Shown here: piece after piece, positions 1 to 64,000 of the stretch
Numbering within the stretch: the stretch's first letter is position 1
How the letters are laid out: each line of letters opens with the position of its first letter
Assembly: GCF_000515315.1 (NCBI RefSeq)
Contig: NZ_KI911562.1
Span: forward strand, 3,520,001 to 3,584,000
From: Asinibacterium sp. OR53
GTDB taxonomy: Bacteria > Bacteroidota > Bacteroidia > Chitinophagales > Chitinophagaceae
DNA length: 64,000 nt
Direction: 5' to 3'
Program-made: the position numbers and the translations under genes
The notes under the pieces: generated by a model
The model's database searches: none
Told to the model about the DNA's origin: nothing
What the model saw: the letters and a program-made list of their open reading frames with translations, nothing else

Positions 1-318
1 GCTGTTGTTTCCAAATTTTCAAAGACCTTCCGTATACTTAAACCCCGAAGGGCTTTACGTCGTTTTTAACCGGGGTGCAAAAGTAGCTATTCTCACCATT
101 CCCTCCAAATCTATCTCACACTTTTTCCTGCCTTTTTTCCTACCCCCACCTCCAAGAACTATCCCGCTTTTTTTACAAACGGGTTGCAAAGATATACAGT
201 TTAATTGCACTTCCAAATTTTATTCAAATTTGTTTTCTTTTTTTCTGCAACTCTAACTGATTCTCAATGAACTATACCGTTTTTTATCGAACGGGCGGCG
301 AAGATAGGGAGCGGATAA
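1..318. other. Gene-free left edge with outward promoters
   Basis: No convincing coding sequence is seen; the only plus-strand open frame is low-complexity and has no family likeness. Minus-strand promoter-like elements of the Bacteroidota type are visible. TTTG (214-217) is separated by 19 nt from TATCTTTG (187-194). TTTG (106-109) is separated by 20 nt from TACTTTTG (78-85). A weaker TATCTTCG lies at 299-306. They would drive transcription out of the left edge toward a gene not in the window. Confidence 0.5.
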
Positions 319-1155
319 TTACCCACCAATCTTTTCTTGAAAGTTTTCAAAATATTTTTTGAAAAACAGCAATTGGTAATCAACACTATTGCCCCAGAAA
401 TCCTTGTTATGTGCACCCGGTCTTTCCGTGTAATCATGGTCTATCTTCATCTCCAGCAGCTTCCGGTGCAGATCACGGTTCACCTGTAAGAAGAAATCCC
501 CTACACCGCAAGCCATCACCAGCTTCAACTCTCCATTCTTCAATCCACCTGCTATATTGATCACCGTATTGCGCTCCCAGTTATCCTTGTGTAACAAAGT
601 ATCGCCCAACACCCGCACCATATCCCAATTGCGGGGAAAAGGCCTGATGTCTACTCCCCCGGCCATACTGCCCGCAGCACCAAACAAGTCTTTGTGCCGC
701 ATGCCCAGGTAAAACGCGCCGTGTCCACCCATGCTCAGTCCCGCAATAGCGCGACAACGGCGGTCAGCCACTGTGCGGTAGTTGCCGTCGATATAAGTCA
801 TCAGTTCACTGGTAACAAAGGTTTCATAACGCACAGTGCTATCAACCGGGCTATCAAAATACCAACTGTTATAACCTCCATCCGGACAAACCAATATCAT
901 ATTCAACTCATCGGCCTTTGCGGGCAACTGCGGGGCGTCTTTCAGCCAGGAAGCGTAATTACCGCTGTACCCGTGCAATAAATACACTACCGGGAAATGC
1001 TTTTGGGCATCCTGGTCATACGCAGCGGGCCTGACGATCACGACTTTAATATCCTTGTGCATACTGTTACTGTACACTTTTATCGTATCGGTCACGGCTG
1101 CCCCGGCAGCCAGGGCAAACAATATGCCCATCAAAAACATGGCTGTTCTTTTCAT
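319..1155 (-). CDS. Secreted esterase-like alpha/beta hydrolase
   Basis: A 278-residue serine hydrolase of the esterase D/feruloyl esterase (tributyrin esterase) type. It begins with a Sec signal peptide (about residues 1-20), so it acts in the periplasm or outside the cell. Visible features are the oxyanion-hole HGY at about 61-63, the nucleophile elbow GLSMGG with Ser141, and candidates for the acid (Asp220) and the base (His249). Length is normal for the family. The substrate (acyl ester, possibly a polysaccharide ester) cannot be told from sequence. It lies downstream of the M1 peptidase gene on the same strand, but a strong terminator at 1183-1215 separates them, so it is probably transcribed alone. 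Confidence 0.85.
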   Translation of the reverse strand: MKRTAMFLMGILFALAAGAAVTDTIKVYSNSMHKDIKVVIVRPAAYDQDAQKHFPVVYLLHGYSGNYASWLKDAPQLPAKADELNMILVCPDGGYNSWYFDSPVDSTVRYETFVTSELMTYIDGNYRTVADRRCRAIAGLSMGGHGAFYLGMRHKDLFGAAGSMAGGVDIRPFPRNWDMVRVLGDTLLHKDNWERNTVINIAGGLKNGELKLVMACGVGDFFLQVNRDLHRKLLEMKIDHDYTERPGAHNKDFWGNSVDYQLLFFKKYFENFQEKIGG

Positions 1156-1182
1156 TGTATTTCCATTAAGTTGACGAAATAA

Positions 1183-1215
1183 AAAACCACCCTTGCTTTA
1201 CACGCGGGTGGTTTT
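1183..1215 (-). terminator. Rho-independent terminator after the M1 peptidase gene
   Basis: A perfect 10-bp inverted repeat (AAAACCACCC at 1183-1192, GGGTGGTTTT at 1206-1215) with a 13-nt loop. On the minus strand it is followed by more T residues. It lies about 20 nt beyond the stop codon of the upstream peptidase gene. Confidence 0.85.
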
Positions 1216-1234
1216 CTATCCATCAGGTTAAGCA

Positions 1235-3616
1235 TTATTTCTTCTGTGCAGCATGCTGCATAGGATTCTGTCCTTGTGATTGCCCGCGCATAGCCGCCTT
1301 CATCTTAAAGAGCGAGAACTTGCTGGGTTCTTCGTTAGCAGGCCAGCTGTTGTTGCTCTCATCGATATCTGCTGTTTCTTTCATAGGATCCAGCTGGATA
1401 TGAACGGCTTTCTTTTTGGTGAGGAATACTTTGCTCACATTGTTTTCATTCTTGCGCCAGATCTGTGCAGGTATCTTCTCTGTTTCTTTCGTTCCGTCTT
1501 CAAAAGTAAACTCCACAATAATGGGCATCACCAGTCCGCCTTTGTTGGAGAAAGATACTTCATACAAATGAATACCCTGGTATTTTGCTTTTTCTGCATC
1601 GGTCAGGGATTCCGCCGCTGCGGGCTGTTGTGCCGGTACTTTAAAAGTAGAGTCGTAGGGCTCAATACCACGATCGTAGCGCCAGTAAAAATCGCGCAGT
1701 GTTGTATCTGCATCTGTCAGGAAAATAATATTCTTATTCTCCCTGTTGCGTATCTTGGAGATATCTTCAAACGCATTCACAGCAGGCTTATCAATACCAT
1801 TGCCGCGCTGCATTCCCATCCTGTTGTCATTGCCTGCTGCATACGCGCCGTTGGGATCGTACACTGCATGCTTTACGCTGTCTATGGCAATATCGCAAGG
1901 TTCAATACCATAGAACCATCCTCTCCAAAACCAATCGAGGTCTTCACCGCTCGCATCTTCCATGGTACGGAACAGATCGGCCGGGGTGGGATGTTTGAAA
2001 GCCCAGCGCCTTGCATATTCCTTAAATGCATAGTCGAACAATTCGCGGCCCATGATGGTTTCGCGGAGGATGTTCAGGCCGGTGGCGGGCTTGGTATAGG
2101 CATTGGGACCGAACCGCACAATGTTCTCACTGTTGGTCATGATGGGTTCCAGCTGGCCTTTAGGCAGTTTCATGTAATCCACAATGGTCCAGGCTGCACC
2201 TTTGCGTGAAGGGAATTTATTGTCGTACAATTCTTCTGTCAGGTATTCTACAAAACTGTTCAATCCTTCATCCATCCAGGTCCACTGGCGTTCATCGCTG
2301 TTCACGATCATGGGGAAGAAATTATGTCCCACTTCGTGGATGATCACACCCAGCATACCATTCTTGGCAGACTCGGTGTAAGTACCATCTTTATCGGTAC
2401 GTCCGTAGTTGAAGCAGATCATGGGATATTCCATGCCGTTGGCCGCTTCTATACTCTGTGCCACAGGGTAAGGATAGGGAATAGAAAATTTAGAATAAGA
2501 TTTGATGGTATGTGCTACCGTTTTGGAAGAGAATTTGCGGTACAGTCCGTACGCTTCCTTGCCATAGGCACTCATACACATCACTTTCTTTCCTTCTACA
2601 TAAGCAGGCATCGCATCCCAAATAAATTTGCGGCTGGAGCCCCAGGCAAAATCACGCACGTTTTCTGCTTTGAATGTCCAGGTCTTCTTCTGCGTGCTCT
2701 TTTGTTGCTCTGCTTTTTTCGCTTCATCCAGTGTTACCACTTCTACCGGTTCTTTGGCGTTCTGCGCCTGGTTCCACCTGCTCAGCTGTGCGGACGATAA
2801 TACTTGTGCATAGTTCTGGCATTGTCCGGTTGCCATCACCACGTGATCTGCAGGTACGGTCATTTGCACGCTGAAATTACCAAATGTGAGCGCGAATTCT
2901 CCGCGGCCGGTAAACTGGTGGTTCTGCCATCCCTGGAAATCACTGTACACACAAAGGCGGGGATACCATTGGCTCATGGTGAAGAGATAATTACCGTCTT
3001 CGGGGAAATATTCATAACCGCCCCTTCCGCCAACAGTCATGCGGTCGGTTATTTTATAATGCCAGTCGATGTTGAGTACAAACTGCTGTCCTGGTTTGAG
3101 TGGCGCAGGCAGGTCTACACGCATCATGGTTTTATTGATGGTATATTTCAATGCCTTACCGTTTGCATCGGTGAGTTTGGTAATCTTATCTCCGTTTCCG
3201 TTGTCTGTCTTGTTCTCCAGCAGTTTGTCTACCATCGTCAGCGACACCTGCTTGCCCAGCGTGCTGGACTCCTGGTAGTTGGCATTATCAATGCTGCTGT
3301 GCTCGTTTTCATCGAGTTGAAACCAGAGATACGTGAGCACATCGGGTGAATTATTGTAGTATGTGATGGTCTCTACTCCCTTCAGGGTGAGATTGGCTTC
3401 ATCCAGTTCGCATTTGATGTTGTAGTCGGCCCGTTGCTGCCAGTACTTGGGACCAGGCGCTCCGCTCGCCGTGCGGTATTCGTTGGCCGTAGGAAGAATG
3501 GTTCCCAACTGCTCGAACTTATTACCGTGATTGGAGCCGGGATTGTTCATGATGTTTTGCGCGTGCAGCGTGAGACCGGCACAAGCCAAAATCATCATCG
3601 ATGTAATCTTTCTCAT
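1235..3616 (-). CDS. M1 family zinc metallopeptidase, exported
   Basis: A 793-residue gluzincin aminopeptidase with an N-terminal signal peptide (about 1-19). The zinc site HEVGH is at 427-431, with the third ligand in WMDEGLNSF (Glu450). The upstream NGMEYP (394-399) occupies the place of the GAMEN exopeptidase loop. A beta-rich N-terminal domain precedes the catalytic domain. Such enzymes trim peptides from the N-terminus in the periplasm or on the surface. Downstream on the same strand is an isolated esterase gene behind a terminator. Upstream are a HupE/UreJ-like gene 20 bp away (same strand) and a divergent DUF6702 gene, a grouping often found together in Bacteroidota. Confidence 0.93.
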   Translation of the reverse strand: MRKITSMMILACAGLTLHAQNIMNNPGSNHGNKFEQLGTILPTANEYRTASGAPGPKYWQQRADYNIKCELDEANLTLKGVETITYYNNSPDVLTYLWFQLDENEHSSIDNANYQESSTLGKQVSLTMVDKLLENKTDNGNGDKITKLTDANGKALKYTINKTMMRVDLPAPLKPGQQFVLNIDWHYKITDRMTVGGRGGYEYFPEDGNYLFTMSQWYPRLCVYSDFQGWQNHQFTGRGEFALTFGNFSVQMTVPADHVVMATGQCQNYAQVLSSAQLSRWNQAQNAKEPVEVVTLDEAKKAEQQKSTQKKTWTFKAENVRDFAWGSSRKFIWDAMPAYVEGKKVMCMSAYGKEAYGLYRKFSSKTVAHTIKSYSKFSIPYPYPVAQSIEAANGMEYPMICFNYGRTDKDGTYTESAKNGMLGVIIHEVGHNFFPMIVNSDERQWTWMDEGLNSFVEYLTEELYDNKFPSRKGAAWTIVDYMKLPKGQLEPIMTNSENIVRFGPNAYTKPATGLNILRETIMGRELFDYAFKEYARRWAFKHPTPADLFRTMEDASGEDLDWFWRGWFYGIEPCDIAIDSVKHAVYDPNGAYAAGNDNRMGMQRGNGIDKPAVNAFEDISKIRNRENKNIIFLTDADTTLRDFYWRYDRGIEPYDSTFKVPAQQPAAAESLTDAEKAKYQGIHLYEVSFSNKGGLVMPIIVEFTFEDGTKETEKIPAQIWRKNENNVSKVFLTKKKAVHIQLDPMKETADIDESNNSWPANEEPSKFSLFKMKAAMRGQSQGQNPMQHAAQKK

Positions 3617-3636
3617 TACTATAGCTTATTAGTTGT

Positions 3637-4218
3637 TCAAAAAGGTACTCTCTGTAATGCCATTTGCAGGGCTAATGCAAAAATGCCTCCCGATATGTAC
3701 AAAAGATATTCGCGCCTGCTGAAACGGAAAATGGTTACGAAAATAAATGAAATCAATAACACTGCGATCACAATGACCAACTGCCCCACTTCCAGTCCTA
3801 CATTAAAGGCCAGCAGTTGCAGCACCACGCTGTGATCCTTGCCCAGCAAGCTTTTCAGGTAATTGCTGAAGCCCAGTCCGTGGATCAGGCCAAAGAATAA
3901 CGCAAAAAAGTATATGATAGGAAATCTTGATCTGAAGCTGAATTTCTTCACAAACAAATTACTGATAGCTGTAATAACAATGGTGCAGGGGATGAGGAAT
4001 TCTATCCAGTGCGCCGAATAACGCACCACATCCAGCACGCTCAGGGCCAGGGTAATGGAATGACCAATGGTGAAGGCTGTTACCAGTATCAGTATCTTTG
4101 TCCAGTCGGCAAATTGATACCGCAGGCAAAGCGCCATGATAAACAGGATGTGATCGAGCCCTTTGAGGTCTGCGATGTGCTGATAACCGATCTTAAAATA
4201 TAATCCGAACTCGTTCAT
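3637..4218 (-). CDS. HupE/UreJ-family membrane protein
   Basis: A 193-residue polytopic membrane protein. The DHILFIMAL segment near residue 23, the TIGHSITL helix near 70 and the FGLIHGLGFS helix near 115 are the conserved His-containing helices of the HupE/UreJ family. Proteins of this family are associated with nickel or cobalt uptake for hydrogenases and ureases. No hydrogenase or urease gene is in the window, so the transported ion is unproven. The stop codon lies only 20 bp upstream of the M1 peptidase start, consistent with co-transcription. Confidence 0.85.
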   Translation of the reverse strand: MNEFGLYFKIGYQHIADLKGLDHILFIMALCLRYQFADWTKILILVTAFTIGHSITLALSVLDVVRYSAHWIEFLIPCTIVITAISNLFVKKFSFRSRFPIIYFFALFFGLIHGLGFSNYLKSLLGKDHSVVLQLLAFNVGLEVGQLVIVIAVLLISFIFVTIFRFSRREYLLYISGGIFALALQMALQRVPF

Positions 4219-4271
4219 GTGCAGCGATTAAATTAGTGATGGACTGGGTTTGGATAAAAAAATAATGTTGA

Positions 4272-4760
4272 ATGGCAAATATACTGGTTCAATGGATGGC
4301 AACGATTCTGCTGGCGGTGCTTCATCCCCTTTTCGTGTCGATGATCGATATCAACCACAATGCCAAAGCGGCTACGGCAGAGATCAGCGTGCGCATCTTC
4401 ACCGATGACCTCGAGAAAACGCTGGAACATTTTTCCAAAAGCAAGATCGATCTTACCCACCCGGCAGATAAAGCTTTTGTAGAAAAGCAGTTGGCGGCGT
4501 ATGTCAATCAAAAATTGACATTAAAAATCAATAACCAGTCTGTAGTGTTGCACTACCTGGGGTATGAAATACAGCGCGAAAGTGTGTGGAGCTATTTTGA
4601 AGTACAAAAAGTAGCGCCTTTTAAAAAAGTAGAAGTCAATTGCAGCCTGCTCTACGATTTCGAGTCGGGCCAGATGAATATCTTTCACGTGAGAAGCAAC
4701 AAAACAGAAAAAAGCTACAAGCTCGATAATCCTGCAACTACCACCAGTTTCGATTTCTAA
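4272..4760 (+). CDS. DUF6702-family exported protein
   Basis: A 162-residue protein of unknown function with a hydrophobic N-terminus (about 1-22, signal-peptide-like), then a mixed alpha/beta domain. It matches the small Bacteroidota family annotated DUF6702, usually encoded divergently from a HupE/UreJ gene and an M1 peptidase, as here. The 53-bp divergent gap to the HupE/UreJ gene must hold both promoters. The stop is 2 bp from the end of the convergent CNNM gene. No catalytic motif is evident. Confidence 0.7.
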   Translation: MANILVQWMATILLAVLHPLFVSMIDINHNAKAATAEISVRIFTDDLEKTLEHFSKSKIDLTHPADKAFVEKQLAAYVNQKLTLKINNQSVVLHYLGYEIQRESVWSYFEVQKVAPFKKVEVNCSLLYDFESGQMNIFHVRSNKTEKSYKLDNPATTTSFDF

Positions 4761-4762
4761 AT

Positions 4763-6058
4763 TCAGAAATTATCCAGATCCATCTCTCCTTCCACCATCG
4801 TCACCAATACTTTATCAATGCGGTGATGATCCATGTCTACGATCTCGAAACGAAATATCTTCCATTCCAATGTATCGCCGGTGACGGGTATTTTTTCGAG
4901 TTTATGAATGATGAACCCTGCCAGGGTATCAAATCCCTGGTCTCCTTCCATCATCCATTCTTCTTTGTCGAACCTGGCTAAGAAATCATAAAAAGGTATT
5001 TGTGCGTCTACCAGGAAAGAGCCATCGGCACGTTGAATGATCTCATAGTTTTCATCTTCAGCTTGCGGTATATCGCCTACAATCGCTTCCAGTATATCGT
5101 TCAACGTAATGAGCCCTTCCACCGAACCATATTCATTCACAATAAAGCAATGGTGCATTTTGGTTTGTTTGAATTTTTCCAGCACCTGGTACGCCGTATT
5201 GCTTTCCGGAACATACATGGCTTCTTTCATCAATGCATCTACCCTTGTGCCCGCATCGGCTGAGAATAATTCTTTGATGGTAACCACTCCTGTTATATGA
5301 TCGATATTCCCTTCGCATACCGGGTATACTGAGTGCGTCCTGTCCGCCAGTTCTTTGCGAATTTCACCAACAGTGGTCTTTGTATCAAGCCATACAATAT
5401 CGCTTCTGTGCGTCATGAGTGAAGTAAGGTTGCGGTCGCTCAGATGGAATACCCGTTCTATGATCTCCTGTTCCGCTTCTTCAATAGTGCCCTGCTCGGT
5501 GCCTTCATTGATAATAGCTTTTATCTCTTCTTCCGTTACCTGCGAATCATCTTCTTTAACTTTCAACAGGCGAATAATGAGAAATGACGACTTATTCAGC
5601 AACCAGATGAAGGGAAATGTGAGCCAGTATACCAGGCGCATGGGGCTGGCCACCATTTTAGCAATCTTTTCCGGGCTGCTTAGCCCGATCCGTTTGGGCA
5701 CCAGTTCGCCCAACACCAGCGTGAAATAAGTGATGACTACCACAATCAAAATGGTAGCTACGGTATTACCATAAGGGTTAATGAAATCAAACTGCTGTAA
5801 CCAGCTTTCCAAGGGTTTCTTAAAATTATCACCGGAATAGATACCGGTAAGCACACTGATCACTGTAATGCCAATCTGAACTGTTGAAAGAAACCTGTCG
5901 GGGTGGCCTGACATTTCCAGTGCGCGTTTAGCATCTGTATCGCCTTTGGCCGCCTGCGATTCGAGCCTGGCTTTTCGTGCAGATACCAGTGCTATTTCGG
6001 CCATGGAGAAAAGTCCGTTGATAAATATCAATCCCAATATGATGAATACTTCTGTCAT
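4763..6058 (-). CDS. CNNM/CorC (hemolysin-type) membrane protein with CBS domains
   Basis: A 431-residue protein with three parts: an N-terminal DUF21/CNNM transmembrane domain (about 1-190), a tandem CBS pair (about 205-330) and a C-terminal CorC_HlyC domain (about 345-425). Family members are linked to Mg2+ or other divalent cation efflux; the name hemolysin C is historical. The related GldE is a gliding accessory protein in Bacteroidota, but this copy cannot be assigned to it with certainty. The start overlaps the end of the upstream glycosyltransferase gene by 4 bp (ATGA), so it is the last gene of a minus-strand operon. Confidence 0.9.
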   Translation of the reverse strand: MTEVFIILGLIFINGLFSMAEIALVSARKARLESQAAKGDTDAKRALEMSGHPDRFLSTVQIGITVISVLTGIYSGDNFKKPLESWLQQFDFINPYGNTVATILIVVVITYFTLVLGELVPKRIGLSSPEKIAKMVASPMRLVYWLTFPFIWLLNKSSFLIIRLLKVKEDDSQVTEEEIKAIINEGTEQGTIEEAEQEIIERVFHLSDRNLTSLMTHRSDIVWLDTKTTVGEIRKELADRTHSVYPVCEGNIDHITGVVTIKELFSADAGTRVDALMKEAMYVPESNTAYQVLEKFKQTKMHHCFIVNEYGSVEGLITLNDILEAIVGDIPQAEDENYEIIQRADGSFLVDAQIPFYDFLARFDKEEWMMEGDQGFDTLAGFIIHKLEKIPVTGDTLEWKIFRFEIVDMDHHRIDKVLVTMVEGEMDLDNF

Positions 6059-7710
6059 AGTTGTATGATGGCATATTTGGTCACTTCTTTTTCCCTGGTT
6101 GCCGGGTTAAGGAAGGGAAGGCTGAGCATGGATACACCATAGTATGTTCCTTCAAATATAGTTTGCATATCGGGAAACTGTTGCTTCAGTGCCGGGATAC
6201 TTTCTGCACGCGTGATCACAATATCATCTTTTTTCAATGCGCCCTGTTCTTTAAAAGGAATAATCTGCTGCGCATAAAAAGCCAGTGCGCGGCTCAGGTC
6301 GATATTGTATTGTACCATCCGCGATTTATCCAGCTTTTTTTCATGGATCACATCCGCCACTTTATTGCCCAGTTGGTACTCCAGCAGGTGCGGATAGAAA
6401 GCCAGGTTGAGAAAAAAGTTAACACCGATCACCGTAAAGAAAGCCGCGCGGAGAAAGGGATGCATCGTTGTATTCCTTGAAACAATCAGCCGCACACACT
6501 GACAAAGACCAAGAATGGCCATTACCAGTATCAACCAAGATATGGATGGAAAAGGAAATTTCATCAGCGCTACCACAGCCATCCATAAAATCAGGAAGAT
6601 CACTGCGTGTATAATCAATATTGGTTTTCGCCATGCCTTCAGTTCATCCGTATAAAAAAGCCGGTGCAAAAATTTAGCGGTGATGATGGCCACCAGCGGA
6701 AACACAACAAAAATATAATGTGGCAGTTGCGCCTGGCTTCGGGCGAGTATGCAATAGGTAACAATGAAACCGCCGGTACTGATCCATTCTTCACCGGCAT
6801 CCAGTTTGAATTTCTTCACCACAATATCTTTCACTGCAAAAAACAAAGCCGGTAAAAAACAAAGTATCCAGGGCAGGAAGGTCCAGAACATGTTTTCGAG
6901 CAGGAAGGTGAAATGGCTCATCTCATGGTAATAGTTCTCTCCTGTGTAACGGCCAAAACTTTGTGTCCAGTAATAGAAACGCAAACCGGAGTGAATGGGT
7001 ATGCCATTGATAAGCTTGCCCGGATGCAGGTCGTATTGCTGGTACAAGCCAATGCTCATAGGTATGAGCAGCAAAGCCACCAGTAACAATCCTACCAGGT
7101 ATTCCCAGCGGAAGCATTGCTTCCATTCGCGGCGCAACACGATGTGCGGACCAAACGCAAAAACCGGCACCATCAATGCAATGGGTCCTTTCGTCATCAT
7201 ACCACCTGCGATGGCTGCAAATGCCAGCAATAAGTTTTTCCATGCGGGTTTCTGGTACCATTCGGCCAGTTGCCAGAGGCTGAGCGCTACCCAGCCCATC
7301 AACATGGTATCGCAACGTACATCGTGCATGATGAGGAACATGGCCTGTGAAGTGGCCAGTACCATTGCAGCGAGGCGGGCGATGGTTTGGTTATAGAACA
7401 GCAATGCCAGCCGGTAAGTAGCATATACTGCCAGCAGCGCAAATAAAAAAGAAGGAATCCGGTAAGCCCAGTCGTGCACGCCAAATATTTTCATGCTCAA
7501 TGCCGAGAGCCAGAACAACATGGGCGGCTTGTCGAGGTAATCTTTGCCCAGGTCGTACACCTGCAGGTAGCTTTTGTTTGCGAGCATTTCCCTGCTGATG
7601 GAAGCATATTGTGCCGCATCGATATCCATCAATGGTATGCGGAACATACCTAAGAGGTATACCAGCAAGCAGGAAGCCAGCACAACAAATACGGTTCGAT
7701 TGGTGATCAT
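6055..7710 (-). CDS. ArnT-like GT-C (GT39) membrane glycosyltransferase
   Basis: A 551-residue integral membrane protein with about a dozen hydrophobic helices. The N-terminal MDIDAAQYASISREM (around 28-42) carries the acidic residue pair typical of the first periplasmic loop of dolichyl/undecaprenyl-phosphate-sugar glycosyltransferases. YLDKPPMLFWL (around 58-68) is the conserved following motif. It probably transfers a sugar from an undecaprenyl-phosphate carrier to lipid A or another envelope acceptor. It overlaps both neighbours by 4 bp: the PAP2 phosphatase upstream and the CNNM protein downstream. Coupling with a lipid phosphatase fits envelope glycolipid metabolism. Confidence 0.88.
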   Translation of the reverse strand: MITNRTVFVVLASCLLVYLLGMFRIPLMDIDAAQYASISREMLANKSYLQVYDLGKDYLDKPPMLFWLSALSMKIFGVHDWAYRIPSFLFALLAVYATYRLALLFYNQTIARLAAMVLATSQAMFLIMHDVRCDTMLMGWVALSLWQLAEWYQKPAWKNLLLAFAAIAGGMMTKGPIALMVPVFAFGPHIVLRREWKQCFRWEYLVGLLLVALLLIPMSIGLYQQYDLHPGKLINGIPIHSGLRFYYWTQSFGRYTGENYYHEMSHFTFLLENMFWTFLPWILCFLPALFFAVKDIVVKKFKLDAGEEWISTGGFIVTYCILARSQAQLPHYIFVVFPLVAIITAKFLHRLFYTDELKAWRKPILIIHAVIFLILWMAVVALMKFPFPSISWLILVMAILGLCQCVRLIVSRNTTMHPFLRAAFFTVIGVNFFLNLAFYPHLLEYQLGNKVADVIHEKKLDKSRMVQYNIDLSRALAFYAQQIIPFKEQGALKKDDIVITRAESIPALKQQFPDMQTIFEGTYYGVSMLSLPFLNPATREKEVTKYAIIQL

Positions 7711-8345
7711 ATCGCAGCGGTGGGTTGGTTTTCATCGAAAGAAGGAAGACCTATCTGTTTATTGAAAAACCTGGCGGTAACATAACCAAGGACACAGCCA
7801 AGCAGTCCTCCGCATAAAATATCTATCGGGTAATGAACCCCTACATACACCTGTCCGTAACTAATAGTAGCCGCCCAGATGAAAAATACTTTGCCCCATT
7901 TTTTCAAAATGGGGAACAAGGTCATGTACACATACATCGCAAAGCCAAAATGGTTGGTGGCATGTGAAGAAGTAAAGCTGTATCCGCCGGAGCAGCCGCT
8001 CAGTAATAAACGCATTTGTCCCAGTAGGGCACCTTCCTGGCAAGGCCTGGGTCTTGCTACCCAGTTTTTAAGCAGTGTACTGCTTACCTGGTCTGTCAGC
8101 ACCACGGTGATCACCGCAAAAAGTATCCAGGGAAGTGCTTTTTGTTTGAAATTCATCAGCGCGAACACGATGAGAAAAAGATACAGGGGTATCCAGGTAT
8201 TGGCGTCACGCCACCAGGGGAAGACGCTGTCCAGGAAACCATTGGTCCAGCGGGTATTGATCTGAAGGAACAGCTCAGTATCCCATTGATTAAGTTGCTG
8301 CCATATCTTTTGAAAAGTACTGAGCAACAGTAGGTCGTGCGACAT
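7707..8345 (-). CDS. PAP2-family phosphatase
   Basis: A 212-residue membrane phosphatase of the PAP2 superfamily. Motif 1 is KNWVARPRP (Lys93, Arg98), motif 2 SSHATNH (His128), and motif 3 GQVYVGVHYPID (His171, Asp175). The usual SR of motif 3 is replaced by GQ at 164-165, a substitution I recall as common in this phylum. Likely substrates are undecaprenyl diphosphate or lipid A phosphate. It sits 18 bp downstream of a methyltransferase gene and overlaps the glycosyltransferase gene, within a four-gene minus-strand operon. Confidence 0.9.
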   Translation of the reverse strand: MSHDLLLLSTFQKIWQQLNQWDTELFLQINTRWTNGFLDSVFPWWRDANTWIPLYLFLIVFALMNFKQKALPWILFAVITVVLTDQVSSTLLKNWVARPRPCQEGALLGQMRLLLSGCSGGYSFTSSHATNHFGFAMYVYMTLFPILKKWGKVFFIWAATISYGQVYVGVHYPIDILCGGLLGCVLGYVTARFFNKQIGLPSFDENQPTAAI

Positions 8346-8363
8346 AGTAATGTAAAGTTAGGG

Positions 8364-9107
8364 CTATTTCTTCTTCGCCAAGATGATCATTCTGGGCGAA
8401 GTATGCACGTCATAATGCCCCAACTGGTAATCGCCGAATACTTCCTGCACCTGCATGTTCTGGTAAGAAAGCATATCAGTAAAATCGCCCAGTGAAAACT
8501 TGGCTACCCTTTCGGTGTAGAGGTGTTTGGGTGTTTTATTGGAATCGTCGGTGATCTGTATCTGCTTGAAGAAATGTTCTTCATCTTGCCATTTGGTGAT
8601 ATGAAATGCCACATCTTCGATAGTGGTAATGAAAGATTGCTGCAGCCTTTCTTCCACATAATGCACGTTCAGGTAATCGATCACAAACAATCCCTGGTGT
8701 TGCAGGCTTTGCGCAATGGTGCGGATGGCATTATCGTGTTCGCGCCGGGTTCTGAAATAACCAAAGCTGGTAAAAAAATTGAATGCATAATCGAAATAAT
8801 TCACCCAGAACGGCAGGCGCATATCGTGCTGGTAAAAATGCAGGTGCTCATCTTCACCTGCTTTGGCTTCCGCGATGGAAGCTTCCGAAAGATCGATGCC
8901 GGTAACATCAAAACCCATATCGGCCAATGCCTTGCTGTGCCTGCCTTTTCCGCAGGCCACGTCCAGCATCCTGCAACCGCAGGGAGGTTTCAGGTAAGCG
9001 ATCAGGGTTTTGATGAATGCCATGGCTTCTTCCTCATCCCTGTGCTGGTACAACAAATGATAATAATGCGAATTGAACCAATCTTTATACCACGATTTAT
9101 CCGGCAT
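8364..9107 (-). CDS. Class I SAM-dependent methyltransferase
   Basis: A 247-residue Rossmann-fold methyltransferase. Motif I is MLDVACGKGRHSKAL (about residues 47-61), followed by the acidic end of strand 2 in VTGIDLS and the motif-IV region around YAFNFFTSFG. The substrate is unknown; the sequence resembles the broad UbiE/MenG-like and small-molecule methyltransferase group. It is the first gene of the methyltransferase-PAP2-GT39-CNNM operon and is divergent from glmM across an 84-bp gap. Confidence 0.88.
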   Translation of the reverse strand: MPDKSWYKDWFNSHYYHLLYQHRDEEEAMAFIKTLIAYLKPPCGCRMLDVACGKGRHSKALADMGFDVTGIDLSEASIAEAKAGEDEHLHFYQHDMRLPFWVNYFDYAFNFFTSFGYFRTRREHDNAIRTIAQSLQHQGLFVIDYLNVHYVEERLQQSFITTIEDVAFHITKWQDEEHFFKQIQITDDSNKTPKHLYTERVAKFSLGDFTDMLSYQNMQVQEVFGDYQLGHYDVHTSPRMIILAKKK

Positions 9108-9191
9108 GTTCGTCCTTTATGCCGCAAAATTACAGCTGCAGGACAAACAAAAATTTTCAATTATGTTTGCAGTCCATCTAAACCCACCTAC

Positions 9192-10571
9192 ATGGCATTG
9201 ATCAAAAGTATTTCCGGTATCCGCGGAACGATTGGAGGCAAACCTGGCGATACCCTGAGTCCATTGGATGTTGTTCGTTTCACCGCTGCCTATGGCACCT
9301 GGCTGATGCAACATGCTAAAAACAGGAAGGTGGTGTTAGGACGCGATGGAAGGATCAGTGGTGAAATGGTGCAACGCCTCGTCATCAGTACGCTGAATGC
9401 ATTGGGTATTGATGTGGTGGACCTTGGACTGAGCACCACACCTACTGTTGAAATGGCGGTGGTATTTGAAAAAGCGGCGGGCGGCATTATCTTAACAGCC
9501 AGCCATAATCCCAAAGAATGGAATGCATTAAAATTGCTGAACGAGAAAGGAGAATTTATCAGCGGTGAAGACGGAGCCAAACTGCTGGATATTGCTTCGA
9601 AAGACAACTATACGTTTGCATCTGTTGATAAACTGGGCAGCTACACGGTTAATCACACTGCTTTACAACAACACATCGATGCCGTTGTGAACTACCCGCT
9701 GGTAGATGCAGCAGCCATCAAAAAAGCAAAGTTCAAGATAGTGCTGGATGCCATCAACAGCAGCGGCGCTTTTGCCGTTCCGGAACTGCTCAAAGCATTG
9801 GGTGTGAAGGACATCACTGTTTTAAACGGAGAAGTGAACGGTAAGTTCGCCCATAACCCGGAACCTTTGCCTGAACACCTGGCTGAATTATGCAATGAAG
9901 TGAACAAGCAGGAAGCCGACCTTGGCATTGCGGTAGATCCGGATGTGGACAGGCTTTGCTTTGTTTGTGAAGACGGCAGTCTTTTTGGCGAAGAATATAC
10001 CCTGGTGGCCGTGGCCGATTATGTATTGTCGCAGCGGAAAGGTAATACCGTGAGCAATATGTCTTCTACCCGCGCCCTGAAAGATGTGACGATCAAACAT
10101 GGCGGCACATATACGCCCAGCGCTGTAGGTGAAGTAAATGTGGTGAACAAGATGAAAGCCGTTCATGCCGTGATCGGCGGTGAAGGCAATGGCGGCATTA
10201 TTGTTCCCGACCTCCATTACGGAAGGGATGCACTGATTGGCATTGCACTGTTTCTCACCCACCTGGCCAAGGAAAAAAAGTCGGCCAAGCAGTTGCGCAA
10301 TACCTATCCCAATTATTTCATGAGCAAGAACAAGATCGAATTGCACGACGGGTTCGACCTGAAAAAGATATTCGATCATATCAAGAAGAAATACAAATCG
10401 CATCCCATCAACACGGAAGACGGTCTCAAGATCGAGTTCGAGAACGACTGGGTGCACCTGCGTTCCAGCAATACGGAGCCCATTATCCGCATCTATGCAG
10501 AGAGCAACTTCGAGACTACAGCAGCCAATGTGGCGGCCAAGCTGATGAAAGACATCAAAGAAGTGATGTAG
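9192..10571 (+). CDS. glmM: Phosphoglucosamine mutase-type phosphohexomutase
   Basis: A 459-residue alpha-D-phosphohexomutase. The ATG at 9192 is chosen because the homology begins there (MALIKSISGIRGTIGG); the longer open frame upstream is antisense to the methyltransferase. The phosphoserine loop TASHNPKEW carries Ser104, the metal loop is DPDVDR (249-254), the sugar-binding loop GGEGNGG (about 329-335), and the phosphate-binding RSSNTEP lies near the C-terminus. It likely converts glucosamine-6-phosphate to glucosamine-1-phosphate for UDP-GlcNAc synthesis. A TATGTTTG promoter -7 element is at 9162-9169. A second, larger phosphohexomutase is encoded at 37.6-39.3 kb. Confidence 0.9.
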   Translation: MALIKSISGIRGTIGGKPGDTLSPLDVVRFTAAYGTWLMQHAKNRKVVLGRDGRISGEMVQRLVISTLNALGIDVVDLGLSTTPTVEMAVVFEKAAGGIILTASHNPKEWNALKLLNEKGEFISGEDGAKLLDIASKDNYTFASVDKLGSYTVNHTALQQHIDAVVNYPLVDAAAIKKAKFKIVLDAINSSGAFAVPELLKALGVKDITVLNGEVNGKFAHNPEPLPEHLAELCNEVNKQEADLGIAVDPDVDRLCFVCEDGSLFGEEYTLVAVADYVLSQRKGNTVSNMSSTRALKDVTIKHGGTYTPSAVGEVNVVNKMKAVHAVIGGEGNGGIIVPDLHYGRDALIGIALFLTHLAKEKKSAKQLRNTYPNYFMSKNKIELHDGFDLKKIFDHIKKKYKSHPINTEDGLKIEFENDWVHLRSSNTEPIIRIYAESNFETTAANVAAKLMKDIKEVM

Positions 10572-10592
10572 TATCGTTACTTTTGCAGTGCT

Positions 10593-11720
10593 ATGGAAAG
10601 AATTTATTTCGACAATGCAGCCACTACTGCATTAGACCCGCAGGTGCTGGAGGCCATGATGCCTTACCTGACCACCCATTTCGGCAACCCCTCCTCTATT
10701 TACAGCTATGGGCGTGAAAGCCGGCTGGCAGTGGAGAATGCCCGCAAATCGGTGGCCAAGACGCTGAATGCACATCCTGCAGAAATATTCTTTACCAGCG
10801 GCGGTACCGAGAGCAGCAATACGGCCATTACAGCCGCCGTGCGCGACCTGGGCTGCAAGCATATTATCTCTTCCGTTATTGAACACCATGCCACCACCCA
10901 TACGGTGGAATATTTGTACCATAATGGCGAAGCAGCGTTGAGCTATGTAAAACTGTTACCGAACGGACATATAGACATGGAAGACCTGGAGCGCATCCTG
11001 GCCGAAAGCGAAGAGAAATGCCTGGTTACGCTGATGCATGCGAACAACGAGATTGGCAATATGCTCGACATCCATGCTGTAGGAGAATTATGTAAATTAT
11101 ACGGAGCCATTTTTCACAGCGATACTGTGCAAACCGTTGGGCATTTCCCCTTCGACCTGCGCAATACACCGGTGCATTTTATTACCGGCGCCGGTCATAA
11201 GTTCCACGGCCCCAAAGGCGTAGGGCTGCTGTATATTAATGAGAATGTAAAGATCAAGCCCTTTGTACATGGTGGCAGTCAGGAAAGGAATATGCGTGCC
11301 GGTACTGAAAATTTATACGGCATCGTTGGTTTTGCCAAAGCGTTGGAACTGGCTACCGTGCATCATGAACAAGACAGCAGCTATATCAAAGGATTGAAAG
11401 TATACCTGATGGAACAGTTGAAAAAACACATCAAGGGTATTTCTTTCAACGGCGATCCATTAGGACGAAGCCTGTATACTGTATTGAGTGTAAGCTTTCC
11501 CAAGACAGAAAAAAGCGAGATGATCCTGTTCAACCTCGACATCAACAATATATGCGCCAGCGGCGGCAGCGCCTGTACCAGCGGGGCCGACCAGGGCTCG
11601 CATGTGATCCGCGCCATCAACCACAACCCCAACCAGGTTACCGTTCGCTTCTCTTTCTGCAAAAACAATACAAAGGCCGAGATCGATGCGGTGGTAGAGA
11701 AACTGAAGGACATGATCTGA
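10593..11720 (+). CDS. Cysteine desulfurase (NifS/IscS-like)
   Basis: A 375-residue PLP enzyme that converts cysteine to alanine and a protein-bound persulfide for Fe-S cluster or thiolated-tRNA synthesis. The substrate motif FDNAATT (6-12) opens the protein. The PLP lysine is Lys203 in GAGHKFHGPKG, and the persulfide cysteine is Cys328 in CASGGSACTSG, the class II-like pattern with a short loop. No IscU, SufB or other cluster gene lies beside it. A TACTTTTG -7 element at 10578-10585 ends only 7 nt before the ATG, so it has its own promoter with a near-leaderless message. Confidence 0.92.
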   Translation: MERIYFDNAATTALDPQVLEAMMPYLTTHFGNPSSIYSYGRESRLAVENARKSVAKTLNAHPAEIFFTSGGTESSNTAITAAVRDLGCKHIISSVIEHHATTHTVEYLYHNGEAALSYVKLLPNGHIDMEDLERILAESEEKCLVTLMHANNEIGNMLDIHAVGELCKLYGAIFHSDTVQTVGHFPFDLRNTPVHFITGAGHKFHGPKGVGLLYINENVKIKPFVHGGSQERNMRAGTENLYGIVGFAKALELATVHHEQDSSYIKGLKVYLMEQLKKHIKGISFNGDPLGRSLYTVLSVSFPKTEKSEMILFNLDINNICASGGSACTSGADQGSHVIRAINHNPNQVTVRFSFCKNNTKAEIDAVVEKLKDMI

Positions 11721-11785
11721 CAAGATTTTTCTTTACAGGCAACACACGCTTTTAGGCCCGTATCATAGATACAGAAACAAGTACT

Positions 11786-12349
11786 ATGAGAACAAGGCTA
11801 AACCTTTTATGGGCATGCTGCTTACTCATGCTTTACCATACTGCCGGTGCACAAATCAAACAGTCATCACTTCCCGTTGCAGGGCCTGCGTTGAATATCT
11901 ATGGCGATGTGGGTGGTCCCGGAGGAATTATTTCCATCAATTACGACCGGCGTTTCACTGGCGAAAAAGGTTTCGGTTTCAGAGCCGGACTGGGCACTAT
12001 CCTGCTGTCGAAACCTGTATCTGATATACTTACTGAAACCAAGCCACACCTTACTTTTCCGTTGGAGCTGAATTACCTCATGGGTAAAGAAGGAAATTAT
12101 TTTGAACTGGGCGCCGGTATGACTTTCGTGGGTAACATGTCTTCCAACCCGGCTGTTACAGAGAAAGATGAGTCAACACCTGCAACTGCACCTGATCGTC
12201 CGGATGATATGATCTGGCATGCCACGTTGGGATACAGGTACCAGCCACTCAAAAGAGGTTTCACTTCCCGCATATTTTTAAGTCCCGTGAAAACACCCAA
12301 CTCTTCTGTATTCCTATACGGCGGCGTATCATTCGGTATCAGGATCTGA
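11786..12349 (+). CDS. Small outer-membrane beta-barrel-like protein
   Basis: A 187-residue exported protein with a signal peptide (about 1-22, ending AGA|Q). Alternating aromatic/glycine beta strands such as GFGFRAGLGT, YFELGAGMTF and VFLYGGVSFGIRI follow, and the chain ends in the strand-like IRI typical of outer-membrane barrels. No family name or function can be assigned. It is convergent with the ATPase gene (15 bp between stops). Confidence 0.6.
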   Translation: MRTRLNLLWACCLLMLYHTAGAQIKQSSLPVAGPALNIYGDVGGPGGIISINYDRRFTGEKGFGFRAGLGTILLSKPVSDILTETKPHLTFPLELNYLMGKEGNYFELGAGMTFVGNMSSNPAVTEKDESTPATAPDRPDDMIWHATLGYRYQPLKRGFTSRIFLSPVKTPNSSVFLYGGVSFGIRI

Positions 12350-12363
12350 TCGTGGGCAACTTA

Positions 12364-13914
12364 CTATGACTGGTAATCATCTCCATCCGGTTCATCGGTT
12401 TCTTCGCCGAGTTCCAGCTGGTTCAGGTTCATCATGCTGCCCATCAGGTCTTTGAATTCAATTCTTGCGCCAATCATTTTTTTGCTGAGCATGGAATAAG
12501 CGGCGAGACCATGCAGCAGCAATTCCATCAGCAAAGTCGTTTCCTGCTCGTTGGCTTGCGGATAATATTTTTTAACCACTGCGTGTAATCCGCTTACCTG
12601 GTAAAGTTTAGCCACACGGTCTTCGTCTTTCATATCGAGCAGCAGGTCGAGGTGATTGCCTGCATCGAACCAGCGGGTGATGGCTCTGTACGGGTTCTCC
12701 GGTTCTTTTTCTTCTATTGAACGTTTGCCGGTATTCCTTTTTTTCTTGAGTTGATCGGGATTGGGAAAATATTGTGAGAAAACGGTACGGATCGATTTAT
12801 CGAGCAGGTTCAGGGCTACCTGGTAAGGGCCCTCCTGTTCGCCTTCGTACACCAATTCTATTTTACCGGTGATAGCGGGAATGATCCCTGTTAAATCGCT
12901 GATCCATACCTGCGTTTGTTTTTCGCGGAACAAGATGGATCTTCTTTCTGCACTGCTGATCGCATTTTCATAAGCAGCGATGCTGAGACGGGCGCTCACA
13001 CCGCTTTTCTTGTCAACATATTCATTCACCCTTGCTTCAAATGCCACTTGTTCGATGAGCCTCTTTACAAGCTCGCTCACACGTACAATCTCTTGTTGGG
13101 CTTTTGGCACATCCGCTTCCTGTTCGGTAATCATCAGCGCCGTTTCTATGTCTTTGGGATAATGCGTGAGTATCTGGCTTTCTATCCGGTCTTTCAGCGG
13201 CGTTACAATGCTTCCCCTGTTGGTATAATCTTCGGGGTTGGCGGTGAACACAAATAAAATATCCAGGGGCATGCGCAGTTTGAAGCCGCGTATTTGTATA
13301 TCGCCTTCCTGCAAAATATTGAACAGCGATACTTGTATGCGCGCCTGTAGGTCGGGCAATTCGTTGATCACAAAAATGCCGCGGTTGCTGCGGGGGATGA
13401 TGCCGTAATGGATCACTTTTTCATCTGCAAAGCTCAACTTGAGGTTGGCGGCTTTGATCGGGTCGATATCGCCGATCAGGTCGGCCACGCTTACATCGGG
13501 TGTAGCCAGCTTTTCTCCGTAGCGATCGCTCCTGTGCAACCATTGCACAGGGGTTTCATCGCCATGCTCGGCCACCATATCCCTTCCAAATTTGCTCAAG
13601 GGGTTCAGCGGGTCATCATTCACTTCAGTGCCTGCGATTACCGGGATGTATTCGTCTAAAAGATCCACCATCTGCCGGGCCATACGGGTCTTGGCCTGTC
13701 CCCTGAGACCCAGGAAAAGGATATTGTGTTTGCTCAACAGCGCCCTTTCTGTGTCGGGTATCACAGTATCTTCATATCCCATAATACCTGTGAAAGGGTT
13801 TTCTTTGTTCCTGATCTTTTCTATCAGGTTGCTGCGTACTTCTTCTTTGATTGATCTTGGCTGGTACCCTGACTTTTTTAATTCGCCCAGGGTTTTGATA
13901 TGTTGAATGTTCAT
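12364..13914 (-). CDS. AAA+ ATPase, MoxR/magnesium-chelatase-I-like
   Basis: A 516-residue AAA+ protein. Walker A is GLRGQAKT (69-76) and Walker B is GIFVINELPDL (179-189). The later RGSIVTPLKDRIESQILTH resembles the sensor/arginine segment of BchI/ChlI-type ATPases. It ends in an acidic tail. It follows a VWA-domain gene by 6 bp. MoxR/BchI-type ATPases paired with VWA proteins act as metal-insertion or protein-remodelling chaperones. No chelatase H subunit or tetrapyrrole gene is nearby, so a chlorophyll-type role is unlikely. The client is unknown. Confidence 0.85.
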   Translation of the reverse strand: MNIQHIKTLGELKKSGYQPRSIKEEVRSNLIEKIRNKENPFTGIMGYEDTVIPDTERALLSKHNILFLGLRGQAKTRMARQMVDLLDEYIPVIAGTEVNDDPLNPLSKFGRDMVAEHGDETPVQWLHRSDRYGEKLATPDVSVADLIGDIDPIKAANLKLSFADEKVIHYGIIPRSNRGIFVINELPDLQARIQVSLFNILQEGDIQIRGFKLRMPLDILFVFTANPEDYTNRGSIVTPLKDRIESQILTHYPKDIETALMITEQEADVPKAQQEIVRVSELVKRLIEQVAFEARVNEYVDKKSGVSARLSIAAYENAISSAERRSILFREKQTQVWISDLTGIIPAITGKIELVYEGEQEGPYQVALNLLDKSIRTVFSQYFPNPDQLKKKRNTGKRSIEEKEPENPYRAITRWFDAGNHLDLLLDMKDEDRVAKLYQVSGLHAVVKKYYPQANEQETTLLMELLLHGLAAYSMLSKKMIGARIEFKDLMGSMMNLNQLELGEETDEPDGDDYQS

Positions 13915-13920
13915 GATCGT

Positions 13921-15018
13921 TTAATACACTGTTTTTCTTTTTCCACTTTCAAAATCCCTGAATATAAAAGCCCCCAGGTTGTCGAGCGATGCAAAGAATG
14001 CTTTACCATTGTTCATCTCTGTAAACTCCTGCACAAAATTTTGCAGGTAAGGGTCCGATGCGATCATAAAAGTGGTGATGGGTATTTTGAGTTTCTTGCA
14101 CTGGGCCGCCAGGTTGATGCAGCGGTTCACCACTTTCCTGTCGAGGCCAAAACTATTTTTATAATAACGTTTACCAATTTTCAAGCAGGTAGGCTTACCA
14201 TCGGTGATCATGAATATCTGCTTGTTCGGGTTCTTGCGCCTGCGCAGGATATCCATGGCCAGTTCCAGTCCGGCTACCGTGTTAGTATGATAAGGCCCCA
14301 CTTGCAAGTAAGGCAGGTCTTTGATTTCTATGCTCCATGCATCATTACCGAACACCACAATATCCAAGGTATCTTTCGGGTATTTTGTAGTGATCAGTTC
14401 ACTCAATGCCATGGCTACTTTTTTAGCCGGGGTAATGCGATCTTCTCCATAGAGGATCATCGAGTGAGAGATATCGATCATCAGCACGGTAGAAGTTTGC
14501 GTTTTAAAATCACTTTCCCTGATCACCAGGTCGTCTTCCTGCATGTTGAAGCTGCTGACGCCATGGTTGATCTGTGCGTTGCGGATGCTCTCGGTGAAAT
14601 CAATCTGTTCGGGCATATCGCCAAACTGGAAGGGGCGGGTATCGGAGTTGCTTTCATCGCCCTGCCCGGGTTTGAAAGTCTGGTGATTGCCCTGTTTGGT
14701 TTTCTTCAGCTTACCGAATATCTCTTCGAGGCTCCGTTTGCGGATGGTTTGCTCCGATTTTTTAGTGATGTTGAGGCTCCCATCTTGTTGGTTCTCTTGC
14801 AAGTACCCGTTTTCTTTCAGTTCATCGATGAAATCGCCCAAACCATAATCGGGGTTGGTGAGTTGGTATTGCCTGTCGAGCTCATTGAGCCATTGCAGGG
14901 CTTCTGAAGCATCTCCATTGGTATAGGTGAGCAGCTGCATGAAAATATTCAGCAATTGTTCAAACTTATCCAAACTCCTCTCTGTAGGATCGAATTTTAT
15001 AAAACGATGGCCTTTCAT
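13921..15018 (-). CDS. VWA-domain protein, partner of the AAA+ ATPase
   Basis: A 365-residue cytosolic protein with no signal peptide. The N-terminal half is helical and charged. The C-terminal half is a von Willebrand A domain with an intact MIDAS: DISHS (182-186), the Thr in PYHTNT (about 247) and MITDGKP (about 271-277). It resembles the BchD/CoxE-like partners of MoxR ATPases, which bind metal-dependent ligands and couple them to ATP hydrolysis. It is the first gene of a two-gene operon. Upstream lies the repeat array, about 140 bp away. Confidence 0.87.
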   Translation of the reverse strand: MKGHRFIKFDPTERSLDKFEQLLNIFMQLLTYTNGDASEALQWLNELDRQYQLTNPDYGLGDFIDELKENGYLQENQQDGSLNITKKSEQTIRKRSLEEIFGKLKKTKQGNHQTFKPGQGDESNSDTRPFQFGDMPEQIDFTESIRNAQINHGVSSFNMQEDDLVIRESDFKTQTSTVLMIDISHSMILYGEDRITPAKKVAMALSELITTKYPKDTLDIVVFGNDAWSIEIKDLPYLQVGPYHTNTVAGLELAMDILRRRKNPNKQIFMITDGKPTCLKIGKRYYKNSFGLDRKVVNRCINLAAQCKKLKIPITTFMIASDPYLQNFVQEFTEMNNGKAFFASLDNLGAFIFRDFESGKRKTVY

Positions 15019-15154
15019 ATCTACTGCAATTTACGAAAATTGGAGTTAACCTAAGAATCAGCAGCAGTTTTATGGATTACTGTTCACTACGATGTATCTC
15101 ACATGATCATCCACTCTTGACGAGACAACGGAATTAACTTATTCGTCAATATCT

Positions 15155-15542
15155 CAGCACTGTGGATGCCGTACTGTAGCATAGTGCACCGAATCCACCA
15201 CACTGTGGACGCCGTACTGTAACATAGTGCACCGAATCCACCACACTGTGCGCGCCGTGCTGTAGTATAGAGCACCGCATCCTCCACACTGTGCGCGCCG
15301 TGCTGTAGTATAGAGCACCGAATCCACCACACTGTGCGCGCCGTGCTGTAGTATAGTGCACCACATCCACCACACTGTGGGCGCCGTGCTGTAGTATAGT
15401 GCACCACATCCACCACACTGTGGGCGCCGTGCTGTAGCATAGTGCACCGAATCCACCACACTGTGCGTGCCGTGCTGTAGCATAGTGCACCGCATCCACC
15501 ACACTGTGCGTGCCGTGCTGTAGTATAGAGTGTCACATCCAC
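15155..15542. repeat. 43-bp tandem minisatellite, about nine units
   Basis: Direct repeats start at 15171, 15214, 15257, 15300, 15343, 15386, 15429, 15472 and 15515, an exact 43-bp period. A half unit precedes the first and the last unit is diverged. Units five and six are identical; the others differ at only a few recurring positions. Each unit carries two short inverted repeats (CCACACTGTGG, and GTGC...GCAC around TGTAGTATA). There are no spacers. Because 43 is not a multiple of 3 and the minus strand of the unit has no stops, all three minus frames stay open here; none looks like a gene. Confidence 0.95.
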
Positions 15543-15838
15543 AGTGTGGTGGGATGCTCCATTTGAACACAACAGAACAGCTAAAGCATTGATTTGCAAG
15601 TTATTGGAATGAAATAAGGAAGATTTGACATTAAATAAGAAAGCGTAGCCACTGATTCGACATCAGAATTTATTCATGTCGAATATTTAAACAAAATTCA
15701 TCATCAATGAGTTTGAATAGTAACATGTAAGTATCCCTAAATCGCAAGCAGTTTAAAATCAGAGATAAACGTCTAAATTTAAGCCGAAAATGAAAAGGCT
15801 GTTTGAGTAACAGAACAAAAAGAATAAATGATCTTATA
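15543..15838. other. Intergenic stretch downstream of the repeat array
   Basis: AT-rich and without a recognisable gene, RNA or strong terminator. It must contain the promoter of the dehydrogenase gene, but no clear TTTG/TAnnTTTG pair was found. Confidence 0.4.
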
Positions 15839-18781
15839 ATGAATGTGAAGCTGCAAGAACTATCTGAGCAATTAGAAGGGATGCTATATACCGATACCAC
15901 CATGCGTACCCTGTATGCAACAGACGCATCGGCCTACCGGGAAATGCCACTGGCGGTTGCTGTTCCCAAATCAAAAGAAGACCTGAAGAAACTGATCGCT
16001 TTTGCCAACAGGGAAAAAACTTCGCTTATCCCAAGAACGGCCGGCACTTCTTTAGCCGGACAGGTAGTGGGCAACGGTATCATTGTTGACGTGTCGAAAT
16101 ATTTTACCGAAATAATAGCATTGGACACCGCCCAACACTGGGTACGCGTACAACCTGGCGTAGTTCGGGATGAGCTGAACCTATTCCTGAAACCTCATGG
16201 TTTATTATTTGGTCCGGAGACCTCAACCGCCAACCGCGCTATGATCGGTGGCATGGTGGGTAATAATTCCTGCGGTTCTAATTCTGTTGTGTACAGGAGT
16301 ACAAGAGAACATCTATTAGAAGTAAAGGCTTTGTTGAGCGATGGTTCAGAAGCCGTATTCAACGCCTTATCTATCGATGCTTTCCATGAAAAATGCGAAT
16401 TGGATAATCTCGAAGGCGCGATCTATAAAAAAATACGCAGCCTCTTAGGCAACTACGACAACCAGGCAGAAATCAGGAAAGAATTTCCCCGAAAAACAGT
16501 GGAAAGAAGGAATACCGGTTATGCCGTTGACCTTTTAGTGGAGACCGCCCCCTTCACGGCAGGCGGAGAAGATTTCAACTTCTGCAAACTGATAGCCGGT
16601 TCGGAAGGCACACTGGCATTTATTACGGAAGTAAAATTAAATGTGGTACCGCTGCCCCCGAAGGAAACAGGATTGCTCTGTGTTCATTTTAATTCGATAG
16701 ATGAATCATTGCATGCCAACCTCATTGGACTCAAATACCGGCCCAGCGCCAGTGAATTGATCGATCACTATATACTGGAATGCACCAAAGACAATATTGA
16801 ACAAAGCAAAAACCGTTTTTTTGTACAGGGCGACCCCGGCGCTATCCTGGTTATTGAATTTACCAGGTCTACGCGCGAAGAGATACTGGAAATAACAAAA
16901 GCTGTAGAAGCCGAAATGCGGGCAGCAGGACTGGGCTATCATTTCCCTGTATTGTTTGGAGAGGACACGAAGAAAATATGGACACTCCGGAAAGCAGGAT
17001 TGGGTCTCCTGGGTAATTTACCCGGCGATGATAAAGCCGTTCCGGTTATTGAAGACACGGCTGTTGATGTGGATGACCTGCCTGCTTATATCCGCGATTT
17101 TAATGAGATATTGAAAAAGCATGGTTTGTATTCGGTGCATTATGCACATGCCGGCTCGGGCGAAATCCATCTCCGGCCTATTATCAACCTGAAAACAACA
17201 GAAGGCAACCAACTGTTCAGGACCATTGCAGAAGAAGTGGCTACGCTGGTAAAAAAATACCAGGGTTCACTGAGTGGTGAACATGGTGATGGAAGGCTGC
17301 GCGGAGAATTCATCAAACAGATGGTGGGCGAAAAGAATTACCAGCTTTTAAGGGAAATAAAATATACCTGGGACCCGGCCAATATCTTCAACCCGAATAA
17401 AATTGTTGACACACCACCCATGAATACGATGTTGCGGTACACACCGGGACAATCTACTCCTGCATTCAACACCATCTTCCGCTTCCATCAACAGGATATT
17501 TTGCAACACGCAGAGCAATGCAATGGGTCGGGCGATTGCCGCAAATCACATCTATCGGGCGGAACAATGTGCCCTTCTTTTATGGCTACAAGGGATGAAA
17601 AAGACACAACCAGGGCAAGGGCCAATATCCTGCGTGAATTCCTTACCAGGTCGGAAAAACCAAACCGCTTTAACCACCGGGAGATCTACGATGTAATGGA
17701 CCTGTGTTTGAGTTGTAAAGCCTGCAAATCTGAATGCCCTTCCAATGTAGACATGGCCAAATTAAAAGCTGAATTCCTGCAGCAGTATTATGATGCCAAT
17801 GGGGTACCCTTCCGGTCGAAGTTGATCGCTAATTTTTCCGCTTCTGCAAAATTAGGATCGCTGATGCCGTCGGTGTATAATTTCATTATCGGTAACCGGA
17901 TCACAGGTACCCTGATCAAAAAGATCTCGGGGTTTGCCGTTAAACGCAGCATGCCTGCATTATCGGAGAAGACCTTATTAAGCTGGTATAAACAACACCA
18001 GGCAGCATTGACAGTGAAAGGCAAAAGAAGGGTATACTTGTTTTGTGACGAATTCACCAATTACAACGATGCGCATATTGGCATCACCACGATATTGTTA
18101 CTGGAAAAATTAGGCTATGAAGTGATCATCCCGCAACACGAAGAAAGCGGCCGTACCTGGCTTTCCAAAGGGCTGATCAGGAATGCACAAAAGATCATCA
18201 ACAGGAATATTGCGGCTTTGAGTCCCCTCATTACCGAATCCACTCCTTTAATAGGAATTGAACCGTCGGCCATCCTTACTTTCAGGGATGAATACCCCGA
18301 CCTGGCATCTGATGAACAATTAGATGCAGCAAAGAATTTAGCTAAAAACGTTTTCATGGTAGATGAATTCATCGCCGGTGAAATAGCCAATGGCCGCATC
18401 AAAAAAGAACAATTCACCGTCGAAAAGAAGCAGATCAAATTGCATGGACATTGCCAGCAAAAAGCCATCTCTTCCACAGCCCCCTCAGTAAAAATATTGT
18501 CCCTGCCCGAAAACTACCAGGTGGAGCTCATACCCTCCGGTTGCTGTGGCATGGCCGGTTCTTTCGGCTATGAGAAAGAACATTATAACCTGTCGATGCA
18601 GATAGGGGAACTGGTGTTATTGCCAACCGTACGCAAACAGCCGGCAGACACCATCATTGCCGCACCCGGCACCAGTTGCCGCCACCAGATCAAGGATGGT
18701 ACCGGTCGAAAGGCACTGCATCCGGTTGAAGTGTTGTATGATGCACTGGTGAAAAACGAAACAAAACAACCTAACCAGTAA
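15839..18781 (+). CDS. FAD-linked D-2-hydroxyacid dehydrogenase fused to Fe-S domains
   Basis: A fusion of about 980 residues. The N-terminal FAD-binding PCMH domain contains IPRTAGTSLAGQ and GGMVGNNSCGSNS. A FAD-oxidase C domain follows. Next come ferredoxin-type clusters (CNGSGDCRKS..MCPS and CLSCKACKSECPSN) and a CCG-type domain (GHCQQKA, SGCCGMAGSFGYE). The order matches YdiJ-like D-2-hydroxyglutarate/D-lactate dehydrogenases, which oxidise a D-2-hydroxyacid and pass electrons through the clusters to a quinone. ATG 15839 is preferred over the TTG at 15803 because conserved sequence begins there. It overlaps the next gene (TAATG). Confidence 0.88.
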   Translation: MNVKLQELSEQLEGMLYTDTTMRTLYATDASAYREMPLAVAVPKSKEDLKKLIAFANREKTSLIPRTAGTSLAGQVVGNGIIVDVSKYFTEIIALDTAQHWVRVQPGVVRDELNLFLKPHGLLFGPETSTANRAMIGGMVGNNSCGSNSVVYRSTREHLLEVKALLSDGSEAVFNALSIDAFHEKCELDNLEGAIYKKIRSLLGNYDNQAEIRKEFPRKTVERRNTGYAVDLLVETAPFTAGGEDFNFCKLIAGSEGTLAFITEVKLNVVPLPPKETGLLCVHFNSIDESLHANLIGLKYRPSASELIDHYILECTKDNIEQSKNRFFVQGDPGAILVIEFTRSTREEILEITKAVEAEMRAAGLGYHFPVLFGEDTKKIWTLRKAGLGLLGNLPGDDKAVPVIEDTAVDVDDLPAYIRDFNEILKKHGLYSVHYAHAGSGEIHLRPIINLKTTEGNQLFRTIAEEVATLVKKYQGSLSGEHGDGRLRGEFIKQMVGEKNYQLLREIKYTWDPANIFNPNKIVDTPPMNTMLRYTPGQSTPAFNTIFRFHQQDILQHAEQCNGSGDCRKSHLSGGTMCPSFMATRDEKDTTRARANILREFLTRSEKPNRFNHREIYDVMDLCLSCKACKSECPSNVDMAKLKAEFLQQYYDANGVPFRSKLIANFSASAKLGSLMPSVYNFIIGNRITGTLIKKISGFAVKRSMPALSEKTLLSWYKQHQAALTVKGKRRVYLFCDEFTNYNDAHIGITTILLLEKLGYEVIIPQHEESGRTWLSKGLIRNAQKIINRNIAALSPLITESTPLIGIEPSAILTFRDEYPDLASDEQLDAAKNLAKNVFMVDEFIAGEIANGRIKKEQFTVEKKQIKLHGHCQQKAISSTAPSVKILSLPENYQVELIPSGCCGMAGSFGYEKEHYNLSMQIGELVLLPTVRKQPADTIIAAPGTSCRHQIKDGTGRKALHPVEVLYDALVKNETKQPNQ

Positions 18782-21408
18782 TGAAAGCAGTACAGTCTTT
18801 TTTGTGGGGATGCCTATTACTTCTTATTTCTGTTGGTGGCCATGCACAATCAGACACTTCTTTTTGGTTTGCGGCGCCTGCCGTTACACCCGGGCATTCC
18901 GATACGCCCATCGTTGTAAGGTTATCCAGCTATGCACAAGCTGCGGATATCATCATTAGCCAACCTGCCAACCCTTCTTTTCAACCCTACCATATTCACC
19001 TCAACCCCTATGCCGCTACAACAGTTGACCTTACCGGTCAGTTAGAGATCATTGAAAACAAACCCGCTAATACCGTGCTGAACTACGGCATCCGAATCAG
19101 TGCTACGGCTAAGATATCTGCCTATTATGAAGTAGAGGGAAAAAGAGGAACGACGTACTATAATCCCGAGATCTTTTCTTTGAAAGGAGCGATCAGTAAG
19201 GGGCTGCAATTCATGATACCCGGACAAACTCGTTTTCCCAATGGCTCCTATACGCCGCAACCCAGGAACGGATTTGTGATTGTGGCAACAGAAGACAATA
19301 CTTCAGTTGATATTTCATTAACGAATCCGGACATGGCAGGGCACTCGCCGGGCCAGGTGTTTACCATTGTTTTAAACAAGGGACAAACCTATGCGGTAGT
19401 GGCAGCGGGCATTGCAGGTAGTCTTCATCTTGCGGGAAGCAGTGTAAAAGCAACCAAACCTGTATGTGTTACTATTTATGATGACTCCATTGGCCCGCTA
19501 ACAGGATGTCGCGACCTGGTGGGAGACCAGCTCATACCGGAAAACAGTAATGGAAAGGAGTTCATCATTGTACGGGGTATGTTGACAGTCGATGGTACTG
19601 TGGGCGATTATTATTATATCCTGGCTACTACAGATGGCACAACGATTACGATAAATGGCACTATTGCCGCCACCATCAATCGCGGACAAATTTACGAAGG
19701 GCTGTTAACGGACCCCTCGGCTTATATTGTTACCAGCAACCCGGTTTATTTATACCAGTTAACAGGAACCGGCTGTGAAATGGCTACTGCCAACCTGCCC
19801 AGCATCAAATGCACGGGCTCACAATTGGTCACTTTTGTACGGTCTGCCAATACACCCTTTTACCTGAACATCCTTTGCAGGAATACAGAGACAGGTAGTT
19901 TTTTGTTGAATGGCCAGGCAGGCATCATTACTGCAAACCTTTTTAATGCAGTACCCAGCACCAATGGTCAATGGATGGCTGCAAGAATATCCGTGGCCAA
20001 CCTGGGCAATATCGATAACCTGATTACACCCGGTGTACCCACCGTGGTTTCCAACACATCCGGCTTATTCCACCTGGGCTTCCTGAATGGTGCTTCGGGC
20101 AGTGTGTTCGGTTATTTTTCCAATTATGGTAGTATTAATTTATCGCCGGTTGTGAACAGTGCACAATGCGTGGGCAACGATATCCAACTGTCATCCACCC
20201 TCATATCCAATACCACTTACCAGTGGAGAGGTCCCAATCATTTTACCAGCAATCAATACAACCCGGTGATCAGCAACCCCACTGCTGTGAATTCCGGAAC
20301 CTATTATGTAACAGCCAGTCAGCAAGCCTGCGGCAATTTTACAGACAGCATAACGGTAACCGTACACCCTGTTCCTACGGTTACATTAAAAGGAAGCGAT
20401 ACGATTTGTTATGGCGCCAGTAAAATGCTAACCCTGCAACTAACGGGCAGCCCGCCCTGGAGCCTTTTGTATTCAGATGGTACCGGCACAGATACGCTTA
20501 CCCATATTACGGCGTCTCTTTATACTTTCCCGGTTACTCCCGGTGTTACCACCAGGTATGTTATCAAAAGCGTTACCGATACCAATGCCTGTATCATGAA
20601 CAAGGGAGGCAACCCAGCCGATACAGTTGTTACTGTTGCCGTGAGGCCGCAACCCAAAGCCGGTTTTACCGCTACACCCGATACGGTTTGCCAGGATGGT
20701 ACCATTGCATTCAAAGGCCAGGGGAATGGTTCGGGAGGCCATGCAGTAAAATGGGTGTGGGATCTTGCAAATGGAACTGTTGCTGCCGAGCAGAACCCGT
20801 GGAAACGGTTCACGGATTCCGGCAGGTTTGCGATCAGGTATTATTTTTTCAATGCGCTGGGTTGTTCCAGTGATACTGTTTCGAAGGACGTGATGGTATT
20901 CCCCAACCCCCACCTGGTACTCGATCCATCGATCAGCGTACTGGAAGGCGAGACGGTCATGCTCAAACCCAGGTTCTATTATGGGCAATCGCTGCGCTTT
21001 CAATGGACGCCGGCTACTTATCTAAGCAGTGATACCGTTGCAAGTCCGCAATTGATGCCCACAGGCAATATTACCTATACGCTGAAATTGACGGGATCCG
21101 GTGGCTGTTCTGTAAGTGATACGGTTTTTATCAGGTTGCTGAAACACCTTAAAGTGCCCAATGCTTTTTCTCCCAATGGAGATGGCATCAATGATACCTG
21201 GCAGATCAGGTACCTTGATACCTATCCGGGGGTAATGGTACAGGTATTCAACCGTTACGGGCAGGTGGTTTTCAGCTCTACAGGATATGCGACTCCCTGG
21301 GATGGCACGATGAACGGAAAACCACTGCCGGTAGGCACGTATTATTATATCATCAACCCGAAAAGCGGCAGGCAGGTGATCAGCGGATCGGTAACCATCC
21401 TTAGATAG
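18781..21408 (+). CDS. T9SS-secreted surface protein: IgGFc-binding-like, PKD and CHU_C domains
   Basis: An 875-residue exported protein with a signal peptide (about 1-22). The N-terminal half begins with DTSFWFAAPAVTPGH and resembles the IgGFc-binding-protein N-terminal module. Ig/PKD-like beta domains follow, including KWVWDLANGT near 660. The C-terminal about 85 residues (VPNAFSPNGDGINDTW ... VGTYYYI) form a CHU_C gliding-motility-associated domain, the type B signal for the type IX secretion system. It is thus a surface adhesin or matrix protein. Its start overlaps the dehydrogenase stop by 1 bp, an odd functional partner. Length is normal; no catalytic motif is seen. Confidence 0.88.
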   Translation: MKAVQSFLWGCLLLLISVGGHAQSDTSFWFAAPAVTPGHSDTPIVVRLSSYAQAADIIISQPANPSFQPYHIHLNPYAATTVDLTGQLEIIENKPANTVLNYGIRISATAKISAYYEVEGKRGTTYYNPEIFSLKGAISKGLQFMIPGQTRFPNGSYTPQPRNGFVIVATEDNTSVDISLTNPDMAGHSPGQVFTIVLNKGQTYAVVAAGIAGSLHLAGSSVKATKPVCVTIYDDSIGPLTGCRDLVGDQLIPENSNGKEFIIVRGMLTVDGTVGDYYYILATTDGTTITINGTIAATINRGQIYEGLLTDPSAYIVTSNPVYLYQLTGTGCEMATANLPSIKCTGSQLVTFVRSANTPFYLNILCRNTETGSFLLNGQAGIITANLFNAVPSTNGQWMAARISVANLGNIDNLITPGVPTVVSNTSGLFHLGFLNGASGSVFGYFSNYGSINLSPVVNSAQCVGNDIQLSSTLISNTTYQWRGPNHFTSNQYNPVISNPTAVNSGTYYVTASQQACGNFTDSITVTVHPVPTVTLKGSDTICYGASKMLTLQLTGSPPWSLLYSDGTGTDTLTHITASLYTFPVTPGVTTRYVIKSVTDTNACIMNKGGNPADTVVTVAVRPQPKAGFTATPDTVCQDGTIAFKGQGNGSGGHAVKWVWDLANGTVAAEQNPWKRFTDSGRFAIRYYFFNALGCSSDTVSKDVMVFPNPHLVLDPSISVLEGETVMLKPRFYYGQSLRFQWTPATYLSSDTVASPQLMPTGNITYTLKLTGSGGCSVSDTVFIRLLKHLKVPNAFSPNGDGINDTWQIRYLDTYPGVMVQVFNRYGQVVFSSTGYATPWDGTMNGKPLPVGTYYYIINPKSGRQVISGSVTILR

Positions 21409-21433
21409 TGAATTACCTTATGGAATCTATCTT

Positions 21434-21575
21434 TTAATTAACGTATAATTTCATCGCTTCTTCTAATTCAATATTCATAACGTCATCGAAAGAAAATTTA
21501 TAAAGCAAATCGACCAAATGCATCTACATCCGCTTTATAACGTTCATAGATTTTTATTTTATTCAGTGTGATCAT
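21434..21575 (-). pseudogene. Frameshifted remnant of a small protein gene
   Basis: An open frame starting at 21575 (MITLNKIKIYERYKADVDAF) stops after 25 codons. A one-base shift continues in frame as ...DLLYKFSFDDVMNIELEEA and ends at 21434. The N-terminus resembles small proteins of about 90 residues that accompany Rhs/polymorphic-toxin loci in Bacteroidota; this is from memory and tentative. It marks the left part of the accessory island. Confidence 0.4.
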
Positions 21576-21630
21576 GGTTATAAATCGGTTCGACAATTAA
21601 GGGGTCGATACAGCCGATAGATTTAAAAAA

Positions 21631-22041
21631 CTATTTGAAAAAAATAATGCCAACCCATAATAATACAATTGGTAGAAACATAGAAATTAAAAAATAAGTG
21701 AGAAAAACCTTGCCGTTATAATATTTATATCTTGGCAAAAGTTTTTCATATCGCTTTTTTCGGAATATCAGTAAATAATTGGCTATGATACAAGGAAGAA
21801 TAAATAATAACAAGTAAGCCAGCAAGTTATTTATCCGTGTTGGTAAAAAAGGCAAATCAATCTTATAAAAATACTTTTTAAAAACGAGCTTTTCTAAAAC
21901 TGTCATAGCTAAAATAAAATTAGCTGACATTGCCAAAGTCATAAAGATCATTGTACCAAGCTGCCAGCTTTCTTTATTAGCAGACTGTTGTTTTGCTCTT
22001 CGTATGCAATCCATCCATATTTTATAGAATAGATCAAACAT
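21631..22041 (-). CDS. Small three-helix membrane protein, immunity-like
   Basis: A 136-residue protein of unrecognised family. It has a soluble N-terminus of about 30 residues, a first hydrophobic helix (about 30-50), a second (about 71-92), a basic stretch (FRKKRYEKLLPRYK) and a final helix (about 111-134). This layout is shared, with weak sequence likeness, by two other proteins in the island (22844-24585 split, and 24787-25164). Small multi-helix proteins of this sort often serve as immunity proteins beside polymorphic toxins, but no intact toxin is present. Confidence 0.55.
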   Translation of the reverse strand: MFDLFYKIWMDCIRRAKQQSANKESWQLGTMIFMTLAMSANFILAMTVLEKLVFKKYFYKIDLPFLPTRINNLLAYLLLFILPCIIANYLLIFRKKRYEKLLPRYKYYNGKVFLTYFLISMFLPIVLLWVGIIFFK

Positions 22042-22072
22042 TTACTAACTTTAGAAGATTAACGTTTTAAGG

Positions 22073-22159
22073 TTAAATGTATTCATTTCCTTTTAGGAAT
22101 TTAGTAATACTATCTGTTGCCTCATCGTTCATACAAGCTTGAAATTGAGTATTGCAATG
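22073..22159 (-). pseudogene. Short open coding tail upstream of the 136-residue membrane protein
   Basis: Twenty-eight sense codons after an in-frame stop, ending EATDSITKFLKGNEYI, 31 bp before the membrane-protein start. It begins only 12 bp after the lipoprotein gene ends. It could be the C-terminal scrap of a lost gene or chance; the composition is protein-like. Confidence 0.25.
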
Positions 22160-22173
22160 TCATTACGTCACCG

Positions 22174-22773
22174 TTATTTTATATAAGAGGTGTCTGAGTA
22201 AATTTTCCTGAATTGATCCCCTTTCCAAAAGCGTATATCGTCCATATTATATCTTGGCTCATTATTCGAATAAGGATCTTCTGTAGCCCTACGGCCAAAA
22301 CAATATTCTCGCAAGGTTTCTTTCAGTTCGAAGTAACTGCTAAAATTTACGAAATTTATCGAGCTATAATCATAGATTTTATAATACGGCAGTAGAGAAT
22401 CTTTCTTAACAAATAAATAATTGCCGTCATAAACGACTTTAACAAGAGAGCCATTTTCTATGGAATTCCTTGAAGTCTTAGTAATTATCAAAGCTACAAT
22501 GCCTGTTTTATCGGGGCTATAAATCAGCGAATCAATGCTGATAACCGTATTTGATTTGCTAAATGCCTTGATTGGCACAAAGGGAGATTTTCCGAGGGAC
22601 AGCATATTATAAAGACGTGATAAAATTTCGTCTTTGTCTTTACTAGTTACCATTCTTGAATTAAATCCATTGTAGTATCTATACTGTAATGGCGTTTTAT
22701 CGACATATCCTGTGCATGAAAAAAAACAAACCGAAGTCATTAAAAAAAATGGGACAATTTTGTATTTATTCAT
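22174..22773 (-). CDS. Hypothetical lipoprotein
   Basis: A 199-residue protein with a lipoprotein signal (hydrophobic run, then FFSC at about 17-20), followed by a soluble domain of mixed alpha/beta character. It resembles no family I can name. It is AT-rich like its neighbours and lies immediately downstream of one copy of the diverged direct repeat (22784-22840), from which its start is 11 bp away. A lipoprotein in an eroded toxin island could be an immunity or accessory protein; that is inference only. Confidence 0.6.
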   Translation of the reverse strand: MNKYKIVPFFLMTSVCFFSCTGYVDKTPLQYRYYNGFNSRMVTSKDKDEILSRLYNMLSLGKSPFVPIKAFSKSNTVISIDSLIYSPDKTGIVALIITKTSRNSIENGSLVKVVYDGNYLFVKKDSLLPYYKIYDYSSINFVNFSSYFELKETLREYCFGRRATEDPYSNNEPRYNMDDIRFWKGDQFRKIYSDTSYIK

Positions 22774-22783
22774 TGTTTTACCT

Positions 22784-22840
22784 GTAAGTCATCAGCAAAA
22801 TATGAACCGAAAGTTATCTAAATTTATGAACAGTTTTCAC
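22784..22840. repeat. Direct repeat copy 1 flanking the island cassette
   Basis: Fifty-seven bases that align without gaps to 25288-25344, with 48 identities (84%). The most conserved core is AAAGTTATCTAAATTTA. It lies between the stop of the IS-split membrane-protein gene and the start of the lipoprotein gene. Confidence 0.8.
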
Positions 22841-23116
22841 GCATCAAAGTTTTCCTTTTTTCAATAGAATTAAAAAAACTAGCAAAGTGAATGACAGCAC
22901 GATATAGAGAATTAGGAGTATGTTCCCTTTTTTAATTTTACTTTCATCGTATTGCATTTGTTCTAACTCTGGCTTTTTTATTAGTATAGCAACCAAAAGA
23001 AATATTGGTGCTAGGAATAGCCCCATTTTCAAGAAATTACTGGCCTTCGCCTGACTTCCGTCTGTCGGTATTAAATGCATTCCATCAAATATTACTGCGA
23101 CTTGAAATAAATGAAG

Positions 23117-23120
23117 GCCA
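23117..23120. repeat. Target-site duplication, left copy (GCCA)
   Basis: GCCA at 23117-23120 is repeated at 24475-24478, directly abutting the two ends of the insertion sequence. Four-base duplications are typical of the IS407/IS511-like branch of IS3. Removing one copy restores the interrupted reading frame. Confidence 0.85.
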
Positions 23121-23200
23121 TGACCTCTCCCCAAAAAACCGGGCATATATAAAGTAGAGAATCGGGCCAAAATTGTGTAACTTTTAAAAGCAATACGGCC

Positions 23201-23467
23201 ATGAAAAAGACAAAATTTACCGAGCAGCAAATTGCCTTCGCGCTCAAGCAAGCCGATACTGGCACACGAGTGGATGAGGTTTGTCGTAAGATGGGCATTT
23301 CAGAAGCGACCTTTTACAACTGGAAGAAAAAGTATAGTGGTCTTGGGGTGTCTGAACTTCGGCGGCTGCGCCAGTTGGAAGAAGAGAACTACCGCTTAAA
23401 GCAGATAGTGGCAGACCTGACCCTGGATAAGCAGATGCTTCAGGACGTGTTAAAAAAAAATCCCTGA
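23201..23467 (+). CDS. IS3-family transposase OrfA
   Basis: An 88-residue DNA-binding subunit. The helix-turn-helix of the Tnp_1/HTH_8 type (TRVDEVCRKMGISEATFYNW, about 22-41) is followed by a leucine-zipper-like helix (LRRLRQLEEENYRLKQIVAD). The C-terminal codons run over nine A residues (23452-23460), where a -1 slip would join the frame to OrfB to give OrfAB transposase. Confidence 0.95.
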   Translation: MKKTKFTEQQIAFALKQADTGTRVDEVCRKMGISEATFYNWKKKYSGLGVSELRRLRQLEEENYRLKQIVADLTLDKQMLQDVLKKNP

Positions 23468-23517
23468 AGCTGCGACAGCTTAAAGTATGTGTTCAGCGAC
23501 TGCGTGATCAATATCGT

Positions 23518-24447
23518 GTGTCTGTTCAACGTGCCTGCAAAGTGGTATGCATGCATCGCTCGGGTTGGTATTATAAAGCGCATAGAAGGCCTGATGGTCC
23601 ATTGAGACAAAGGATTAAAGAGATTGCAGCTGTTCGTGTCCGATATGGTCTATGGCGGATTTTTATGGTTCTTAGAAGAGAAGGATGGAAGGACGGCGCT
23701 AACCGCGTGTACCGGATTTACAAGGAAGAAGGATTGAATTTAAGAAGTAAGCGCCCCAGGCGCAACAAAGCAGCCGCCCATCGGCTGGAACGAGTGGAAA
23801 ACAATAGTTTAAACCAATGTTGGAGCATGGATTTCGTTTCAGATAATCTCTTTAATGGCAACCGGTTCCGATGCTTAACTGTAGTGGATAATTTTAGTCG
23901 CTTTTGTCAGGCGATACGAGTGGGAAAGTCGTTAAAAGGAACAGACGTCGTGGAAGTAATGGAAGCGCTGAAAAAACAAAATCAACTCGTTCCGGAAAGA
24001 ATCCAGGTGGATAACGGAAGTGAGTTTATCAGTAAGGATCTGGATAAATGGGCATATGAAAACAAAGTCACTTTGGATTATTCCCGACCTGGAAAGCCCA
24101 CTGACAATCCATTCATCGAGTCCTTTAACGGATCATTCCGCGATGAATGCTTAAATACGCACTGGTTCCTATCTCTGGAGGATGCTTATGAGAAAATAAG
24201 TGGTTGGGTAGCGGAATATAATCACTATCGACCGCACAGTTCTTTAAATGGTAAGACGCCTGCTGAAGTAGTAGATGAACAACTGATAAAACAATCAAAA
24301 GAGCGAAAGGAAAAAAACGTACCCAAGGTTCCTCTTCATGAAGGGATGTATTTTGCAGCTACAGAAAATCTGTCGGCTTCACCGGAAAATACATACCTTC
24401 ATAAAGAGTTTTTTTATCCTTCAAACAGTCTGAATTCTCCAACTTAG
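23518..24447 (+). CDS. IS3-family transposase OrfB (DDE integrase core)
   Basis: Up to 309 residues from a GTG at 23518, but it is probably made mainly as an OrfAB fusion by -1 frameshifting, because the frame is open from the A9 run at 23452-23460. An HTH_21-like region precedes the rve integrase core. The catalytic triad is visible as Asp in CWSMDFVSDN, Asp in QVDNGSEF and Glu in NPFIESFNGSFRDEC. The following YNHYRPHSSLNGKTP is the typical IS3 C-terminal motif. Confidence 0.95.
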   Translation: MSVQRACKVVCMHRSGWYYKAHRRPDGPLRQRIKEIAAVRVRYGLWRIFMVLRREGWKDGANRVYRIYKEEGLNLRSKRPRRNKAAAHRLERVENNSLNQCWSMDFVSDNLFNGNRFRCLTVVDNFSRFCQAIRVGKSLKGTDVVEVMEALKKQNQLVPERIQVDNGSEFISKDLDKWAYENKVTLDYSRPGKPTDNPFIESFNGSFRDECLNTHWFLSLEDAYEKISGWVAEYNHYRPHSSLNGKTPAEVVDEQLIKQSKERKEKNVPKVPLHEGMYFAATENLSASPENTYLHKEFFYPSNSLNSPT

Positions 24448-24588
24448 GGATGCCCGAAATCCGGAGGGAGGTCAGCCAAACATCATAACCAAAGCACAAA
24501 GTGTGCTAAAATATGGTATATCGCTTAACGGACCTGTCGAGTAATACCGATAAAATAAATATGCCACAAATTTTACTGTCTTCATATA

Positions 24589-24780
24589 TTAAATTTGCCA
24601 TTTAAAAAGCGCATTAGTTAACCCACTTAAATCCGCAGCTACAATAAAAGATTCTACAATTGGATTTGTCTTTACAAAAAGTAATCCTGTTTTAAGCGCA
24701 GCTTTAGTAATATTTCCAGCTGTTGGATTTTCATACGCTTCTTTTGCAGCAAGAAAAGCATCGGCGAGGTTCCCTAAGAT
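24589..24780 (-). pseudogene. Orphan C-terminal tail, polymorphic-toxin-like
   Basis: An uninterrupted 63-codon frame with no start codon, preceded by a stop. It contains AFLAAKEAYENPTAGNITKA and NPIVESFIVAADLSGLTNAL and ends KWQI. It ends 3 bp before the start of the split membrane-protein gene, the spacing expected of a toxin-immunity pair. The composition is like the C-terminal ends of Rhs-repeat proteins in this phylum (recalled, not searched). Confidence 0.45.
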
Positions 24781-24786
24781 CTACGT

Positions 24787-25164
24787 TCATAAGAGATAAA
24801 TAAACACACTCCATTGCAGAATAAAAAATATTACACTAATATAACCCCATAACCTTCTTTTCCAAATTGGGTTTTCTTCAAATTTTTTTAGAACAAGGTC
24901 AACTTTATCCTCTGAATAGTATTTCCAAACAAGTACTAGGAGGCCAATACCAATTAAAAAAAAAGAAAGTTTGAATTCAGCGTTATTATGCAGCCTTGAA
25001 AGATCAATAGATAATAAGTTTCTTACCATTACTAATATTAAAGCTAATGTTCCAAACATACACATGAACGTAAAAGAAGCTGCTTTAAGTTTTGGCGATT
25101 TTTCATACCTATCATAGCATCTATATGTAGATGCAAAAATATTATTATAAAAATTCATAATCAT
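24787..25164 (-). CDS. Small three-helix membrane protein, immunity-like
   Basis: A 125-residue protein of unrecognised family. The N-terminus NFYNNIFASTYRCYDRYEKS is followed by a helix (about 29-48), a second helix (about 65-82), a charged linker (YYSEDKVDLVLKKFEENP) and a last helix (about 104-125). Arrangement and spacing match the 136-residue and the split 127-residue proteins of the island, suggesting diverged paralogues. Its ATG overlaps the TGA of an upstream coding tail (ATGA), indicating translational coupling to a gene that is now only a remnant. Confidence 0.55.
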   Translation of the reverse strand: MIMNFYNNIFASTYRCYDRYEKSPKLKAASFTFMCMFGTLALILVMVRNLLSIDLSRLHNNAEFKLSFFLIGIGLLVLVWKYYSEDKVDLVLKKFEENPIWKRRLWGYISVIFFILQWSVFIYLL

Positions 25165-25295
25165 GGTTTCTTATTTTTTGTATCGAAATCCACACTCTCT
25201 TGTATGTATTCACTTATACTTTTACCTGTCGTTATTATCGTCATTAAATTGACTCCATACCATAAAGGCGCAAACATTTCACCAACTGTAAATCT
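25161..25295 (-). pseudogene. Orphan coding tail coupled to the 125-residue membrane protein
   Basis: Forty-four sense codons after an in-frame stop, containing TVGEMFAPLWYGVNLM and ending NKKP. The TGA overlaps the ATG of the next gene. The tail begins inside direct repeat copy 2, as if the rest of the gene was lost at a recombination point. It may equally be a small ORF starting at the internal ATG. Confidence 0.4.
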
Positions 25296-25344
25296 TCAGC
25301 AAAATCTGGACAGAAAGTTATCTAAATTTAGAGACAGTTTTCAT
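25288..25344. repeat. Direct repeat copy 2 flanking the island cassette
   Basis: Matches 22784-22840 at 48 of 57 positions, same orientation. The two copies bracket about 2.5 kb holding two tail/membrane-protein pairs and the insertion sequence. Confidence 0.8.
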
Positions 25345-25370
25345 TGTTAACTGCAAATCAACTGCATGCA

Positions 25371-25393
25371 AGTGGTCGCAAAATGCGACCACT
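25371..25393. terminator. Perfect 10-bp hairpin at the island edge
   Basis: AGTGGTCGCA, loop AAA, TGCGACCACT; the plus strand continues TCCTCTTTT. It could be a terminator for plus-strand transcripts or a bidirectional barrier. It stands between the island and the DUF2723 gene terminator. Confidence 0.5.
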
Positions 25394-25426
25394 TCCTCTT
25401 TTCCATCCAATTGACACATGAAAAAA

Positions 25427-25448
25427 CAGCCGGACTAAAGTCCGGCTG
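25427..25448 (-). terminator. Rho-independent terminator of the DUF2723 gene
   Basis: CAGCCGGACT, loop AA, AGTCCGGCTG. On the minus strand it is followed by six T residues. It lies about 25 bp past the stop codon of the large membrane-protein gene. Confidence 0.9.
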
Positions 25449-25472
25449 CTCGTATCGTGATATAAGTTGATC

Positions 25473-28400
25473 TTATTTTTTACTGCTGTCCGCAGGCGTT
25501 AACCCCTTCAGTGTTGAAGCAGGATTGTACATCGCCTGCATCTGCTGCAATGCCTGCAGGTAATTATCAGCAAACCTCCTTTCATCAGCCAGGTTATCTG
25601 CCATGGTACCACTGAGTGAATTATAATAACGGAGTTGCTGTTGCAGGTCTTTTTTCACCGAAGCAGATACTTTCTGCGCCAAGGCCGAATCGCCGGCGAG
25701 ATAACAGGATTCCAGGAACAACAGCGAATTGCGGTTGTGCATATTGCCCCTGCTGGTCATGCCATAATCGAAATTGGCAGGGTCCATCATCTTATCGGCC
25801 AGGTTCAGCACTTTACGCGCATCTTCCTTGCGCCCTTTGTTGGCGAGATCATTGCCCAGCTCCGCATAAGCCGTACGGATGGTATTCAGGTGCCTGCGAT
25901 TCTCTTCATCATAATACACGCCTTTGATCTGCGCATTGCCGAAAGCGAATTTATGCAGGGCCTTATCCAACATCCAATCTGTATTCACACGGCTGCCTAT
26001 CACAGGCACCAGCCTGAAGCTGAGTCCGTCGCGGCGGAGATACTGGTCGAATCCAAGCTCTACCGATGGCTGGGTGAAATAAATTGGCCTGTTCCATTTG
26101 TTGGCAGCGATCACATTCAGTACTGCCAGGTCGTTCTTCATCAACGCATTTTTGGGTATTTCAAAACGCATTTCAGACACTACACTGTCCGTTGCGTTAA
26201 CGGTTGCATTCTTCAGCACATAGTCCCTGTTTACCGCTACCGACATTTTCTTTACAGGATAGGTATTAACGCTTTCTCCACCTCCTCTGTCTTCCATCTT
26301 CGCAGGGTCATCGTTACCGACATAATTCTTCATCATATCATACAGATCATAAAAACGATCTTCGGGGATGCCGGGTTTGGGGCGATAGAGGATATAATTC
26401 CGTTTATCACCTTCTATCTGTTCAGGCGTCCATACTACATCGATAGGATTGCTCTGGTTCACTTTATAACGCAGTTGATTGATGTACCAGTCGATACCCA
26501 ACAGGCTATAGTTGATCACGCGTATATCGGGTCGGATACCTTCCACTTCCTGTGCGTACCACAGCGGGTAAGTATCGTTATCGCCGAATGTAAAGAGGAT
26601 GGCATTGGGTGCGCAGCTTTCGAGATAATCTTTGGCCAGGTCGCGCGCTAATTGTTTCTGGCTACGGTCGTGGTCGTCCCACTCCTGCTGTGCCATCACT
26701 ACCGGTACTGCCAGCAAACAGATAAGGGTGGCCAGGATCGAAGCGGTAGCTTGTGATGCCGCTTTGCTCAGCCAGTCGCGCACTTTCAATACACCCAATC
26801 CTACCCATACTGCAAAAGCATAGAAGCTGCCCACATAAGCATAGTCACGCTCACGTGGCTGGAAGCCTGCCTGGTTCAAATAAATTACAATGGCAAAGCC
26901 GGTGAAGAAAAACATCAAGAAATTCGTCACCGCATCATCGCCACGCTTTTTGAAATGATAGAACAAGCCTATCAAGCCAAGTATCAATGGTAATGCGAAC
27001 AGTTTGTTGTTCGATTTATTATTCTTGAGGCTATCGGGCATGGCGCTCTGATCGCCATAGAATATCCTGTCAACAAAAGGAATACCGGTAATCCAGTTAC
27101 CATCCCTTACATTGCCGGTGAACAATCCCTGATTATCATTTTGTTTGCCCGCAAAATTCCACATGAAATAGCGGAAATACATCCAGTACGATTGGTAGCC
27201 AATGAAGAACTTCACATTGTCTACCTGGTTCGGCGGCCGCTCATAAGAACCGTCTTTCATCCTGCCGATGCCCAGGAAAGCTGCATAATAATCGGCATGG
27301 TTCTGTTCATTGCTCGCATCCCATACGCGGGGAAACACCATTTTGTCTTCGGGTGCGTAAACGTATTTTTTATCCGGACCTACTTCAATATACTTGTTCC
27401 TCGCTTTTTCATAACGCATGCCGGTATTCTTCACGTCCTTCAGATCGGCAGTGAATTTCTGTCCGTATACCAATGGAAAATCTCCATACTGGTCACGACC
27501 CAGGTAACCTACCAGGCTGATGGGATTGTCTACATTGTACATATCAATGGCCGGATCGGCATTACTGCGGATCATGGTGGTTACATACGTACTATATCCC
27601 ATGAGCATGAAAGACAAACACCATAATCCAAGGCGCAGGTAAGTCCAGCCTTTTTTAGCAGCGAACCGGAATCCATACCAGAGCACCACTGCGAGGAGAA
27701 TGAAAAAGAAAGCGAAACCGTAGAAGAAAGGCAATCCCATACCGTTCACGAACCAGCGGTCGAATGTGCCGGCCATTTTAACGGAATACTGGATCACCCC
27801 TACCTGCACCAGGCCGGTGATCACACATCCCAATACAAAAAAGATATAGATACCTCCATAGTATTCTTTCTTGTCTTTTTTATATCGCTCTGCCAGCAGC
27901 AGGAGTCCGATGGCCGCACCAACGCCCAGCACAACCAATCCTGCCATCGTTCCATCCATACCAATACCACGCTCTTCACTCGCTTCGCCATTGGCAGCAA
28001 TCAAAGCCAGGATGAAAGCCAACACACCGCCAATCAGGGATAACCTGATGAACCAGGTGCGAATCAATTTATAGTTGAAAGAAGGTCTTCTGCGGAAATA
28101 ATACACCATTACAATGGCGGGGATCGTAAGCAGGTTCAACAGGTGAACGCCGATAGACAATCCCATCATGTAACAGATAAAAACGATCCAGCGATCGGCG
28201 CCGGGCTCATCGGCATGGTTCTCCCATTTGAGGATGGCCCAAAACACAATAGCTGTAAAGAAAGACGACAAAGCATATACCTCGCCTTCCACCGCACTGT
28301 ACCAGAACGAATCGGTAAAAGTGTATGCAAAAGCGCCTACCATACCGGCACCCATGATGGCCCAGGCCTGCGAGCCGGTGATCACATCACTGGTCTTCAC

Positions 28401-28718
28401 ATTCATGATGCGACGCGCAAAATGCGTGATGGTCCAGAAAAGGAACAGGATGGTAAAACCACTGGCCAGCGCGTTCATTATGTTCACCGCTTTGGCAGCC
28501 CCCATGGGGTTATTACCAAAAAGGATGATGAACAGGCGGCCCAATATCACAAACAAAGGCGCCCCGGGTGGGTGCGGTATCTGCACCTTGAAACAACTGC
28601 TCACAAATTCACCGCAATCCCAGAAGCTGCCTCCTGCTTCTGCGGTTAAAATATACACGGCGCAGGCGATGGCACAGACTACCCATCCCACCATGTTGTT
28701 AATTCTCTTAAACTGCAT
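25473..28718 (-). CDS. DUF2723 (TMEM260-like, GT117) membrane glycosyltransferase
   Basis: A 1081-residue protein with about a dozen hydrophobic helices in its first 700 residues and a soluble C-terminal domain. The N-terminal ILTAEAGGSFWDCGEF with PHPPGAP soon after is the hallmark of DUF2723, a GT-C fold family related to TMEM260 O-mannosyltransferase. Bacteroidota members probably glycosylate exported proteins from a polyprenyl-sugar donor; that is family inference. Length is normal. A TATGTTTG -7 element lies at 28745-28752, 26 bp upstream of the start, and its terminator is at 25427-25448, so it is probably monocistronic. Confidence 0.88.
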   Translation of the reverse strand: MQFKRINNMVGWVVCAIACAVYILTAEAGGSFWDCGEFVSSCFKVQIPHPPGAPLFVILGRLFIILFGNNPMGAAKAVNIMNALASGFTILFLFWTITHFARRIMNVKTSDVITGSQAWAIMGAGMVGAFAYTFTDSFWYSAVEGEVYALSSFFTAIVFWAILKWENHADEPGADRWIVFICYMMGLSIGVHLLNLLTIPAIVMVYYFRRRPSFNYKLIRTWFIRLSLIGGVLAFILALIAANGEASEERGIGMDGTMAGLVVLGVGAAIGLLLLAERYKKDKKEYYGGIYIFFVLGCVITGLVQVGVIQYSVKMAGTFDRWFVNGMGLPFFYGFAFFFILLAVVLWYGFRFAAKKGWTYLRLGLWCLSFMLMGYSTYVTTMIRSNADPAIDMYNVDNPISLVGYLGRDQYGDFPLVYGQKFTADLKDVKNTGMRYEKARNKYIEVGPDKKYVYAPEDKMVFPRVWDASNEQNHADYYAAFLGIGRMKDGSYERPPNQVDNVKFFIGYQSYWMYFRYFMWNFAGKQNDNQGLFTGNVRDGNWITGIPFVDRIFYGDQSAMPDSLKNNKSNNKLFALPLILGLIGLFYHFKKRGDDAVTNFLMFFFTGFAIVIYLNQAGFQPRERDYAYVGSFYAFAVWVGLGVLKVRDWLSKAASQATASILATLICLLAVPVVMAQQEWDDHDRSQKQLARDLAKDYLESCAPNAILFTFGDNDTYPLWYAQEVEGIRPDIRVINYSLLGIDWYINQLRYKVNQSNPIDVVWTPEQIEGDKRNYILYRPKPGIPEDRFYDLYDMMKNYVGNDDPAKMEDRGGGESVNTYPVKKMSVAVNRDYVLKNATVNATDSVVSEMRFEIPKNALMKNDLAVLNVIAANKWNRPIYFTQPSVELGFDQYLRRDGLSFRLVPVIGSRVNTDWMLDKALHKFAFGNAQIKGVYYDEENRRHLNTIRTAYAELGNDLANKGRKEDARKVLNLADKMMDPANFDYGMTSRGNMHNRNSLLFLESCYLAGDSALAQKVSASVKKDLQQQLRYYNSLSGTMADNLADERRFADNYLQALQQMQAMYNPASTLKGLTPADSSKK

Positions 28719-28782
28719 ACTGGTTTTCTATTTTAAAAGACGGACAAACATAGCCCAATAATTGTAAATAAAATTGAAAATG

Positions 28783-29244
28783 TCAATGATGATCACCGGG
28801 GCAATCGCAGGGCCATTCCCTATCGAGGTCGATGCAGGTAACCACGGTCATCTCATCCCCGCAGGGGGCGAATATCACGCGCAAACGCTGGTTGTCGCTG
28901 GTATTACCTTCCACCGCATATTTATGCCGGCAGGGCTCACCTTCCAGTTCGCTTTTCCGGTAGTTGATGGTTCCGTTTTTGAGTATTTGTAAAATCTCTG
29001 CCTCATCTATATGCCGGCAACCCATTCTACAGCGAACATGCCTGGTATAGTGCATGCGGGAAGGGTTCCGGTTCAACCCTTCATCCTGGATCGTTGTACC
29101 TGTTGGCTCGCTGGGTGAAGGAGCTGTTGCCGCGGGCGGACTGGCCGGCACTACAGGCGTATGTTTATTGCAATGGCGATTCGAAAGCAGGAATCCGATC
29201 AGTATAATGGCCAATAAAAGAGGGACTGTTCTCCGGGAGTTCAT
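28783..29244 (-). CDS. DUF4258-domain exported protein
   Basis: A 153-residue protein with an N-terminal hydrophobic segment (about 8-20), possibly a signal peptide or lipoprotein signal (SNRHC). A Pro/Ala/Thr-rich linker follows. The C-terminal domain has the DUF4258 pattern HVRCRMGCRHIDEAEI ... GTINYRKS ... VIFAPCGDEMTVVTCI. Its many cysteines may form disulfides in the periplasm. Function is unknown; DUF4258 proteins are sometimes compared with small RNase-like folds, but no catalytic role is shown. The 96-bp divergent gap to mtaB contains the mtaB promoter element. Confidence 0.75.
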   Translation of the reverse strand: MNSRRTVPLLLAIILIGFLLSNRHCNKHTPVVPASPPAATAPSPSEPTGTTIQDEGLNRNPSRMHYTRHVRCRMGCRHIDEAEILQILKNGTINYRKSELEGEPCRHKYAVEGNTSDNQRLRVIFAPCGDEMTVVTCIDLDREWPCDCPGDHH

Positions 29245-29340
29245 ATTATACAGGATTAGTGAGGCGAATTAAACACATTTTAGTCATAAAACAGGCCCTC
29301 AACCCCCATAATTCTTATATGGCTTATCTTTGCGCCCTCT

Positions 29341-30615
29341 ATGGAAAAGAAGCGTTCGGTAGCCTTTCACACTTTGGGTTGTAAATTGAACTTTTCCGAG
29401 ACCTCCACCCTTTCCCGGCTAATGGAAAGTGAAGGTTTCGAGAAAAAGGAATTTGACGACCTGGCCGACGTGTATGTGATCAATACCTGTTCCGTTACCG
29501 ACAATGCCGATAAAGAGTGCCGCCAACTGGTACGCCGCATCCAGCGCAAGTCGCCCGAGAGTTTTGTGGTGATCACCGGCTGCTATGCCCAGCTCAAACC
29601 AAAAGAGATCGCTTCTATTCCGGGGGTTGACCTGGTATTGGGCGCCGCAGAAAAATTCAACATCGCCCAACACATCAATGAACTGGCCAAAGGCAACGAT
29701 GCCAAAGTATGCAGTTGCGACATTGAAGAAGTGAGTGGTTTCAATGCTTCTTTTTCCCAGAACGACAGAACCCGCACTTTCCTGAAAGTACAGGATGGAT
29801 GTGATTATACCTGTTCCTTTTGTACCATTCCAATGGCAAGGGGCAAGAGCCGGAGTGACAGTATTGCCAACGTGGTAAAACATGCTACCCAACTGGCAGC
29901 CGATGGCGTTAAAGAGATCGTACTTACGGGTGTGAACCTCGGCGATTTTGGCAAGGGCCCCGATGGCGGCAGGCATGAAGAAGATTTCTTCAGTCTTGTA
30001 CAGAAACTCGATAAAGTGGCCGGTATTGAGCGTTACCGTATCTCATCCATCGAACCCAACCTGCTCACCAACGATATCATTGTCTTCGTGGCCAACAGCA
30101 ATAAATTCATGCCGCATTTTCATATTCCCCTGCAAAGCGGCAGTAATGAAATATTGGGATTAATGCGCAGGCGCTATCGCAGGGAACTCTATGCCGAACG
30201 CGTTGGCCTTATTAAAACGTTGATGCCGCATTGTGCCATTGGAGTGGATGTAATTGTGGGATTCCCGGGAGAAACAGATAAACATTTCCAGGAAACTTTT
30301 GATTTCCTGCACGAACTGGATGTATCGTACCTGCACGTATTTACCTACTCTGAACGCGATCATACCAAAGCACTGGAAATACAGCCGGTGGTTCCCATAC
30401 CCGTTCGCAATGAAAGAAATAAAACTTTGCGAAACTTATCTTATATGAAGCTGCAATATTTTACGCAGCAGCAAAGTGGACAAACACGTAAAGTATTATT
30501 TGAAGGATTTGACAAGCATGGTATGATGGAAGGCTATACCGATAACTATATCCGTGTGAGCACGCCTTATCGCGGAGAATGGGCGAATCAGATCATTGAC
30601 TGGGAACTCCGGTAA
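29341..30615 (+). CDS. mtaB: tRNA t6A37 methylthiotransferase MtaB
   Basis: A 424-residue radical-SAM methylthiotransferase that adds a 2-methylthio group to t6A37 of ANN-decoding tRNAs. The N-terminal UPF0004 domain supplies Cys14, Cys50 and Cys81 for one 4Fe-4S cluster. The radical-SAM CxxxCxxC is Cys154, Cys158 and Cys161 (CDYTCSFC). The C-terminal TRAM-like region is present. HTLGCKLN at the start is typical of MtaB rather than MiaB or RimO. A TATCTTTG -7 element at 29325-29332 ends 8 nt before the ATG, so the transcript is probably almost leaderless. Confidence 0.92.
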   Translation: MEKKRSVAFHTLGCKLNFSETSTLSRLMESEGFEKKEFDDLADVYVINTCSVTDNADKECRQLVRRIQRKSPESFVVITGCYAQLKPKEIASIPGVDLVLGAAEKFNIAQHINELAKGNDAKVCSCDIEEVSGFNASFSQNDRTRTFLKVQDGCDYTCSFCTIPMARGKSRSDSIANVVKHATQLAADGVKEIVLTGVNLGDFGKGPDGGRHEEDFFSLVQKLDKVAGIERYRISSIEPNLLTNDIIVFVANSNKFMPHFHIPLQSGSNEILGLMRRRYRRELYAERVGLIKTLMPHCAIGVDVIVGFPGETDKHFQETFDFLHELDVSYLHVFTYSERDHTKALEIQPVVPIPVRNERNKTLRNLSYMKLQYFTQQQSGQTRKVLFEGFDKHGMMEGYTDNYIRVSTPYRGEWANQIIDWELR

Positions 30616-30619
30616 AAAT

Positions 30620-31126
30620 TTATACCACAGACAGGTATTCCGCCGGAAACTCCACCACCATCACCTGCCCCAGGCTTTGCAGCTTCACAAACACTTTTTT
30701 CTTTCCACCCCTGATCACGGTTCCTTCATTGCCCATGAATACGCCGTAGTTCACTTTGATCTTCATTTCATCCATGAACCCCTGTTCGGATAATACAGAG
30801 ATGCTGGCATCTTTTTCTGCAAGGTATTTTTTGATGGTAGCTACTTCTTCATCACGGATCACGGCCGGCCGGCCCAGGTAATAAACAAAATTCAGGATAC
30901 CGTCTGTAGCGAGCACTTTTGTTCTTTCGGTATCAGCTATCCGAACAAAGACATAGGATTTGAAAAGCGGGTCTTCAATCACTTTTTTACGGTCGCTCCA
31001 CTGCCGTTCTACCTTCTGTAAAGGGCACCAGCTTTCGATGCCCTTTTTCAACAACAGTGCATCGATTTTTTTTTCCCAGCGTGGCTTAGTATAAAGGGCA
31101 AACCATTTTTTGCTCTGCTCTGTCAT
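30620..31126 (-). CDS. UpxY/NusG-like transcription antiterminator
   Basis: A 168-residue NusG-family protein. The N-terminal NGN domain includes KWFALYTKPRWEKK and PLFKSYVFVRI; the C-terminal KOW-like region includes VMGNEGTVIRGGKKKVFVKL. UpxY-type factors normally sit first in capsule or exopolysaccharide operons and prevent premature termination there. Here it follows a C-terminal processing protease gene by 9 bp and no polysaccharide gene is in view. It is convergent with mtaB (4 bp between stops). It may be an orphan regulator acting elsewhere. Confidence 0.85.
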   Translation of the reverse strand: MTEQSKKWFALYTKPRWEKKIDALLLKKGIESWCPLQKVERQWSDRKKVIEDPLFKSYVFVRIADTERTKVLATDGILNFVYYLGRPAVIRDEEVATIKKYLAEKDASISVLSEQGFMDEMKIKVNYGVFMGNEGTVIRGGKKKVFVKLQSLGQVMVVEFPAEYLSVV

Positions 31127-31135
31127 AATGCTTAT

Positions 31136-33295
31136 TTATTTGACCACCACATGCGCCTGTTGTGCGCGGGCTACTTCCATCACTGTCTTCACGCTTTCAC
31201 TGATGTACATATCGGATTTAAGCGATTTGAGCCAGTCTTGATAGCGCAGTCCTTTTGCCGTATCAGCATTGTTGTAAAACTTCGCCTTATCATCCTGCAA
31301 AGCACTTACCACCATATCAACACTTGGTTTCAACAGGGTGTTGTTCTGCGTAACCGTTGTACGTATTTGTTTTTGCAACTGGCGATATTTTTCCAGGTTG
31401 AGGCTGGCTGGTTCATCGGTTACTTTAGAAAGCCAGAGCAGGTTACTGTTCAGCAATGTGAGCGATGCATTTTGTTTGATACGGTCGTTCTCATGGTGAA
31501 TCACCGATACATAAGGCAGGTCGCCTTTCCATAACTGGTAAGCGGCTTTGGGGATCTCATCCCAGGGCAATGCAGCAGGATTGTCTTTTTCCCTGATCTT
31601 CAGGTACTCGTATGTATCGGGCAGGATCACATCGGGTGTTACGCCTTTCAGTTGCGTAGATCCGCCATTGACACGGTAAAATTTCTGGAAAGTGAGTTTC
31701 ATCGCACCCAATTCTGTGCGGCCACTGTAAGGGTCTATGCGATTGCCAAAAGGAATTGGCTTTTGCACGGTTCCTTTACCATAAGTAGAAGAACTTCCTA
31801 TGATGATACCCCGCTTATAATCCTGTATGGCCGCAGCAAATATTTCACTGGCCGAAGCGCTGAGCTCGTTTACCATCACCGCCAGCGGTCCATCGTAAAT
31901 AGCACCCTGTTGCTTGTCGCTCAATACAGATGAACGGCCATCTCTTTCACGCACCTGTACTACCGGGCCCTGGTTTACGAACAGTCCCACCATCTGCACC
32001 ACTTCATAGAGATAACCGCCGCCATTGCTGCGCACATCTATGATAATGCCTTTCACATTCTCTGCTTTCAGTTTGTTTACTTCACGCGCTACATCTTCTG
32101 AGCAACGCGGGCCATTTTCTTTTTCAAAATCGGCATAGAAATCGGGCAGGTAGATATAGCCTATTTTATCTTTTCCCTCTCCGATCACTGCGCTGCGTAC
32201 ATAAGTTTCATCGAGCACAATCTCATCCCGTATCATAGATACCACTTTAACGGTACCATCTGTTTTTTTCAGTGTCAGCCTTACTTCCGTTCCTTTGTTT
32301 CCGCGGATTAACTTCACCGCATCTGTGGTTTCATAACCGGTAACATCTACCGGCTCTGCACTACCCTGCGCTACTTTGATGATCACATCATTCACCGCTA
32401 TTTCTCCCGACTTCCACGCGGCGCCACCGGTCTGGATGCTCACGATCTTGATGCCGTAATCGTCCTGACCCAGTTGCGCGCCAATACCATAAAAACGTCC
32501 GCTCATCTGCTCATCGAAAGAACGCTTTTCAGTAGGCGGCATATAATCCGTATGCGGATCCATCAGTCCGGTAATAGCATTGATAAACGCCGAAAAACGC
32601 TGGTTCTCCGTAAATGTTGCCCGGAGCCTGTCGTAACGTTTATCCATGTACTTGAGTATCTTACTACGCGCTTCTTTTTCAAGCTCGGCATCTGATTTCA
32701 CCACGAAATTTTTTTGTCCTTTGTTCTTTTCACGCAGGTCCAGCAGATCTGCATAACGCTCCAGCGTATGAAATTTCAACTGTTTGCGCAGCCTGTCTTT
32801 CCGCTCGGCTTCTGAAGCGGCATACTGCAACTTGTCTGCATCCAACACCACGGTTTCGTTGGTGTTGAAATCAAACGGTTTGGAAAGTATCTCCTTATAA
32901 AGGGATACTACCTGTTCAATGCGCTTATCATAAATCGCGCTTACCGCGGGTTCAAATTCTATGGGTGCTCCATGTATTTCATCATCGATGCGCAATTCAT
33001 ATTTTTTCAATGAATCGAGATCGGCTTTCAGGAACATTGTTTTATCGGGATCCAGATCTTCCAGGTATTTCTGGAACACCTGTTTAGAGAATGCATCGTT
33101 GATATCTTTGGGACTATAGTGTTGCTTTTCCAATAAATATCCAACCGTTGATAATAATTGCTGGCGCTGTGCGGCCGATACATCGGTTCCACCCAGCCAC
33201 TTATTTCTGAATGCAAAAAATAAACCTCCGAATAAGGCCACAGCCAGTATCAACAACCCTTTTCTACTCTTCATAAATCGTATAAATTTTGGCAT
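31136..33295 (-). CDS. C-terminal processing peptidase (Tsp/Prc-like, S41)
   Basis: About 719 residues from the ATG at 33295; another in-frame ATG at 33274 is equally possible and the open frame continues upstream. A membrane anchor or signal (GLLILAVALFGGLFF) is followed by a helical N-terminal region, a PDZ domain (around GAQLGQDDYGIKIVSIQTGG), and the S41 protease domain. The nucleophile serine lies in NELSASASEIF, with the general-base lysine in TYGKGTVQ about 25 residues later. A DUF3340-type C-terminal domain is present, as in E. coli Tsp. It degrades or trims periplasmic proteins from their C-termini. The UpxY gene follows 9 bp downstream. Confidence 0.92.
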   Translation of the reverse strand: MPKFIRFMKSRKGLLILAVALFGGLFFAFRNKWLGGTDVSAAQRQQLLSTVGYLLEKQHYSPKDINDAFSKQVFQKYLEDLDPDKTMFLKADLDSLKKYELRIDDEIHGAPIEFEPAVSAIYDKRIEQVVSLYKEILSKPFDFNTNETVVLDADKLQYAASEAERKDRLRKQLKFHTLERYADLLDLREKNKGQKNFVVKSDAELEKEARSKILKYMDKRYDRLRATFTENQRFSAFINAITGLMDPHTDYMPPTEKRSFDEQMSGRFYGIGAQLGQDDYGIKIVSIQTGGAAWKSGEIAVNDVIIKVAQGSAEPVDVTGYETTDAVKLIRGNKGTEVRLTLKKTDGTVKVVSMIRDEIVLDETYVRSAVIGEGKDKIGYIYLPDFYADFEKENGPRCSEDVAREVNKLKAENVKGIIIDVRSNGGGYLYEVVQMVGLFVNQGPVVQVRERDGRSSVLSDKQQGAIYDGPLAVMVNELSASASEIFAAAIQDYKRGIIIGSSSTYGKGTVQKPIPFGNRIDPYSGRTELGAMKLTFQKFYRVNGGSTQLKGVTPDVILPDTYEYLKIREKDNPAALPWDEIPKAAYQLWKGDLPYVSVIHHENDRIKQNASLTLLNSNLLWLSKVTDEPASLNLEKYRQLQKQIRTTVTQNNTLLKPSVDMVVSALQDDKAKFYNNADTAKGLRYQDWLKSLKSDMYISESVKTVMEVARAQQAHVVVK

Positions 33296-33407
33296 TTGCT
33301 GCAAGATAGGTACCAAAAATAGCTGAAAAAGGCCGTACCTTATATCCGTACAACCCAATTAACAAAGGTTTGCAAGCTGGCGGGTAAAAAAAAGCCCATT
33401 CCCTGGT

Positions 33408-33437
33408 ATTGACTAAAGCGGTTTTACCTTACTTTTG
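33408..33437 (+). promoter_or_regulatory. Promoter of tRNA-His
   Basis: ATTG at 33408-33411 (consensus TTTG) is separated by 18 nt from TACTTTTG at 33430-33437, the Bacteroidota -33/-7 pair. The tRNA begins 15 nt after the -7 element. Confidence 0.7.
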
Positions 33438-33451
33438 CAAACCCAATAAAC

Positions 33452-33527
33452 GGAGAGCGTAGCTCAGTTGGTTAGAGCGTCAGTTTGTGGCACTGAAGGC
33501 CGTGGGTTCGAGACCCATCGTTCTCCC
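33452..33527 (+). tRNA. tRNA-His (anticodon GTG)
   Basis: A full cloverleaf can be drawn. The acceptor stem GGAGAGCG pairs with CGTTCTCC and includes the extra G-1:C73 pair diagnostic of tRNA-His. The D arm is GCTC/GAGC, the anticodon stem TCAGT/ACTGA with loop TTGTGGC (anticodon GTG), and the T arm GTGGG-TTCGAGA-CCCAT. CCA is not encoded. It has its own promoter just upstream and a strong hairpin just downstream. Confidence 0.97.
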
Positions 33528-33530
33528 GCT

Positions 33531-33561
33531 AAAACCTATAAGGATCGTCCTTATAGGTTTT
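33531..33561. terminator. Rho-independent terminator after tRNA-His
   Basis: A perfect 14-bp inverted repeat (AAAACCTATAAGGA, loop TCG, TCCTTATAGGTTTT) immediately after the tRNA and 14 bp before the DUF445 gene. T-rich on both strands, so it may act in both directions. Confidence 0.93.
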
Positions 33562-33575
33562 TAAATTTTAGTAAG

Positions 33576-34043
33576 ATGCATTACACTTTGATCCTGATCC
33601 CCTTTATTTCGGCTTTTATCGGATGGTTTACCGTATGGATGGGCGTTCGGCTGCTTTTCCGCTCCGGCAAGTCTTTGTTTTCGTTCGATGAGATCAGGCG
33701 AAAAATTACCCACCCCGATAATGTGCAGCAGATCATGCCCCTGGTAGAGGCCCATATCGACCATTTTCTGCGCGAGAAACTGTCCGCCGAAATGCCCATG
33801 ATCAGCATGTTCATCGGTGAAAAGACCATCCAGCAGTTGAAGGGTATCTTCATTGCCGAGATCCAGACCCTTTTCCCCGATATGCTATCGCAGTACCTGG
33901 ATAAGCTCGAGCGTGAACTGGACCTCAAAAAGATACTGGCGGTACAGCTCCGAAAGCCCTTGCGCAAAGCCCGGATAATGGCCGGGGTATTTGGCTTCGC
34001 AGTAGGGTTGGTACAGGCCGGTTTACTACTCTTTTGGCGCTGA
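33576..34043 (+). CDS. DUF445-family membrane protein
   Basis: A 155-residue protein starting at ATG 33576; the frame upstream runs through the tRNA and is ignored. N-terminal helix HYTLILIPFISAFIGWFTVW, then the charged amphipathic region typical of DUF445 (IRRKITHPDNVQQIMPLVEA) and a C-terminal helix. It is short compared with typical DUF445 proteins (about 200-420), covering the conserved N-terminal core. Function is unknown; the family is membrane-associated. Confidence 0.8.
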   Translation: MHYTLILIPFISAFIGWFTVWMGVRLLFRSGKSLFSFDEIRRKITHPDNVQQIMPLVEAHIDHFLREKLSAEMPMISMFIGEKTIQQLKGIFIAEIQTLFPDMLSQYLDKLERELDLKKILAVQLRKPLRKARIMAGVFGFAVGLVQAGLLLFWR

Positions 34044-34186
34044 TCACCGATGTTCAGCCCTTTTATTCCAGCCTTCACCCAGAACTCACCCATTCAGGAT
34101 TGCCTAATGACCGCTTATATAATGAAGCCGCGGTCAGGGATAGCGGCTGCGCAATTTTGCAGTGTATTTCACTATAAAAGATCATC

Positions 34187-36847
34187 ATGAGAAAGGTTTT
34201 TATTCTATTATTTGTATTGATTTCAGGGCTTTCGGCCGAGGCCCAGTTCCCCGGAGGCGGTGCACGCCAGGGCGGCGGCATGGGAGGCGGCGCCAATATC
34301 GGCCACCTGTACGGTAAAGTGGTGGATAATACCACCAATAAAGGGATCGAATCCGTAACCATCCAGCTCATGGGCAATAAGTTCGATACTTCCACCCATA
34401 AAATGAAAGAAGTGGCCCTAGGTACCATGATTACCAAACCCAACGGCAATTTCAGTTTCGAAAACCTGCCGGTGATGGGGAAATTCAAACTGAAAATTGG
34501 GGCCATCGGGTATAAAGCATTAGAAAAACCAGTAAGTTTTGACATCAAAATGCCCTCCCCGGGCGGCGGTATGCAGTCCGGCGGAGGCATGCAACAGATG
34601 CTGGGTATGGTAGACAAAGACCTGGGCAATATCAAGCTTGTACAGGATGCTACCGACCTGGGAAATGTTACGGTAACGGCTACCGCCAAACAGCAGTTCG
34701 AGCTGGGTATCGACCGTAAAATATTCAACGTAGATAAGAACCTGGTGAGTTCGGGTCAAACAGCTACCGAGGTGATGAAAAGCATTCCTTCGCTGAATGT
34801 GGATATCGACGGCAACGTAACCATGCGTAATGCCACCCCTACGCTGTTCATCGAGGGTAGGCCCACTACCCTTACCCTGGACCAGATTCCGGCAGACATC
34901 ATCGATAAAGTGGAGCTTATTACCAACCCTTCCGCTAAATTCGATGCATCGGGTGGTAATGCAGGTATCCTCAATATTGTGTTGAAGAAAAATAAAAAAA
35001 CAGGTTATAATGGAGGTGTGCGGGCCGGCATCGACTCAAGGGGTAAGATCAATGGAGGGGGCGACATCAACCTGCGCCAGAACAAATTCAATGTTTCGCT
35101 GAATGCCAATTATAACCAACGCAAATCGATCGGTACCGGAACTACCGACCGTGATAATTTCCTTACCATACCAAGTTCGGTACACAACGAGAATGACGGT
35201 ACCAACCTGGGATCGTTCCGGTTTTTACGGGGCGGGGTCGATTATTTTGCCGACAACCGCAATACCATTTCTGTTGGCGCCAATTATGTACATGGTTCAT
35301 TCGACAACGACAATTTCCAGAAAGTTGACTCTACCATCAAAGGCGCTTTCTCTTCTTACAGCAATATTGCCAGCAATAGCCAGTTCTCGTTCACCAATGT
35401 GGGTACGCAATTAGGCTATAAGCACAATTTTGCCAAGAACGGTGAAAACTTTACTACCGATTTCAACTACAACTCCAGTACCAACGACAACCATTCACTC
35501 ACAAGCACACAGACTTTTAATCCCGATAATTCTGTAAAAGGGCGTGCACTATTGCAGCAAACCTTGGGTGATGGTTATAATCGTTTCTATACGATACAAT
35601 CTGATTACGAAAATCCCATTTCAGAAGACAGCAAACTGGAAGCAGGCGCCCGCGCGGCCATCCGCGATTTTGGCAACTCCAGCAACCAGTACATCTTCAA
35701 CCCCAATACCAACCAGTACATGCTCATCCCTGCGATCAGCAACCACTACAAGTTCAACGACCAGGTGTATGCAGCGTATACTACGTATAGTTTCAAAATA
35801 AAAAAATGGAGCTATCAATTGGGATTGCGGGCAGAAAGTTCCAACTATACCGGGACCCTGCTGAATGCAAGCGGCGCCGATTCATCGCAGTTTAAAGTGA
35901 AGTACCCGCTGAGCCTGTTCCCCAGTGCCTTCATCACCTACAAATACGACGATAAGCAGGATTTCCAGATCAACTATTCACGCAGGGTAAACCGTCCTAA
36001 CTTCTTCCAGTTGATGCCTTTCCCGGATTATTCTGATCCGCAGAACATCAACATTGGTAACGCGGGACTGAAACCAGAGTTCACCCATTCTTTTGAAGTG
36101 TCTTATAACAATGCTTACAAACGTGGCGCGAATTTCCTGGCTACCGTATTCTTCAAATATTCTACCGACCTCATTACCCGGTATGTATACAGGGATAAGA
36201 ATGCGTTAAGTCCGACTGGTGACAGCGCGTATTTCAGCACTTTCATCAATGCCAACAACAGTTATTCTTACGGCGTGGAACTGACCAATAAGATTCCGGT
36301 GACCAAATGGTGGGATCTTACACTGGCATTCAACCTGTACGATTCCAAGATCAATGCGTCTGTTCCGGGCCAGACATTAGACAATTCGCTCGTGAGCTGG
36401 TTTGCCAAAATGAACAGCAATTTTAAATTGACCAAGACCATTTCGGTACAGTTCAGCGGCGATTACCAGGCCAAGACCGTATTGCCTCCCAGCTCTGGTG
36501 GTGGTGGACGCGGCGGCGGCGGACCTATGTTCGGTGGACCGCAGGGTACCGCGCAAGGTTATTACCTGCCCCGTTATGGTTTCGACCTGGCTATCCGCAA
36601 AGATTGGAACTGGAAGAACGGACAAAGCGGTTCACTTACACTTAGCATGAACGATATTTTCCGCACGCAGGTATTCAAGTCTTATTCTGTGAGTACACTG
36701 TTTGACCAGACTGCTGAAAGGAGAAGAGACCCGCAGGTACTGCGCCTGAACTTCAGTTACCGTTTCGGTAAATTCGATGCCACCTTGTTCAAGCGTAAAA
36801 ACACCAAGGCAGACCAGGGTGGTGGAATGGATATGATGCAGCAATAA
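34187..36847 (+). CDS. Outer-membrane TonB-receptor-like barrel with regulatory-like N-terminus
   Basis: An 886-residue outer-membrane protein. It has a signal peptide (about 1-20), a Gly/Met-rich segment (GGGARQGGGMGGG), a carboxypeptidase-regulatory-like beta domain (about 40-130), a plug-like domain (SSGQTATEVMKSIPSLNVD, then VELITNPSAKFDASGG) and a large C-terminal barrel of the OMP_b-brl_3 type. Proteins like this import or bind unknown ligands. A second glycine-rich run (SGGGGRGGGGP near 775) lies in a loop. It is transcribed alone and is convergent with pcm (3 bp between stops). Confidence 0.88.
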   Translation: MRKVFILLFVLISGLSAEAQFPGGGARQGGGMGGGANIGHLYGKVVDNTTNKGIESVTIQLMGNKFDTSTHKMKEVALGTMITKPNGNFSFENLPVMGKFKLKIGAIGYKALEKPVSFDIKMPSPGGGMQSGGGMQQMLGMVDKDLGNIKLVQDATDLGNVTVTATAKQQFELGIDRKIFNVDKNLVSSGQTATEVMKSIPSLNVDIDGNVTMRNATPTLFIEGRPTTLTLDQIPADIIDKVELITNPSAKFDASGGNAGILNIVLKKNKKTGYNGGVRAGIDSRGKINGGGDINLRQNKFNVSLNANYNQRKSIGTGTTDRDNFLTIPSSVHNENDGTNLGSFRFLRGGVDYFADNRNTISVGANYVHGSFDNDNFQKVDSTIKGAFSSYSNIASNSQFSFTNVGTQLGYKHNFAKNGENFTTDFNYNSSTNDNHSLTSTQTFNPDNSVKGRALLQQTLGDGYNRFYTIQSDYENPISEDSKLEAGARAAIRDFGNSSNQYIFNPNTNQYMLIPAISNHYKFNDQVYAAYTTYSFKIKKWSYQLGLRAESSNYTGTLLNASGADSSQFKVKYPLSLFPSAFITYKYDDKQDFQINYSRRVNRPNFFQLMPFPDYSDPQNINIGNAGLKPEFTHSFEVSYNNAYKRGANFLATVFFKYSTDLITRYVYRDKNALSPTGDSAYFSTFINANNSYSYGVELTNKIPVTKWWDLTLAFNLYDSKINASVPGQTLDNSLVSWFAKMNSNFKLTKTISVQFSGDYQAKTVLPPSSGGGGRGGGGPMFGGPQGTAQGYYLPRYGFDLAIRKDWNWKNGQSGSLTLSMNDIFRTQVFKSYSVSTLFDQTAERRRDPQVLRLNFSYRFGKFDATLFKRKNTKADQGGGMDMMQQ

Positions 36848-36850
36848 TCA

Positions 36851-37507
36851 TCAGCCGTTCCTTCCTGTTAACATAGGAACAAAAGAAAATTGGTCGAAGG
36901 CTTCTTCTATGAGGGAGCCTTCTGCCGTTTTGGTGATGCGCAGCATGCGTTGCGAGTTGCCTTCGTCTACCGGCAATACCATAATACCGCCGGGTTTCAG
37001 TTGTTCTACCAGTTTTGGGGGCACGAAGGGCGCCGCAGCTGTGATGATGATCTTATCGAAAGGCGCAAAAGTGGGCAGTCCCTCGAAACCATCACCATAG
37101 AAAAATTTCAGGTTGGGGTATTTGTTGCGGAAGTAATATTTCTTGTGCAGTTCGTATAATTTTTTTTGCCGTTCAATGGTAAATACCCAAGCGCCCATTT
37201 CTGCCAGGATGGTGGCCTGGTATGCACTGCCGGTTCCTATCTCCAGTACTTTATCTGATTTCTTTACCTGCAGGAGTTGCGTTTGGTAAGCAACTGTATA
37301 AGGTTGTGAAATGGTTTGTCCTTCTCCTATCGGAAAGGCGCGGTCTTCATAAGCTATCTTATCGAAGGCGGAATCGAGGAAAAAATGCCGCGGGATGGCA
37401 TTGATGGCATCCAGTACTCTTTCATCACTGATGCCTTTTTCTTTCAACAGGTTTACCAACTGGCGCCGCAGTCCCTTGTGCTGATATGTATCTTCGTAAC
37501 TTCTCAT
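36851..37507 (-). CDS. pcm: Protein-L-isoaspartate O-methyltransferase
   Basis: 218 residues from ATG 37507; the frame has a GTG three codons earlier. SAM-binding motif VLEIGTGSAYQATILAEMG (about 75-93) and the Pcm motifs FPIGEGQTISQPYTVAYQ and IITAAAPFVPPKLVEQLKPGG are all present. It methylates L-isoaspartyl residues to start repair of damaged proteins. Length is normal for the bacterial enzyme. Upstream, 91 bp away, is the phosphohexose mutase gene on the same strand. Confidence 0.93.
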   Translation of the reverse strand: MRSYEDTYQHKGLRRQLVNLLKEKGISDERVLDAINAIPRHFFLDSAFDKIAYEDRAFPIGEGQTISQPYTVAYQTQLLQVKKSDKVLEIGTGSAYQATILAEMGAWVFTIERQKKLYELHKKYYFRNKYPNLKFFYGDGFEGLPTFAPFDKIIITAAAPFVPPKLVEQLKPGGIMVLPVDEGNSQRMLRITKTAEGSLIEEAFDQFSFVPMLTGRNG

Positions 37508-37598
37508 AAACGGCACGAATATACTGTTAACCAGCCAAGCGCCTGGTGCATATAGGTCGTTGTGAAAAGAAAAATCTCACTGTAAAATTACGCACAGT

Positions 37599-39326
37599 TT
37601 ATTTCAATTTCAGCCCGGCAATGATGCTTTTGATCTTTGCTTCCAATGCTGCAAACTGGCGGTCGAAATCTTCTTTTTTCTCCAGTTGGGTGCACACGCT
37701 GAAATAAAACTTGATCTTGGGTTCTGTACCCGATGGCCTGGCCGATATTTTGCTGCCGTCTTCCAGTATGAACTGTAACACGTTGCTTTTAGGAAGCTTA
37801 ATGGCCCAGCTTTCACCGGTTAATAAGTCCTTACCCGTTTGCAATTCGTAATCAAGTAATTGCTGCACTTTTACACCGTTGATCTCTTTCGGTGGGTTGT
37901 TACGATATCCCTCCATCATATCGGCAATTTCCTTCTGGCCGTTCATGCCTTTCTTGGTAATGCTGATGAGGCTCTCATAGTAGAATCCGTATTGGATGTA
38001 CAGTTCTATCAACTTATCGAACAAGGTTCTGCCCTGGTTCTTTTCATAAGCGGCCATTTCACACAGTAATGCCACGGCGCTTACGGCATCTTTATCTCTT
38101 AGCTGGTCTCCGATCATCAGGCCAAAGCTTTCTTCTCCGCCGATCACATAATTTTCTTTGCCTTCTTTTTCCTTGATGAGTTCGGCGATCCATTTGAAAC
38201 CGGTGAGCACATTGTAACAGGCTACTCCGTTTTGTTTCGCCAGCTCGTTGATCATAGCTGTAGTAACGATGGTGGTGATGACCATATCGTTGGGTTGTGC
38301 AATGCCTTTCGATTTGCGGGCTTCGATGAGGTAGGCAAAAGCCAGTATGGCTGTTTGGTTACCGTTCATGAGCACCCATTCTCCTTTGTGGTTTTTTACG
38401 CCAACACCTACCCTGTCTGCATCCGGATCGGTGCCCAATAAGATATCCGCATCCATGGCTTTGGCTTTTTTCAATCCGATGCTCATGGTTTCGCTCTCTT
38501 CCGGGTTTGGATATGCCACGGTAGGAAAATCGCCATTGGGTGTGGCTTGTTCTTCCACCACGGTTACATTGGTAAACCCAAAGCGGCTCAACACTTCCGG
38601 TACCAAAGTGATGCCAGTTCCGTGAATAGGAGTATATACAATTTTAAGATCGTGTTGTTCGGCAATCACATCGGGGTAAACGCTCAGTCCCTTTACCATG
38701 TCCATATAAGCGTTGTCCATTTCTTTACCCATCAATGAAATATTGGCTTCGCCGCCATTCCATTTTACTTCACTCACGCTGGTGATGGCTTCCACTTCTT
38801 TGATCACATTTTTATCATGCGGAGGTACCAGTTGCCCGCCGTCGTTCCAATAAGCTTTGTATCCGTTGTATTCTTTGGGATTGTGTGAAGCGGTACATAC
38901 CACACCGCCCTGGCAATGCAGTTTGCGTATGGCGAAACTGAGCTCAGGCGTAGGCCGCAGGGCTTCAAAGAGAAACACTTTGATACCATTCGCAGCAAAT
39001 ACATTGGCAGTGGTTTCTGCAAAAAAGCGGCTGTTGTTGCGGCTGTCGTGACCAATGGCCACGCGTATTTCAGCCGATCCGTAAGTCTTTTTGAGGTAAT
39101 TGGCAAAGCCTTGTGTAGCCATGCCCACCGTGTATTTGTTCATCCGGTTGGTGCCTACACCCATGATGCCACGGAGGCCGCCGGTACCAAATTCGAGGCT
39201 TCTGTAAAACGAATCGGCCAGGTCATCGGGGTTGGTGGTCTGCAATGATTGGATAGCATCTTTCGTAGCCTGGTCATAATTACCTTCGAGCCAGGTATTC
39301 ACTCTTTGCTGTATAGCAGTATCCAT
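37599..39326 (-). CDS. Phosphoglucomutase/phosphomannomutase (PGM2-like)
   Basis: A 575-residue phosphohexomutase. The phosphoserine loop is CTASHNPKEYNGYKAYW (about 142-158), the metal loop GTDPDADRVGVG (about 305-316), the sugar loop EESFG, and the phosphate loop RPSGTEPKIKFY near the C-terminus. The larger size and GTGGLRGIMGVGTNRMN near the N-terminus place it with PGM2-like phospho-sugar mutases, which interconvert hexose/pentose 1- and 6(5)-phosphates. Distinct from the GlmM-type enzyme at 9.2 kb. Confidence 0.92.
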   Translation of the reverse strand: MDTAIQQRVNTWLEGNYDQATKDAIQSLQTTNPDDLADSFYRSLEFGTGGLRGIMGVGTNRMNKYTVGMATQGFANYLKKTYGSAEIRVAIGHDSRNNSRFFAETTANVFAANGIKVFLFEALRPTPELSFAIRKLHCQGGVVCTASHNPKEYNGYKAYWNDGGQLVPPHDKNVIKEVEAITSVSEVKWNGGEANISLMGKEMDNAYMDMVKGLSVYPDVIAEQHDLKIVYTPIHGTGITLVPEVLSRFGFTNVTVVEEQATPNGDFPTVAYPNPEESETMSIGLKKAKAMDADILLGTDPDADRVGVGVKNHKGEWVLMNGNQTAILAFAYLIEARKSKGIAQPNDMVITTIVTTAMINELAKQNGVACYNVLTGFKWIAELIKEKEGKENYVIGGEESFGLMIGDQLRDKDAVSAVALLCEMAAYEKNQGRTLFDKLIELYIQYGFYYESLISITKKGMNGQKEIADMMEGYRNNPPKEINGVKVQQLLDYELQTGKDLLTGESWAIKLPKSNVLQFILEDGSKISARPSGTEPKIKFYFSVCTQLEKKEDFDRQFAALEAKIKSIIAGLKLK

Positions 39327-39456
39327 GGGTTTAGACTTTTAAATATTGACTTTGGTGTTTGTTTTCGTGCTTATACGCAAGTTACTGGATTCATTTTTAA
39401 TATTTACATAATCTCATTTGTTCGCGGTTGTTCTTCTCCTTCTATACTTTAGTCGC

Positions 39457-39759
39457 ATGAATAACCGCCACCTGGCGCCTGTTACTTATGTTATTGCGTT
39501 GGTCGCTTTTTGTATTGCGGCTTATGCAAAACTGTCCGGATCATTGATGCACCCGTTGATCCCCTCCATCTCCTGTTTTGTATCACAGGCAGTCTTCAGC
39601 TCCATCGCCATTTACGAAGTGGGCCTGTCTGCCCAACTCAACGCTACAGAAAAAAGGAACTGGCGTTTGTATCTGTTCTTCCTGCCGTTGGTGTTCGGCT
39701 TTTTTTATCTCGGATGGGTCCGGAAAAAGGCTTTTGCATCTCCTGCTGAAGCCATCTGA
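39457..39759 (+). CDS. Small membrane protein of unknown function
   Basis: 100 residues from ATG 39457 (the frame extends 13 codons upstream but the ATG fits better). Three hydrophobic segments (about 6-25, 33-50, 67-85) end in a positive tail (RKKAFASPAEAI). No family recognised. Convergent with the phosphoribosyltransferase gene, with 9 bp between stops. Confidence 0.6.
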   Translation: MNNRHLAPVTYVIALVAFCIAAYAKLSGSLMHPLIPSISCFVSQAVFSSIAIYEVGLSAQLNATEKRNWRLYLFFLPLVFGFFYLGWVRKKAFASPAEAI

Positions 39760-39768
39760 AGCTTATCG

Positions 39769-40269
39769 TCAAACAATATAAGCGCCTTCTACTTCGCCGT
39801 TGGACACTTCTACCTGTATGTGATCCTGTAAAGTAGTGGCAATAGATAATCCTACGTAATCGGGTTTTACGGGGAAGAGTTTGTGCATCCTTTCTACGAG
39901 CACCATGGTTTGTATACTCTTGGGATGATAAGCCAACAAAGGCTTCAAAGCGTATAGCAGGGTTCTGCCGCTATCCGTAACATCATCTATCAACACAACG
40001 TGCAGTCCGTTGAAATCTATTGATTCACTCAGCGTTACTTCTTTGGGCAGGGTTTTATCCAGGCTGGCGGCAATGATCCTGATCTCGCTCGCGATGTATT
40101 GTTTCAGAAAGCTGCCTATTTTCTCCGCTACCACCATGCCGCTGTTGCGGATACCGATCAATACCACCGGTACACCGTCGCCGTTGAGGTTTTCGGCCAA
40201 TTCCAATGCCATGCGATGTAATTTCTGTATGGCGGCTTCTTTATTCAGGATATTTTTCTTTCCAGGCAT
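39769..40269 (-). CDS. PyrR-like phosphoribosyltransferase
   Basis: 166 residues from ATG 40269; the longer frame upstream runs through an inverted-repeat element and is not coding. A type I phosphoribosyltransferase fold is shown by GIRNSGMVVAEKI and the PRPP-binding loop VVLIDDVTDSGRT (about 93-105). It resembles PyrR/hypoxanthine-type enzymes, so it could be uracil or purine salvage or a pyrimidine regulator. No pyr gene is adjacent, so regulation cannot be inferred. Confidence 0.8.
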   Translation of the reverse strand: MPGKKNILNKEAAIQKLHRMALELAENLNGDGVPVVLIGIRNSGMVVAEKIGSFLKQYIASEIRIIAASLDKTLPKEVTLSESIDFNGLHVVLIDDVTDSGRTLLYALKPLLAYHPKSIQTMVLVERMHKLFPVKPDYVGLSIATTLQDHIQVEVSNGEVEGAYIV

Positions 40270-40291
40270 AAAATTATTTCTCTTCAAATAT

Positions 40292-40408
40292 ACGTCATCC
40301 TGAGCGAGCGAAGCGAGTCGAAGGACCTGCTGAAGATGCGGGCAGATCCCTCGGCTGCGCTCGGGATGACGTGCATTGACTCGCTTCGCTTGCTCGGGAA
40401 GACGGTTA
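40292..40408. repeat. REP-like palindromic element (GTCATCC...GGATGAC)
   Basis: The left arm CGTCATCCTGAGCG meets the inverted right arm CGCTCGGGATGACG at about 40358-40371. A third degenerate arm (CGCTTCGCTTGCTCGGGAAG) follows to about 40405. The same kind of element occurs at 62304-62344. Intergenic, just upstream of the phosphoribosyltransferase gene. Confidence 0.8.
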
Positions 40409-40445
40409 GAAATTTTCACGCTATCTTAGCACCTTAACCTTGCGT

Positions 40446-41756
40446 ATGATCCAACAGGTAGTTTTTGCAGCGCTCTCCCTTACAGCCATCTGGCTATTTG
40501 CCCGGAAAGCCGGTGAGATCAGGCGGAATATTTTACTGGGCAAGGAGGAGGATTTCAGCGGCAACCGCCCCCAGCGCAGGCGTAACCTGTTGTTGCTCGC
40601 TTTCGGTCAGAAAAAAATGTTCCGTAACCCGCTGGTAGCCGTCATGCACTTTGTAATTTATGCCGGCTTCATCATCATCAACCTCGAAGTGCTGGAGATC
40701 GTGCTCGATGGTTTGCTGGGTACGCACCGTTTGTTCCTGGCGCCCCTGGGTTCGCTGTATAATTGGCTTATCAACGCTTTTGAATTCCTGGCGGTAGGCG
40801 TAATCACTGTCTGCGTGATTTTCCTTTGCAGAAGGAACATCATCAAACTGCGCCGCTTCATCAGTAAAGATTTGAATGGCTGGCCCCGAAGCGATGCCAA
40901 CTACATCCTCATCACCGAGATATGCCTGATGCTGCTGTTCCTCTTTCTCAACGCATCAGACCATGCATTACAATTGCGTGGCAACCCGCATTACCATCCT
41001 GCCGGACCTTTTTATTTTTCTAACTTTCTCGTTCCACTTTTTCAAAACACCAGTGAAGACACATTGCTGGGTATAGAACGCACTTGCTGGTGGTTGCATA
41101 TCGCCGGTATTTTTGCTTTCCTCAATTACCTGCCTTATTCCAAGCACCTGCACATCATACTCGCTTTCCCCAATGCTTATTATGCGAGATTGGATCCAGA
41201 GGGTAAGATGAAAAATATGCCCGCTGTACAGAAAGAAGTGCTCTATGCCATGCAGCCCGAATTGGCTCCTGCCGATGCAGCACCGCCGGCTCATTTCGGC
41301 GCCAAAGATGTTTTCGATCTCAGCTGGCGTAACCTGATGGATGCCTACAGTTGCACCGAATGCGGACGATGCACAGCCGCCTGCCCTGCCAACACAACGG
41401 GTAAATTATTAAGTCCGCGCAAGATCATGATGGCTACGCGCGACCGCCTCGAAGAAGTAGGCAGGAACATCAACCAGCATAAAAATTTTGTGGCCGATAA
41501 CAAATCACTCCTGCACGATTATATCAGTGTGGAAGAACTGCGCGCCTGCACTACCTGTAACGCCTGTGTGGAAGAATGTCCGGTGAGCATTTCTCCACTC
41601 GAGATCATTACTGAGCTGCGCCGGTCACTGGTGATGGAAGAAAGCAATGCGCCGCAGGAATGGAACAGCATGTTCAGCAATACCGAAAATAATTTTGCAC
41701 CCTGGAAATTCGCACCCGATGAACGCGACCATTGGACGCAGGAGATGGCATCATAA
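40446..41756 (+). CDS. Membrane Fe-S oxidoreductase subunit (HdrC/NarI-like fusion)
   Basis: 436 residues from ATG 40446. The N-terminal half holds about five membrane helices with His residues, resembling a nitrate-reductase-gamma-like cytochrome b domain. The C-terminal half has two 4Fe-4S motifs: CTECGRCTAACPAN (near 300) and CTTCNACVEECPVS (near 362). It likely passes electrons between the quinone pool and the cytosolic partner encoded 25 bp downstream. The donor is unknown; beta-oxidation ETF or lactate/hydroxyacid oxidation are known roles of relatives. Confidence 0.85.
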   Translation: MIQQVVFAALSLTAIWLFARKAGEIRRNILLGKEEDFSGNRPQRRRNLLLLAFGQKKMFRNPLVAVMHFVIYAGFIIINLEVLEIVLDGLLGTHRLFLAPLGSLYNWLINAFEFLAVGVITVCVIFLCRRNIIKLRRFISKDLNGWPRSDANYILITEICLMLLFLFLNASDHALQLRGNPHYHPAGPFYFSNFLVPLFQNTSEDTLLGIERTCWWLHIAGIFAFLNYLPYSKHLHIILAFPNAYYARLDPEGKMKNMPAVQKEVLYAMQPELAPADAAPPAHFGAKDVFDLSWRNLMDAYSCTECGRCTAACPANTTGKLLSPRKIMMATRDRLEEVGRNINQHKNFVADNKSLLHDYISVEELRACTTCNACVEECPVSISPLEIITELRRSLVMEESNAPQEWNSMFSNTENNFAPWKFAPDERDHWTQEMAS

Positions 41757-41781
41757 ACGATAACACGCATAACCGAAGTAT

Positions 41782-42561
41782 ATGAAGGTGAATACCATGG
41801 CTGAAATGATGATGAATGGAGAAACCCCTGAAATCCTTTTCTGGGTTGGTTGCGCAGGCAGCTTTGACCAGCGCGCACAAAAGATCACCAAGGCCTTTGC
41901 CACCATCCTAAATAAAACAGGTATCAAATATGCCATCCTGGGTAAAGAAGAAGCCTGTACAGGCGATCCTGCACGCAGGGCCGGTAATGAATTCCTTTTC
42001 CAGATGATGGCCTACCAGAACATACAGGTGCTCAACGGCTATGGCATCAAAAAAATTGTAACTACCTGTCCGCATTGCTTCAATACACTGAAAAATGAAT
42101 ATCCCGAACTGGGCGGACATTACGAAGTCATTCACCACACAACCCTCCTGCAACAACTGATCGATGAAGGGCGCATCCGCCTGAAAGAAGGCGGGTCTTT
42201 CAAAGGTAAAAAAATAGCTTACCACGACAGCTGCTATCTCGGCCGCGCCAATGATATCTACGAAGCACCCCGCAAAGTGCTGGAAGCGCTGGACGCCGAA
42301 TTGGTTGAAATGAAACGCTGCCGCTCCAAGGGTCTTTGCTGCGGCGCCGGGGGCGCGCAGATGTTCAAAGAAGACGAGCCCGGCAGCAAGCGCATCAATA
42401 TTGAAAGGACCGAAGACGCCCTGGCTACCGGCGCATCCGTGATCGCATCGGCCTGTCCCTTTTGCAATACCATGATGACCGACGGTGTCAAGAACAAAGA
42501 AAAAGAGCAGGAAGTGACAGTACTTGATATCGCCGAATTGATCGCTGCCGACCTCGCCTAG
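41782..42561 (+). CDS. CCG-domain Fe-S protein (HdrB/LutA-like)
   Basis: A 259-residue protein with two cysteine-rich CCG domains. The first has FWVGCAGSFDQRAQ plus TTCPHCFNTLKNEY; the second has YHDSCYLGRANDIYE plus GLCCGAGGAQMF. Such domains bind non-cubane Fe-S clusters in heterodisulfide-reductase-B-like subunits. It lies 25 bp after the membrane Fe-S subunit gene, and the two probably form a quinone-linked oxidoreductase. Confidence 0.85.
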   Translation: MKVNTMAEMMMNGETPEILFWVGCAGSFDQRAQKITKAFATILNKTGIKYAILGKEEACTGDPARRAGNEFLFQMMAYQNIQVLNGYGIKKIVTTCPHCFNTLKNEYPELGGHYEVIHHTTLLQQLIDEGRIRLKEGGSFKGKKIAYHDSCYLGRANDIYEAPRKVLEALDAELVEMKRCRSKGLCCGAGGAQMFKEDEPGSKRINIERTEDALATGASVIASACPFCNTMMTDGVKNKEKEQEVTVLDIAELIAADLA

Positions 42562-42594
42562 GTCCATTTACCAGGGAATTGGTATTTTTGCAGT

Positions 42595-43113
42595 ATGGAT
42601 TTCGAATACAGTCAATATGTGCCGGAAGATTTTCATGCTTCTTCCAGGGTCTGGATTTACCAGAGCAACCGTCTTTTTACCATCAGCGAAGCATTACAGA
42701 TAGAAGACCTGTTAAAGCAATTCCTCGCAGAATGGAAAACACATGGCGAACCGGTGAAAGGTTATGCCAACCTGCTCTTTGGACAGTTCATCGTTTTCAT
42801 GGCCGATATCACCACCGGTGGCGGCGTGAGCGGTTGCAGCACAGACAGCTCTGTGAGGGTAATAAAAGAAGTGGAAAAAATGTTCGGTGTAGATATGTTC
42901 AACCGCCAGAACCTGGCTTTCGTTGTAAAAGAAAAAGTACAGGTATTGCCCATGGCGCAATTGAATTACGCCATTGAAAACCGTTTCATAGAAGCCCACA
43001 CACCTTATTTCAACAACCTGGTATCTACCAAAGAAGAATGGCTGCACCAATGGCTCAAGCCGGTGAAAGAGAGCTGGCTTTCAACAAAAATACCCGCGTT
43101 ACAAACGGTCTGA
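42595..43113 (+). CDS. Conserved hypothetical protein, not an ATPase
   Basis: A 172-residue cytosolic protein starting MDFEYSQYVPEDFHASSRVW. A central glycine-rich stretch TTGGGVSGCSTDSSVRVIKE recalls a small conserved Bacteroidota family that databases sometimes label ABC transporter ATPase; no Walker A or signature motif is present, so that name is not supported. A TATTTTTG promoter -7 element at 42583-42590 ends 4 nt before the ATG. It follows the Fe-S pair by 33 bp on the same strand. Function unknown. Confidence 0.7.
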   Translation: MDFEYSQYVPEDFHASSRVWIYQSNRLFTISEALQIEDLLKQFLAEWKTHGEPVKGYANLLFGQFIVFMADITTGGGVSGCSTDSSVRVIKEVEKMFGVDMFNRQNLAFVVKEKVQVLPMAQLNYAIENRFIEAHTPYFNNLVSTKEEWLHQWLKPVKESWLSTKIPALQTV

Positions 43114-43114
43114 T

Positions 43115-45550
43115 CTAGGATTTGTGCTGTACTTTTTCCAGCGCTTCTTTTTGTTTTTCTTCGCTCAGTTTCCTTTTGATAATTGTTTTATTCAATTGAT
43201 AACTCACCGTGATCCGGAAGTTGCGGGTATTGCTCCTGCTCTGGCTTTGTATGATGAAGTTGGGCGCATAGGTATACCCGTTGTATTGCAGCAAACCAAG
43301 CGGATCAATCGCCGCCACGCCAACGATCAGTTTCCTGTTGAAGAACTTGCGTTGCACACCAAAGCTCATACTCATATTAGTCCGCGATCTACCCTGTGGT
43401 GAAGCAAAACTGCTGTAACGGGTACTGCCTTCGATCACTGTTAATTTATCTGGTGTATAACTAAAATTCAAACCTGAATAAAAAGATCCGCCATCGTTGT
43501 AGCGATACAGTTGTTTCATCCTCGCATCGTACTGGTTGTAATTGTATCCCGAACTGATGTTCACACGGAGCGACTGGCTCAGCGTAATCCCCGTCCATAA
43601 ACTGGCGATGTATTCATTCTGATCGGAGATATTCTGGTAGCTGATCTGTGTTTTACCACTATCTACAAGGGTTCGGATGCTGTTGAATACATTCTTGATC
43701 CTGTTATATCCTAACGAGGCATTGATATTGAATTTGCGCTGGTTGTAACCGATGTTCAAATCGAAATTATCAATGAGCGAAGGTTGCAGGTACGGATTAC
43801 CAAAGCGTATATTGTAGGGATCGCTGTAGTCGATGCTGGGGTTCAGTTCCACCATACCCGGCCTTCGGATGGTTTCCCTGAATACCAATGCCATGTTGAG
43901 TTCCCTGGTGATATCTTTCCGTAGCGTGGCGTTGGGTAACAATCTCCAATAACCGTTATTGGCATCGGATGCATTGCCTTTGATGAAATGGAAAGTGGTA
44001 CCGGAATGTTCAGCCTGCACGCCTGTGATCAGGCGCCAGCGCATGGGCAACGATACAACCAACCCCGCGCGAACGGTAAGGATGTCCTGGTCGAAATAAA
44101 AATTATTACTCAGCAAATCGTTGCGGATATATTGGTTGTCGCTCTTGCGCAGGAAATCCGTATTGAGCACATTGTGAAAGCTGTTTGATGAATAAGCCAC
44201 ACCACTGGTTAAAAAAGTGGTGCCGGTATCATTGAGCGGCTTGTTGTAATTGAGTTTGGCATACCAGGAAGTAGTATACGTATCAAAGAACTGCGATTGG
44301 GTGGAATCGATACCCGTAGGCAGAAAATCGGGCTGCAGGAACTGCTGGTAGAAATCGCGGTTGTTCTCATTCTTGCCCAGGTTATATCCTGTGTACAATT
44401 GCAGTTTCTCTACCGGGTTCTTACCCTTCCACTGGTAAGAACCATATATGCCGTGGCTATAACCGCTTCCATCGTAATGATTAGACCTTGAGCTGGCTTT
44501 GTACACGTGCAGCAGGCTGTCGAGGTTGGTATAAAAAGTAGTGTTGCTGTTATCAGAATAATTCATGTAGCCCTGGTACACAAAACTCATGCTGTTCTGT
44601 TTATCGGGGTCGTAATCTGTCTGGAGCCGCATGTTGGGCATGGTGCTCCTGTTCACGTAAGATGATTGAGAATAAAAATAATTGACCGAATCTTTATAAA
44701 TATTCTGGCGATGGCTGTACGAATTGCCCCTTGCTTCCAACCAGCCAACACCGGCATTGGCATTGACATTGAGCTGCGCGCTCCGGTAACTGAAATTCGA
44801 AGAAACACTGCTCTCTCCCCTGCTTCCCGCACTGGCGCTGAGCCTGCCGTAAATACCTACCCTGCCTTTTTTGGTAACGATGTTGATCACGCCACCCGGA
44901 TAAGTAGCATATTCCGGCGGCGGGTTGACCATGATCTCCACTTTCTCGATCACATTGGCAGGGAGACTTTCCAGTAATTCGGTAAGTTGCTGCGCGTTGA
45001 GGTTCGTAGGTTTCTCATCCATCAATATCAAGGGCTCCTTGCCTCGCAACAGGATGGTACCATCGGAATTCACATTGACCAATGGCATGTTCTTCAGCAA
45101 TTCAGAAGCATTGGATCCATTGCCAAGCGGACTTTCCGACACATTGTACGATATCTTGCCATCCCTGTTTTCAATGAGCGGCTTCTCTGCATACACGATC
45201 ACTTCATTGAGTGATGAAGAAAGTTCGTGCATCATCATTTCACCGAGGTTGATATCGGTGCGGTCTGCACGCAATACAATGCTGTCTATTTGCAGTTTAG
45301 AAAAGCCAATGGATTGAATAGTGAGCCGATAATATCCCAATCCCAGTTTTGAAAAAGAAAAATTGCCGTCTTTATCGGCGGCCATGGCGTATTGTTTTGC
45401 CGAATCGCCCATTCTCCTGAGCTGAACGCTGGCCCGTGCAATGGACTTACCCGTTTTAGCTTCCAATACGATACCGCTGACAGTACCCTGCGCTGAAACA
45501 TTCCTTATCGTTGCCCCAATAAAAAGAAAAAATATTAAAAATCTATACAT
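43115..45550 (-). CDS. Outer-membrane receptor-like barrel protein
   Basis: 811 residues from ATG 45550, chosen because a good signal peptide starts there (MYRFLIFFLFIGATIRNVSA); the frame extends 7 codons upstream. A carboxypeptidase-regulatory-like domain (VSGIVLEAKTGKSIARASVQ) is followed by a plug-like region (VIEKVEIMVNPPPEYATYPGG) and a long OMP_b-brl_3 barrel ending in a basic tail. Ligand unknown. It resembles the 34.2-kb receptor in architecture but lacks its Gly/Met-rich inserts. Convergent with the hypothetical gene to its left (1 bp between stops). Confidence 0.87.
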   Translation of the reverse strand: MYRFLIFFLFIGATIRNVSAQGTVSGIVLEAKTGKSIARASVQLRRMGDSAKQYAMAADKDGNFSFSKLGLGYYRLTIQSIGFSKLQIDSIVLRADRTDINLGEMMMHELSSSLNEVIVYAEKPLIENRDGKISYNVSESPLGNGSNASELLKNMPLVNVNSDGTILLRGKEPLILMDEKPTNLNAQQLTELLESLPANVIEKVEIMVNPPPEYATYPGGVINIVTKKGRVGIYGRLSASAGSRGESSVSSNFSYRSAQLNVNANAGVGWLEARGNSYSHRQNIYKDSVNYFYSQSSYVNRSTMPNMRLQTDYDPDKQNSMSFVYQGYMNYSDNSNTTFYTNLDSLLHVYKASSRSNHYDGSGYSHGIYGSYQWKGKNPVEKLQLYTGYNLGKNENNRDFYQQFLQPDFLPTGIDSTQSQFFDTYTTSWYAKLNYNKPLNDTGTTFLTSGVAYSSNSFHNVLNTDFLRKSDNQYIRNDLLSNNFYFDQDILTVRAGLVVSLPMRWRLITGVQAEHSGTTFHFIKGNASDANNGYWRLLPNATLRKDITRELNMALVFRETIRRPGMVELNPSIDYSDPYNIRFGNPYLQPSLIDNFDLNIGYNQRKFNINASLGYNRIKNVFNSIRTLVDSGKTQISYQNISDQNEYIASLWTGITLSQSLRVNISSGYNYNQYDARMKQLYRYNDGGSFYSGLNFSYTPDKLTVIEGSTRYSSFASPQGRSRTNMSMSFGVQRKFFNRKLIVGVAAIDPLGLLQYNGYTYAPNFIIQSQSRSNTRNFRITVSYQLNKTIIKRKLSEEKQKEALEKVQHKS

Positions 45551-45628
45551 GTATTCAATTCCAGCAAACAAAATAAACTATAAGCAGGTATTTATTCAAA
45601 TAAAATAGCTGATCGGTTAATTTTGCTT

Positions 45629-45991
45629 ATGAAAAATGTAAAAATGTATACTATTTACGGAATTCCGAATTGCGATACGGTAAAGAAAACCTTAAACTGG
45701 CTGGAGTTACACCAGGTCAAATATGATTTTCACGACTATAAAAAACTGGGTATCGGCAAAGAGAAATTACAGGCCTGGTGCAAGCAGGCGGGATGGGAAA
45801 CGATCCTGAATAAAAAAAGTGCTACCTGGCGCGAGTTGGGTGCCGATGTGCAGGCCACCATCCAAACTGAGGCAAAAGCGATTCAGGTAATGCTGGCAAA
45901 TACCAGCATCATCAAGCGTCCGGTGATAGAAAAAAACGGGAAACTGCTTGTAGTAGGGTTCAACGAAAAACAGTACGGGGAATTATTTTAA
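45629..45991 (+). CDS. Spx/ArsC-family thioredoxin-fold protein
   Basis: 120 residues from ATG 45629 (an internal ATG at 45644 is possible). MYTIYGIPNCDTVKKTLNWL carries the single-Cys CDTVKK redox site of Spx/MgsR/YffB-like proteins. Downstream KKSATWRELG and IIKRPVIEKNGKLLVVGF are the expected ArsC-like motifs. It is probably not an arsenate reductase (no arsenic genes); the role may be thiol-dependent regulation or reduction. A TAATTTTG -7 element at 45618-45625 ends 3 nt before the ATG. It overlaps the convergent thioredoxin gene by 9 bp. Confidence 0.85.
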   Translation: MKNVKMYTIYGIPNCDTVKKTLNWLELHQVKYDFHDYKKLGIGKEKLQAWCKQAGWETILNKKSATWRELGADVQATIQTEAKAIQVMLANTSIIKRPVIEKNGKLLVVGFNEKQYGELF

Positions 45992-47071
45992 TACCTTTCT
46001 CAATGTTTCCTGCAAGGCCTCTTCGCGAAGGTCGCGGGCGATGATCTTACCATCCGGATCGATCAGCATATTGGCCGGAATGCCTTGTATATTGTACATC
46101 CTGGCCACTTCGTTGTTCCAGTATTGGAGGTCACTCACATGCGTCCAGGTGAGGCCATCGGCCCTGATAGCCTGTATCCAGGATTCCTTGTTCTGGTCGA
46201 GCGATACACCCAGTACGGTAAAGTTTTTGTCTTTGAACTCATGGAAGGCTTTCACCACATTGGGGTTTTCATTCCGGCAGGGCCTGCACCAGCTTGCCCA
46301 AAAATCTACCAACACATACTTGCCTTTGAAAGAAGTGAATGAAACAGGTTTATTTGCCGTGTCTTTTTGGGTGAAGACGAGCGCTTTGGAACCTACCGCC
46401 CCTACCCTGGATAATTCAATATTTTTTTCGATCTGTTGTGCATAAGCAGTGGTTCTGGCACCTGCTTTCAACTGACCATAATTCGCTTCGATCTCGCTTA
46501 TGCCGCTCATCAACGGGGCAGTAACCAACAACACAAAACCACTTACCGGGGAAGCCGGTTTGTCCTGTATAAAACGTGCCGTTGCCGCCACCACTTCATT
46601 TTTATACCGGTTGAAGAGTCCCATCAAAGAGTCGCGCCTCGACGGGTCTTTTTCTGCATCGATCTTCATGGCCGCGCCATTCAAATGGTCTTTCAACGGA
46701 TTGAATCGCTGTTTGAATTCTGCGTAATCATCCTGCACCCATGACCCTTTCACGGTAGCATCATTGATATCCGTTGCTTTGCCGGAAACAGTCACTTTAT
46801 CATTCGGGTTCATGAACAGGTCGATGTTGTCACTTTTCCCTGGAAAAGTGATCTGGCAAATACCCGGAGCCGTTAATTTACCCTTCAGGGTAAACAGGCC
46901 TTGCCTGGCAGCAACCGATGTAATTTTTTTACCATCGGTGCCATTCATCAGCACTACTTCGCTGCCTTCTTTCAATCCTTCCAGTTTTCCACTGATTTGA
47001 AAGCCTTCCGGTTTATTGGCCTGGGCCAGTCCCACCAGGGGACACAAAATTGCTATCCAGATCTTCTTCAT
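45983..47071 (-). CDS. TlpA-like thioredoxin with DUF4369 domain
   Basis: A 362-residue exported protein. It has a signal peptide (about 1-18), an N-terminal DUF4369-like beta domain (FQISGKLEGLKEGSEVVLMN), a helical middle, and a C-terminal AhpC/TlpA thioredoxin domain with the redox site ASWCRPCRNENPN (about 259-271) and cis-Pro segment GIPANML. It works as a periplasmic thiol-disulfide oxidoreductase. The gene starts 2 bp after hisIE and is therefore probably the last gene of the trp-his transcript; this is an unexpected location. Confidence 0.88.
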   Translation of the reverse strand: MKKIWIAILCPLVGLAQANKPEGFQISGKLEGLKEGSEVVLMNGTDGKKITSVAARQGLFTLKGKLTAPGICQITFPGKSDNIDLFMNPNDKVTVSGKATDINDATVKGSWVQDDYAEFKQRFNPLKDHLNGAAMKIDAEKDPSRRDSLMGLFNRYKNEVVAATARFIQDKPASPVSGFVLLVTAPLMSGISEIEANYGQLKAGARTTAYAQQIEKNIELSRVGAVGSKALVFTQKDTANKPVSFTSFKGKYVLVDFWASWCRPCRNENPNVVKAFHEFKDKNFTVLGVSLDQNKESWIQAIRADGLTWTHVSDLQYWNNEVARMYNIQGIPANMLIDPDGKIIARDLREEALQETLRKVLK

Positions 47072-47073
47072 AA

Positions 47074-47670
47074 TTATTTCGAATGTCTTTTTTGTAACAC
47101 TTCAATTACCCGCTGCAAATTATGCCCTTTGGCGTTAAGCAAAAGCAAATAGTGAAACAGCAGGTCGGCCGCTTCTTCCAAAAACAACTCATCATTCTCG
47201 TCTTTCGCCTCAATCACCAATTCCACTGCCTCTTCTCCCACCTTCTGCGCAATCTTATTAATACCCTTGGCAAACAAACGGGCCACATAGGACTCGTCCG
47301 CCGAAGCCTGCCGGCGAAGGCGGATAATGTCTTCAAGATACAATAAAAAATCATTACTGTGGTTGCGTTCACTCCAGCAGGTATCTGCGCCGGTATGGCA
47401 TACAGGCCCCAGGGGATGCGCTTTGATCAACAATGTATCGTTATCGCAGTCCACCGTAATGCTTTTGAGTTCGAGAAAATTGCCGCTTTCCTCGCCCTTG
47501 GTCCACAAGCGTTGTTTACTGCGACTGTAAAAAGTTACTTTGCCCTGCCGCTCTGTTTCTTTCAACGCCTCTTCATTCATGAAGCCCAGCATCAACACTT
47601 TGTTGGTGGAATAATCCTGTACAATGGCGGGAACGAGTCCGTCGGCATATTTCGAAAAATCTATTTTCAT
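47074..47670 (-). CDS. hisIE: Phosphoribosyl-AMP cyclohydrolase / phosphoribosyl-ATP pyrophosphatase
   Basis: A 198-residue bifunctional enzyme for steps 2 and 3 of histidine synthesis. The HisI domain (about 1-105) has GFMNEEAL, FYSRSKQRLWTKGE, the metal site VDCDND and GPVCHTGADTCW. The HisE domain (about 110-195) has KVGEEAVELVIEAK and EEAADLLFHYLLLL. Length is standard for the fusion. Last his gene of the block, 11 bp after hisF. Confidence 0.96.
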   Translation of the reverse strand: MKIDFSKYADGLVPAIVQDYSTNKVLMLGFMNEEALKETERQGKVTFYSRSKQRLWTKGEESGNFLELKSITVDCDNDTLLIKAHPLGPVCHTGADTCWSERNHSNDFLLYLEDIIRLRRQASADESYVARLFAKGINKIAQKVGEEAVELVIEAKDENDELFLEEAADLLFHYLLLLNAKGHNLQRVIEVLQKRHSK

Positions 47671-47681
47671 GTTGCTTTGTT

Positions 47682-48440
47682 TCAGATGCGCACCACAATG
47701 CCTTGCTGGTGCAAATATGTTTTCAAATCGGGTATCGCAATTTCTTTAAAATGAAAAATACTGGCTGCCAGGGCTGCATCGGCTTTTCCTTTGTTGAACA
47801 CCTCCACGAAATGCGGCATGGTGCCGCCTCCTCCTGAGGCAATCACCGGCACCGGCAATTCCGTGGCCAAAGTTCCGGTAATATCCAATGCAAAACCCTG
47901 TTTGGTGCCATCATGATTCATGGATGTGAGCAATATTTCCCCGGCGCCCAGGTCTACTGCCTGGCGGGCCCAGTCGAGACAACGGGTATCTGTTTTCACT
48001 CTTCCCCCGTTGAGGTACACATACCATTCTCCATCAGCTTCCTGTTTGGTATCGATGGCCAGTACCACACACTGGCTGCCGAATTCGCGGGCCAGGTCGT
48101 GCACCAATGCAGGTTTCTTAAACGCCGCGGTGTTGACCGATATTTTATCGGCGCCATGCTGCAACAGCACCTGCACATCTTCCACGCTCCCGATACCGCC
48201 CCCTACCGTAAAAGGTATATTGATATGATGCGAGATACGGTTGACTAATTCACTCAGGGTCTTTCTTTTTTCGTTGGTGGCCGTGATGTCGAGAAACACC
48301 AGCTCATCGGCGCCCTGTTGCGCATACAAAGCGCCCAATTCAACGGGATCACCTGCATCGCGGATATTTTCAAAATTGATGCCCTTAACGGTTCTGCCAT
48401 CTTTGATATCGAGGCAGGGTATGATTCTTTTGGTCAGCAT
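47682..48440 (-). CDS. hisF: Imidazole glycerol phosphate synthase, cyclase subunit
   Basis: A 252-residue TIM barrel that, with HisH, makes imidazole glycerol phosphate and AICAR. The catalytic Asp11 in [15 protein letters not shown] and Asp in VLAIDTKQ (about 130) are present, as are the phosphate-binding VGGGIG and ASGGGG loops. Overlaps hisA by 7 bp. Length normal. Confidence 0.97.
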
Positions 48441-49150
48441 ATTTTTTTCAGATCATTCAGTGATATCCTGTTTTCATAGATCGCTTTCCCTACAATGGCG
48501 CCCGCGCAACCGATCTCCTGCAAACCATACAGATCATCGAGTGAGCTCACGCCCCCGCTGGCAATAAAATGCAGCGAAGGGAATTGTTCAATGATGTTCT
48601 TGTACAACAAGGTTGAAGGGCCTTCCAGCTTGCCATCCTTGCTTACATCGGTGCAGAACAGTTGTGTAATGCCATGCGATTGATATTTCGATATAAAATC
48701 GTAGATACCGATCTCTGTTGTTTCCAGCCAACCGCCCACCGCAATCTTTTCGTCTTTTACATCAGCGCCTAACAAGAATTTGTCAGCCCCATATTGTTGC
48801 AGCCATTGCACGAATAATGTTTCATTTTTAACTGCGAGGCTTCCAATGGTAGCCAATGCCGCACCCGATTCAAAAATGATCTGCAGGTCTTCCTCTTTTT
48901 TGATGCCGCCGCCAAAGTCGATCACCATGGAGGTATTACCGGCAATGGTTTCCAGCACTTTCCAGTTCTTCACAGCGCCGGCTTTGGCTCCGTCCAGGTC
49001 AACCAGGTGCAGGCGTTGCAGGCCGGCATCTTCAAACTGTTTCGCTACCTCCAGCGGGTTCTCATTGTAAATGGTCTTCTGTCCGTAATCGCCCTGTGTA
49101 AGCCGAACGCACTTTCCATCGATGATATCTATTGCGGGAATGATCTGCAT
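48434..49150 (-). CDS. hisA: ProFAR isomerase
   Basis: A 238-residue TIM barrel isomerase for step 4 of histidine synthesis. [15 protein letters not shown] carries the catalytic Asp8; the second Asp is in FCTDVSKDG (about 130). The phosphate-binding IDFGGGIK and ASGGVSS are conserved. A dedicated trpF is also present, so this HisA need not serve tryptophan synthesis. 6 bp after hisH. Confidence 0.96.
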
Positions 49151-49156
49151 GAAAGC

Positions 49157-49756
49157 TTAGTGAATTAACGTGATGAAATTTTTGAGTATCTGCTCTCCTA
49201 CTGCTGCACTTTTTTCCGGGTGAAATTGTGTGCCATAAAAATTATCCTTGTGCAAAGCGGAGCTGTATGGTTGCACATAATCGGTGGTAGCAATCGTATG
49301 CTTGCCTAGTGCAGCATAATATCCATGCACAAAATAACAGTAACTGTTCTGCGGCACCTGTGTAAACAAAGGCGTTTGCAGATCGTAGATATTGTTCCAG
49401 CCTATCTGCGGCACTTTCACAGTGGTATCTCCCAACCTTTTGAACCACTTCACTTCTTCATCAAAAATACCCAGGCAGTCTGTGTTGTTCTCTTCAGAAT
49501 ACTTACACATCAGTTGCATACCCAGGCAGATTCCCAACACCGGCTGTTTCAGGTTGCGGATCACTGTATCCAGTTTCCTTTCTTTCAGGTAACCCATGGC
49601 CGAACTGGCTTCTCCCACGCCGGGAAAGATCACTTTATCGGCCGATTGTATGGCTTCTATATCATCTGTAACCAATGCTTCCGCACCTATCCTTTCCAAA
49701 GCATATCGTACCGATTGAATATTACCTGCGTTGTATTTGATAACGACTAAATTCAT
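49157..49756 (-). CDS. hisH: Imidazole glycerol phosphate synthase, glutaminase subunit
   Basis: A 199-residue class I glutamine amidotransferase that feeds ammonia to HisF. The nucleophile is the Cys of LGICLGMQLM (about 77), with His and Glu of GTQFHPEKS (about 178). Starts 11 bp after trpA, the junction where the his genes resume after the trp genes. Confidence 0.96.
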   Translation of the reverse strand: MNLVVIKYNAGNIQSVRYALERIGAEALVTDDIEAIQSADKVIFPGVGEASSAMGYLKERKLDTVIRNLKQPVLGICLGMQLMCKYSEENNTDCLGIFDEEVKWFKRLGDTTVKVPQIGWNNIYDLQTPLFTQVPQNSYCYFVHGYYAALGKHTIATTDYVQPYSSALHKDNFYGTQFHPEKSAAVGEQILKNFITLIH

Positions 49757-49767
49757 GTGTTCCTGCT

Positions 49768-50538
49768 TTACGATAATACCGTAGATAAAAATTCTTTGGT
49801 TGAAACAGCCAGGTCTTTTGTTTTCTCCAATGCTTTGATATAGGCCGTTCCGATGATTGCACCGTTGGTGTACTTAGACGCTGCCTGGAAAGTTTTCTTG
49901 TCTTTTACACCGAATCCCACCAACACCGGGTTATTCAACTTCATATTTTGCAAACGCTTCAGGTACGCTTCCACGGCGGTAAAGTCTTTGTCCTTGCCCG
50001 TGGTAGCGGAAGAACTTACTGCATAAATAAATCCGCTGCTCAGCGTATCCAGTTTGCGCACCCTGGCTTCACTTGTTTCGGGTGTTACCAGGAAAATGAA
50101 ATCGAGACCGTATTTTTTAATGATCGCACCATATTCTGTTTCGAATTCGTATTCGGGTAAATCGGGCAATATCAATCCGTCAATACCTACTGCTTTCGCA
50201 TCTGCACAAAATTTTTCAAAGCCGTATTGCAATACCGGGTTCATATATCCCATCAGTATCACCGGCACCTGTATTTCTTTTCGGAGGTCTTTCAGTTGCT
50301 CAAACAGGATGGCCATAGTCATACCATTCGCCAGCGCTACGCTGCTACTGGCCTGTATCACAGGGCCATCGGCCAGCGGATCGCTGTAAGGCATACCCAA
50401 CTCTACCAGATCGGCACCGTTATCCTGCAAGGCTTTCACCACTTGCAGGGTACTATCCAGTTGCGGGTATCCTGCCGTGCAATACACATTCAATACCTGC
50501 TTTTGTTTTTTATCAAATAAATCCTTGATCCTGCTCAT
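49768..50538 (-). CDS. trpA: Tryptophan synthase alpha subunit
   Basis: A 256-residue TIM barrel that cleaves indole-3-glycerol phosphate. The catalytic Glu and Asp are in DLVELGMPYSDPLADGPVIQ (Glu about 47, Asp about 58). GFGV and the IIGTAYIK segments form the phosphate site. 5 bp after trpB; the two products form the alpha2beta2 channeling complex. Confidence 0.97.
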   Translation of the reverse strand: MSRIKDLFDKKQKQVLNVYCTAGYPQLDSTLQVVKALQDNGADLVELGMPYSDPLADGPVIQASSSVALANGMTMAILFEQLKDLRKEIQVPVILMGYMNPVLQYGFEKFCADAKAVGIDGLILPDLPEYEFETEYGAIIKKYGLDFIFLVTPETSEARVRKLDTLSSGFIYAVSSSATTGKDKDFTAVEAYLKRLQNMKLNNPVLVGFGVKDKKTFQAASKYTNGAIIGTAYIKALEKTKDLAVSTKEFLSTVLS

Positions 50539-50543
50539 CGCAA

Positions 50544-51740
50544 TTATAATTTCATGTTGTTCATATAGGTAGCCAAATCTTTATCTCCCCTTCCACTCAG
50601 GCAAAGCACTATCTTATCTGTAGGTTTCAGCTTCAGTTGCTTCAAGGCAGCAAATGCATGCGCCGTTTCCAGTGCGGGAATGATACCTTCTGTTTTGGCT
50701 ACATGGAAAGCAGCCTCCAACGCTTCTTCATCGGTAGCACTCAGGAACAATCCTCGTTTGCTATCGAATAAATTGGCGTGCAGGGGTCCGATGCCGGGAT
50801 AGTCGAGTCCCGCTGAAATGCTGTGTGGCTCCACTACCTGTCCGTCTTCTGTTTGCATCACCAGGCTTTTACTGCCATGCAGCACACCCGGCTTACCCAA
50901 CTGCGTAGTGGCGGCCGACATACCGCTGTTCACCCCATGGCCTGCCGCTTCTACCGCTACCAGTTGCACGGAGGGTTCGTCGAGGAAATGATAGAAAGCC
51001 CCGGCTGCATTGCTGCCGCCGCCTACACAGGCAATCACATGTGTGGGCAATTCCGATCCGGTAGCTTCTTTCAGCTGCCACCTGGTTTCTTCACTGATCA
51101 CACTTTGGAAACGCGCTACCATATCGGGATAAGGGTGCGGTCCCACTACACTACCAATAATATAATGCGTGTCGGTTGGATTATTGATCCAGTCGCGTAT
51201 TGCTTCGTTGGTGGCGTCTTTCAATGTTTTACTGCCACTGGTAGCAGGGATCACTGTAGCACCCAGCATTTTCATTCGCGCTACATTGGGCGCCTGCCTT
51301 TCGATGTCTTTCTCGCCCATATACACAATGCATTCCATTCCTTTCAAGGCACATACAGTAGCGGTGGCCACTCCATGCTGACCGGCTCCTGTTTCGGCAA
51401 TGATCCTGGTTTTACCCAACCTGCGCGCCAGCAATATCTGGCCGATGGTATTGTTAATCTTGTGTGCGCCGGTATGACAGAGATCTTCGCGCTTGAGGTA
51501 AAGTGAAGCATTGAGTTCTTTGCTCAACCGGGTAGCCAGGAACAAAGGTGTAGGCCTTCCCACATAATCTTTCAGCAATTGCCTGAACTCTTGTTGGAAA
51601 GTTTTCTCCTCCATGATCTCGAGGTACCTTGTCCGCAGCTCTTCTACATTGCGGTAAAGCATTTCCGGTATATAGGCCCCACCGAATTTTCCATAATAAC
51701 CTTGTTCATTAGGTTGTTGGTATGTCATTGTTGTACTCAT
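50544..51740 (-). CDS. trpB: Tryptophan synthase beta subunit
   Basis: A 398-residue PLP enzyme joining indole and serine. The Schiff-base Lys is in HTGAHKINNT (about 92), the PLP phosphate loop is GGGSNA (about 236-241), and ETGAGQHGVATA and GRGDKD are conserved. The start MSTTMTYQQPNEQGYYGKFG matches the usual TrpB1 N-terminus. It follows trpF by 6 bp. Confidence 0.97.
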   Translation of the reverse strand: MSTTMTYQQPNEQGYYGKFGGAYIPEMLYRNVEELRTRYLEIMEEKTFQQEFRQLLKDYVGRPTPLFLATRLSKELNASLYLKREDLCHTGAHKINNTIGQILLARRLGKTRIIAETGAGQHGVATATVCALKGMECIVYMGEKDIERQAPNVARMKMLGATVIPATSGSKTLKDATNEAIRDWINNPTDTHYIIGSVVGPHPYPDMVARFQSVISEETRWQLKEATGSELPTHVIACVGGGSNAAGAFYHFLDEPSVQLVAVEAAGHGVNSGMSAATTQLGKPGVLHGSKSLVMQTEDGQVVEPHSISAGLDYPGIGPLHANLFDSKRGLFLSATDEEALEAAFHVAKTEGIIPALETAHAFAALKQLKLKPTDKIVLCLSGRGDKDLATYMNNMKL

Positions 51741-51746
51741 GTTCTT

Positions 51747-52385
51747 TTAAATCTGTTTAACAGCCGTTACAAATGGCCTGAGCTTATTCATGTCTTTGAT
51801 ACCGGGCGAAATTTCGAACCTGCTGTTCACATCAATGGAAAACAGGTCTTTGGCAACGGGCTCGGCAGCAAATGATTTCAACAGGTCTATGTCTTCCGGC
51901 TGTATGCCCCCACTCAGGAAAAAGGGTTTGCCAATGTTCAGTCCTTTGAGCACACGCCAGTTGAATTTTTTACCGGTTCCTCCGTATCCTGCACCTTCGG
52001 TATCAAAAAGGAACATATCGGCCACCTCCTGGTAGTCTTTGATCTTCCACAATATATTATCGTCTTCACGCAGGCGGAATGCTTTGATCACGCCTACATA
52101 GTCTGCGATCTTTTCGCAATAACGGGGTGTTTCATCGCCGTGCAGTTGCACGAGATAGAGGCCGCAGTCATCTACTGTTTGCAGCACTTCTTCTACGGGC
52201 GCATTCACAAACACGCCCACTTTATTGATCTGCCCCCTGATCTTTTTGATCTCGGCCCTGGGCATGGAACGGAAAACATAGCGGGGCGATTTGGGATAGA
52301 AAATAAATCCGCCAAATTCCACGCCCATTTCATCGAGCTGCAATACCTGTTCGGCACTTGTCATGCCACAAACTTTAATGCGCAT
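51747..52385 (-). CDS. trpF: Phosphoribosylanthranilate isomerase
   Basis: A 212-residue TIM barrel. The catalytic Cys is Cys7 in IKVCGMT and the catalytic Asp is in LFDTEGAGYGGTGK (about 127). LHGDET and LSGGIQPEDI are family motifs. Overlaps trpC by 11 bp. Its presence means the isomerase step does not depend on HisA/PriA. Confidence 0.96.
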   Translation of the reverse strand: MRIKVCGMTSAEQVLQLDEMGVEFGGFIFYPKSPRYVFRSMPRAEIKKIRGQINKVGVFVNAPVEEVLQTVDDCGLYLVQLHGDETPRYCEKIADYVGVIKAFRLREDDNILWKIKDYQEVADMFLFDTEGAGYGGTGKKFNWRVLKGLNIGKPFFLSGGIQPEDIDLLKSFAAEPVAKDLFSIDVNSRFEISPGIKDMNKLRPFVTAVKQI

Positions 52386-53175
52386 GTTGTTTTGCTTTTA
52401 GTTGATTAACGAAATCAGTAAAAGCAATCGAAGGGTCAGCCTGTTTCATAAAATTTTCTCCTATCAGGAATCCTTTGAATCCAGCCTGTTGTAAAGTTAC
52501 GATAGTATCTACATCGCTGATACCGCTTTCGGCAACAGCCGGTTTGGTATGCGGTATCTGCTCTATCAACTGCAGGGAAGTACGGATGTCTACCTCAAAG
52601 GTTTTGAGGTTGCGGTTGTTCACACCCACCATATCTACCAGGCCGGTAATATGTTCCAGTTCCGCTTCATTGTGTATTTCCAGTAATACTTCCAATCCCA
52701 AACCTTTTGCGCAGGCCGCCAGGTTCCTCACTTCTTCCGGTGTAAGGCAGGCTGCTATCAGCAAGATCACATCGGCGCCCATGGCTTTGGCTTCATACAC
52801 CTGGTATTCGTCGATCATAAAATCTTTCCGCAGGATGGGCACCTGGTTTACGCGGGCAGCTTCCAGGTCGGCCGTGGCGCCGCCGAAAAATTGCGTATCG
52901 GTCAAGACCGATAATCCGGATGCCGCCGTAGCATAAGCACGGGTGACCGCCAACACATCTGCCTTGTCATTGATGATGCCCTTGGAGGGTGATTTTCTTT
53001 TGAACTCGGCAATGATACCGGTGCGGGTTTCATCGGACAAAAAATGGCAGAGTGATAAAGTAGGCCGGGCAAAAAAAGGTTGCTTTTCCAACTGCGCGAG
53101 TGAAGTAACTGCTTTCCTTTCCGCCACTTCTTTTTGTTTCTGTGCGATGATGGTATCCAGTATGTTCATGTTCAT
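52375..53175 (-). CDS. trpC: Indole-3-glycerol phosphate synthase
   Basis: A 266-residue TIM barrel. IAEFKRKSPSKG carries the catalytic Lys (about 58), RKDFMIDEYQVYEAKAMGAD another catalytic Lys, and GVNNRNLKTFEVD and AESGI complete the site. The ATG at 53175 overlaps the trpD stop (ATGA), supporting this start over the ATG two codons later. Confidence 0.97.
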   Translation of the reverse strand: MNMNILDTIIAQKQKEVAERKAVTSLAQLEKQPFFARPTLSLCHFLSDETRTGIIAEFKRKSPSKGIINDKADVLAVTRAYATAASGLSVLTDTQFFGGATADLEAARVNQVPILRKDFMIDEYQVYEAKAMGADVILLIAACLTPEEVRNLAACAKGLGLEVLLEIHNEAELEHITGLVDMVGVNNRNLKTFEVDIRTSLQLIEQIPHTKPAVAESGISDVDTIVTLQQAGFKGFLIGENFMKQADPSIAFTDFVNQLKAKQHAH

Positions 53176-54164
53176 TGCAGTTTGATCAGGGTTTGTAAAG
53201 ATTGATGGGCTTTGCCGCTTTCCAGGCTCTCGACAGCAGCTTCATACGCCTGTTCATAGTTCTTGTATACACCTGTACAGTGTAACGCCATGGCTGCATT
53301 GGCCAGCACCACGGCATTCTGCGCCCAGCTGCCTTCACCTTTGATAATTTTAGTAAACAGCTTAGCCGCCTCTTCTACCGTATTACCACCGAATATGTCT
53401 TCGGCTGCCACTATGCGTTTACCCAGTTGCTCGGGTGTCATGATGCGCTCGCCGGTATTGGTGATCACTTTGGTATCGTTGGTCAGTGATATCTCATCAT
53501 ACCCATCGAGACTGTGGATGATGGTGAATGCCTTGCCTGTTTCCTGCAAGAGGTAATTGTAAATACGCGCCATTTCCAGGTTGTACACGCCTACCAGTTG
53601 AAAATCGGGTGCGGCAGGATTTACCATAGGTCCCAGCATGTTGAAGAACGTACGGATACCCAGGTTTTTGCGGATAGGTCCTACTGCCTTCAATGCCGGA
53701 TGAAACATGGGCGCATGCAGGAAACAGATATTCGCCGCTTCGATTTCTTTTTTCAATTGCGCCGTATCATTCTTGAATCGATAACCCAGTTGCTCCATCA
53801 CATTCGACGCACCGCTAACGCTGGAAGCGCCATAGTTACCGTGCTTGGCCACTTTCTGACCCGCACCGGCCACAATGAAACAAGCCAGTGTGGAGATATT
53901 GAACGTGTTCTTACCATCGCCTCCTGTTCCTACGATATCGATCACTTTATAACCGTCGAGGTTTACTTTCACGCAGAGTTCCAGCAATGCATCGGTAAAG
54001 CCCTGCAACTCTTCAATGGTAATGCTGCGCATGAGGAATACCGTAACAAATGCGGTAACCTCGCTTTCATTGTACTGGCCCGAAGATATCTGCAACAGCA
54101 CTTCCTTTGCCTTGCTGCGGGAAAGCGTTTTATGTTCGAATAAATATTGAAGTATTTTTTTCAT
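53172..54164 (-). CDS. trpD: Anthranilate phosphoribosyltransferase
   Basis: A 330-residue enzyme. The PRPP-binding GTGGDGKNTFNIST (about 80-93) and KHGNYGASSVSGASNVMEQLG are present. It is a stand-alone TrpD, not fused to TrpG. 35 bp separate it from trpG. Confidence 0.97.
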   Translation of the reverse strand: MKKILQYLFEHKTLSRSKAKEVLLQISSGQYNESEVTAFVTVFLMRSITIEELQGFTDALLELCVKVNLDGYKVIDIVGTGGDGKNTFNISTLACFIVAGAGQKVAKHGNYGASSVSGASNVMEQLGYRFKNDTAQLKKEIEAANICFLHAPMFHPALKAVGPIRKNLGIRTFFNMLGPMVNPAAPDFQLVGVYNLEMARIYNYLLQETGKAFTIIHSLDGYDEISLTNDTKVITNTGERIMTPEQLGKRIVAAEDIFGGNTVEEAAKLFTKIIKGEGSWAQNAVVLANAAMALHCTGVYKNYEQAYEAAVESLESGKAHQSLQTLIKLQ

Positions 54165-54199
54165 ACACTTAAGAATTGAGTAAATGATGCATCGGCATA

Positions 54200-54766
54200 T
54201 TATTGATGCAACCAGTTGTACAATATTTTTTCTCCCTGCGGCGTCAAAACACTTTCGGGGTGAAACTGTACCCCTTGCACATCGTAGGTCTTATGCTGCA
54301 AACCCATGATATAATTGTGTTCATCACGCGCGGTTATTTCCAGTTCCTTAGGAAAACCTTCATCACTCACCACCCAACTATGATAACGGCCTACTTTTAG
54401 ATTTTTATCCAACCCACTGAATATTTTATCGGTATGGTTCAGTTGAATATCAGTGGCCACACCATGGTACACGGTAGACAGGTTCACCAGCTTCGCTCCG
54501 AACGCTTCGCCGATGGCCTGGTGCCCGAGACAAACACCCAGGATAGATTTGCTGGAGGCGTAAGCTTTGATCAGCGGTAACAATAATCCTGCTTCGGAAG
54601 GAATACCCGGACCGGGAGACAGGATGATCTTATCGTAATCTTTCACTTTTTCCAATACGATCTCGTCGTTCCTGGATACATCTACTTTCTGGTGCAATAT
54701 CTTTTCTACCAGGTGCACCAGGTTGTAGGTGAAGGAATCGTAATTATCGAATACTAATATTTTCAT
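54200..54766 (-). CDS. trpG: Anthranilate synthase component II (glutaminase)
   Basis: A 188-residue class I amidotransferase. SPGPGIPSEAG, the nucleophile Cys in GVCLGHQAIGEAFG (about 79) and His/Glu of GVQFHPESVLTPQG (about 170) are clear. Such subunits may also serve para-aminobenzoate synthesis; linkage to trpE favours tryptophan. 9 bp after trpE. Confidence 0.96.
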   Translation of the reverse strand: MKILVFDNYDSFTYNLVHLVEKILHQKVDVSRNDEIVLEKVKDYDKIILSPGPGIPSEAGLLLPLIKAYASSKSILGVCLGHQAIGEAFGAKLVNLSTVYHGVATDIQLNHTDKIFSGLDKNLKVGRYHSWVVSDEGFPKELEITARDEHNYIMGLQHKTYDVQGVQFHPESVLTPQGEKILYNWLHQ

Positions 54767-54775
54767 GTCGCGGTA

Positions 54776-56191
54776 TTAGATGGTGGCGGCTATTTCAATA
54801 GCTGTTTTCAATGCGTTGAGTTTATTGTTCACTTCCTGCAATTCGCTTTCAGGGTTGGATGCGGCTACAACACCCGCACCCGCCTGGTAAACCAGGGTAT
54901 TGTTGCGACTGAGGAAAGTCCTGATCATGATGGCGTGATTACAACTACCGTCAAAGCCCATGAACCCGATGGCGCCGCCGTAATAGCTGCGTGCTGTGGG
55001 TTCATAACTGTCTATCAGTTCCATGGCCCTGAACTTGGGTGCGCCGCTCAATGTGCCGGCAGGAAATGTCTTGGCCAGCAATACAAAGGGATTTTGTTTC
55101 TCCGGTACTTTAGCGGTCACTTCACTTACCAGGTGTATTACGTGACTGTAATACTGCACCTGGCGGTATTGGCTAACCGTTACGTTTTCACAAACACGAC
55201 TGAGGTCATTACGTGCCAGGTCTACCAGCATCACGTGCTCTGCATTTTCCTTTGCATCGGCCAACAACCGGGCAGCCGCCTGCTGATCGATCTCATCATC
55301 ACCGGTGCGTTTGAAAGTACCGGCGATCGGGTGCACAATGGCTTTCCCGTTCTTGATCACCAGTTGCGATTCGGGTGAAGAGCCCATCAGTTTATAATCG
55401 CCGTAGTCGAAAAAGAACAGGTATGGTGAAGGGTTAACGCTTCTCAATGCACGATACACATTGAACTCATCGCCACTGAATTGTTGTTCAAACTTCCTGC
55501 TCAATACGATCTGGAATACATCTCCGCGCAAACAACTCTGTATGCCTTTCCGCACCATCTGGCGATAGTCTTCATCGGTCATGTTGGAAGATTCCGCACC
55601 TTTCACGCTGAACGGGTACACCGGCACATCCTTGCTGCGTATCAGGGATTCTACTGCATTCAGGTCGCTTTCTATACCTGGTATCTTGTTCTCACAGATG
55701 AACAATTCATCTTTGAAATGGTTGAAAGCGATCACATACTGGTACAGGCGGTAACGCATCAGCGGAATGGCCGGCTGGCTGGTTTCGCGGTCTTTCAGTT
55801 GAATGGTATCGAAGAATTGCACCGAGTCAAAAGCGGCGTAACCGAATAAACCTTGTGAGAATTTAGCTTCTTTTTGTTCTGAAGGTTTTACATCGAAGCG
55901 TTGCATGAAATCCCACAGTTGAACCGGCACCTGTGAAGCATCGGAGAACGCTATCCTTTCAGGCTTCTGTGCCGGCAATTTGAACTCGATACTTTGTTTG
56001 TTGCTTATCTCCATGCCTGCAATGGCATTGATGCAGATAAACGAGTAACTGTTCTCTGCCGCATGGTGATCGGTGCTCTCCAACAATACCGTATCGCGGA
56101 AACGGTCGCGCACCCGCAGGTAGATGCCTACCGGTGTGAATACATCGGCCAGCATTTTCTTGCAAGTGGTTTCTAAACTGATCTTTTTCAT
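54776..56191 (-). CDS. trpE: Anthranilate synthase component I
   Basis: A 471-residue chorismate-binding enzyme. The C-terminal catalytic domain has FQIVLSRKFEQQ, the HPIAGTFKRTG motif, DLARNDLSRVCE and AGTLSGAPKFRAMELID, followed by YYGGAIGFMGFDGSCNHAIMIR. The N-terminal tryptophan-feedback element LLESTDHHAAENSYSFIC includes the LES-like motif, so feedback inhibition is likely. First structural gene after the trp leader and attenuator. Confidence 0.97.
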   Translation of the reverse strand: MKKISLETTCKKMLADVFTPVGIYLRVRDRFRDTVLLESTDHHAAENSYSFICINAIAGMEISNKQSIEFKLPAQKPERIAFSDASQVPVQLWDFMQRFDVKPSEQKEAKFSQGLFGYAAFDSVQFFDTIQLKDRETSQPAIPLMRYRLYQYVIAFNHFKDELFICENKIPGIESDLNAVESLIRSKDVPVYPFSVKGAESSNMTDEDYRQMVRKGIQSCLRGDVFQIVLSRKFEQQFSGDEFNVYRALRSVNPSPYLFFFDYGDYKLMGSSPESQLVIKNGKAIVHPIAGTFKRTGDDEIDQQAAARLLADAKENAEHVMLVDLARNDLSRVCENVTVSQYRQVQYYSHVIHLVSEVTAKVPEKQNPFVLLAKTFPAGTLSGAPKFRAMELIDSYEPTARSYYGGAIGFMGFDGSCNHAIMIRTFLSRNNTLVYQAGAGVVAASNPESELQEVNNKLNALKTAIEIAATI

Positions 56192-56213
56192 GTAACGCTG
56201 TTGCTTTTGGCGA

Positions 56214-56245
56214 TAAAAAAAGCCCCGACAAAATCTGTCGGGGCT
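56214..56245 (-). terminator. trp attenuator terminator
   Basis: A 10-bp stem (AGCCCCGACA at 56245-56236 read on the minus strand, loop GATTT, TGTCGGGGCT) followed by about seven T residues. It lies between the leader peptide and trpE. Its 5' arm CCCCGA (56243-56238) can pair instead with TCGGGG (56293-56288) near the 3' end of the leader ORF, giving a 6-bp alternative antiterminator. Confidence 0.9.
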
Positions 56246-56280
56246 CTGAAAATATATTTCATAAAGTATTGGCTATGCCA

Positions 56281-56340
56281 TTACAATCCCCGAACGGAGT
56301 TTGAATGCCACCACCAATGTTTATTTGTTATTTGTTTCAT
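56281..56340 (-). CDS. trpL: trp operon leader peptide (mixed His/Trp codons)
   Basis: A 19-residue leader: MKQITNKHWWWHSNSVRGL. Three consecutive Trp codons (residues 9-11) are flanked by His codons (8 and 12). It ends 36 bp before the terminator hairpin of the attenuator. A ribosome stalled at these codons would leave the distal leader (GTT CGG GGA) free to pair with the terminator's 5' arm; translation to the stop would cover it and permit termination. The ATG is only 9 nt from the promoter -7 element. The downstream transcript encodes trpEGDCFBA and then hisHAFIE. Confidence 0.9.
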   Translation of the reverse strand: MKQITNKHWWWHSNSVRGL

Positions 56341-56348
56341 TACGTGTG

Positions 56349-56380
56349 CAAATATGGGTCAGAATCCGGTTTTCTCCAAA
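56349..56380 (-). promoter_or_regulatory. Promoter of the trp-his operon
   Basis: TTTG (minus strand, 56380-56377), 20-nt spacer, CATATTTG (56356-56349; one mismatch to TAnnTTTG). It lies in the gap between the end of hisB (56391) and trpL, so the trp-hisHAFIE unit has its own start. Confidence 0.75.
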
Positions 56381-56390
56381 TTTTTTTTAA

Positions 56391-57521
56391 TTACAATACC
56401 CCTTTGGTGGAGGGCAGGTAATTCGACAAAGGATCGCGCTTCACCGCCATTTTAATGGCTTTGGCAAATGCTTTGAAGATGGCTTCTATCTTATGGTGTT
56501 CGTTATCTCCCTTGCATTCAATGTTCAGGTTGCATTTGGCTGCATCGCTGAATGATTTGAAGAAATGGAAGAACATTTCCGTAGGCATCTCTCCTATTTT
56601 CTCTCTTTTAAACTCTGCATTCCAGACAATCCAGTTGCGTCCGCCAAAATCAATCAGCACTTTGGCTTCCGCTTCATCCATTGGCAAAGCAAAACCATAG
56701 CGTTCCATGCCCCGTTTATCTGTGAGCGCTTTGGCAAACGCTTCGCCCAGGGCAATGCCCGTGTCTTCAATGGTGTGGTGTTCGTCTATGTGCAGGTCTC
56801 CTTTTGTTATAATGGTCATGTCCATTTTACCGTGCCGGGCTATCTGGTCGAGCATGTGGTCGAAGAATCCCAGGCCGGTATGTATAGCTGCCTTGCCGCT
56901 TCCATCGAGGTTCAGCTCTACATGTATTTTCGTTTCGTTGGTGTTACGATCGTGCACTACTTTTCGCTGGCCCAGTTTCAGGAACTCATAAATAGCAGGC
57001 CAGTTATCTGTTTCCAACGCAACGGTTGCGCGCAGACCGGTTTCCTGCTCAGGCGTGAGTTCATGCAAAGGAGAGCGCAGGTAAATGGCTTTACATCCCA
57101 GGTTCTTTGCCAGTTGTATATCACTCCAGCGATCGCCTATCACAAATGAATGGGCCAGGTCGTATTGCTTGTTGTTGAAGAAATGTTGCAGCAATCCCGT
57201 GCCCGGCTTGCGGGTGGGTTGATTCTCACTGGCGAAGGTTTTGTCGATATGCATTTCATCAAATACAAATCCCTCTCCTTCCAGTGTACGTACCATCAGG
57301 TTATGATAGGGATGAAAATCCGATTCGGGATAAGAAGCCGTTCCCAATCCATCCTGGTTGGTGATCATCACTTTGTAAAAATCCAATTCGGCGGCTATGC
57401 GCGATAAAGCTGTGATCACACCCGGTAAGAAGGTTGTTTTTTCTATGCTGTCTACCTGAAAATCTGTAGGTGGTTCCTGTAATACTACTCCATCCCTGTC
57501 TATGAACAAAACCCTTTTCAT
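56391..57521 (-). CDS. hisB: Histidinol-phosphatase / imidazoleglycerol-phosphate dehydratase
   Basis: A 376-residue bifunctional enzyme. The N-terminal HAD phosphatase has [11 protein letters not shown] (about 3-13) and [14 protein letters not shown]. The C-terminal dehydratase has [32 protein letters not shown] and [18 protein letters not shown], all metal-binding His/Glu motifs. The last gene of the first his transcript; hisC and a sugar dehydrogenase precede it. The trp promoter starts right after its stop. Confidence 0.96.
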
Positions 57522-57571
57522 TTATTGCTGATTTCTGATTTGATGATTGCTGATTTAATGCTTCCGTTATT

Positions 57572-58858
57572 TTACCGGTATATTATTCTATAAATGGTTC
57601 CTTTCAGATCGTCTGTTACATACAATGAACCATCCGGTCCCTGTGCCAATCCACATGGCCTGTGTTGTGCGCCGTTAGCAGCATTTACTGTAGCTACGCC
57701 TGAAAAACCATCGGCAAATACTTCCCATTTGCCTGTTGGCTTTCCGTTCTCAAAAGGCACAAAGACTACAAAATAACCTGCCTGTGGTAATGGTGCGCGG
57801 TTCCATGATCCATGGAACGCAATGAATGCGCCATTCTTATACCGTGCAGGGAACTGGTTTCCTGTATAGAACAGCAATCCATTGGGGGCGAGGTGTCCGG
57901 GAAAAGCCACAACAGGATCAATCGCATCCTGTCCGCCTTCTTTTTTACCATCTCCTCCGTATTCCGGCGCCATTATTTTTTTGTGTTGTAACTGATCGTA
58001 ATAGATATATGGCCATCCCGCATTATCGCCCTTCTTCAACGCGTACATACATTCTGCCGGTAATTCTGCACTGGCCTTGTCATCGTATAGCTCGGGAAAC
58101 AAATCGTGTAACTGGTCGCGGCCATGCTGCATTACAAAAAGCTGGTTCAATTGGGTGTTCCAATCGAGTCCTACTACGTTGCGCAGACCGGTAGCATATT
58201 TCGTGCCTTCAGGATAAGATTGATTGAGTTTATCGGCGCTGAACTGCCAGATCCCACCGGCTTGTTCTAAAATCGGACAGGGCATCATGCCTTTGGATCC
58301 CTTGGTCCTGTCCTGCTCCTGGCAGGAGTTGGAATAGGCGCCGATGTTCACATAAATATTACCTGCATCATCCAGTGTAATGGATTTGGAGGAATGTTGT
58401 CCCTTGCTGATGAGTCCTGTGATGATTTTTTCGGGTTGATCGGGGTTCATCACTTCTCCTTTATCGTTCAACTTGTAACGGAATACTTCTTCGTCTGAAG
58501 AAGCATAGAGGTAATTTTTTTTGATGGCAATACCCGTTCCCCCGTAATTGCCAAAGCCGGTGGTTTCTTCTGCTTTACCATCTCCGTTGGTGTCGCGCAA
58601 ACGCAAGATGCCTTTGCCTCCTACCGGTGCGGAAAGCTTCACATAAATATCTCCCTGTGGCGTAACCACAATATGGCGCGGACTGCCCGTGTTCTCAGCC
58701 ACTTTCAGCGCGCTAAAGCCCGGCTGTAACCTGAGGCCCGCATTATTGGAATCGGGTTTCACTGCGGCAGTTTCTGTTGCTTTGTTTTTGCCTTGTCCGC
58801 ATGACCAGAGCACAACAGCAAGCATTGCAAAAGCCAGGATGGATACTAACTTCTTCAT
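57572..58858 (-). CDS. PQQ-dependent-type sugar dehydrogenase lipoprotein
   Basis: 428 residues from ATG 58858, chosen because a lipoprotein signal follows (MKKLVSILAFAMLAVVLWSC). The rest is a six-bladed beta-propeller of the soluble glucose/sorbosone dehydrogenase type (GSPRHIVVTPQGDIYVKLSA, GQHSSKSITLDDAGNIYVNI, HRPCGLAQGPDGSLYVTDD). It likely oxidises aldoses in the periplasm if PQQ is available; no PQQ genes are here. The gene lies between hisC and hisB with only 26- and 50-bp gaps, so it is presumably co-transcribed with his genes though unrelated to histidine. Confidence 0.85.
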   Translation of the reverse strand: MKKLVSILAFAMLAVVLWSCGQGKNKATETAAVKPDSNNAGLRLQPGFSALKVAENTGSPRHIVVTPQGDIYVKLSAPVGGKGILRLRDTNGDGKAEETTGFGNYGGTGIAIKKNYLYASSDEEVFRYKLNDKGEVMNPDQPEKIITGLISKGQHSSKSITLDDAGNIYVNIGAYSNSCQEQDRTKGSKGMMPCPILEQAGGIWQFSADKLNQSYPEGTKYATGLRNVVGLDWNTQLNQLFVMQHGRDQLHDLFPELYDDKASAELPAECMYALKKGDNAGWPYIYYDQLQHKKIMAPEYGGDGKKEGGQDAIDPVVAFPGHLAPNGLLFYTGNQFPARYKNGAFIAFHGSWNRAPLPQAGYFVVFVPFENGKPTGKWEVFADGFSGVATVNAANGAQHRPCGLAQGPDGSLYVTDDLKGTIYRIIYR

Positions 58859-58884
58859 ACAATTGAATTTGAGCATGAAATTAC

Positions 58885-59946
58885 TCATTTTGTCTGCAAT
58901 GCAAACCAATCCTGCAGGGCATCTACCAATACCGTATTCTCCTGTTCGGTTCCAACGGTAATGCGCAGGCAGTCTTCACAGAGTTTCACATTGCTGCGAT
59001 CGCGCAATACGATGCCTTTGGTGAGCAGGAATTCATACACTTTCCTGGCATCTTTTATTTTCACCAGGATGAAATTGGCATCGGAGGGATATACTTTCTC
59101 CACGGTAGGCATGGATTCAAAAACGCCTGCCAGGGCGCTGCGCATGTCTACCAGTATTTTGATCATGTCGTTCACCTGGCCTACTTCTTCCAGCGCCTGC
59201 AATACCAGCTCCTGTGTTGCCTGTCCGATATTATACGGTGGTTTTACTTTGTTCATCAGCTCAATAATAGCTGTTGAGGCAAAAGCCATTCCCAGGCGAA
59301 GTCCGGCTAGTCCCCATGCTTTGCTCAAGGTTTGCATCACCACCAGGTTGGGATATTCTGCCAGTTCCTGTACGAGCGATTTTTGTTTTGCAAAATTGAT
59401 ATAGGCTTCATCTACTACTACGATACCGTTGAAATTGTTCAGCACTGTTTCTATATCGGCACGGTTCAGGGAATTGCCTGTAGGGTTATTGGGTGAGCAA
59501 AGCCAGATCAGCTTGGTGTGTTCGTCTACCAGGTTTTCTATGTGCACGAGATCAAGCTGGAAGTCTTCGAGCAAAGTGGCTTTGCGTACTTCCACGTCGT
59601 TGATGTTGGCGCTTACTTCATACATGCCATAGGTAGGCGGACAAATGATTACATTATCTTTCCCCGGCTCACAGAAACAGCGGAACAGGAGATCGATGCA
59701 CTCGTCGCTGCCGTTGCCCAGGAAAATATGTTCGGAAGCGATGCCTTTGATGGCGCTCAGTTTTTGTTTGATCATTTGCTGGTGCGGATCGGGATAGCGG
59801 TTGTACCATTTGATCAGCGGTGACCCGAGGCTGTTCTCATTGGCGTCTAAAAATACTTTGGCTTCCCCGCTGAATTCATCGCGGGCAGAAGAGTAAGGCG
59901 TCAGTTTTTTTATGTTAGTCCTGGTAATTGAGTCGAGATTGAACAT
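58885..59946 (-). CDS. hisC: Histidinol-phosphate aminotransferase
   Basis: A 353-residue fold-type I PLP aminotransferase. LGNGSDECIDLLFR, the Asp/Tyr site VVDEAYINFA and the PLP lysine in LSKAWGLAGLRLGMA (about 216) are present, with the C-terminal LRITVGT. Converts imidazole-acetol phosphate to L-histidinol phosphate. 2 bp after hisD. Confidence 0.96.
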   Translation of the reverse strand: MFNLDSITRTNIKKLTPYSSARDEFSGEAKVFLDANENSLGSPLIKWYNRYPDPHQQMIKQKLSAIKGIASEHIFLGNGSDECIDLLFRCFCEPGKDNVIICPPTYGMYEVSANINDVEVRKATLLEDFQLDLVHIENLVDEHTKLIWLCSPNNPTGNSLNRADIETVLNNFNGIVVVDEAYINFAKQKSLVQELAEYPNLVVMQTLSKAWGLAGLRLGMAFASTAIIELMNKVKPPYNIGQATQELVLQALEEVGQVNDMIKILVDMRSALAGVFESMPTVEKVYPSDANFILVKIKDARKVYEFLLTKGIVLRDRSNVKLCEDCLRITVGTEQENTVLVDALQDWFALQTK

Positions 59947-59948
59947 GT

Positions 59949-61226
59949 TTATTGCTTTAATCGTATCGAGACTGCATTTTTGTGTGCATCGAGTCCTTCT
60001 GCCTCCGCCATCAGTTCTACGGTATTGCCGATGGCCTGTAATCCTTCTTTGGATAATTTCTGGTAGGTGATCTTCTTCACAAAAGAATCAAGACTCACAC
60101 CACTGTAAGCTTTGGCAAAGCCATTGGTAGGCAGGGTATGATTGGTGCCGCTGGCATAGTCGCCCGCACTTTCGGGTGAATAATTTCCCAGGAAAACAGA
60201 GCCTGCATTGGTGATCCTCTCTGCTATCGCTTCTTCTTTATCACAGGCAATGATGAGGTGTTCTGCCGCGTATTCATTTACCAGTGCGATGGCTTCGTTG
60301 ATGTCTTTCACTACAATGGCTTTGCTGTTTTGCAGTGATGCGGTGGCCATGGCTTTCCTGGGCAAGGTCTTCAACTGGTATTCAAGTTCCTTATTCACTT
60401 TTTCTACAAGCGATTCTTCGGTTGTTACCAGCAATACCTGACTGTCGGTGCCATGCTCTGCCTGGCTTAACAGGTCTGCGGCCACAAAAGCGGCGTTGGC
60501 AGTGCCATCGGCCAGCACGCATACTTCGCTCGGTCCGGCCGGCATATCAATGGCAACACCTTCTTGTTGTACCAATTGTTTGGCACAGGTAACATATTGG
60601 TTGCCCGGTCCGAATATCTTGTACACCTGCGGCACTGTTTCAGTGCCATAAGCCATGGCAGCGATCGCCTGCACGCCCCCTATCCTGAATATTTTGGAAA
60701 CACCCGTGAGTTGCGCTGCATATAGTATGGCAGGGTTGAGTTTACCGTCCTTACCCGGAGGAGAGCAGAGAATGATTTCTTTACATCCAGCCATTTTCGC
60801 CGGTATGGCCAGCATTAAGATAGTAGAGAAGAGCGGCGCAGAACCGCCGGGTATATAGAGACCTACTTTTTCAATACCCACACTTTTTCTCCAGCATTGT
60901 ACACCGGGCATAGGTTCCACTACTTCTACAGCAGCTATCTGTTTTTCATGGAAGCACTTAATATTAGAAGCAGCCTGTGCTATCGCTTTTTTCAGGTCAT
61001 CGGGAACTTCTGCTGCGGCTGCTTCGATTTCCGCTGCGGGCACCAGGAATTCTTCCAGGTTCACTTCATCAAACTGACGGGTGAATTGCCTCACGGCTTT
61101 ATCGCCGTCCTGCTTCACCACATCCAATACGCTTCTCACCTTCTGTTGTAAGGCAGCAGTGTCGAGTTCGGGTCTCAGTAAAATTTTGTTCCAGTCTTTC
61201 CGGGAGGGTTGGGTAACAACATTCAT
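59949..61226 (-). CDS. hisD: Histidinol dehydrogenase
   Basis: 425 residues from ATG 61226 (MNVVTQPSRKDWNKILL); other in-frame starts lie at 61232 and 61274. The zinc/catalytic motifs are visible: PGGSAPLFSTILM, FGPGNQYVTCAKQLVQ, MPAGPSEV, LLSQAEHGTDSQV and ASGTNHTLPTNGFA. Oxidises L-histidinol to histidine in two steps. 28 bp after hisG. Confidence 0.96.
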   Translation of the reverse strand: MNVVTQPSRKDWNKILLRPELDTAALQQKVRSVLDVVKQDGDKAVRQFTRQFDEVNLEEFLVPAAEIEAAAAEVPDDLKKAIAQAASNIKCFHEKQIAAVEVVEPMPGVQCWRKSVGIEKVGLYIPGGSAPLFSTILMLAIPAKMAGCKEIILCSPPGKDGKLNPAILYAAQLTGVSKIFRIGGVQAIAAMAYGTETVPQVYKIFGPGNQYVTCAKQLVQQEGVAIDMPAGPSEVCVLADGTANAAFVAADLLSQAEHGTDSQVLLVTTEESLVEKVNKELEYQLKTLPRKAMATASLQNSKAIVVKDINEAIALVNEYAAEHLIIACDKEEAIAERITNAGSVFLGNYSPESAGDYASGTNHTLPTNGFAKAYSGVSLDSFVKKITYQKLSKEGLQAIGNTVELMAEAEGLDAHKNAVSIRLKQ

Positions 61227-61254
61227 GATCATATAACCTATAATTAAGTTTCTG

Positions 61255-62109
61255 TTAAACCACCATCTTCTCAATAGGCACTACCAATATCCCCTGCGCA
61301 CCAGCCGCTTTCAACTGTTCAATGATATCCCAGAACTGGTTTTCATTGAGTACGCTGTGTACGCTGCTCCAGCCTTCTTCGGCGAGGGGCAACACAGTAG
61401 GACTTTTCATCCCAGGTAACAGCGATATGATCTCTTTCAGCTTCTCATTGGGTGCATTGAGCAACACGTATTTGTTGTTCTTTGCCTTCTTCACTGCCTG
61501 AATCCTAAACAATAATCGGTCCAATAATTGCTGCTTTTCCGCGGCCAGGTCTTGATTTTTGATTAAAACTGCCTGTGATTGCAGGATGGTTTCCACCTCT
61601 TTGAGTCCGTTCATAAACAGGGTAGATCCACTGCTCACCAGGTCGCAAATGGCATCGGCCAATCCTATACCGGGGGCGATCTCCACACTGCCGCTGATCT
61701 CGTGTACCTCTGCTTCAATGCCTTTTTCCTTCAGGAAACGGGATACGATCACAGGGTAGCTGGTGGCGATCTTTTTACCTGCCAGGTACTGTGCTCCCGG
61801 GTAATCTTCGTTCCGGTGTACGGCAATACTGAGGCGGCATTTACCGAAGCCCAGTTCGTGGGCTACCGCTACTTTTTTTGCTTTTTCATACACTACGTTC
61901 TCTCCTACAAATCCGATATCTGCTACCGCATCTTCCACGTATTGCGGGATATCATCGTCGCGCAGGAAATATACTTCCAACGGGAAGTTGCTGGCATCGG
62001 CTTTCAGTTTGTTTACACCGTTACTGACGTCGATACCGCATTCTTTGAGGAGCCGCATGGAATCATCGTGCAGACGGCCGCTTTTCTGGATCGCTAATTT
62101 CAACTTCAT
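61255..62109 (-). CDS. hisG: ATP phosphoribosyltransferase, long form
   Basis: A 284-residue enzyme catalysing the first, feedback-controlled step of histidine synthesis. The catalytic domain includes AIQKSGRLHDDS, ADIGFVGENVV and the PRPP loop EIAPGIGLADAICDLVSSGSTL; the C-terminal about 75 residues form the ACT-like regulatory domain of the long (HisGL) form, which does not need HisZ. First gene of the his unit, just downstream of the his leader and terminator. Confidence 0.96.
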   Translation of the reverse strand: MKLKLAIQKSGRLHDDSMRLLKECGIDVSNGVNKLKADASNFPLEVYFLRDDDIPQYVEDAVADIGFVGENVVYEKAKKVAVAHELGFGKCRLSIAVHRNEDYPGAQYLAGKKIATSYPVIVSRFLKEKGIEAEVHEISGSVEIAPGIGLADAICDLVSSGSTLFMNGLKEVETILQSQAVLIKNQDLAAEKQQLLDRLLFRIQAVKKAKNNKYVLLNAPNEKLKEIISLLPGMKSPTVLPLAEEGWSSVHSVLNENQFWDIIEQLKAAGAQGILVVPIEKMVV

Positions 62110-62139
62110 ACTATTGCTTTACATTGCTTTAAATGACAA

Positions 62140-62163
62140 AGGGCCTACCTTTCGGTAAGCCCT
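62140..62163 (-). terminator. his attenuator hairpin
   Basis: On the minus strand: AGGGCTTACC, loop GAAA, GGTAGGCCCT, a 10-bp stem with one G-T pair, followed by TTGTCATTT. The 5' arm segment GCTTACC (62160-62154) can instead pair with GGTAGGC (62204-62198), which spans the hisL stop codon. The T tract is weak, so termination may be partial. Confidence 0.75.
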
Positions 62164-62199
62164 TCAATGTTTTATCTGTACACACAAAACACCAACAGC

Positions 62200-62250
62200 C
62201 TACCCTTTGGGTAAGTAATGATGATGGTGGATATGTGCGAATAATTTCAT
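62200..62250 (-). CDS. hisL: his operon leader peptide
   Basis: A 16-residue leader MKLFAHIHHHHYLPKG with five His codons, four of them consecutive (8-11). It lies upstream of hisG, followed by a hairpin terminator. The logic is classical histidine attenuation: stalling at His codons when charged tRNA-His is scarce frees the region around the stop codon to form the antiterminator. The ATG is 10 nt from the promoter -7 element. Confidence 0.9.
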   Translation of the reverse strand: MKLFAHIHHHHYLPKG

Positions 62251-62259
62251 AATCGGGCA

Positions 62260-62290
62260 CGAAGGTAATGACTGTGTGGCGTATCTCAAA
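62260..62290 (-). promoter_or_regulatory. Promoter of the his operon
   Basis: TTTG (62290-62287 on the minus strand), 19-nt spacer, TACCTTCG (62267-62260), close to the Bacteroidota consensus TTTG-N19-TAnnTTTG. It directly precedes hisL and lies next to a palindromic repeat at 62304-62344. Confidence 0.75.
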
Positions 62291-62303
62291 ATTTATTTCG
62301 ACC

Positions 62304-62344
62304 CGTCATCCCGAGCAACGTCACTTCGTTCGCTCGGGATGACG
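62304..62344. repeat. REP-like palindrome between his promoter and dps
   Basis: CGTCATCCCGAGC at the left and GCTCGGGATGACG at the right form a perfect 13-bp stem with a 15-nt loop. It is related to the larger element at 40292-40408. It separates the divergent his and dps transcription units. Confidence 0.85.
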
Positions 62345-62382
62345 CTTATTTTTTATGTATCTTTAATGAAAATCGCTAAAAT

Positions 62383-62853
62383 ATGAAAGCAAACATTGGC
62401 ATTACCGATAAGAATTTGCAGGCGGTAGCATTGATGCTGAACAAGATACTGGCCGATGAATATGTATTGTACACCAAAGTGCGTAATTACCACTGGAACA
62501 TAGAGGGCAGTAATTTTATGGAAATGCATAAGTTTTATGAAGACATGTACAATGGCATTGATGAGCTCATCGATGAAATCGCAGAAAGGGTTCGCAAGCT
62601 GGGGCATTATTCTGAAGGCAGGCTGAAAGATTTTCTCAAACTGACAAACCTTACTGAAGAAACCTATTCAAGCGAGCAGAAGAAACAGTTACAGAATTTA
62701 TTGAACGATCACGAGACATTGGCCCGCAATCTGCGTAATGATATCAATGCATGCAGCGATAAATACAAAGACCTGGGTACTGCCGATTTTCTTACCGGTC
62801 TGTTGAAGCAACACGAGACATGGGCCTGGTTCGTGAGAAGTTATCTCAAATAA
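62383..62853 (+). CDS. dps: Dps-family ferritin-like protein
   Basis: A 156-residue four-helix ferritin-like protein that forms dodecamers, oxidises and stores iron and protects DNA during starvation. The ferroxidase residues are in KVRNYHWNIEGSNFMEMHKFYEDMYNGIDELIDEIAERV (His, Asp, Glu, spanning about 39-77). A C-terminal basic extension is lacking, so DNA binding is uncertain. A promoter-like TATCTTTA is at 62358-62365. Convergent with the peptidase gene, 4 bp apart. Confidence 0.92.
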   Translation: MKANIGITDKNLQAVALMLNKILADEYVLYTKVRNYHWNIEGSNFMEMHKFYEDMYNGIDELIDEIAERVRKLGHYSEGRLKDFLKLTNLTEETYSSEQKKQLQNLLNDHETLARNLRNDINACSDKYKDLGTADFLTGLLKQHETWAWFVRSYLK

Positions 62854-62857
62854 TCAT

Positions 62858-63973
62858 TCAGCTTAAGGCAAACAGTACACCCCATCCTGTACAGGCATCC
62901 CAACCGGGAGTGGCCACATAACCTTTAGCGCCCGCGACTGTTTTATTGTCGCCCAATACAATATCACGGTATTGATAAGCGCTTTTGGCGCTGTATAATT
63001 TAGGATGTATAAAACCCACGGGTTTGCCTTTCTGTTCATTGATCCTTGCGATCAATCCTGCCATGAGAGGAGCTACAGCGCTGGTGCCGCCGATCACCAG
63101 GTCTTGTCCGTCTACACGCACCCGATAACCGGTTCCCGGATCGGCATTACCGGCGATATCGGGTACACCTCTTCCGGCAAAATTATTGTTTAATGATACG
63201 GGCACATTAACAGGATCCTGGTAATTGGGCTTGGGGAAAAACTCACTCACGCCACCTCCTGTGGCGCCGCCATCGATGTTATGCCAGACAATTTCCGATT
63301 CTACTTTTTTATCTTTTGTTGTGAGTGTGGTGCCTCCGCAACCCAATACAAAAGGGCTGGAAGCGGGGAAATCCACATGCACTTTCCCATCCTGTTCCCC
63401 ATCGGCCGAGCCATTATCGCCTGCTGCAGCGCATACGGTTACGCCCAGCATGGCCGCGGCCTGGAAGGCTTCGTTAAAGGCTTTGAGCGATTGCTCGGTC
63501 CAGTTCTTTTCTGAAGCGCCCCAACTGATGGAGAGAATATTCGGATTGTGTGTTGTATCGTGAACAGCCGTTTGTATGGCATTGAAAAAACCTTTGTCGG
63601 TATTGGGTGCGAAATAAACCACGATCGTAGCATCCGGCGCAATAGCGGCGGCCACTTCAATATCGAGCATCACTTCGGCATCGGCACTGTCTGCGGTAGT
63701 GGGTGCATTCGTTCCGCCATCTACCAATACCTCTATGACCCTGGGAATGGGTAATTTCAATTGTTTGAAATAGGTATTGATATCTTCGATGCGGTAGCCG
63801 CCTCCTAATTCTATGATGGCGATACTTTGTCCCGCTCCCGTTCCTTTTTTTGGAAACCCGTAGATGTCTGATAGCTGGTTGGGATAAAAACTCCCGGGCA
63901 AAGCGCTGTGTGAGATGAACTGTCCGTTTTTTTTTTGCGATAAGGTATTTGGGGGAAGCGGCGGGACGGTCAT
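62858..63973 (-). CDS. S53 (sedolisin/kumamolisin) peptidase lacking the pro-domain
   Basis: 371 residues from ATG 63973 (a TTG precedes it). The catalytic domain is recognisable: the Glu/Asp pair in AEVMLDIEVAAAIAP, the Asp in AAAGDNGSADG, and the Ser in GGTSAVAPLMAGL. The C-terminal Ca-binding region (YRDIVLGDN, GWDACTGWG) is present. These are acid-stable secreted peptidases, normally made with an N-terminal propeptide of about 180 residues. Here an in-frame stop (63992-63994) precedes the start and no propeptide or signal is seen. Either the pro-domain is in a separate frame beyond the window or the gene is truncated or frameshifted. Confidence 0.85.
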   Translation of the reverse strand: MTVPPLPPNTLSQKKNGQFISHSALPGSFYPNQLSDIYGFPKKGTGAGQSIAIIELGGGYRIEDINTYFKQLKLPIPRVIEVLVDGGTNAPTTADSADAEVMLDIEVAAAIAPDATIVVYFAPNTDKGFFNAIQTAVHDTTHNPNILSISWGASEKNWTEQSLKAFNEAFQAAAMLGVTVCAAAGDNGSADGEQDGKVHVDFPASSPFVLGCGGTTLTTKDKKVESEIVWHNIDGGATGGGVSEFFPKPNYQDPVNVPVSLNNNFAGRGVPDIAGNADPGTGYRVRVDGQDLVIGGTSAVAPLMAGLIARINEQKGKPVGFIHPKLYSAKSAYQYRDIVLGDNKTVAGAKGYVATPGWDACTGWGVLFALS

Positions 63974-64000
63974 CAAGTCCGAATATCGCTTCTATTACCG

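Follow-up and report, generated by a model that had tools for sequence, protein, structure and literature searches.

The window, a 64,000-nt stretch of the Asinibacterium sp. OR53 genome, contains a histidine operon with trp genes nested inside it, in the order hisGDC-x-hisB-[Trp leader MKQITNKHWWWHSNSVRGL]-trpEGDCFBA-hisHAF-hisIE, all on the minus strand. The upstream part (hisG, hisD, hisC, a glucose/sorbosone-dehydrogenase-like gene, and hisB) spans positions 56391–62109. It is followed by trpE (54776–56191; TIGR00564, E 2e-123), the first gene past the attenuator described below, then by trpG, trpD, trpC, trpF, trpB, and trpA (49768–54766) and by hisH, hisA, hisF, and hisIE (47074–49756). 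NCBIfam searches identified these trp and his genes and bore out the gene content that a preliminary description had placed below the leader. Because only 11 nt separate trpA from hisH in the window, hisHAFIE is very probably co-transcribed with the trp genes. The glucose/sorbosone-dehydrogenase-like gene (57572–58909, minus strand) lies between hisC and hisB in the window, as it does in many relatives, and no function in making histidine is evident for it.

A second leader precedes hisG and the other his genes upstream of trpE. Its ORF, MKLFAHIHHHHYLPKG (62200–62250, minus strand), carries regulatory codons for His only and is followed by a terminator hairpin of 12 pairs (62139–62165, minus strand). 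Where hisB precedes trpE and hisG is in view, a His-run leader was found at hisG in 22 of 22 loci. The upstream his half therefore appears to be served by a conventional His attenuator; hisHAFIE, the downstream half, lies behind the Trp attenuator and, given the nested order with two leaders, would be reachable solely via its readthrough. In genomes where hisH does not lie downstream of the trp genes, the his genes stand together as hisGDCBHAFI behind one His leader (9/9 unlinked genomes read at hisG: L319–L324, L326, L328, and L329, some with small gaps; L325 ends before hisG), so that only nesting places hisHAFI behind a trp attenuator. In L329, an assembly with 5% contamination, hisD, hisC, and hisH are each in two pieces, which suggests assembly frameshifts or decay.

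Anatomy of the leader between hisB and trpE

The leader ORF MKQITNKHWWWHSNSVRGL (19 codons; 56281–56340, minus strand, with ATG at 56340 and TAA at 56281) lies between hisB and trpE and has orthologs in relatives. Read from the sequence, its codons include His8 (56319–56317), Trp9–11 (56316–56308), and His12 (56307–56305). Right after the hisB stop codon is a putative promoter-like element (56349–56380, minus strand), composed of TTTG (56380–56377), 20 nt, and CATATTTG (56356–56349). The Bacteroidota promoter consensus is TAnnTTTG, from which CATATTTG differs by one mismatch. Of the 233 leaders compared below, 189 have a loose -7-like motif in the 60 nt preceding them.

An intrinsic terminator (56215–56247, minus strand) follows the ORF, with a hairpin of 13 pairs formed by AGAGCCCCGACAGATTTTGTCGGGGCTTT (56247–56219) and then a T-run; it is the strongest terminator-like site in the surrounding 18.5 kb. 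Part of its 5' arm, CCCCGA (56243–56238), is complementary to TCGGGG (56288–56293, minus strand), which comprises the end of codon 16 and codons 17–18, and this complementarity makes an antiterminator possible. TCGGGG begins 11 nt past the His12 codon in the window, and across the 233 leaders the complement to the terminator arm usually begins 12–16 nt past the Trp run. These observations upheld the 19-codon ORF with HWWWH, the promoter-like motif, and the terminator arm able to pair with the leader end that the preliminary description had reported.

A leader (1:2) hairpin (56268–56318, minus strand) is predicted both by folding and by a consensus fold computed from 23 close relatives, in which the second hairpin is the terminator. 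In this prediction, the 5' strand consists of the Trp run and the next His-Thr/Ser-Asn codons, and the 3' strand of the last part of the ORF and bases past its stop codon; CGGGG is sequestered through pairing with CUCC. The bases of the His12 codon lie inside the stem of the consensus fold, and the CUCC:GGGG pairing is kept in all 23 relatives via C-G or U-G pairs. For the 129-nt leader the folding energy is -44.8 kcal/mol, whereas shuffled sequences average -24.5 (z -5.8). The sequence hallmarks of a leader-peptide Trp attenuator are present: immediately ahead of trpE, a short ORF contains tandem Trp codons, an intrinsic terminator stands between this ORF and trpE, and an alternative antiterminator pairing and a sequestering hairpin are predicted.

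The closest described element is the Bacteroid-trp leader RNA (Rfam RF01692), for which the table of Weinberg et al. 2010 (PMC2864571) gives the motif without a second amino acid. In this Trp leader of Bacteroidetes, an AUG is followed by a hairpin whose 5' arm carries tandem UGG codons and then by a terminator, and the window aligns to the model end to end. The window nevertheless scores 29.5 bits, below the membership threshold of 49, and no clear His codon stands at the corresponding place in the model consensus. An unlinked relative, L135, is a clear member at 88.5 bits. The model misses the Chitinophagaceae and other nested-operon leaders scored against it (L133, L138, L140, L151, and the window) and could be extended or split. 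The E. coli trp leader (RF00513, Trp_leader) shares leader-peptide attenuation, tandem Trp codons, and competing antiterminator and terminator structures; the window scores 21.9 bits against its threshold of 41, and in E. coli the Trp codons are followed by Arg. The window leader, with just two isolated His codons, also falls short of RF00514 His_leader (19.7 bits against 49). No T-box or other Rfam riboswitch was found at gathering score in the window, where only a tRNA reached threshold.

Conservation of His beside the Trp run

We collected trpE regions from 100 genomes of the family, then from more genomes including other families, and from 80 named contigs. Duplicates and loci without a recognizable Trp leader were dropped, which left 233 leaders: 114 linked (hisH downstream of the trp genes), 74 unlinked, and 45 with linkage unresolved or hisB only. 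Linkage was rechecked by a HisH search in 80 + 45 genomes picked regardless of their leaders, and the single-Trp leaders and the L140 leader were identified by reading the sequence. Nesting of trp in his is common in Chitinophagaceae and also occurs in other families; its carriers are soil and water bacteria.

A His codon directly follows the Trp run in 111/114 linked leaders versus 29/74 unlinked ones, in which the remaining residues at this position are Gln (17), Leu (13), Asn (5), and others (10). The preliminary description had allowed that the flanking His codons could be chance. With a post-run His in 111 of the 114 linked relatives, both in Chitinophagaceae and in f36, f16, and f67, His12 is no coincidence of the window genome, and the failure of conservation in relatives of the same gene order that would have counted against the proposal did not occur. 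Conservation of His8 is far weaker: a His codon immediately preceding the run, which the window has in KHWWWH, occurs in only 27/114 linked leaders, though in just 1/74 unlinked ones. His before the run was also considered as the main conservation signal and was rejected because it is variable among relatives. A stricter expectation, that His persists only where his genes lie downstream, fails on the 29 unlinked leaders that have it, although His does evolve in step with linkage, as described below.

At least one side of the Trp run is flanked by an adjacent His in 112/114 linked leaders. The three linked leaders without His after the run are L253 (WWGH), L297 (HWWWQ), and L279 (YWRWWSA). In L253, which reads Trp-Trp-Gly-His, His is kept and one Trp has been lost, and in L297 His stands on the other side. 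L279 is the sole linked locus without any His. It belongs to the same genome as L311, where a Trp leader that has no His codons precedes trpEGDCFBA-hisHA-hisGDC, a different type of nesting; a His leader was looked for in L311 and none was found.

Linked loci outside Chitinophagaceae also carry His after the run in f36 (L133, L305, and L306), f16 (L138), and f67 (L140), and a fourth family, f86, has no His at this position. In L144 and L304, two unlinked relatives in f36, the residue is Leu. L138 at first appeared to be an unlinked exception and proved to be linked when hisH was located. The leaders MKTIINKHWWWHTEANQLAG (L133), MNNNKNWWHAGKNTFAV (L305), MNLSINKHWWHTSEYSNV (L306), MKTTTNKYWWWHLNSFPGKVQQALA (L138), MKTLMNNIWWWHSNSFQTRM (L140), and MNFKHVHISWWWHGVKLKSL (L151), and those of Chitinophaga such as MITINKHWWWHGINS (L270), have little in common beyond Trp-Trp-His. 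Qualitatively, this recurrence in dissimilar settings is the strongest evidence that more than common ancestry is at work. Among linked loci with divergent TrpE (<68.5% identity), His is kept in 19 of 22, and the residues past Trp-His vary widely.

In one Chitinophagaceae clade the regulatory core is unusually small: a single Trp codon is left, in the context Gly-Trp-His (MNTINISNNGWHTYSSLG is an example). Two members of the clade are linked (L256 and L258), and linkage is unresolved in L251, L255, L257, and L260. Judging from the leaders of this clade and of L253, Trp codons were lost before His. The leader in the window and its relatives show the features expected of a multivalent attenuator at the sequence level, namely codons for more than one amino acid, synthesis genes behind the terminator, and retention in relatives.

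Several loci in the comparison have further unusual features. The interval between the trp leader terminator and trpE of L133 holds a tRNA-Trp (CCA) gene (8414–8485, minus strand), oriented like the operon. Between trpA and hisH, L314 has an aromatic-pathway gene that appears DAHP-synthase-like (4685–5725, minus strand), and the nested operon of L312 has a purU-like gene (13157–14083); both loci belong to other families. Contig JADCRZ010000071.1 (L239) is titled "Williamsia sp.", an actinobacterial genus, yet carries a Chitinophagaceae-type trp-his operon and is probably a misnamed record.

Association of His with operon linkage

We compared dependent and independent models of change for His and linkage on a TrpE tree with 232 tips. 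The null distributions were obtained by simulating His independently of the observed linkage while keeping the tree, with 48 simulations for each test. For His after the run, the likelihood ratio (LR) was 39.5, and the largest null value was 15.7. For His before the run it was 28.2 (null 95% 19.3), an association that is borderline because the null maximum, 28.3, reaches the observed value. Scoring His on either side gave an LR of 32.3 in the core family (92/92 linked versus 21/38 unlinked) and 16.6 in the divergent remainder (20/22 versus 8/35). Control features of the leader also correlate with linkage (LR 1.5 to 28.8), and His after the run exceeds all of them; the highest control value belongs to Asn at +3, which is part of the HTN block of the core family, and Thr at +2 likewise tracks linkage.

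A nested-operon ancestor might have had Trp-His by chance, with the two traits persisting by descent and functionally unconnected. Both traits form clusters on the tree, Thr at +2 and Asn at +3 track linkage as well, and an independent-pair test, which points in the same direction throughout (3.3 to 0 on average), offers too few informative pairs for significance. We nonetheless consider such an inherited coincidence very improbable, since the LR for His lies far past a simulated null that keeps the tree, His is retained in TrpE-divergent linked loci in which the residues beyond Trp-His are variable, and His has been lost in several separate unlinked clades, where it is replaced by Gln, Ser, Leu, Tyr, Asn, or Pro.

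Base pairing offers a second alternative, in which the attenuator responds to Trp only and His is kept because CAU pairs in the leader hairpin with bases at or after the stop codon, histidine itself not being sensed. The His codon does lie in the stem of the consensus fold of close relatives, and third bases are restricted in the core family, where among the first 101 loci the His codon is CAT in 92/94 and the next codon is ACA in 77/84. The stretch CAT ACA AAC is conserved at the RNA level beyond codon needs, so pairing does constrain it in the core family, and the 29/74 unlinked leaders that keep His would also fit this explanation. In the unlinked leaders without His, however, the post-run codon is still predicted to be paired at two or more of its three bases in 32/45 cases, indicating that the hairpin tolerates Gln, Leu, Asn, and Tyr codons with altered partners. 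The predicted pairing involves the His codon but has no need of His. Across all linked loci, both His codons are used after the run, CAT in 97 cases and CAC in 14. Nor does pairing account for the difference between linked and unlinked leaders, for His preceding the run, for the leaders of divergent families, or for those reading Gly-Trp-His. A purely structural reading had been our first candidate and was demoted once the hairpin was seen to accommodate non-His codons; we now regard it as unlikely.

His might instead slow or shape translation in some other way, through ribosome-polymerase synchrony or as an aid to stalling at the Trp codons, with histidine not acting as a signal. An adjacent His in 6/32 unlinked leaders outside the family, above chance for a rare amino acid, is in line with this possibility. 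Neither the association with hisH linkage nor His before the run (HWWWQ in L297, and the 27/114 versus 1/74 difference) follows from it, and we give it hardly any credence.

Taken together with conservation, the association with linkage supports the dual-specificity leader proposed in the preliminary description and suggests that His codons are retained because histidine genes lie behind the leader.

Proposed response to Trp and His shortage

We think it quite likely that the leader is a ribosome-mediated attenuator at the junction of the nested his-trp operon and that it is bivalent, sensing a shortage of either Trp or His. Low charged tRNA-Trp or low charged tRNA-His would stall the leader ribosome. 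With a Trp codon, His12, or His8 in its A site, the ribosome would mask the 5' strand of the leader hairpin and leave TCGGGG unpaired; TCGGGG could stay free because His12 ends 11 nt ahead of it. Free TCGGGG would then pair with CCCCGA, no terminator would form, and trpEGDCFBA-hisHAFIE would be transcribed. When Trp and His are both ample, the ribosome would reach the stop codon and cover TCGGGG, allowing the terminator to form.

Since hisHAFIE sit behind the terminator of a Trp leader, we infer that the His codons matter physiologically: lacking them, a transcript from either the His-only leader at hisG or the trp promoter would end whenever tryptophan is plentiful. A ribosome reaches about 9–10 nt past its A-site codon. 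His12 is thus about the last codon at which stalling would still free the antiterminator strand, which would explain a second sensor codon at the edge of the Trp run. A single post-run codon acting as a sensor has a precedent in the E. coli trp operon, where termination is partly relieved under arginine starvation. Attenuator theory holds that sensitivity drops with the fraction of regulatory codons (PMC1183508), and with one His codon beside three Trp codons, the response to His is predicted to be weaker than the response to Trp.

Multivalent attenuators are familiar from enterobacteria, where the thr leader has Thr and Ile codons and the ilvGMEDA leader has Ile, Leu, and Val codons. Both operons are listed as attenuator-controlled (PMC1183508). 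As in the leader described here, a single leader peptide combines regulatory codons for two or more amino acids. Their amino acids belong to one shared branched pathway, however, whereas those of the Trp/His leader belong to two separate pathways, with one operon inside the other. The same kind of nesting as in the window, with trp genes inserted in the his operon and a probable single transcription unit, has been described for Thermoflavifilum thermophilum and Filimonas lacunae (Del Duca et al. 2021, PMC8305728); the passages on it treat these two species and describe no leader or regulation, whereas we find the arrangement in many Chitinophagaceae and in other families. In Flavobacterium, leader-peptide attenuation of amino acid operons has been inferred from transcription data (PMC9723704). 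We found no report of a Trp plus His leader in the searchable literature, most subscription journals being outside it. Bacteroidete Trp leaders and trp-in-his nesting are already known, and the comparison suggests that the Trp plus His leader is a new form of multivalent attenuation.

The two-pathway bivalence is probably owed to operon nesting, being kept while the operons are nested and decaying after they separate, with one clade shrunk to a sensor of one Trp and one His. The natural series of nested, un-nested, and decaying leaders would offer a test of the fewest codons needed to sense an amino acid. The proposed bivalence also cautions that a Trp run alone does not make a Trp leader a single-input switch. 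If the proposal is correct, the inner attenuator of a nested operon gains, or must keep, codons for the amino acid of its host operon.
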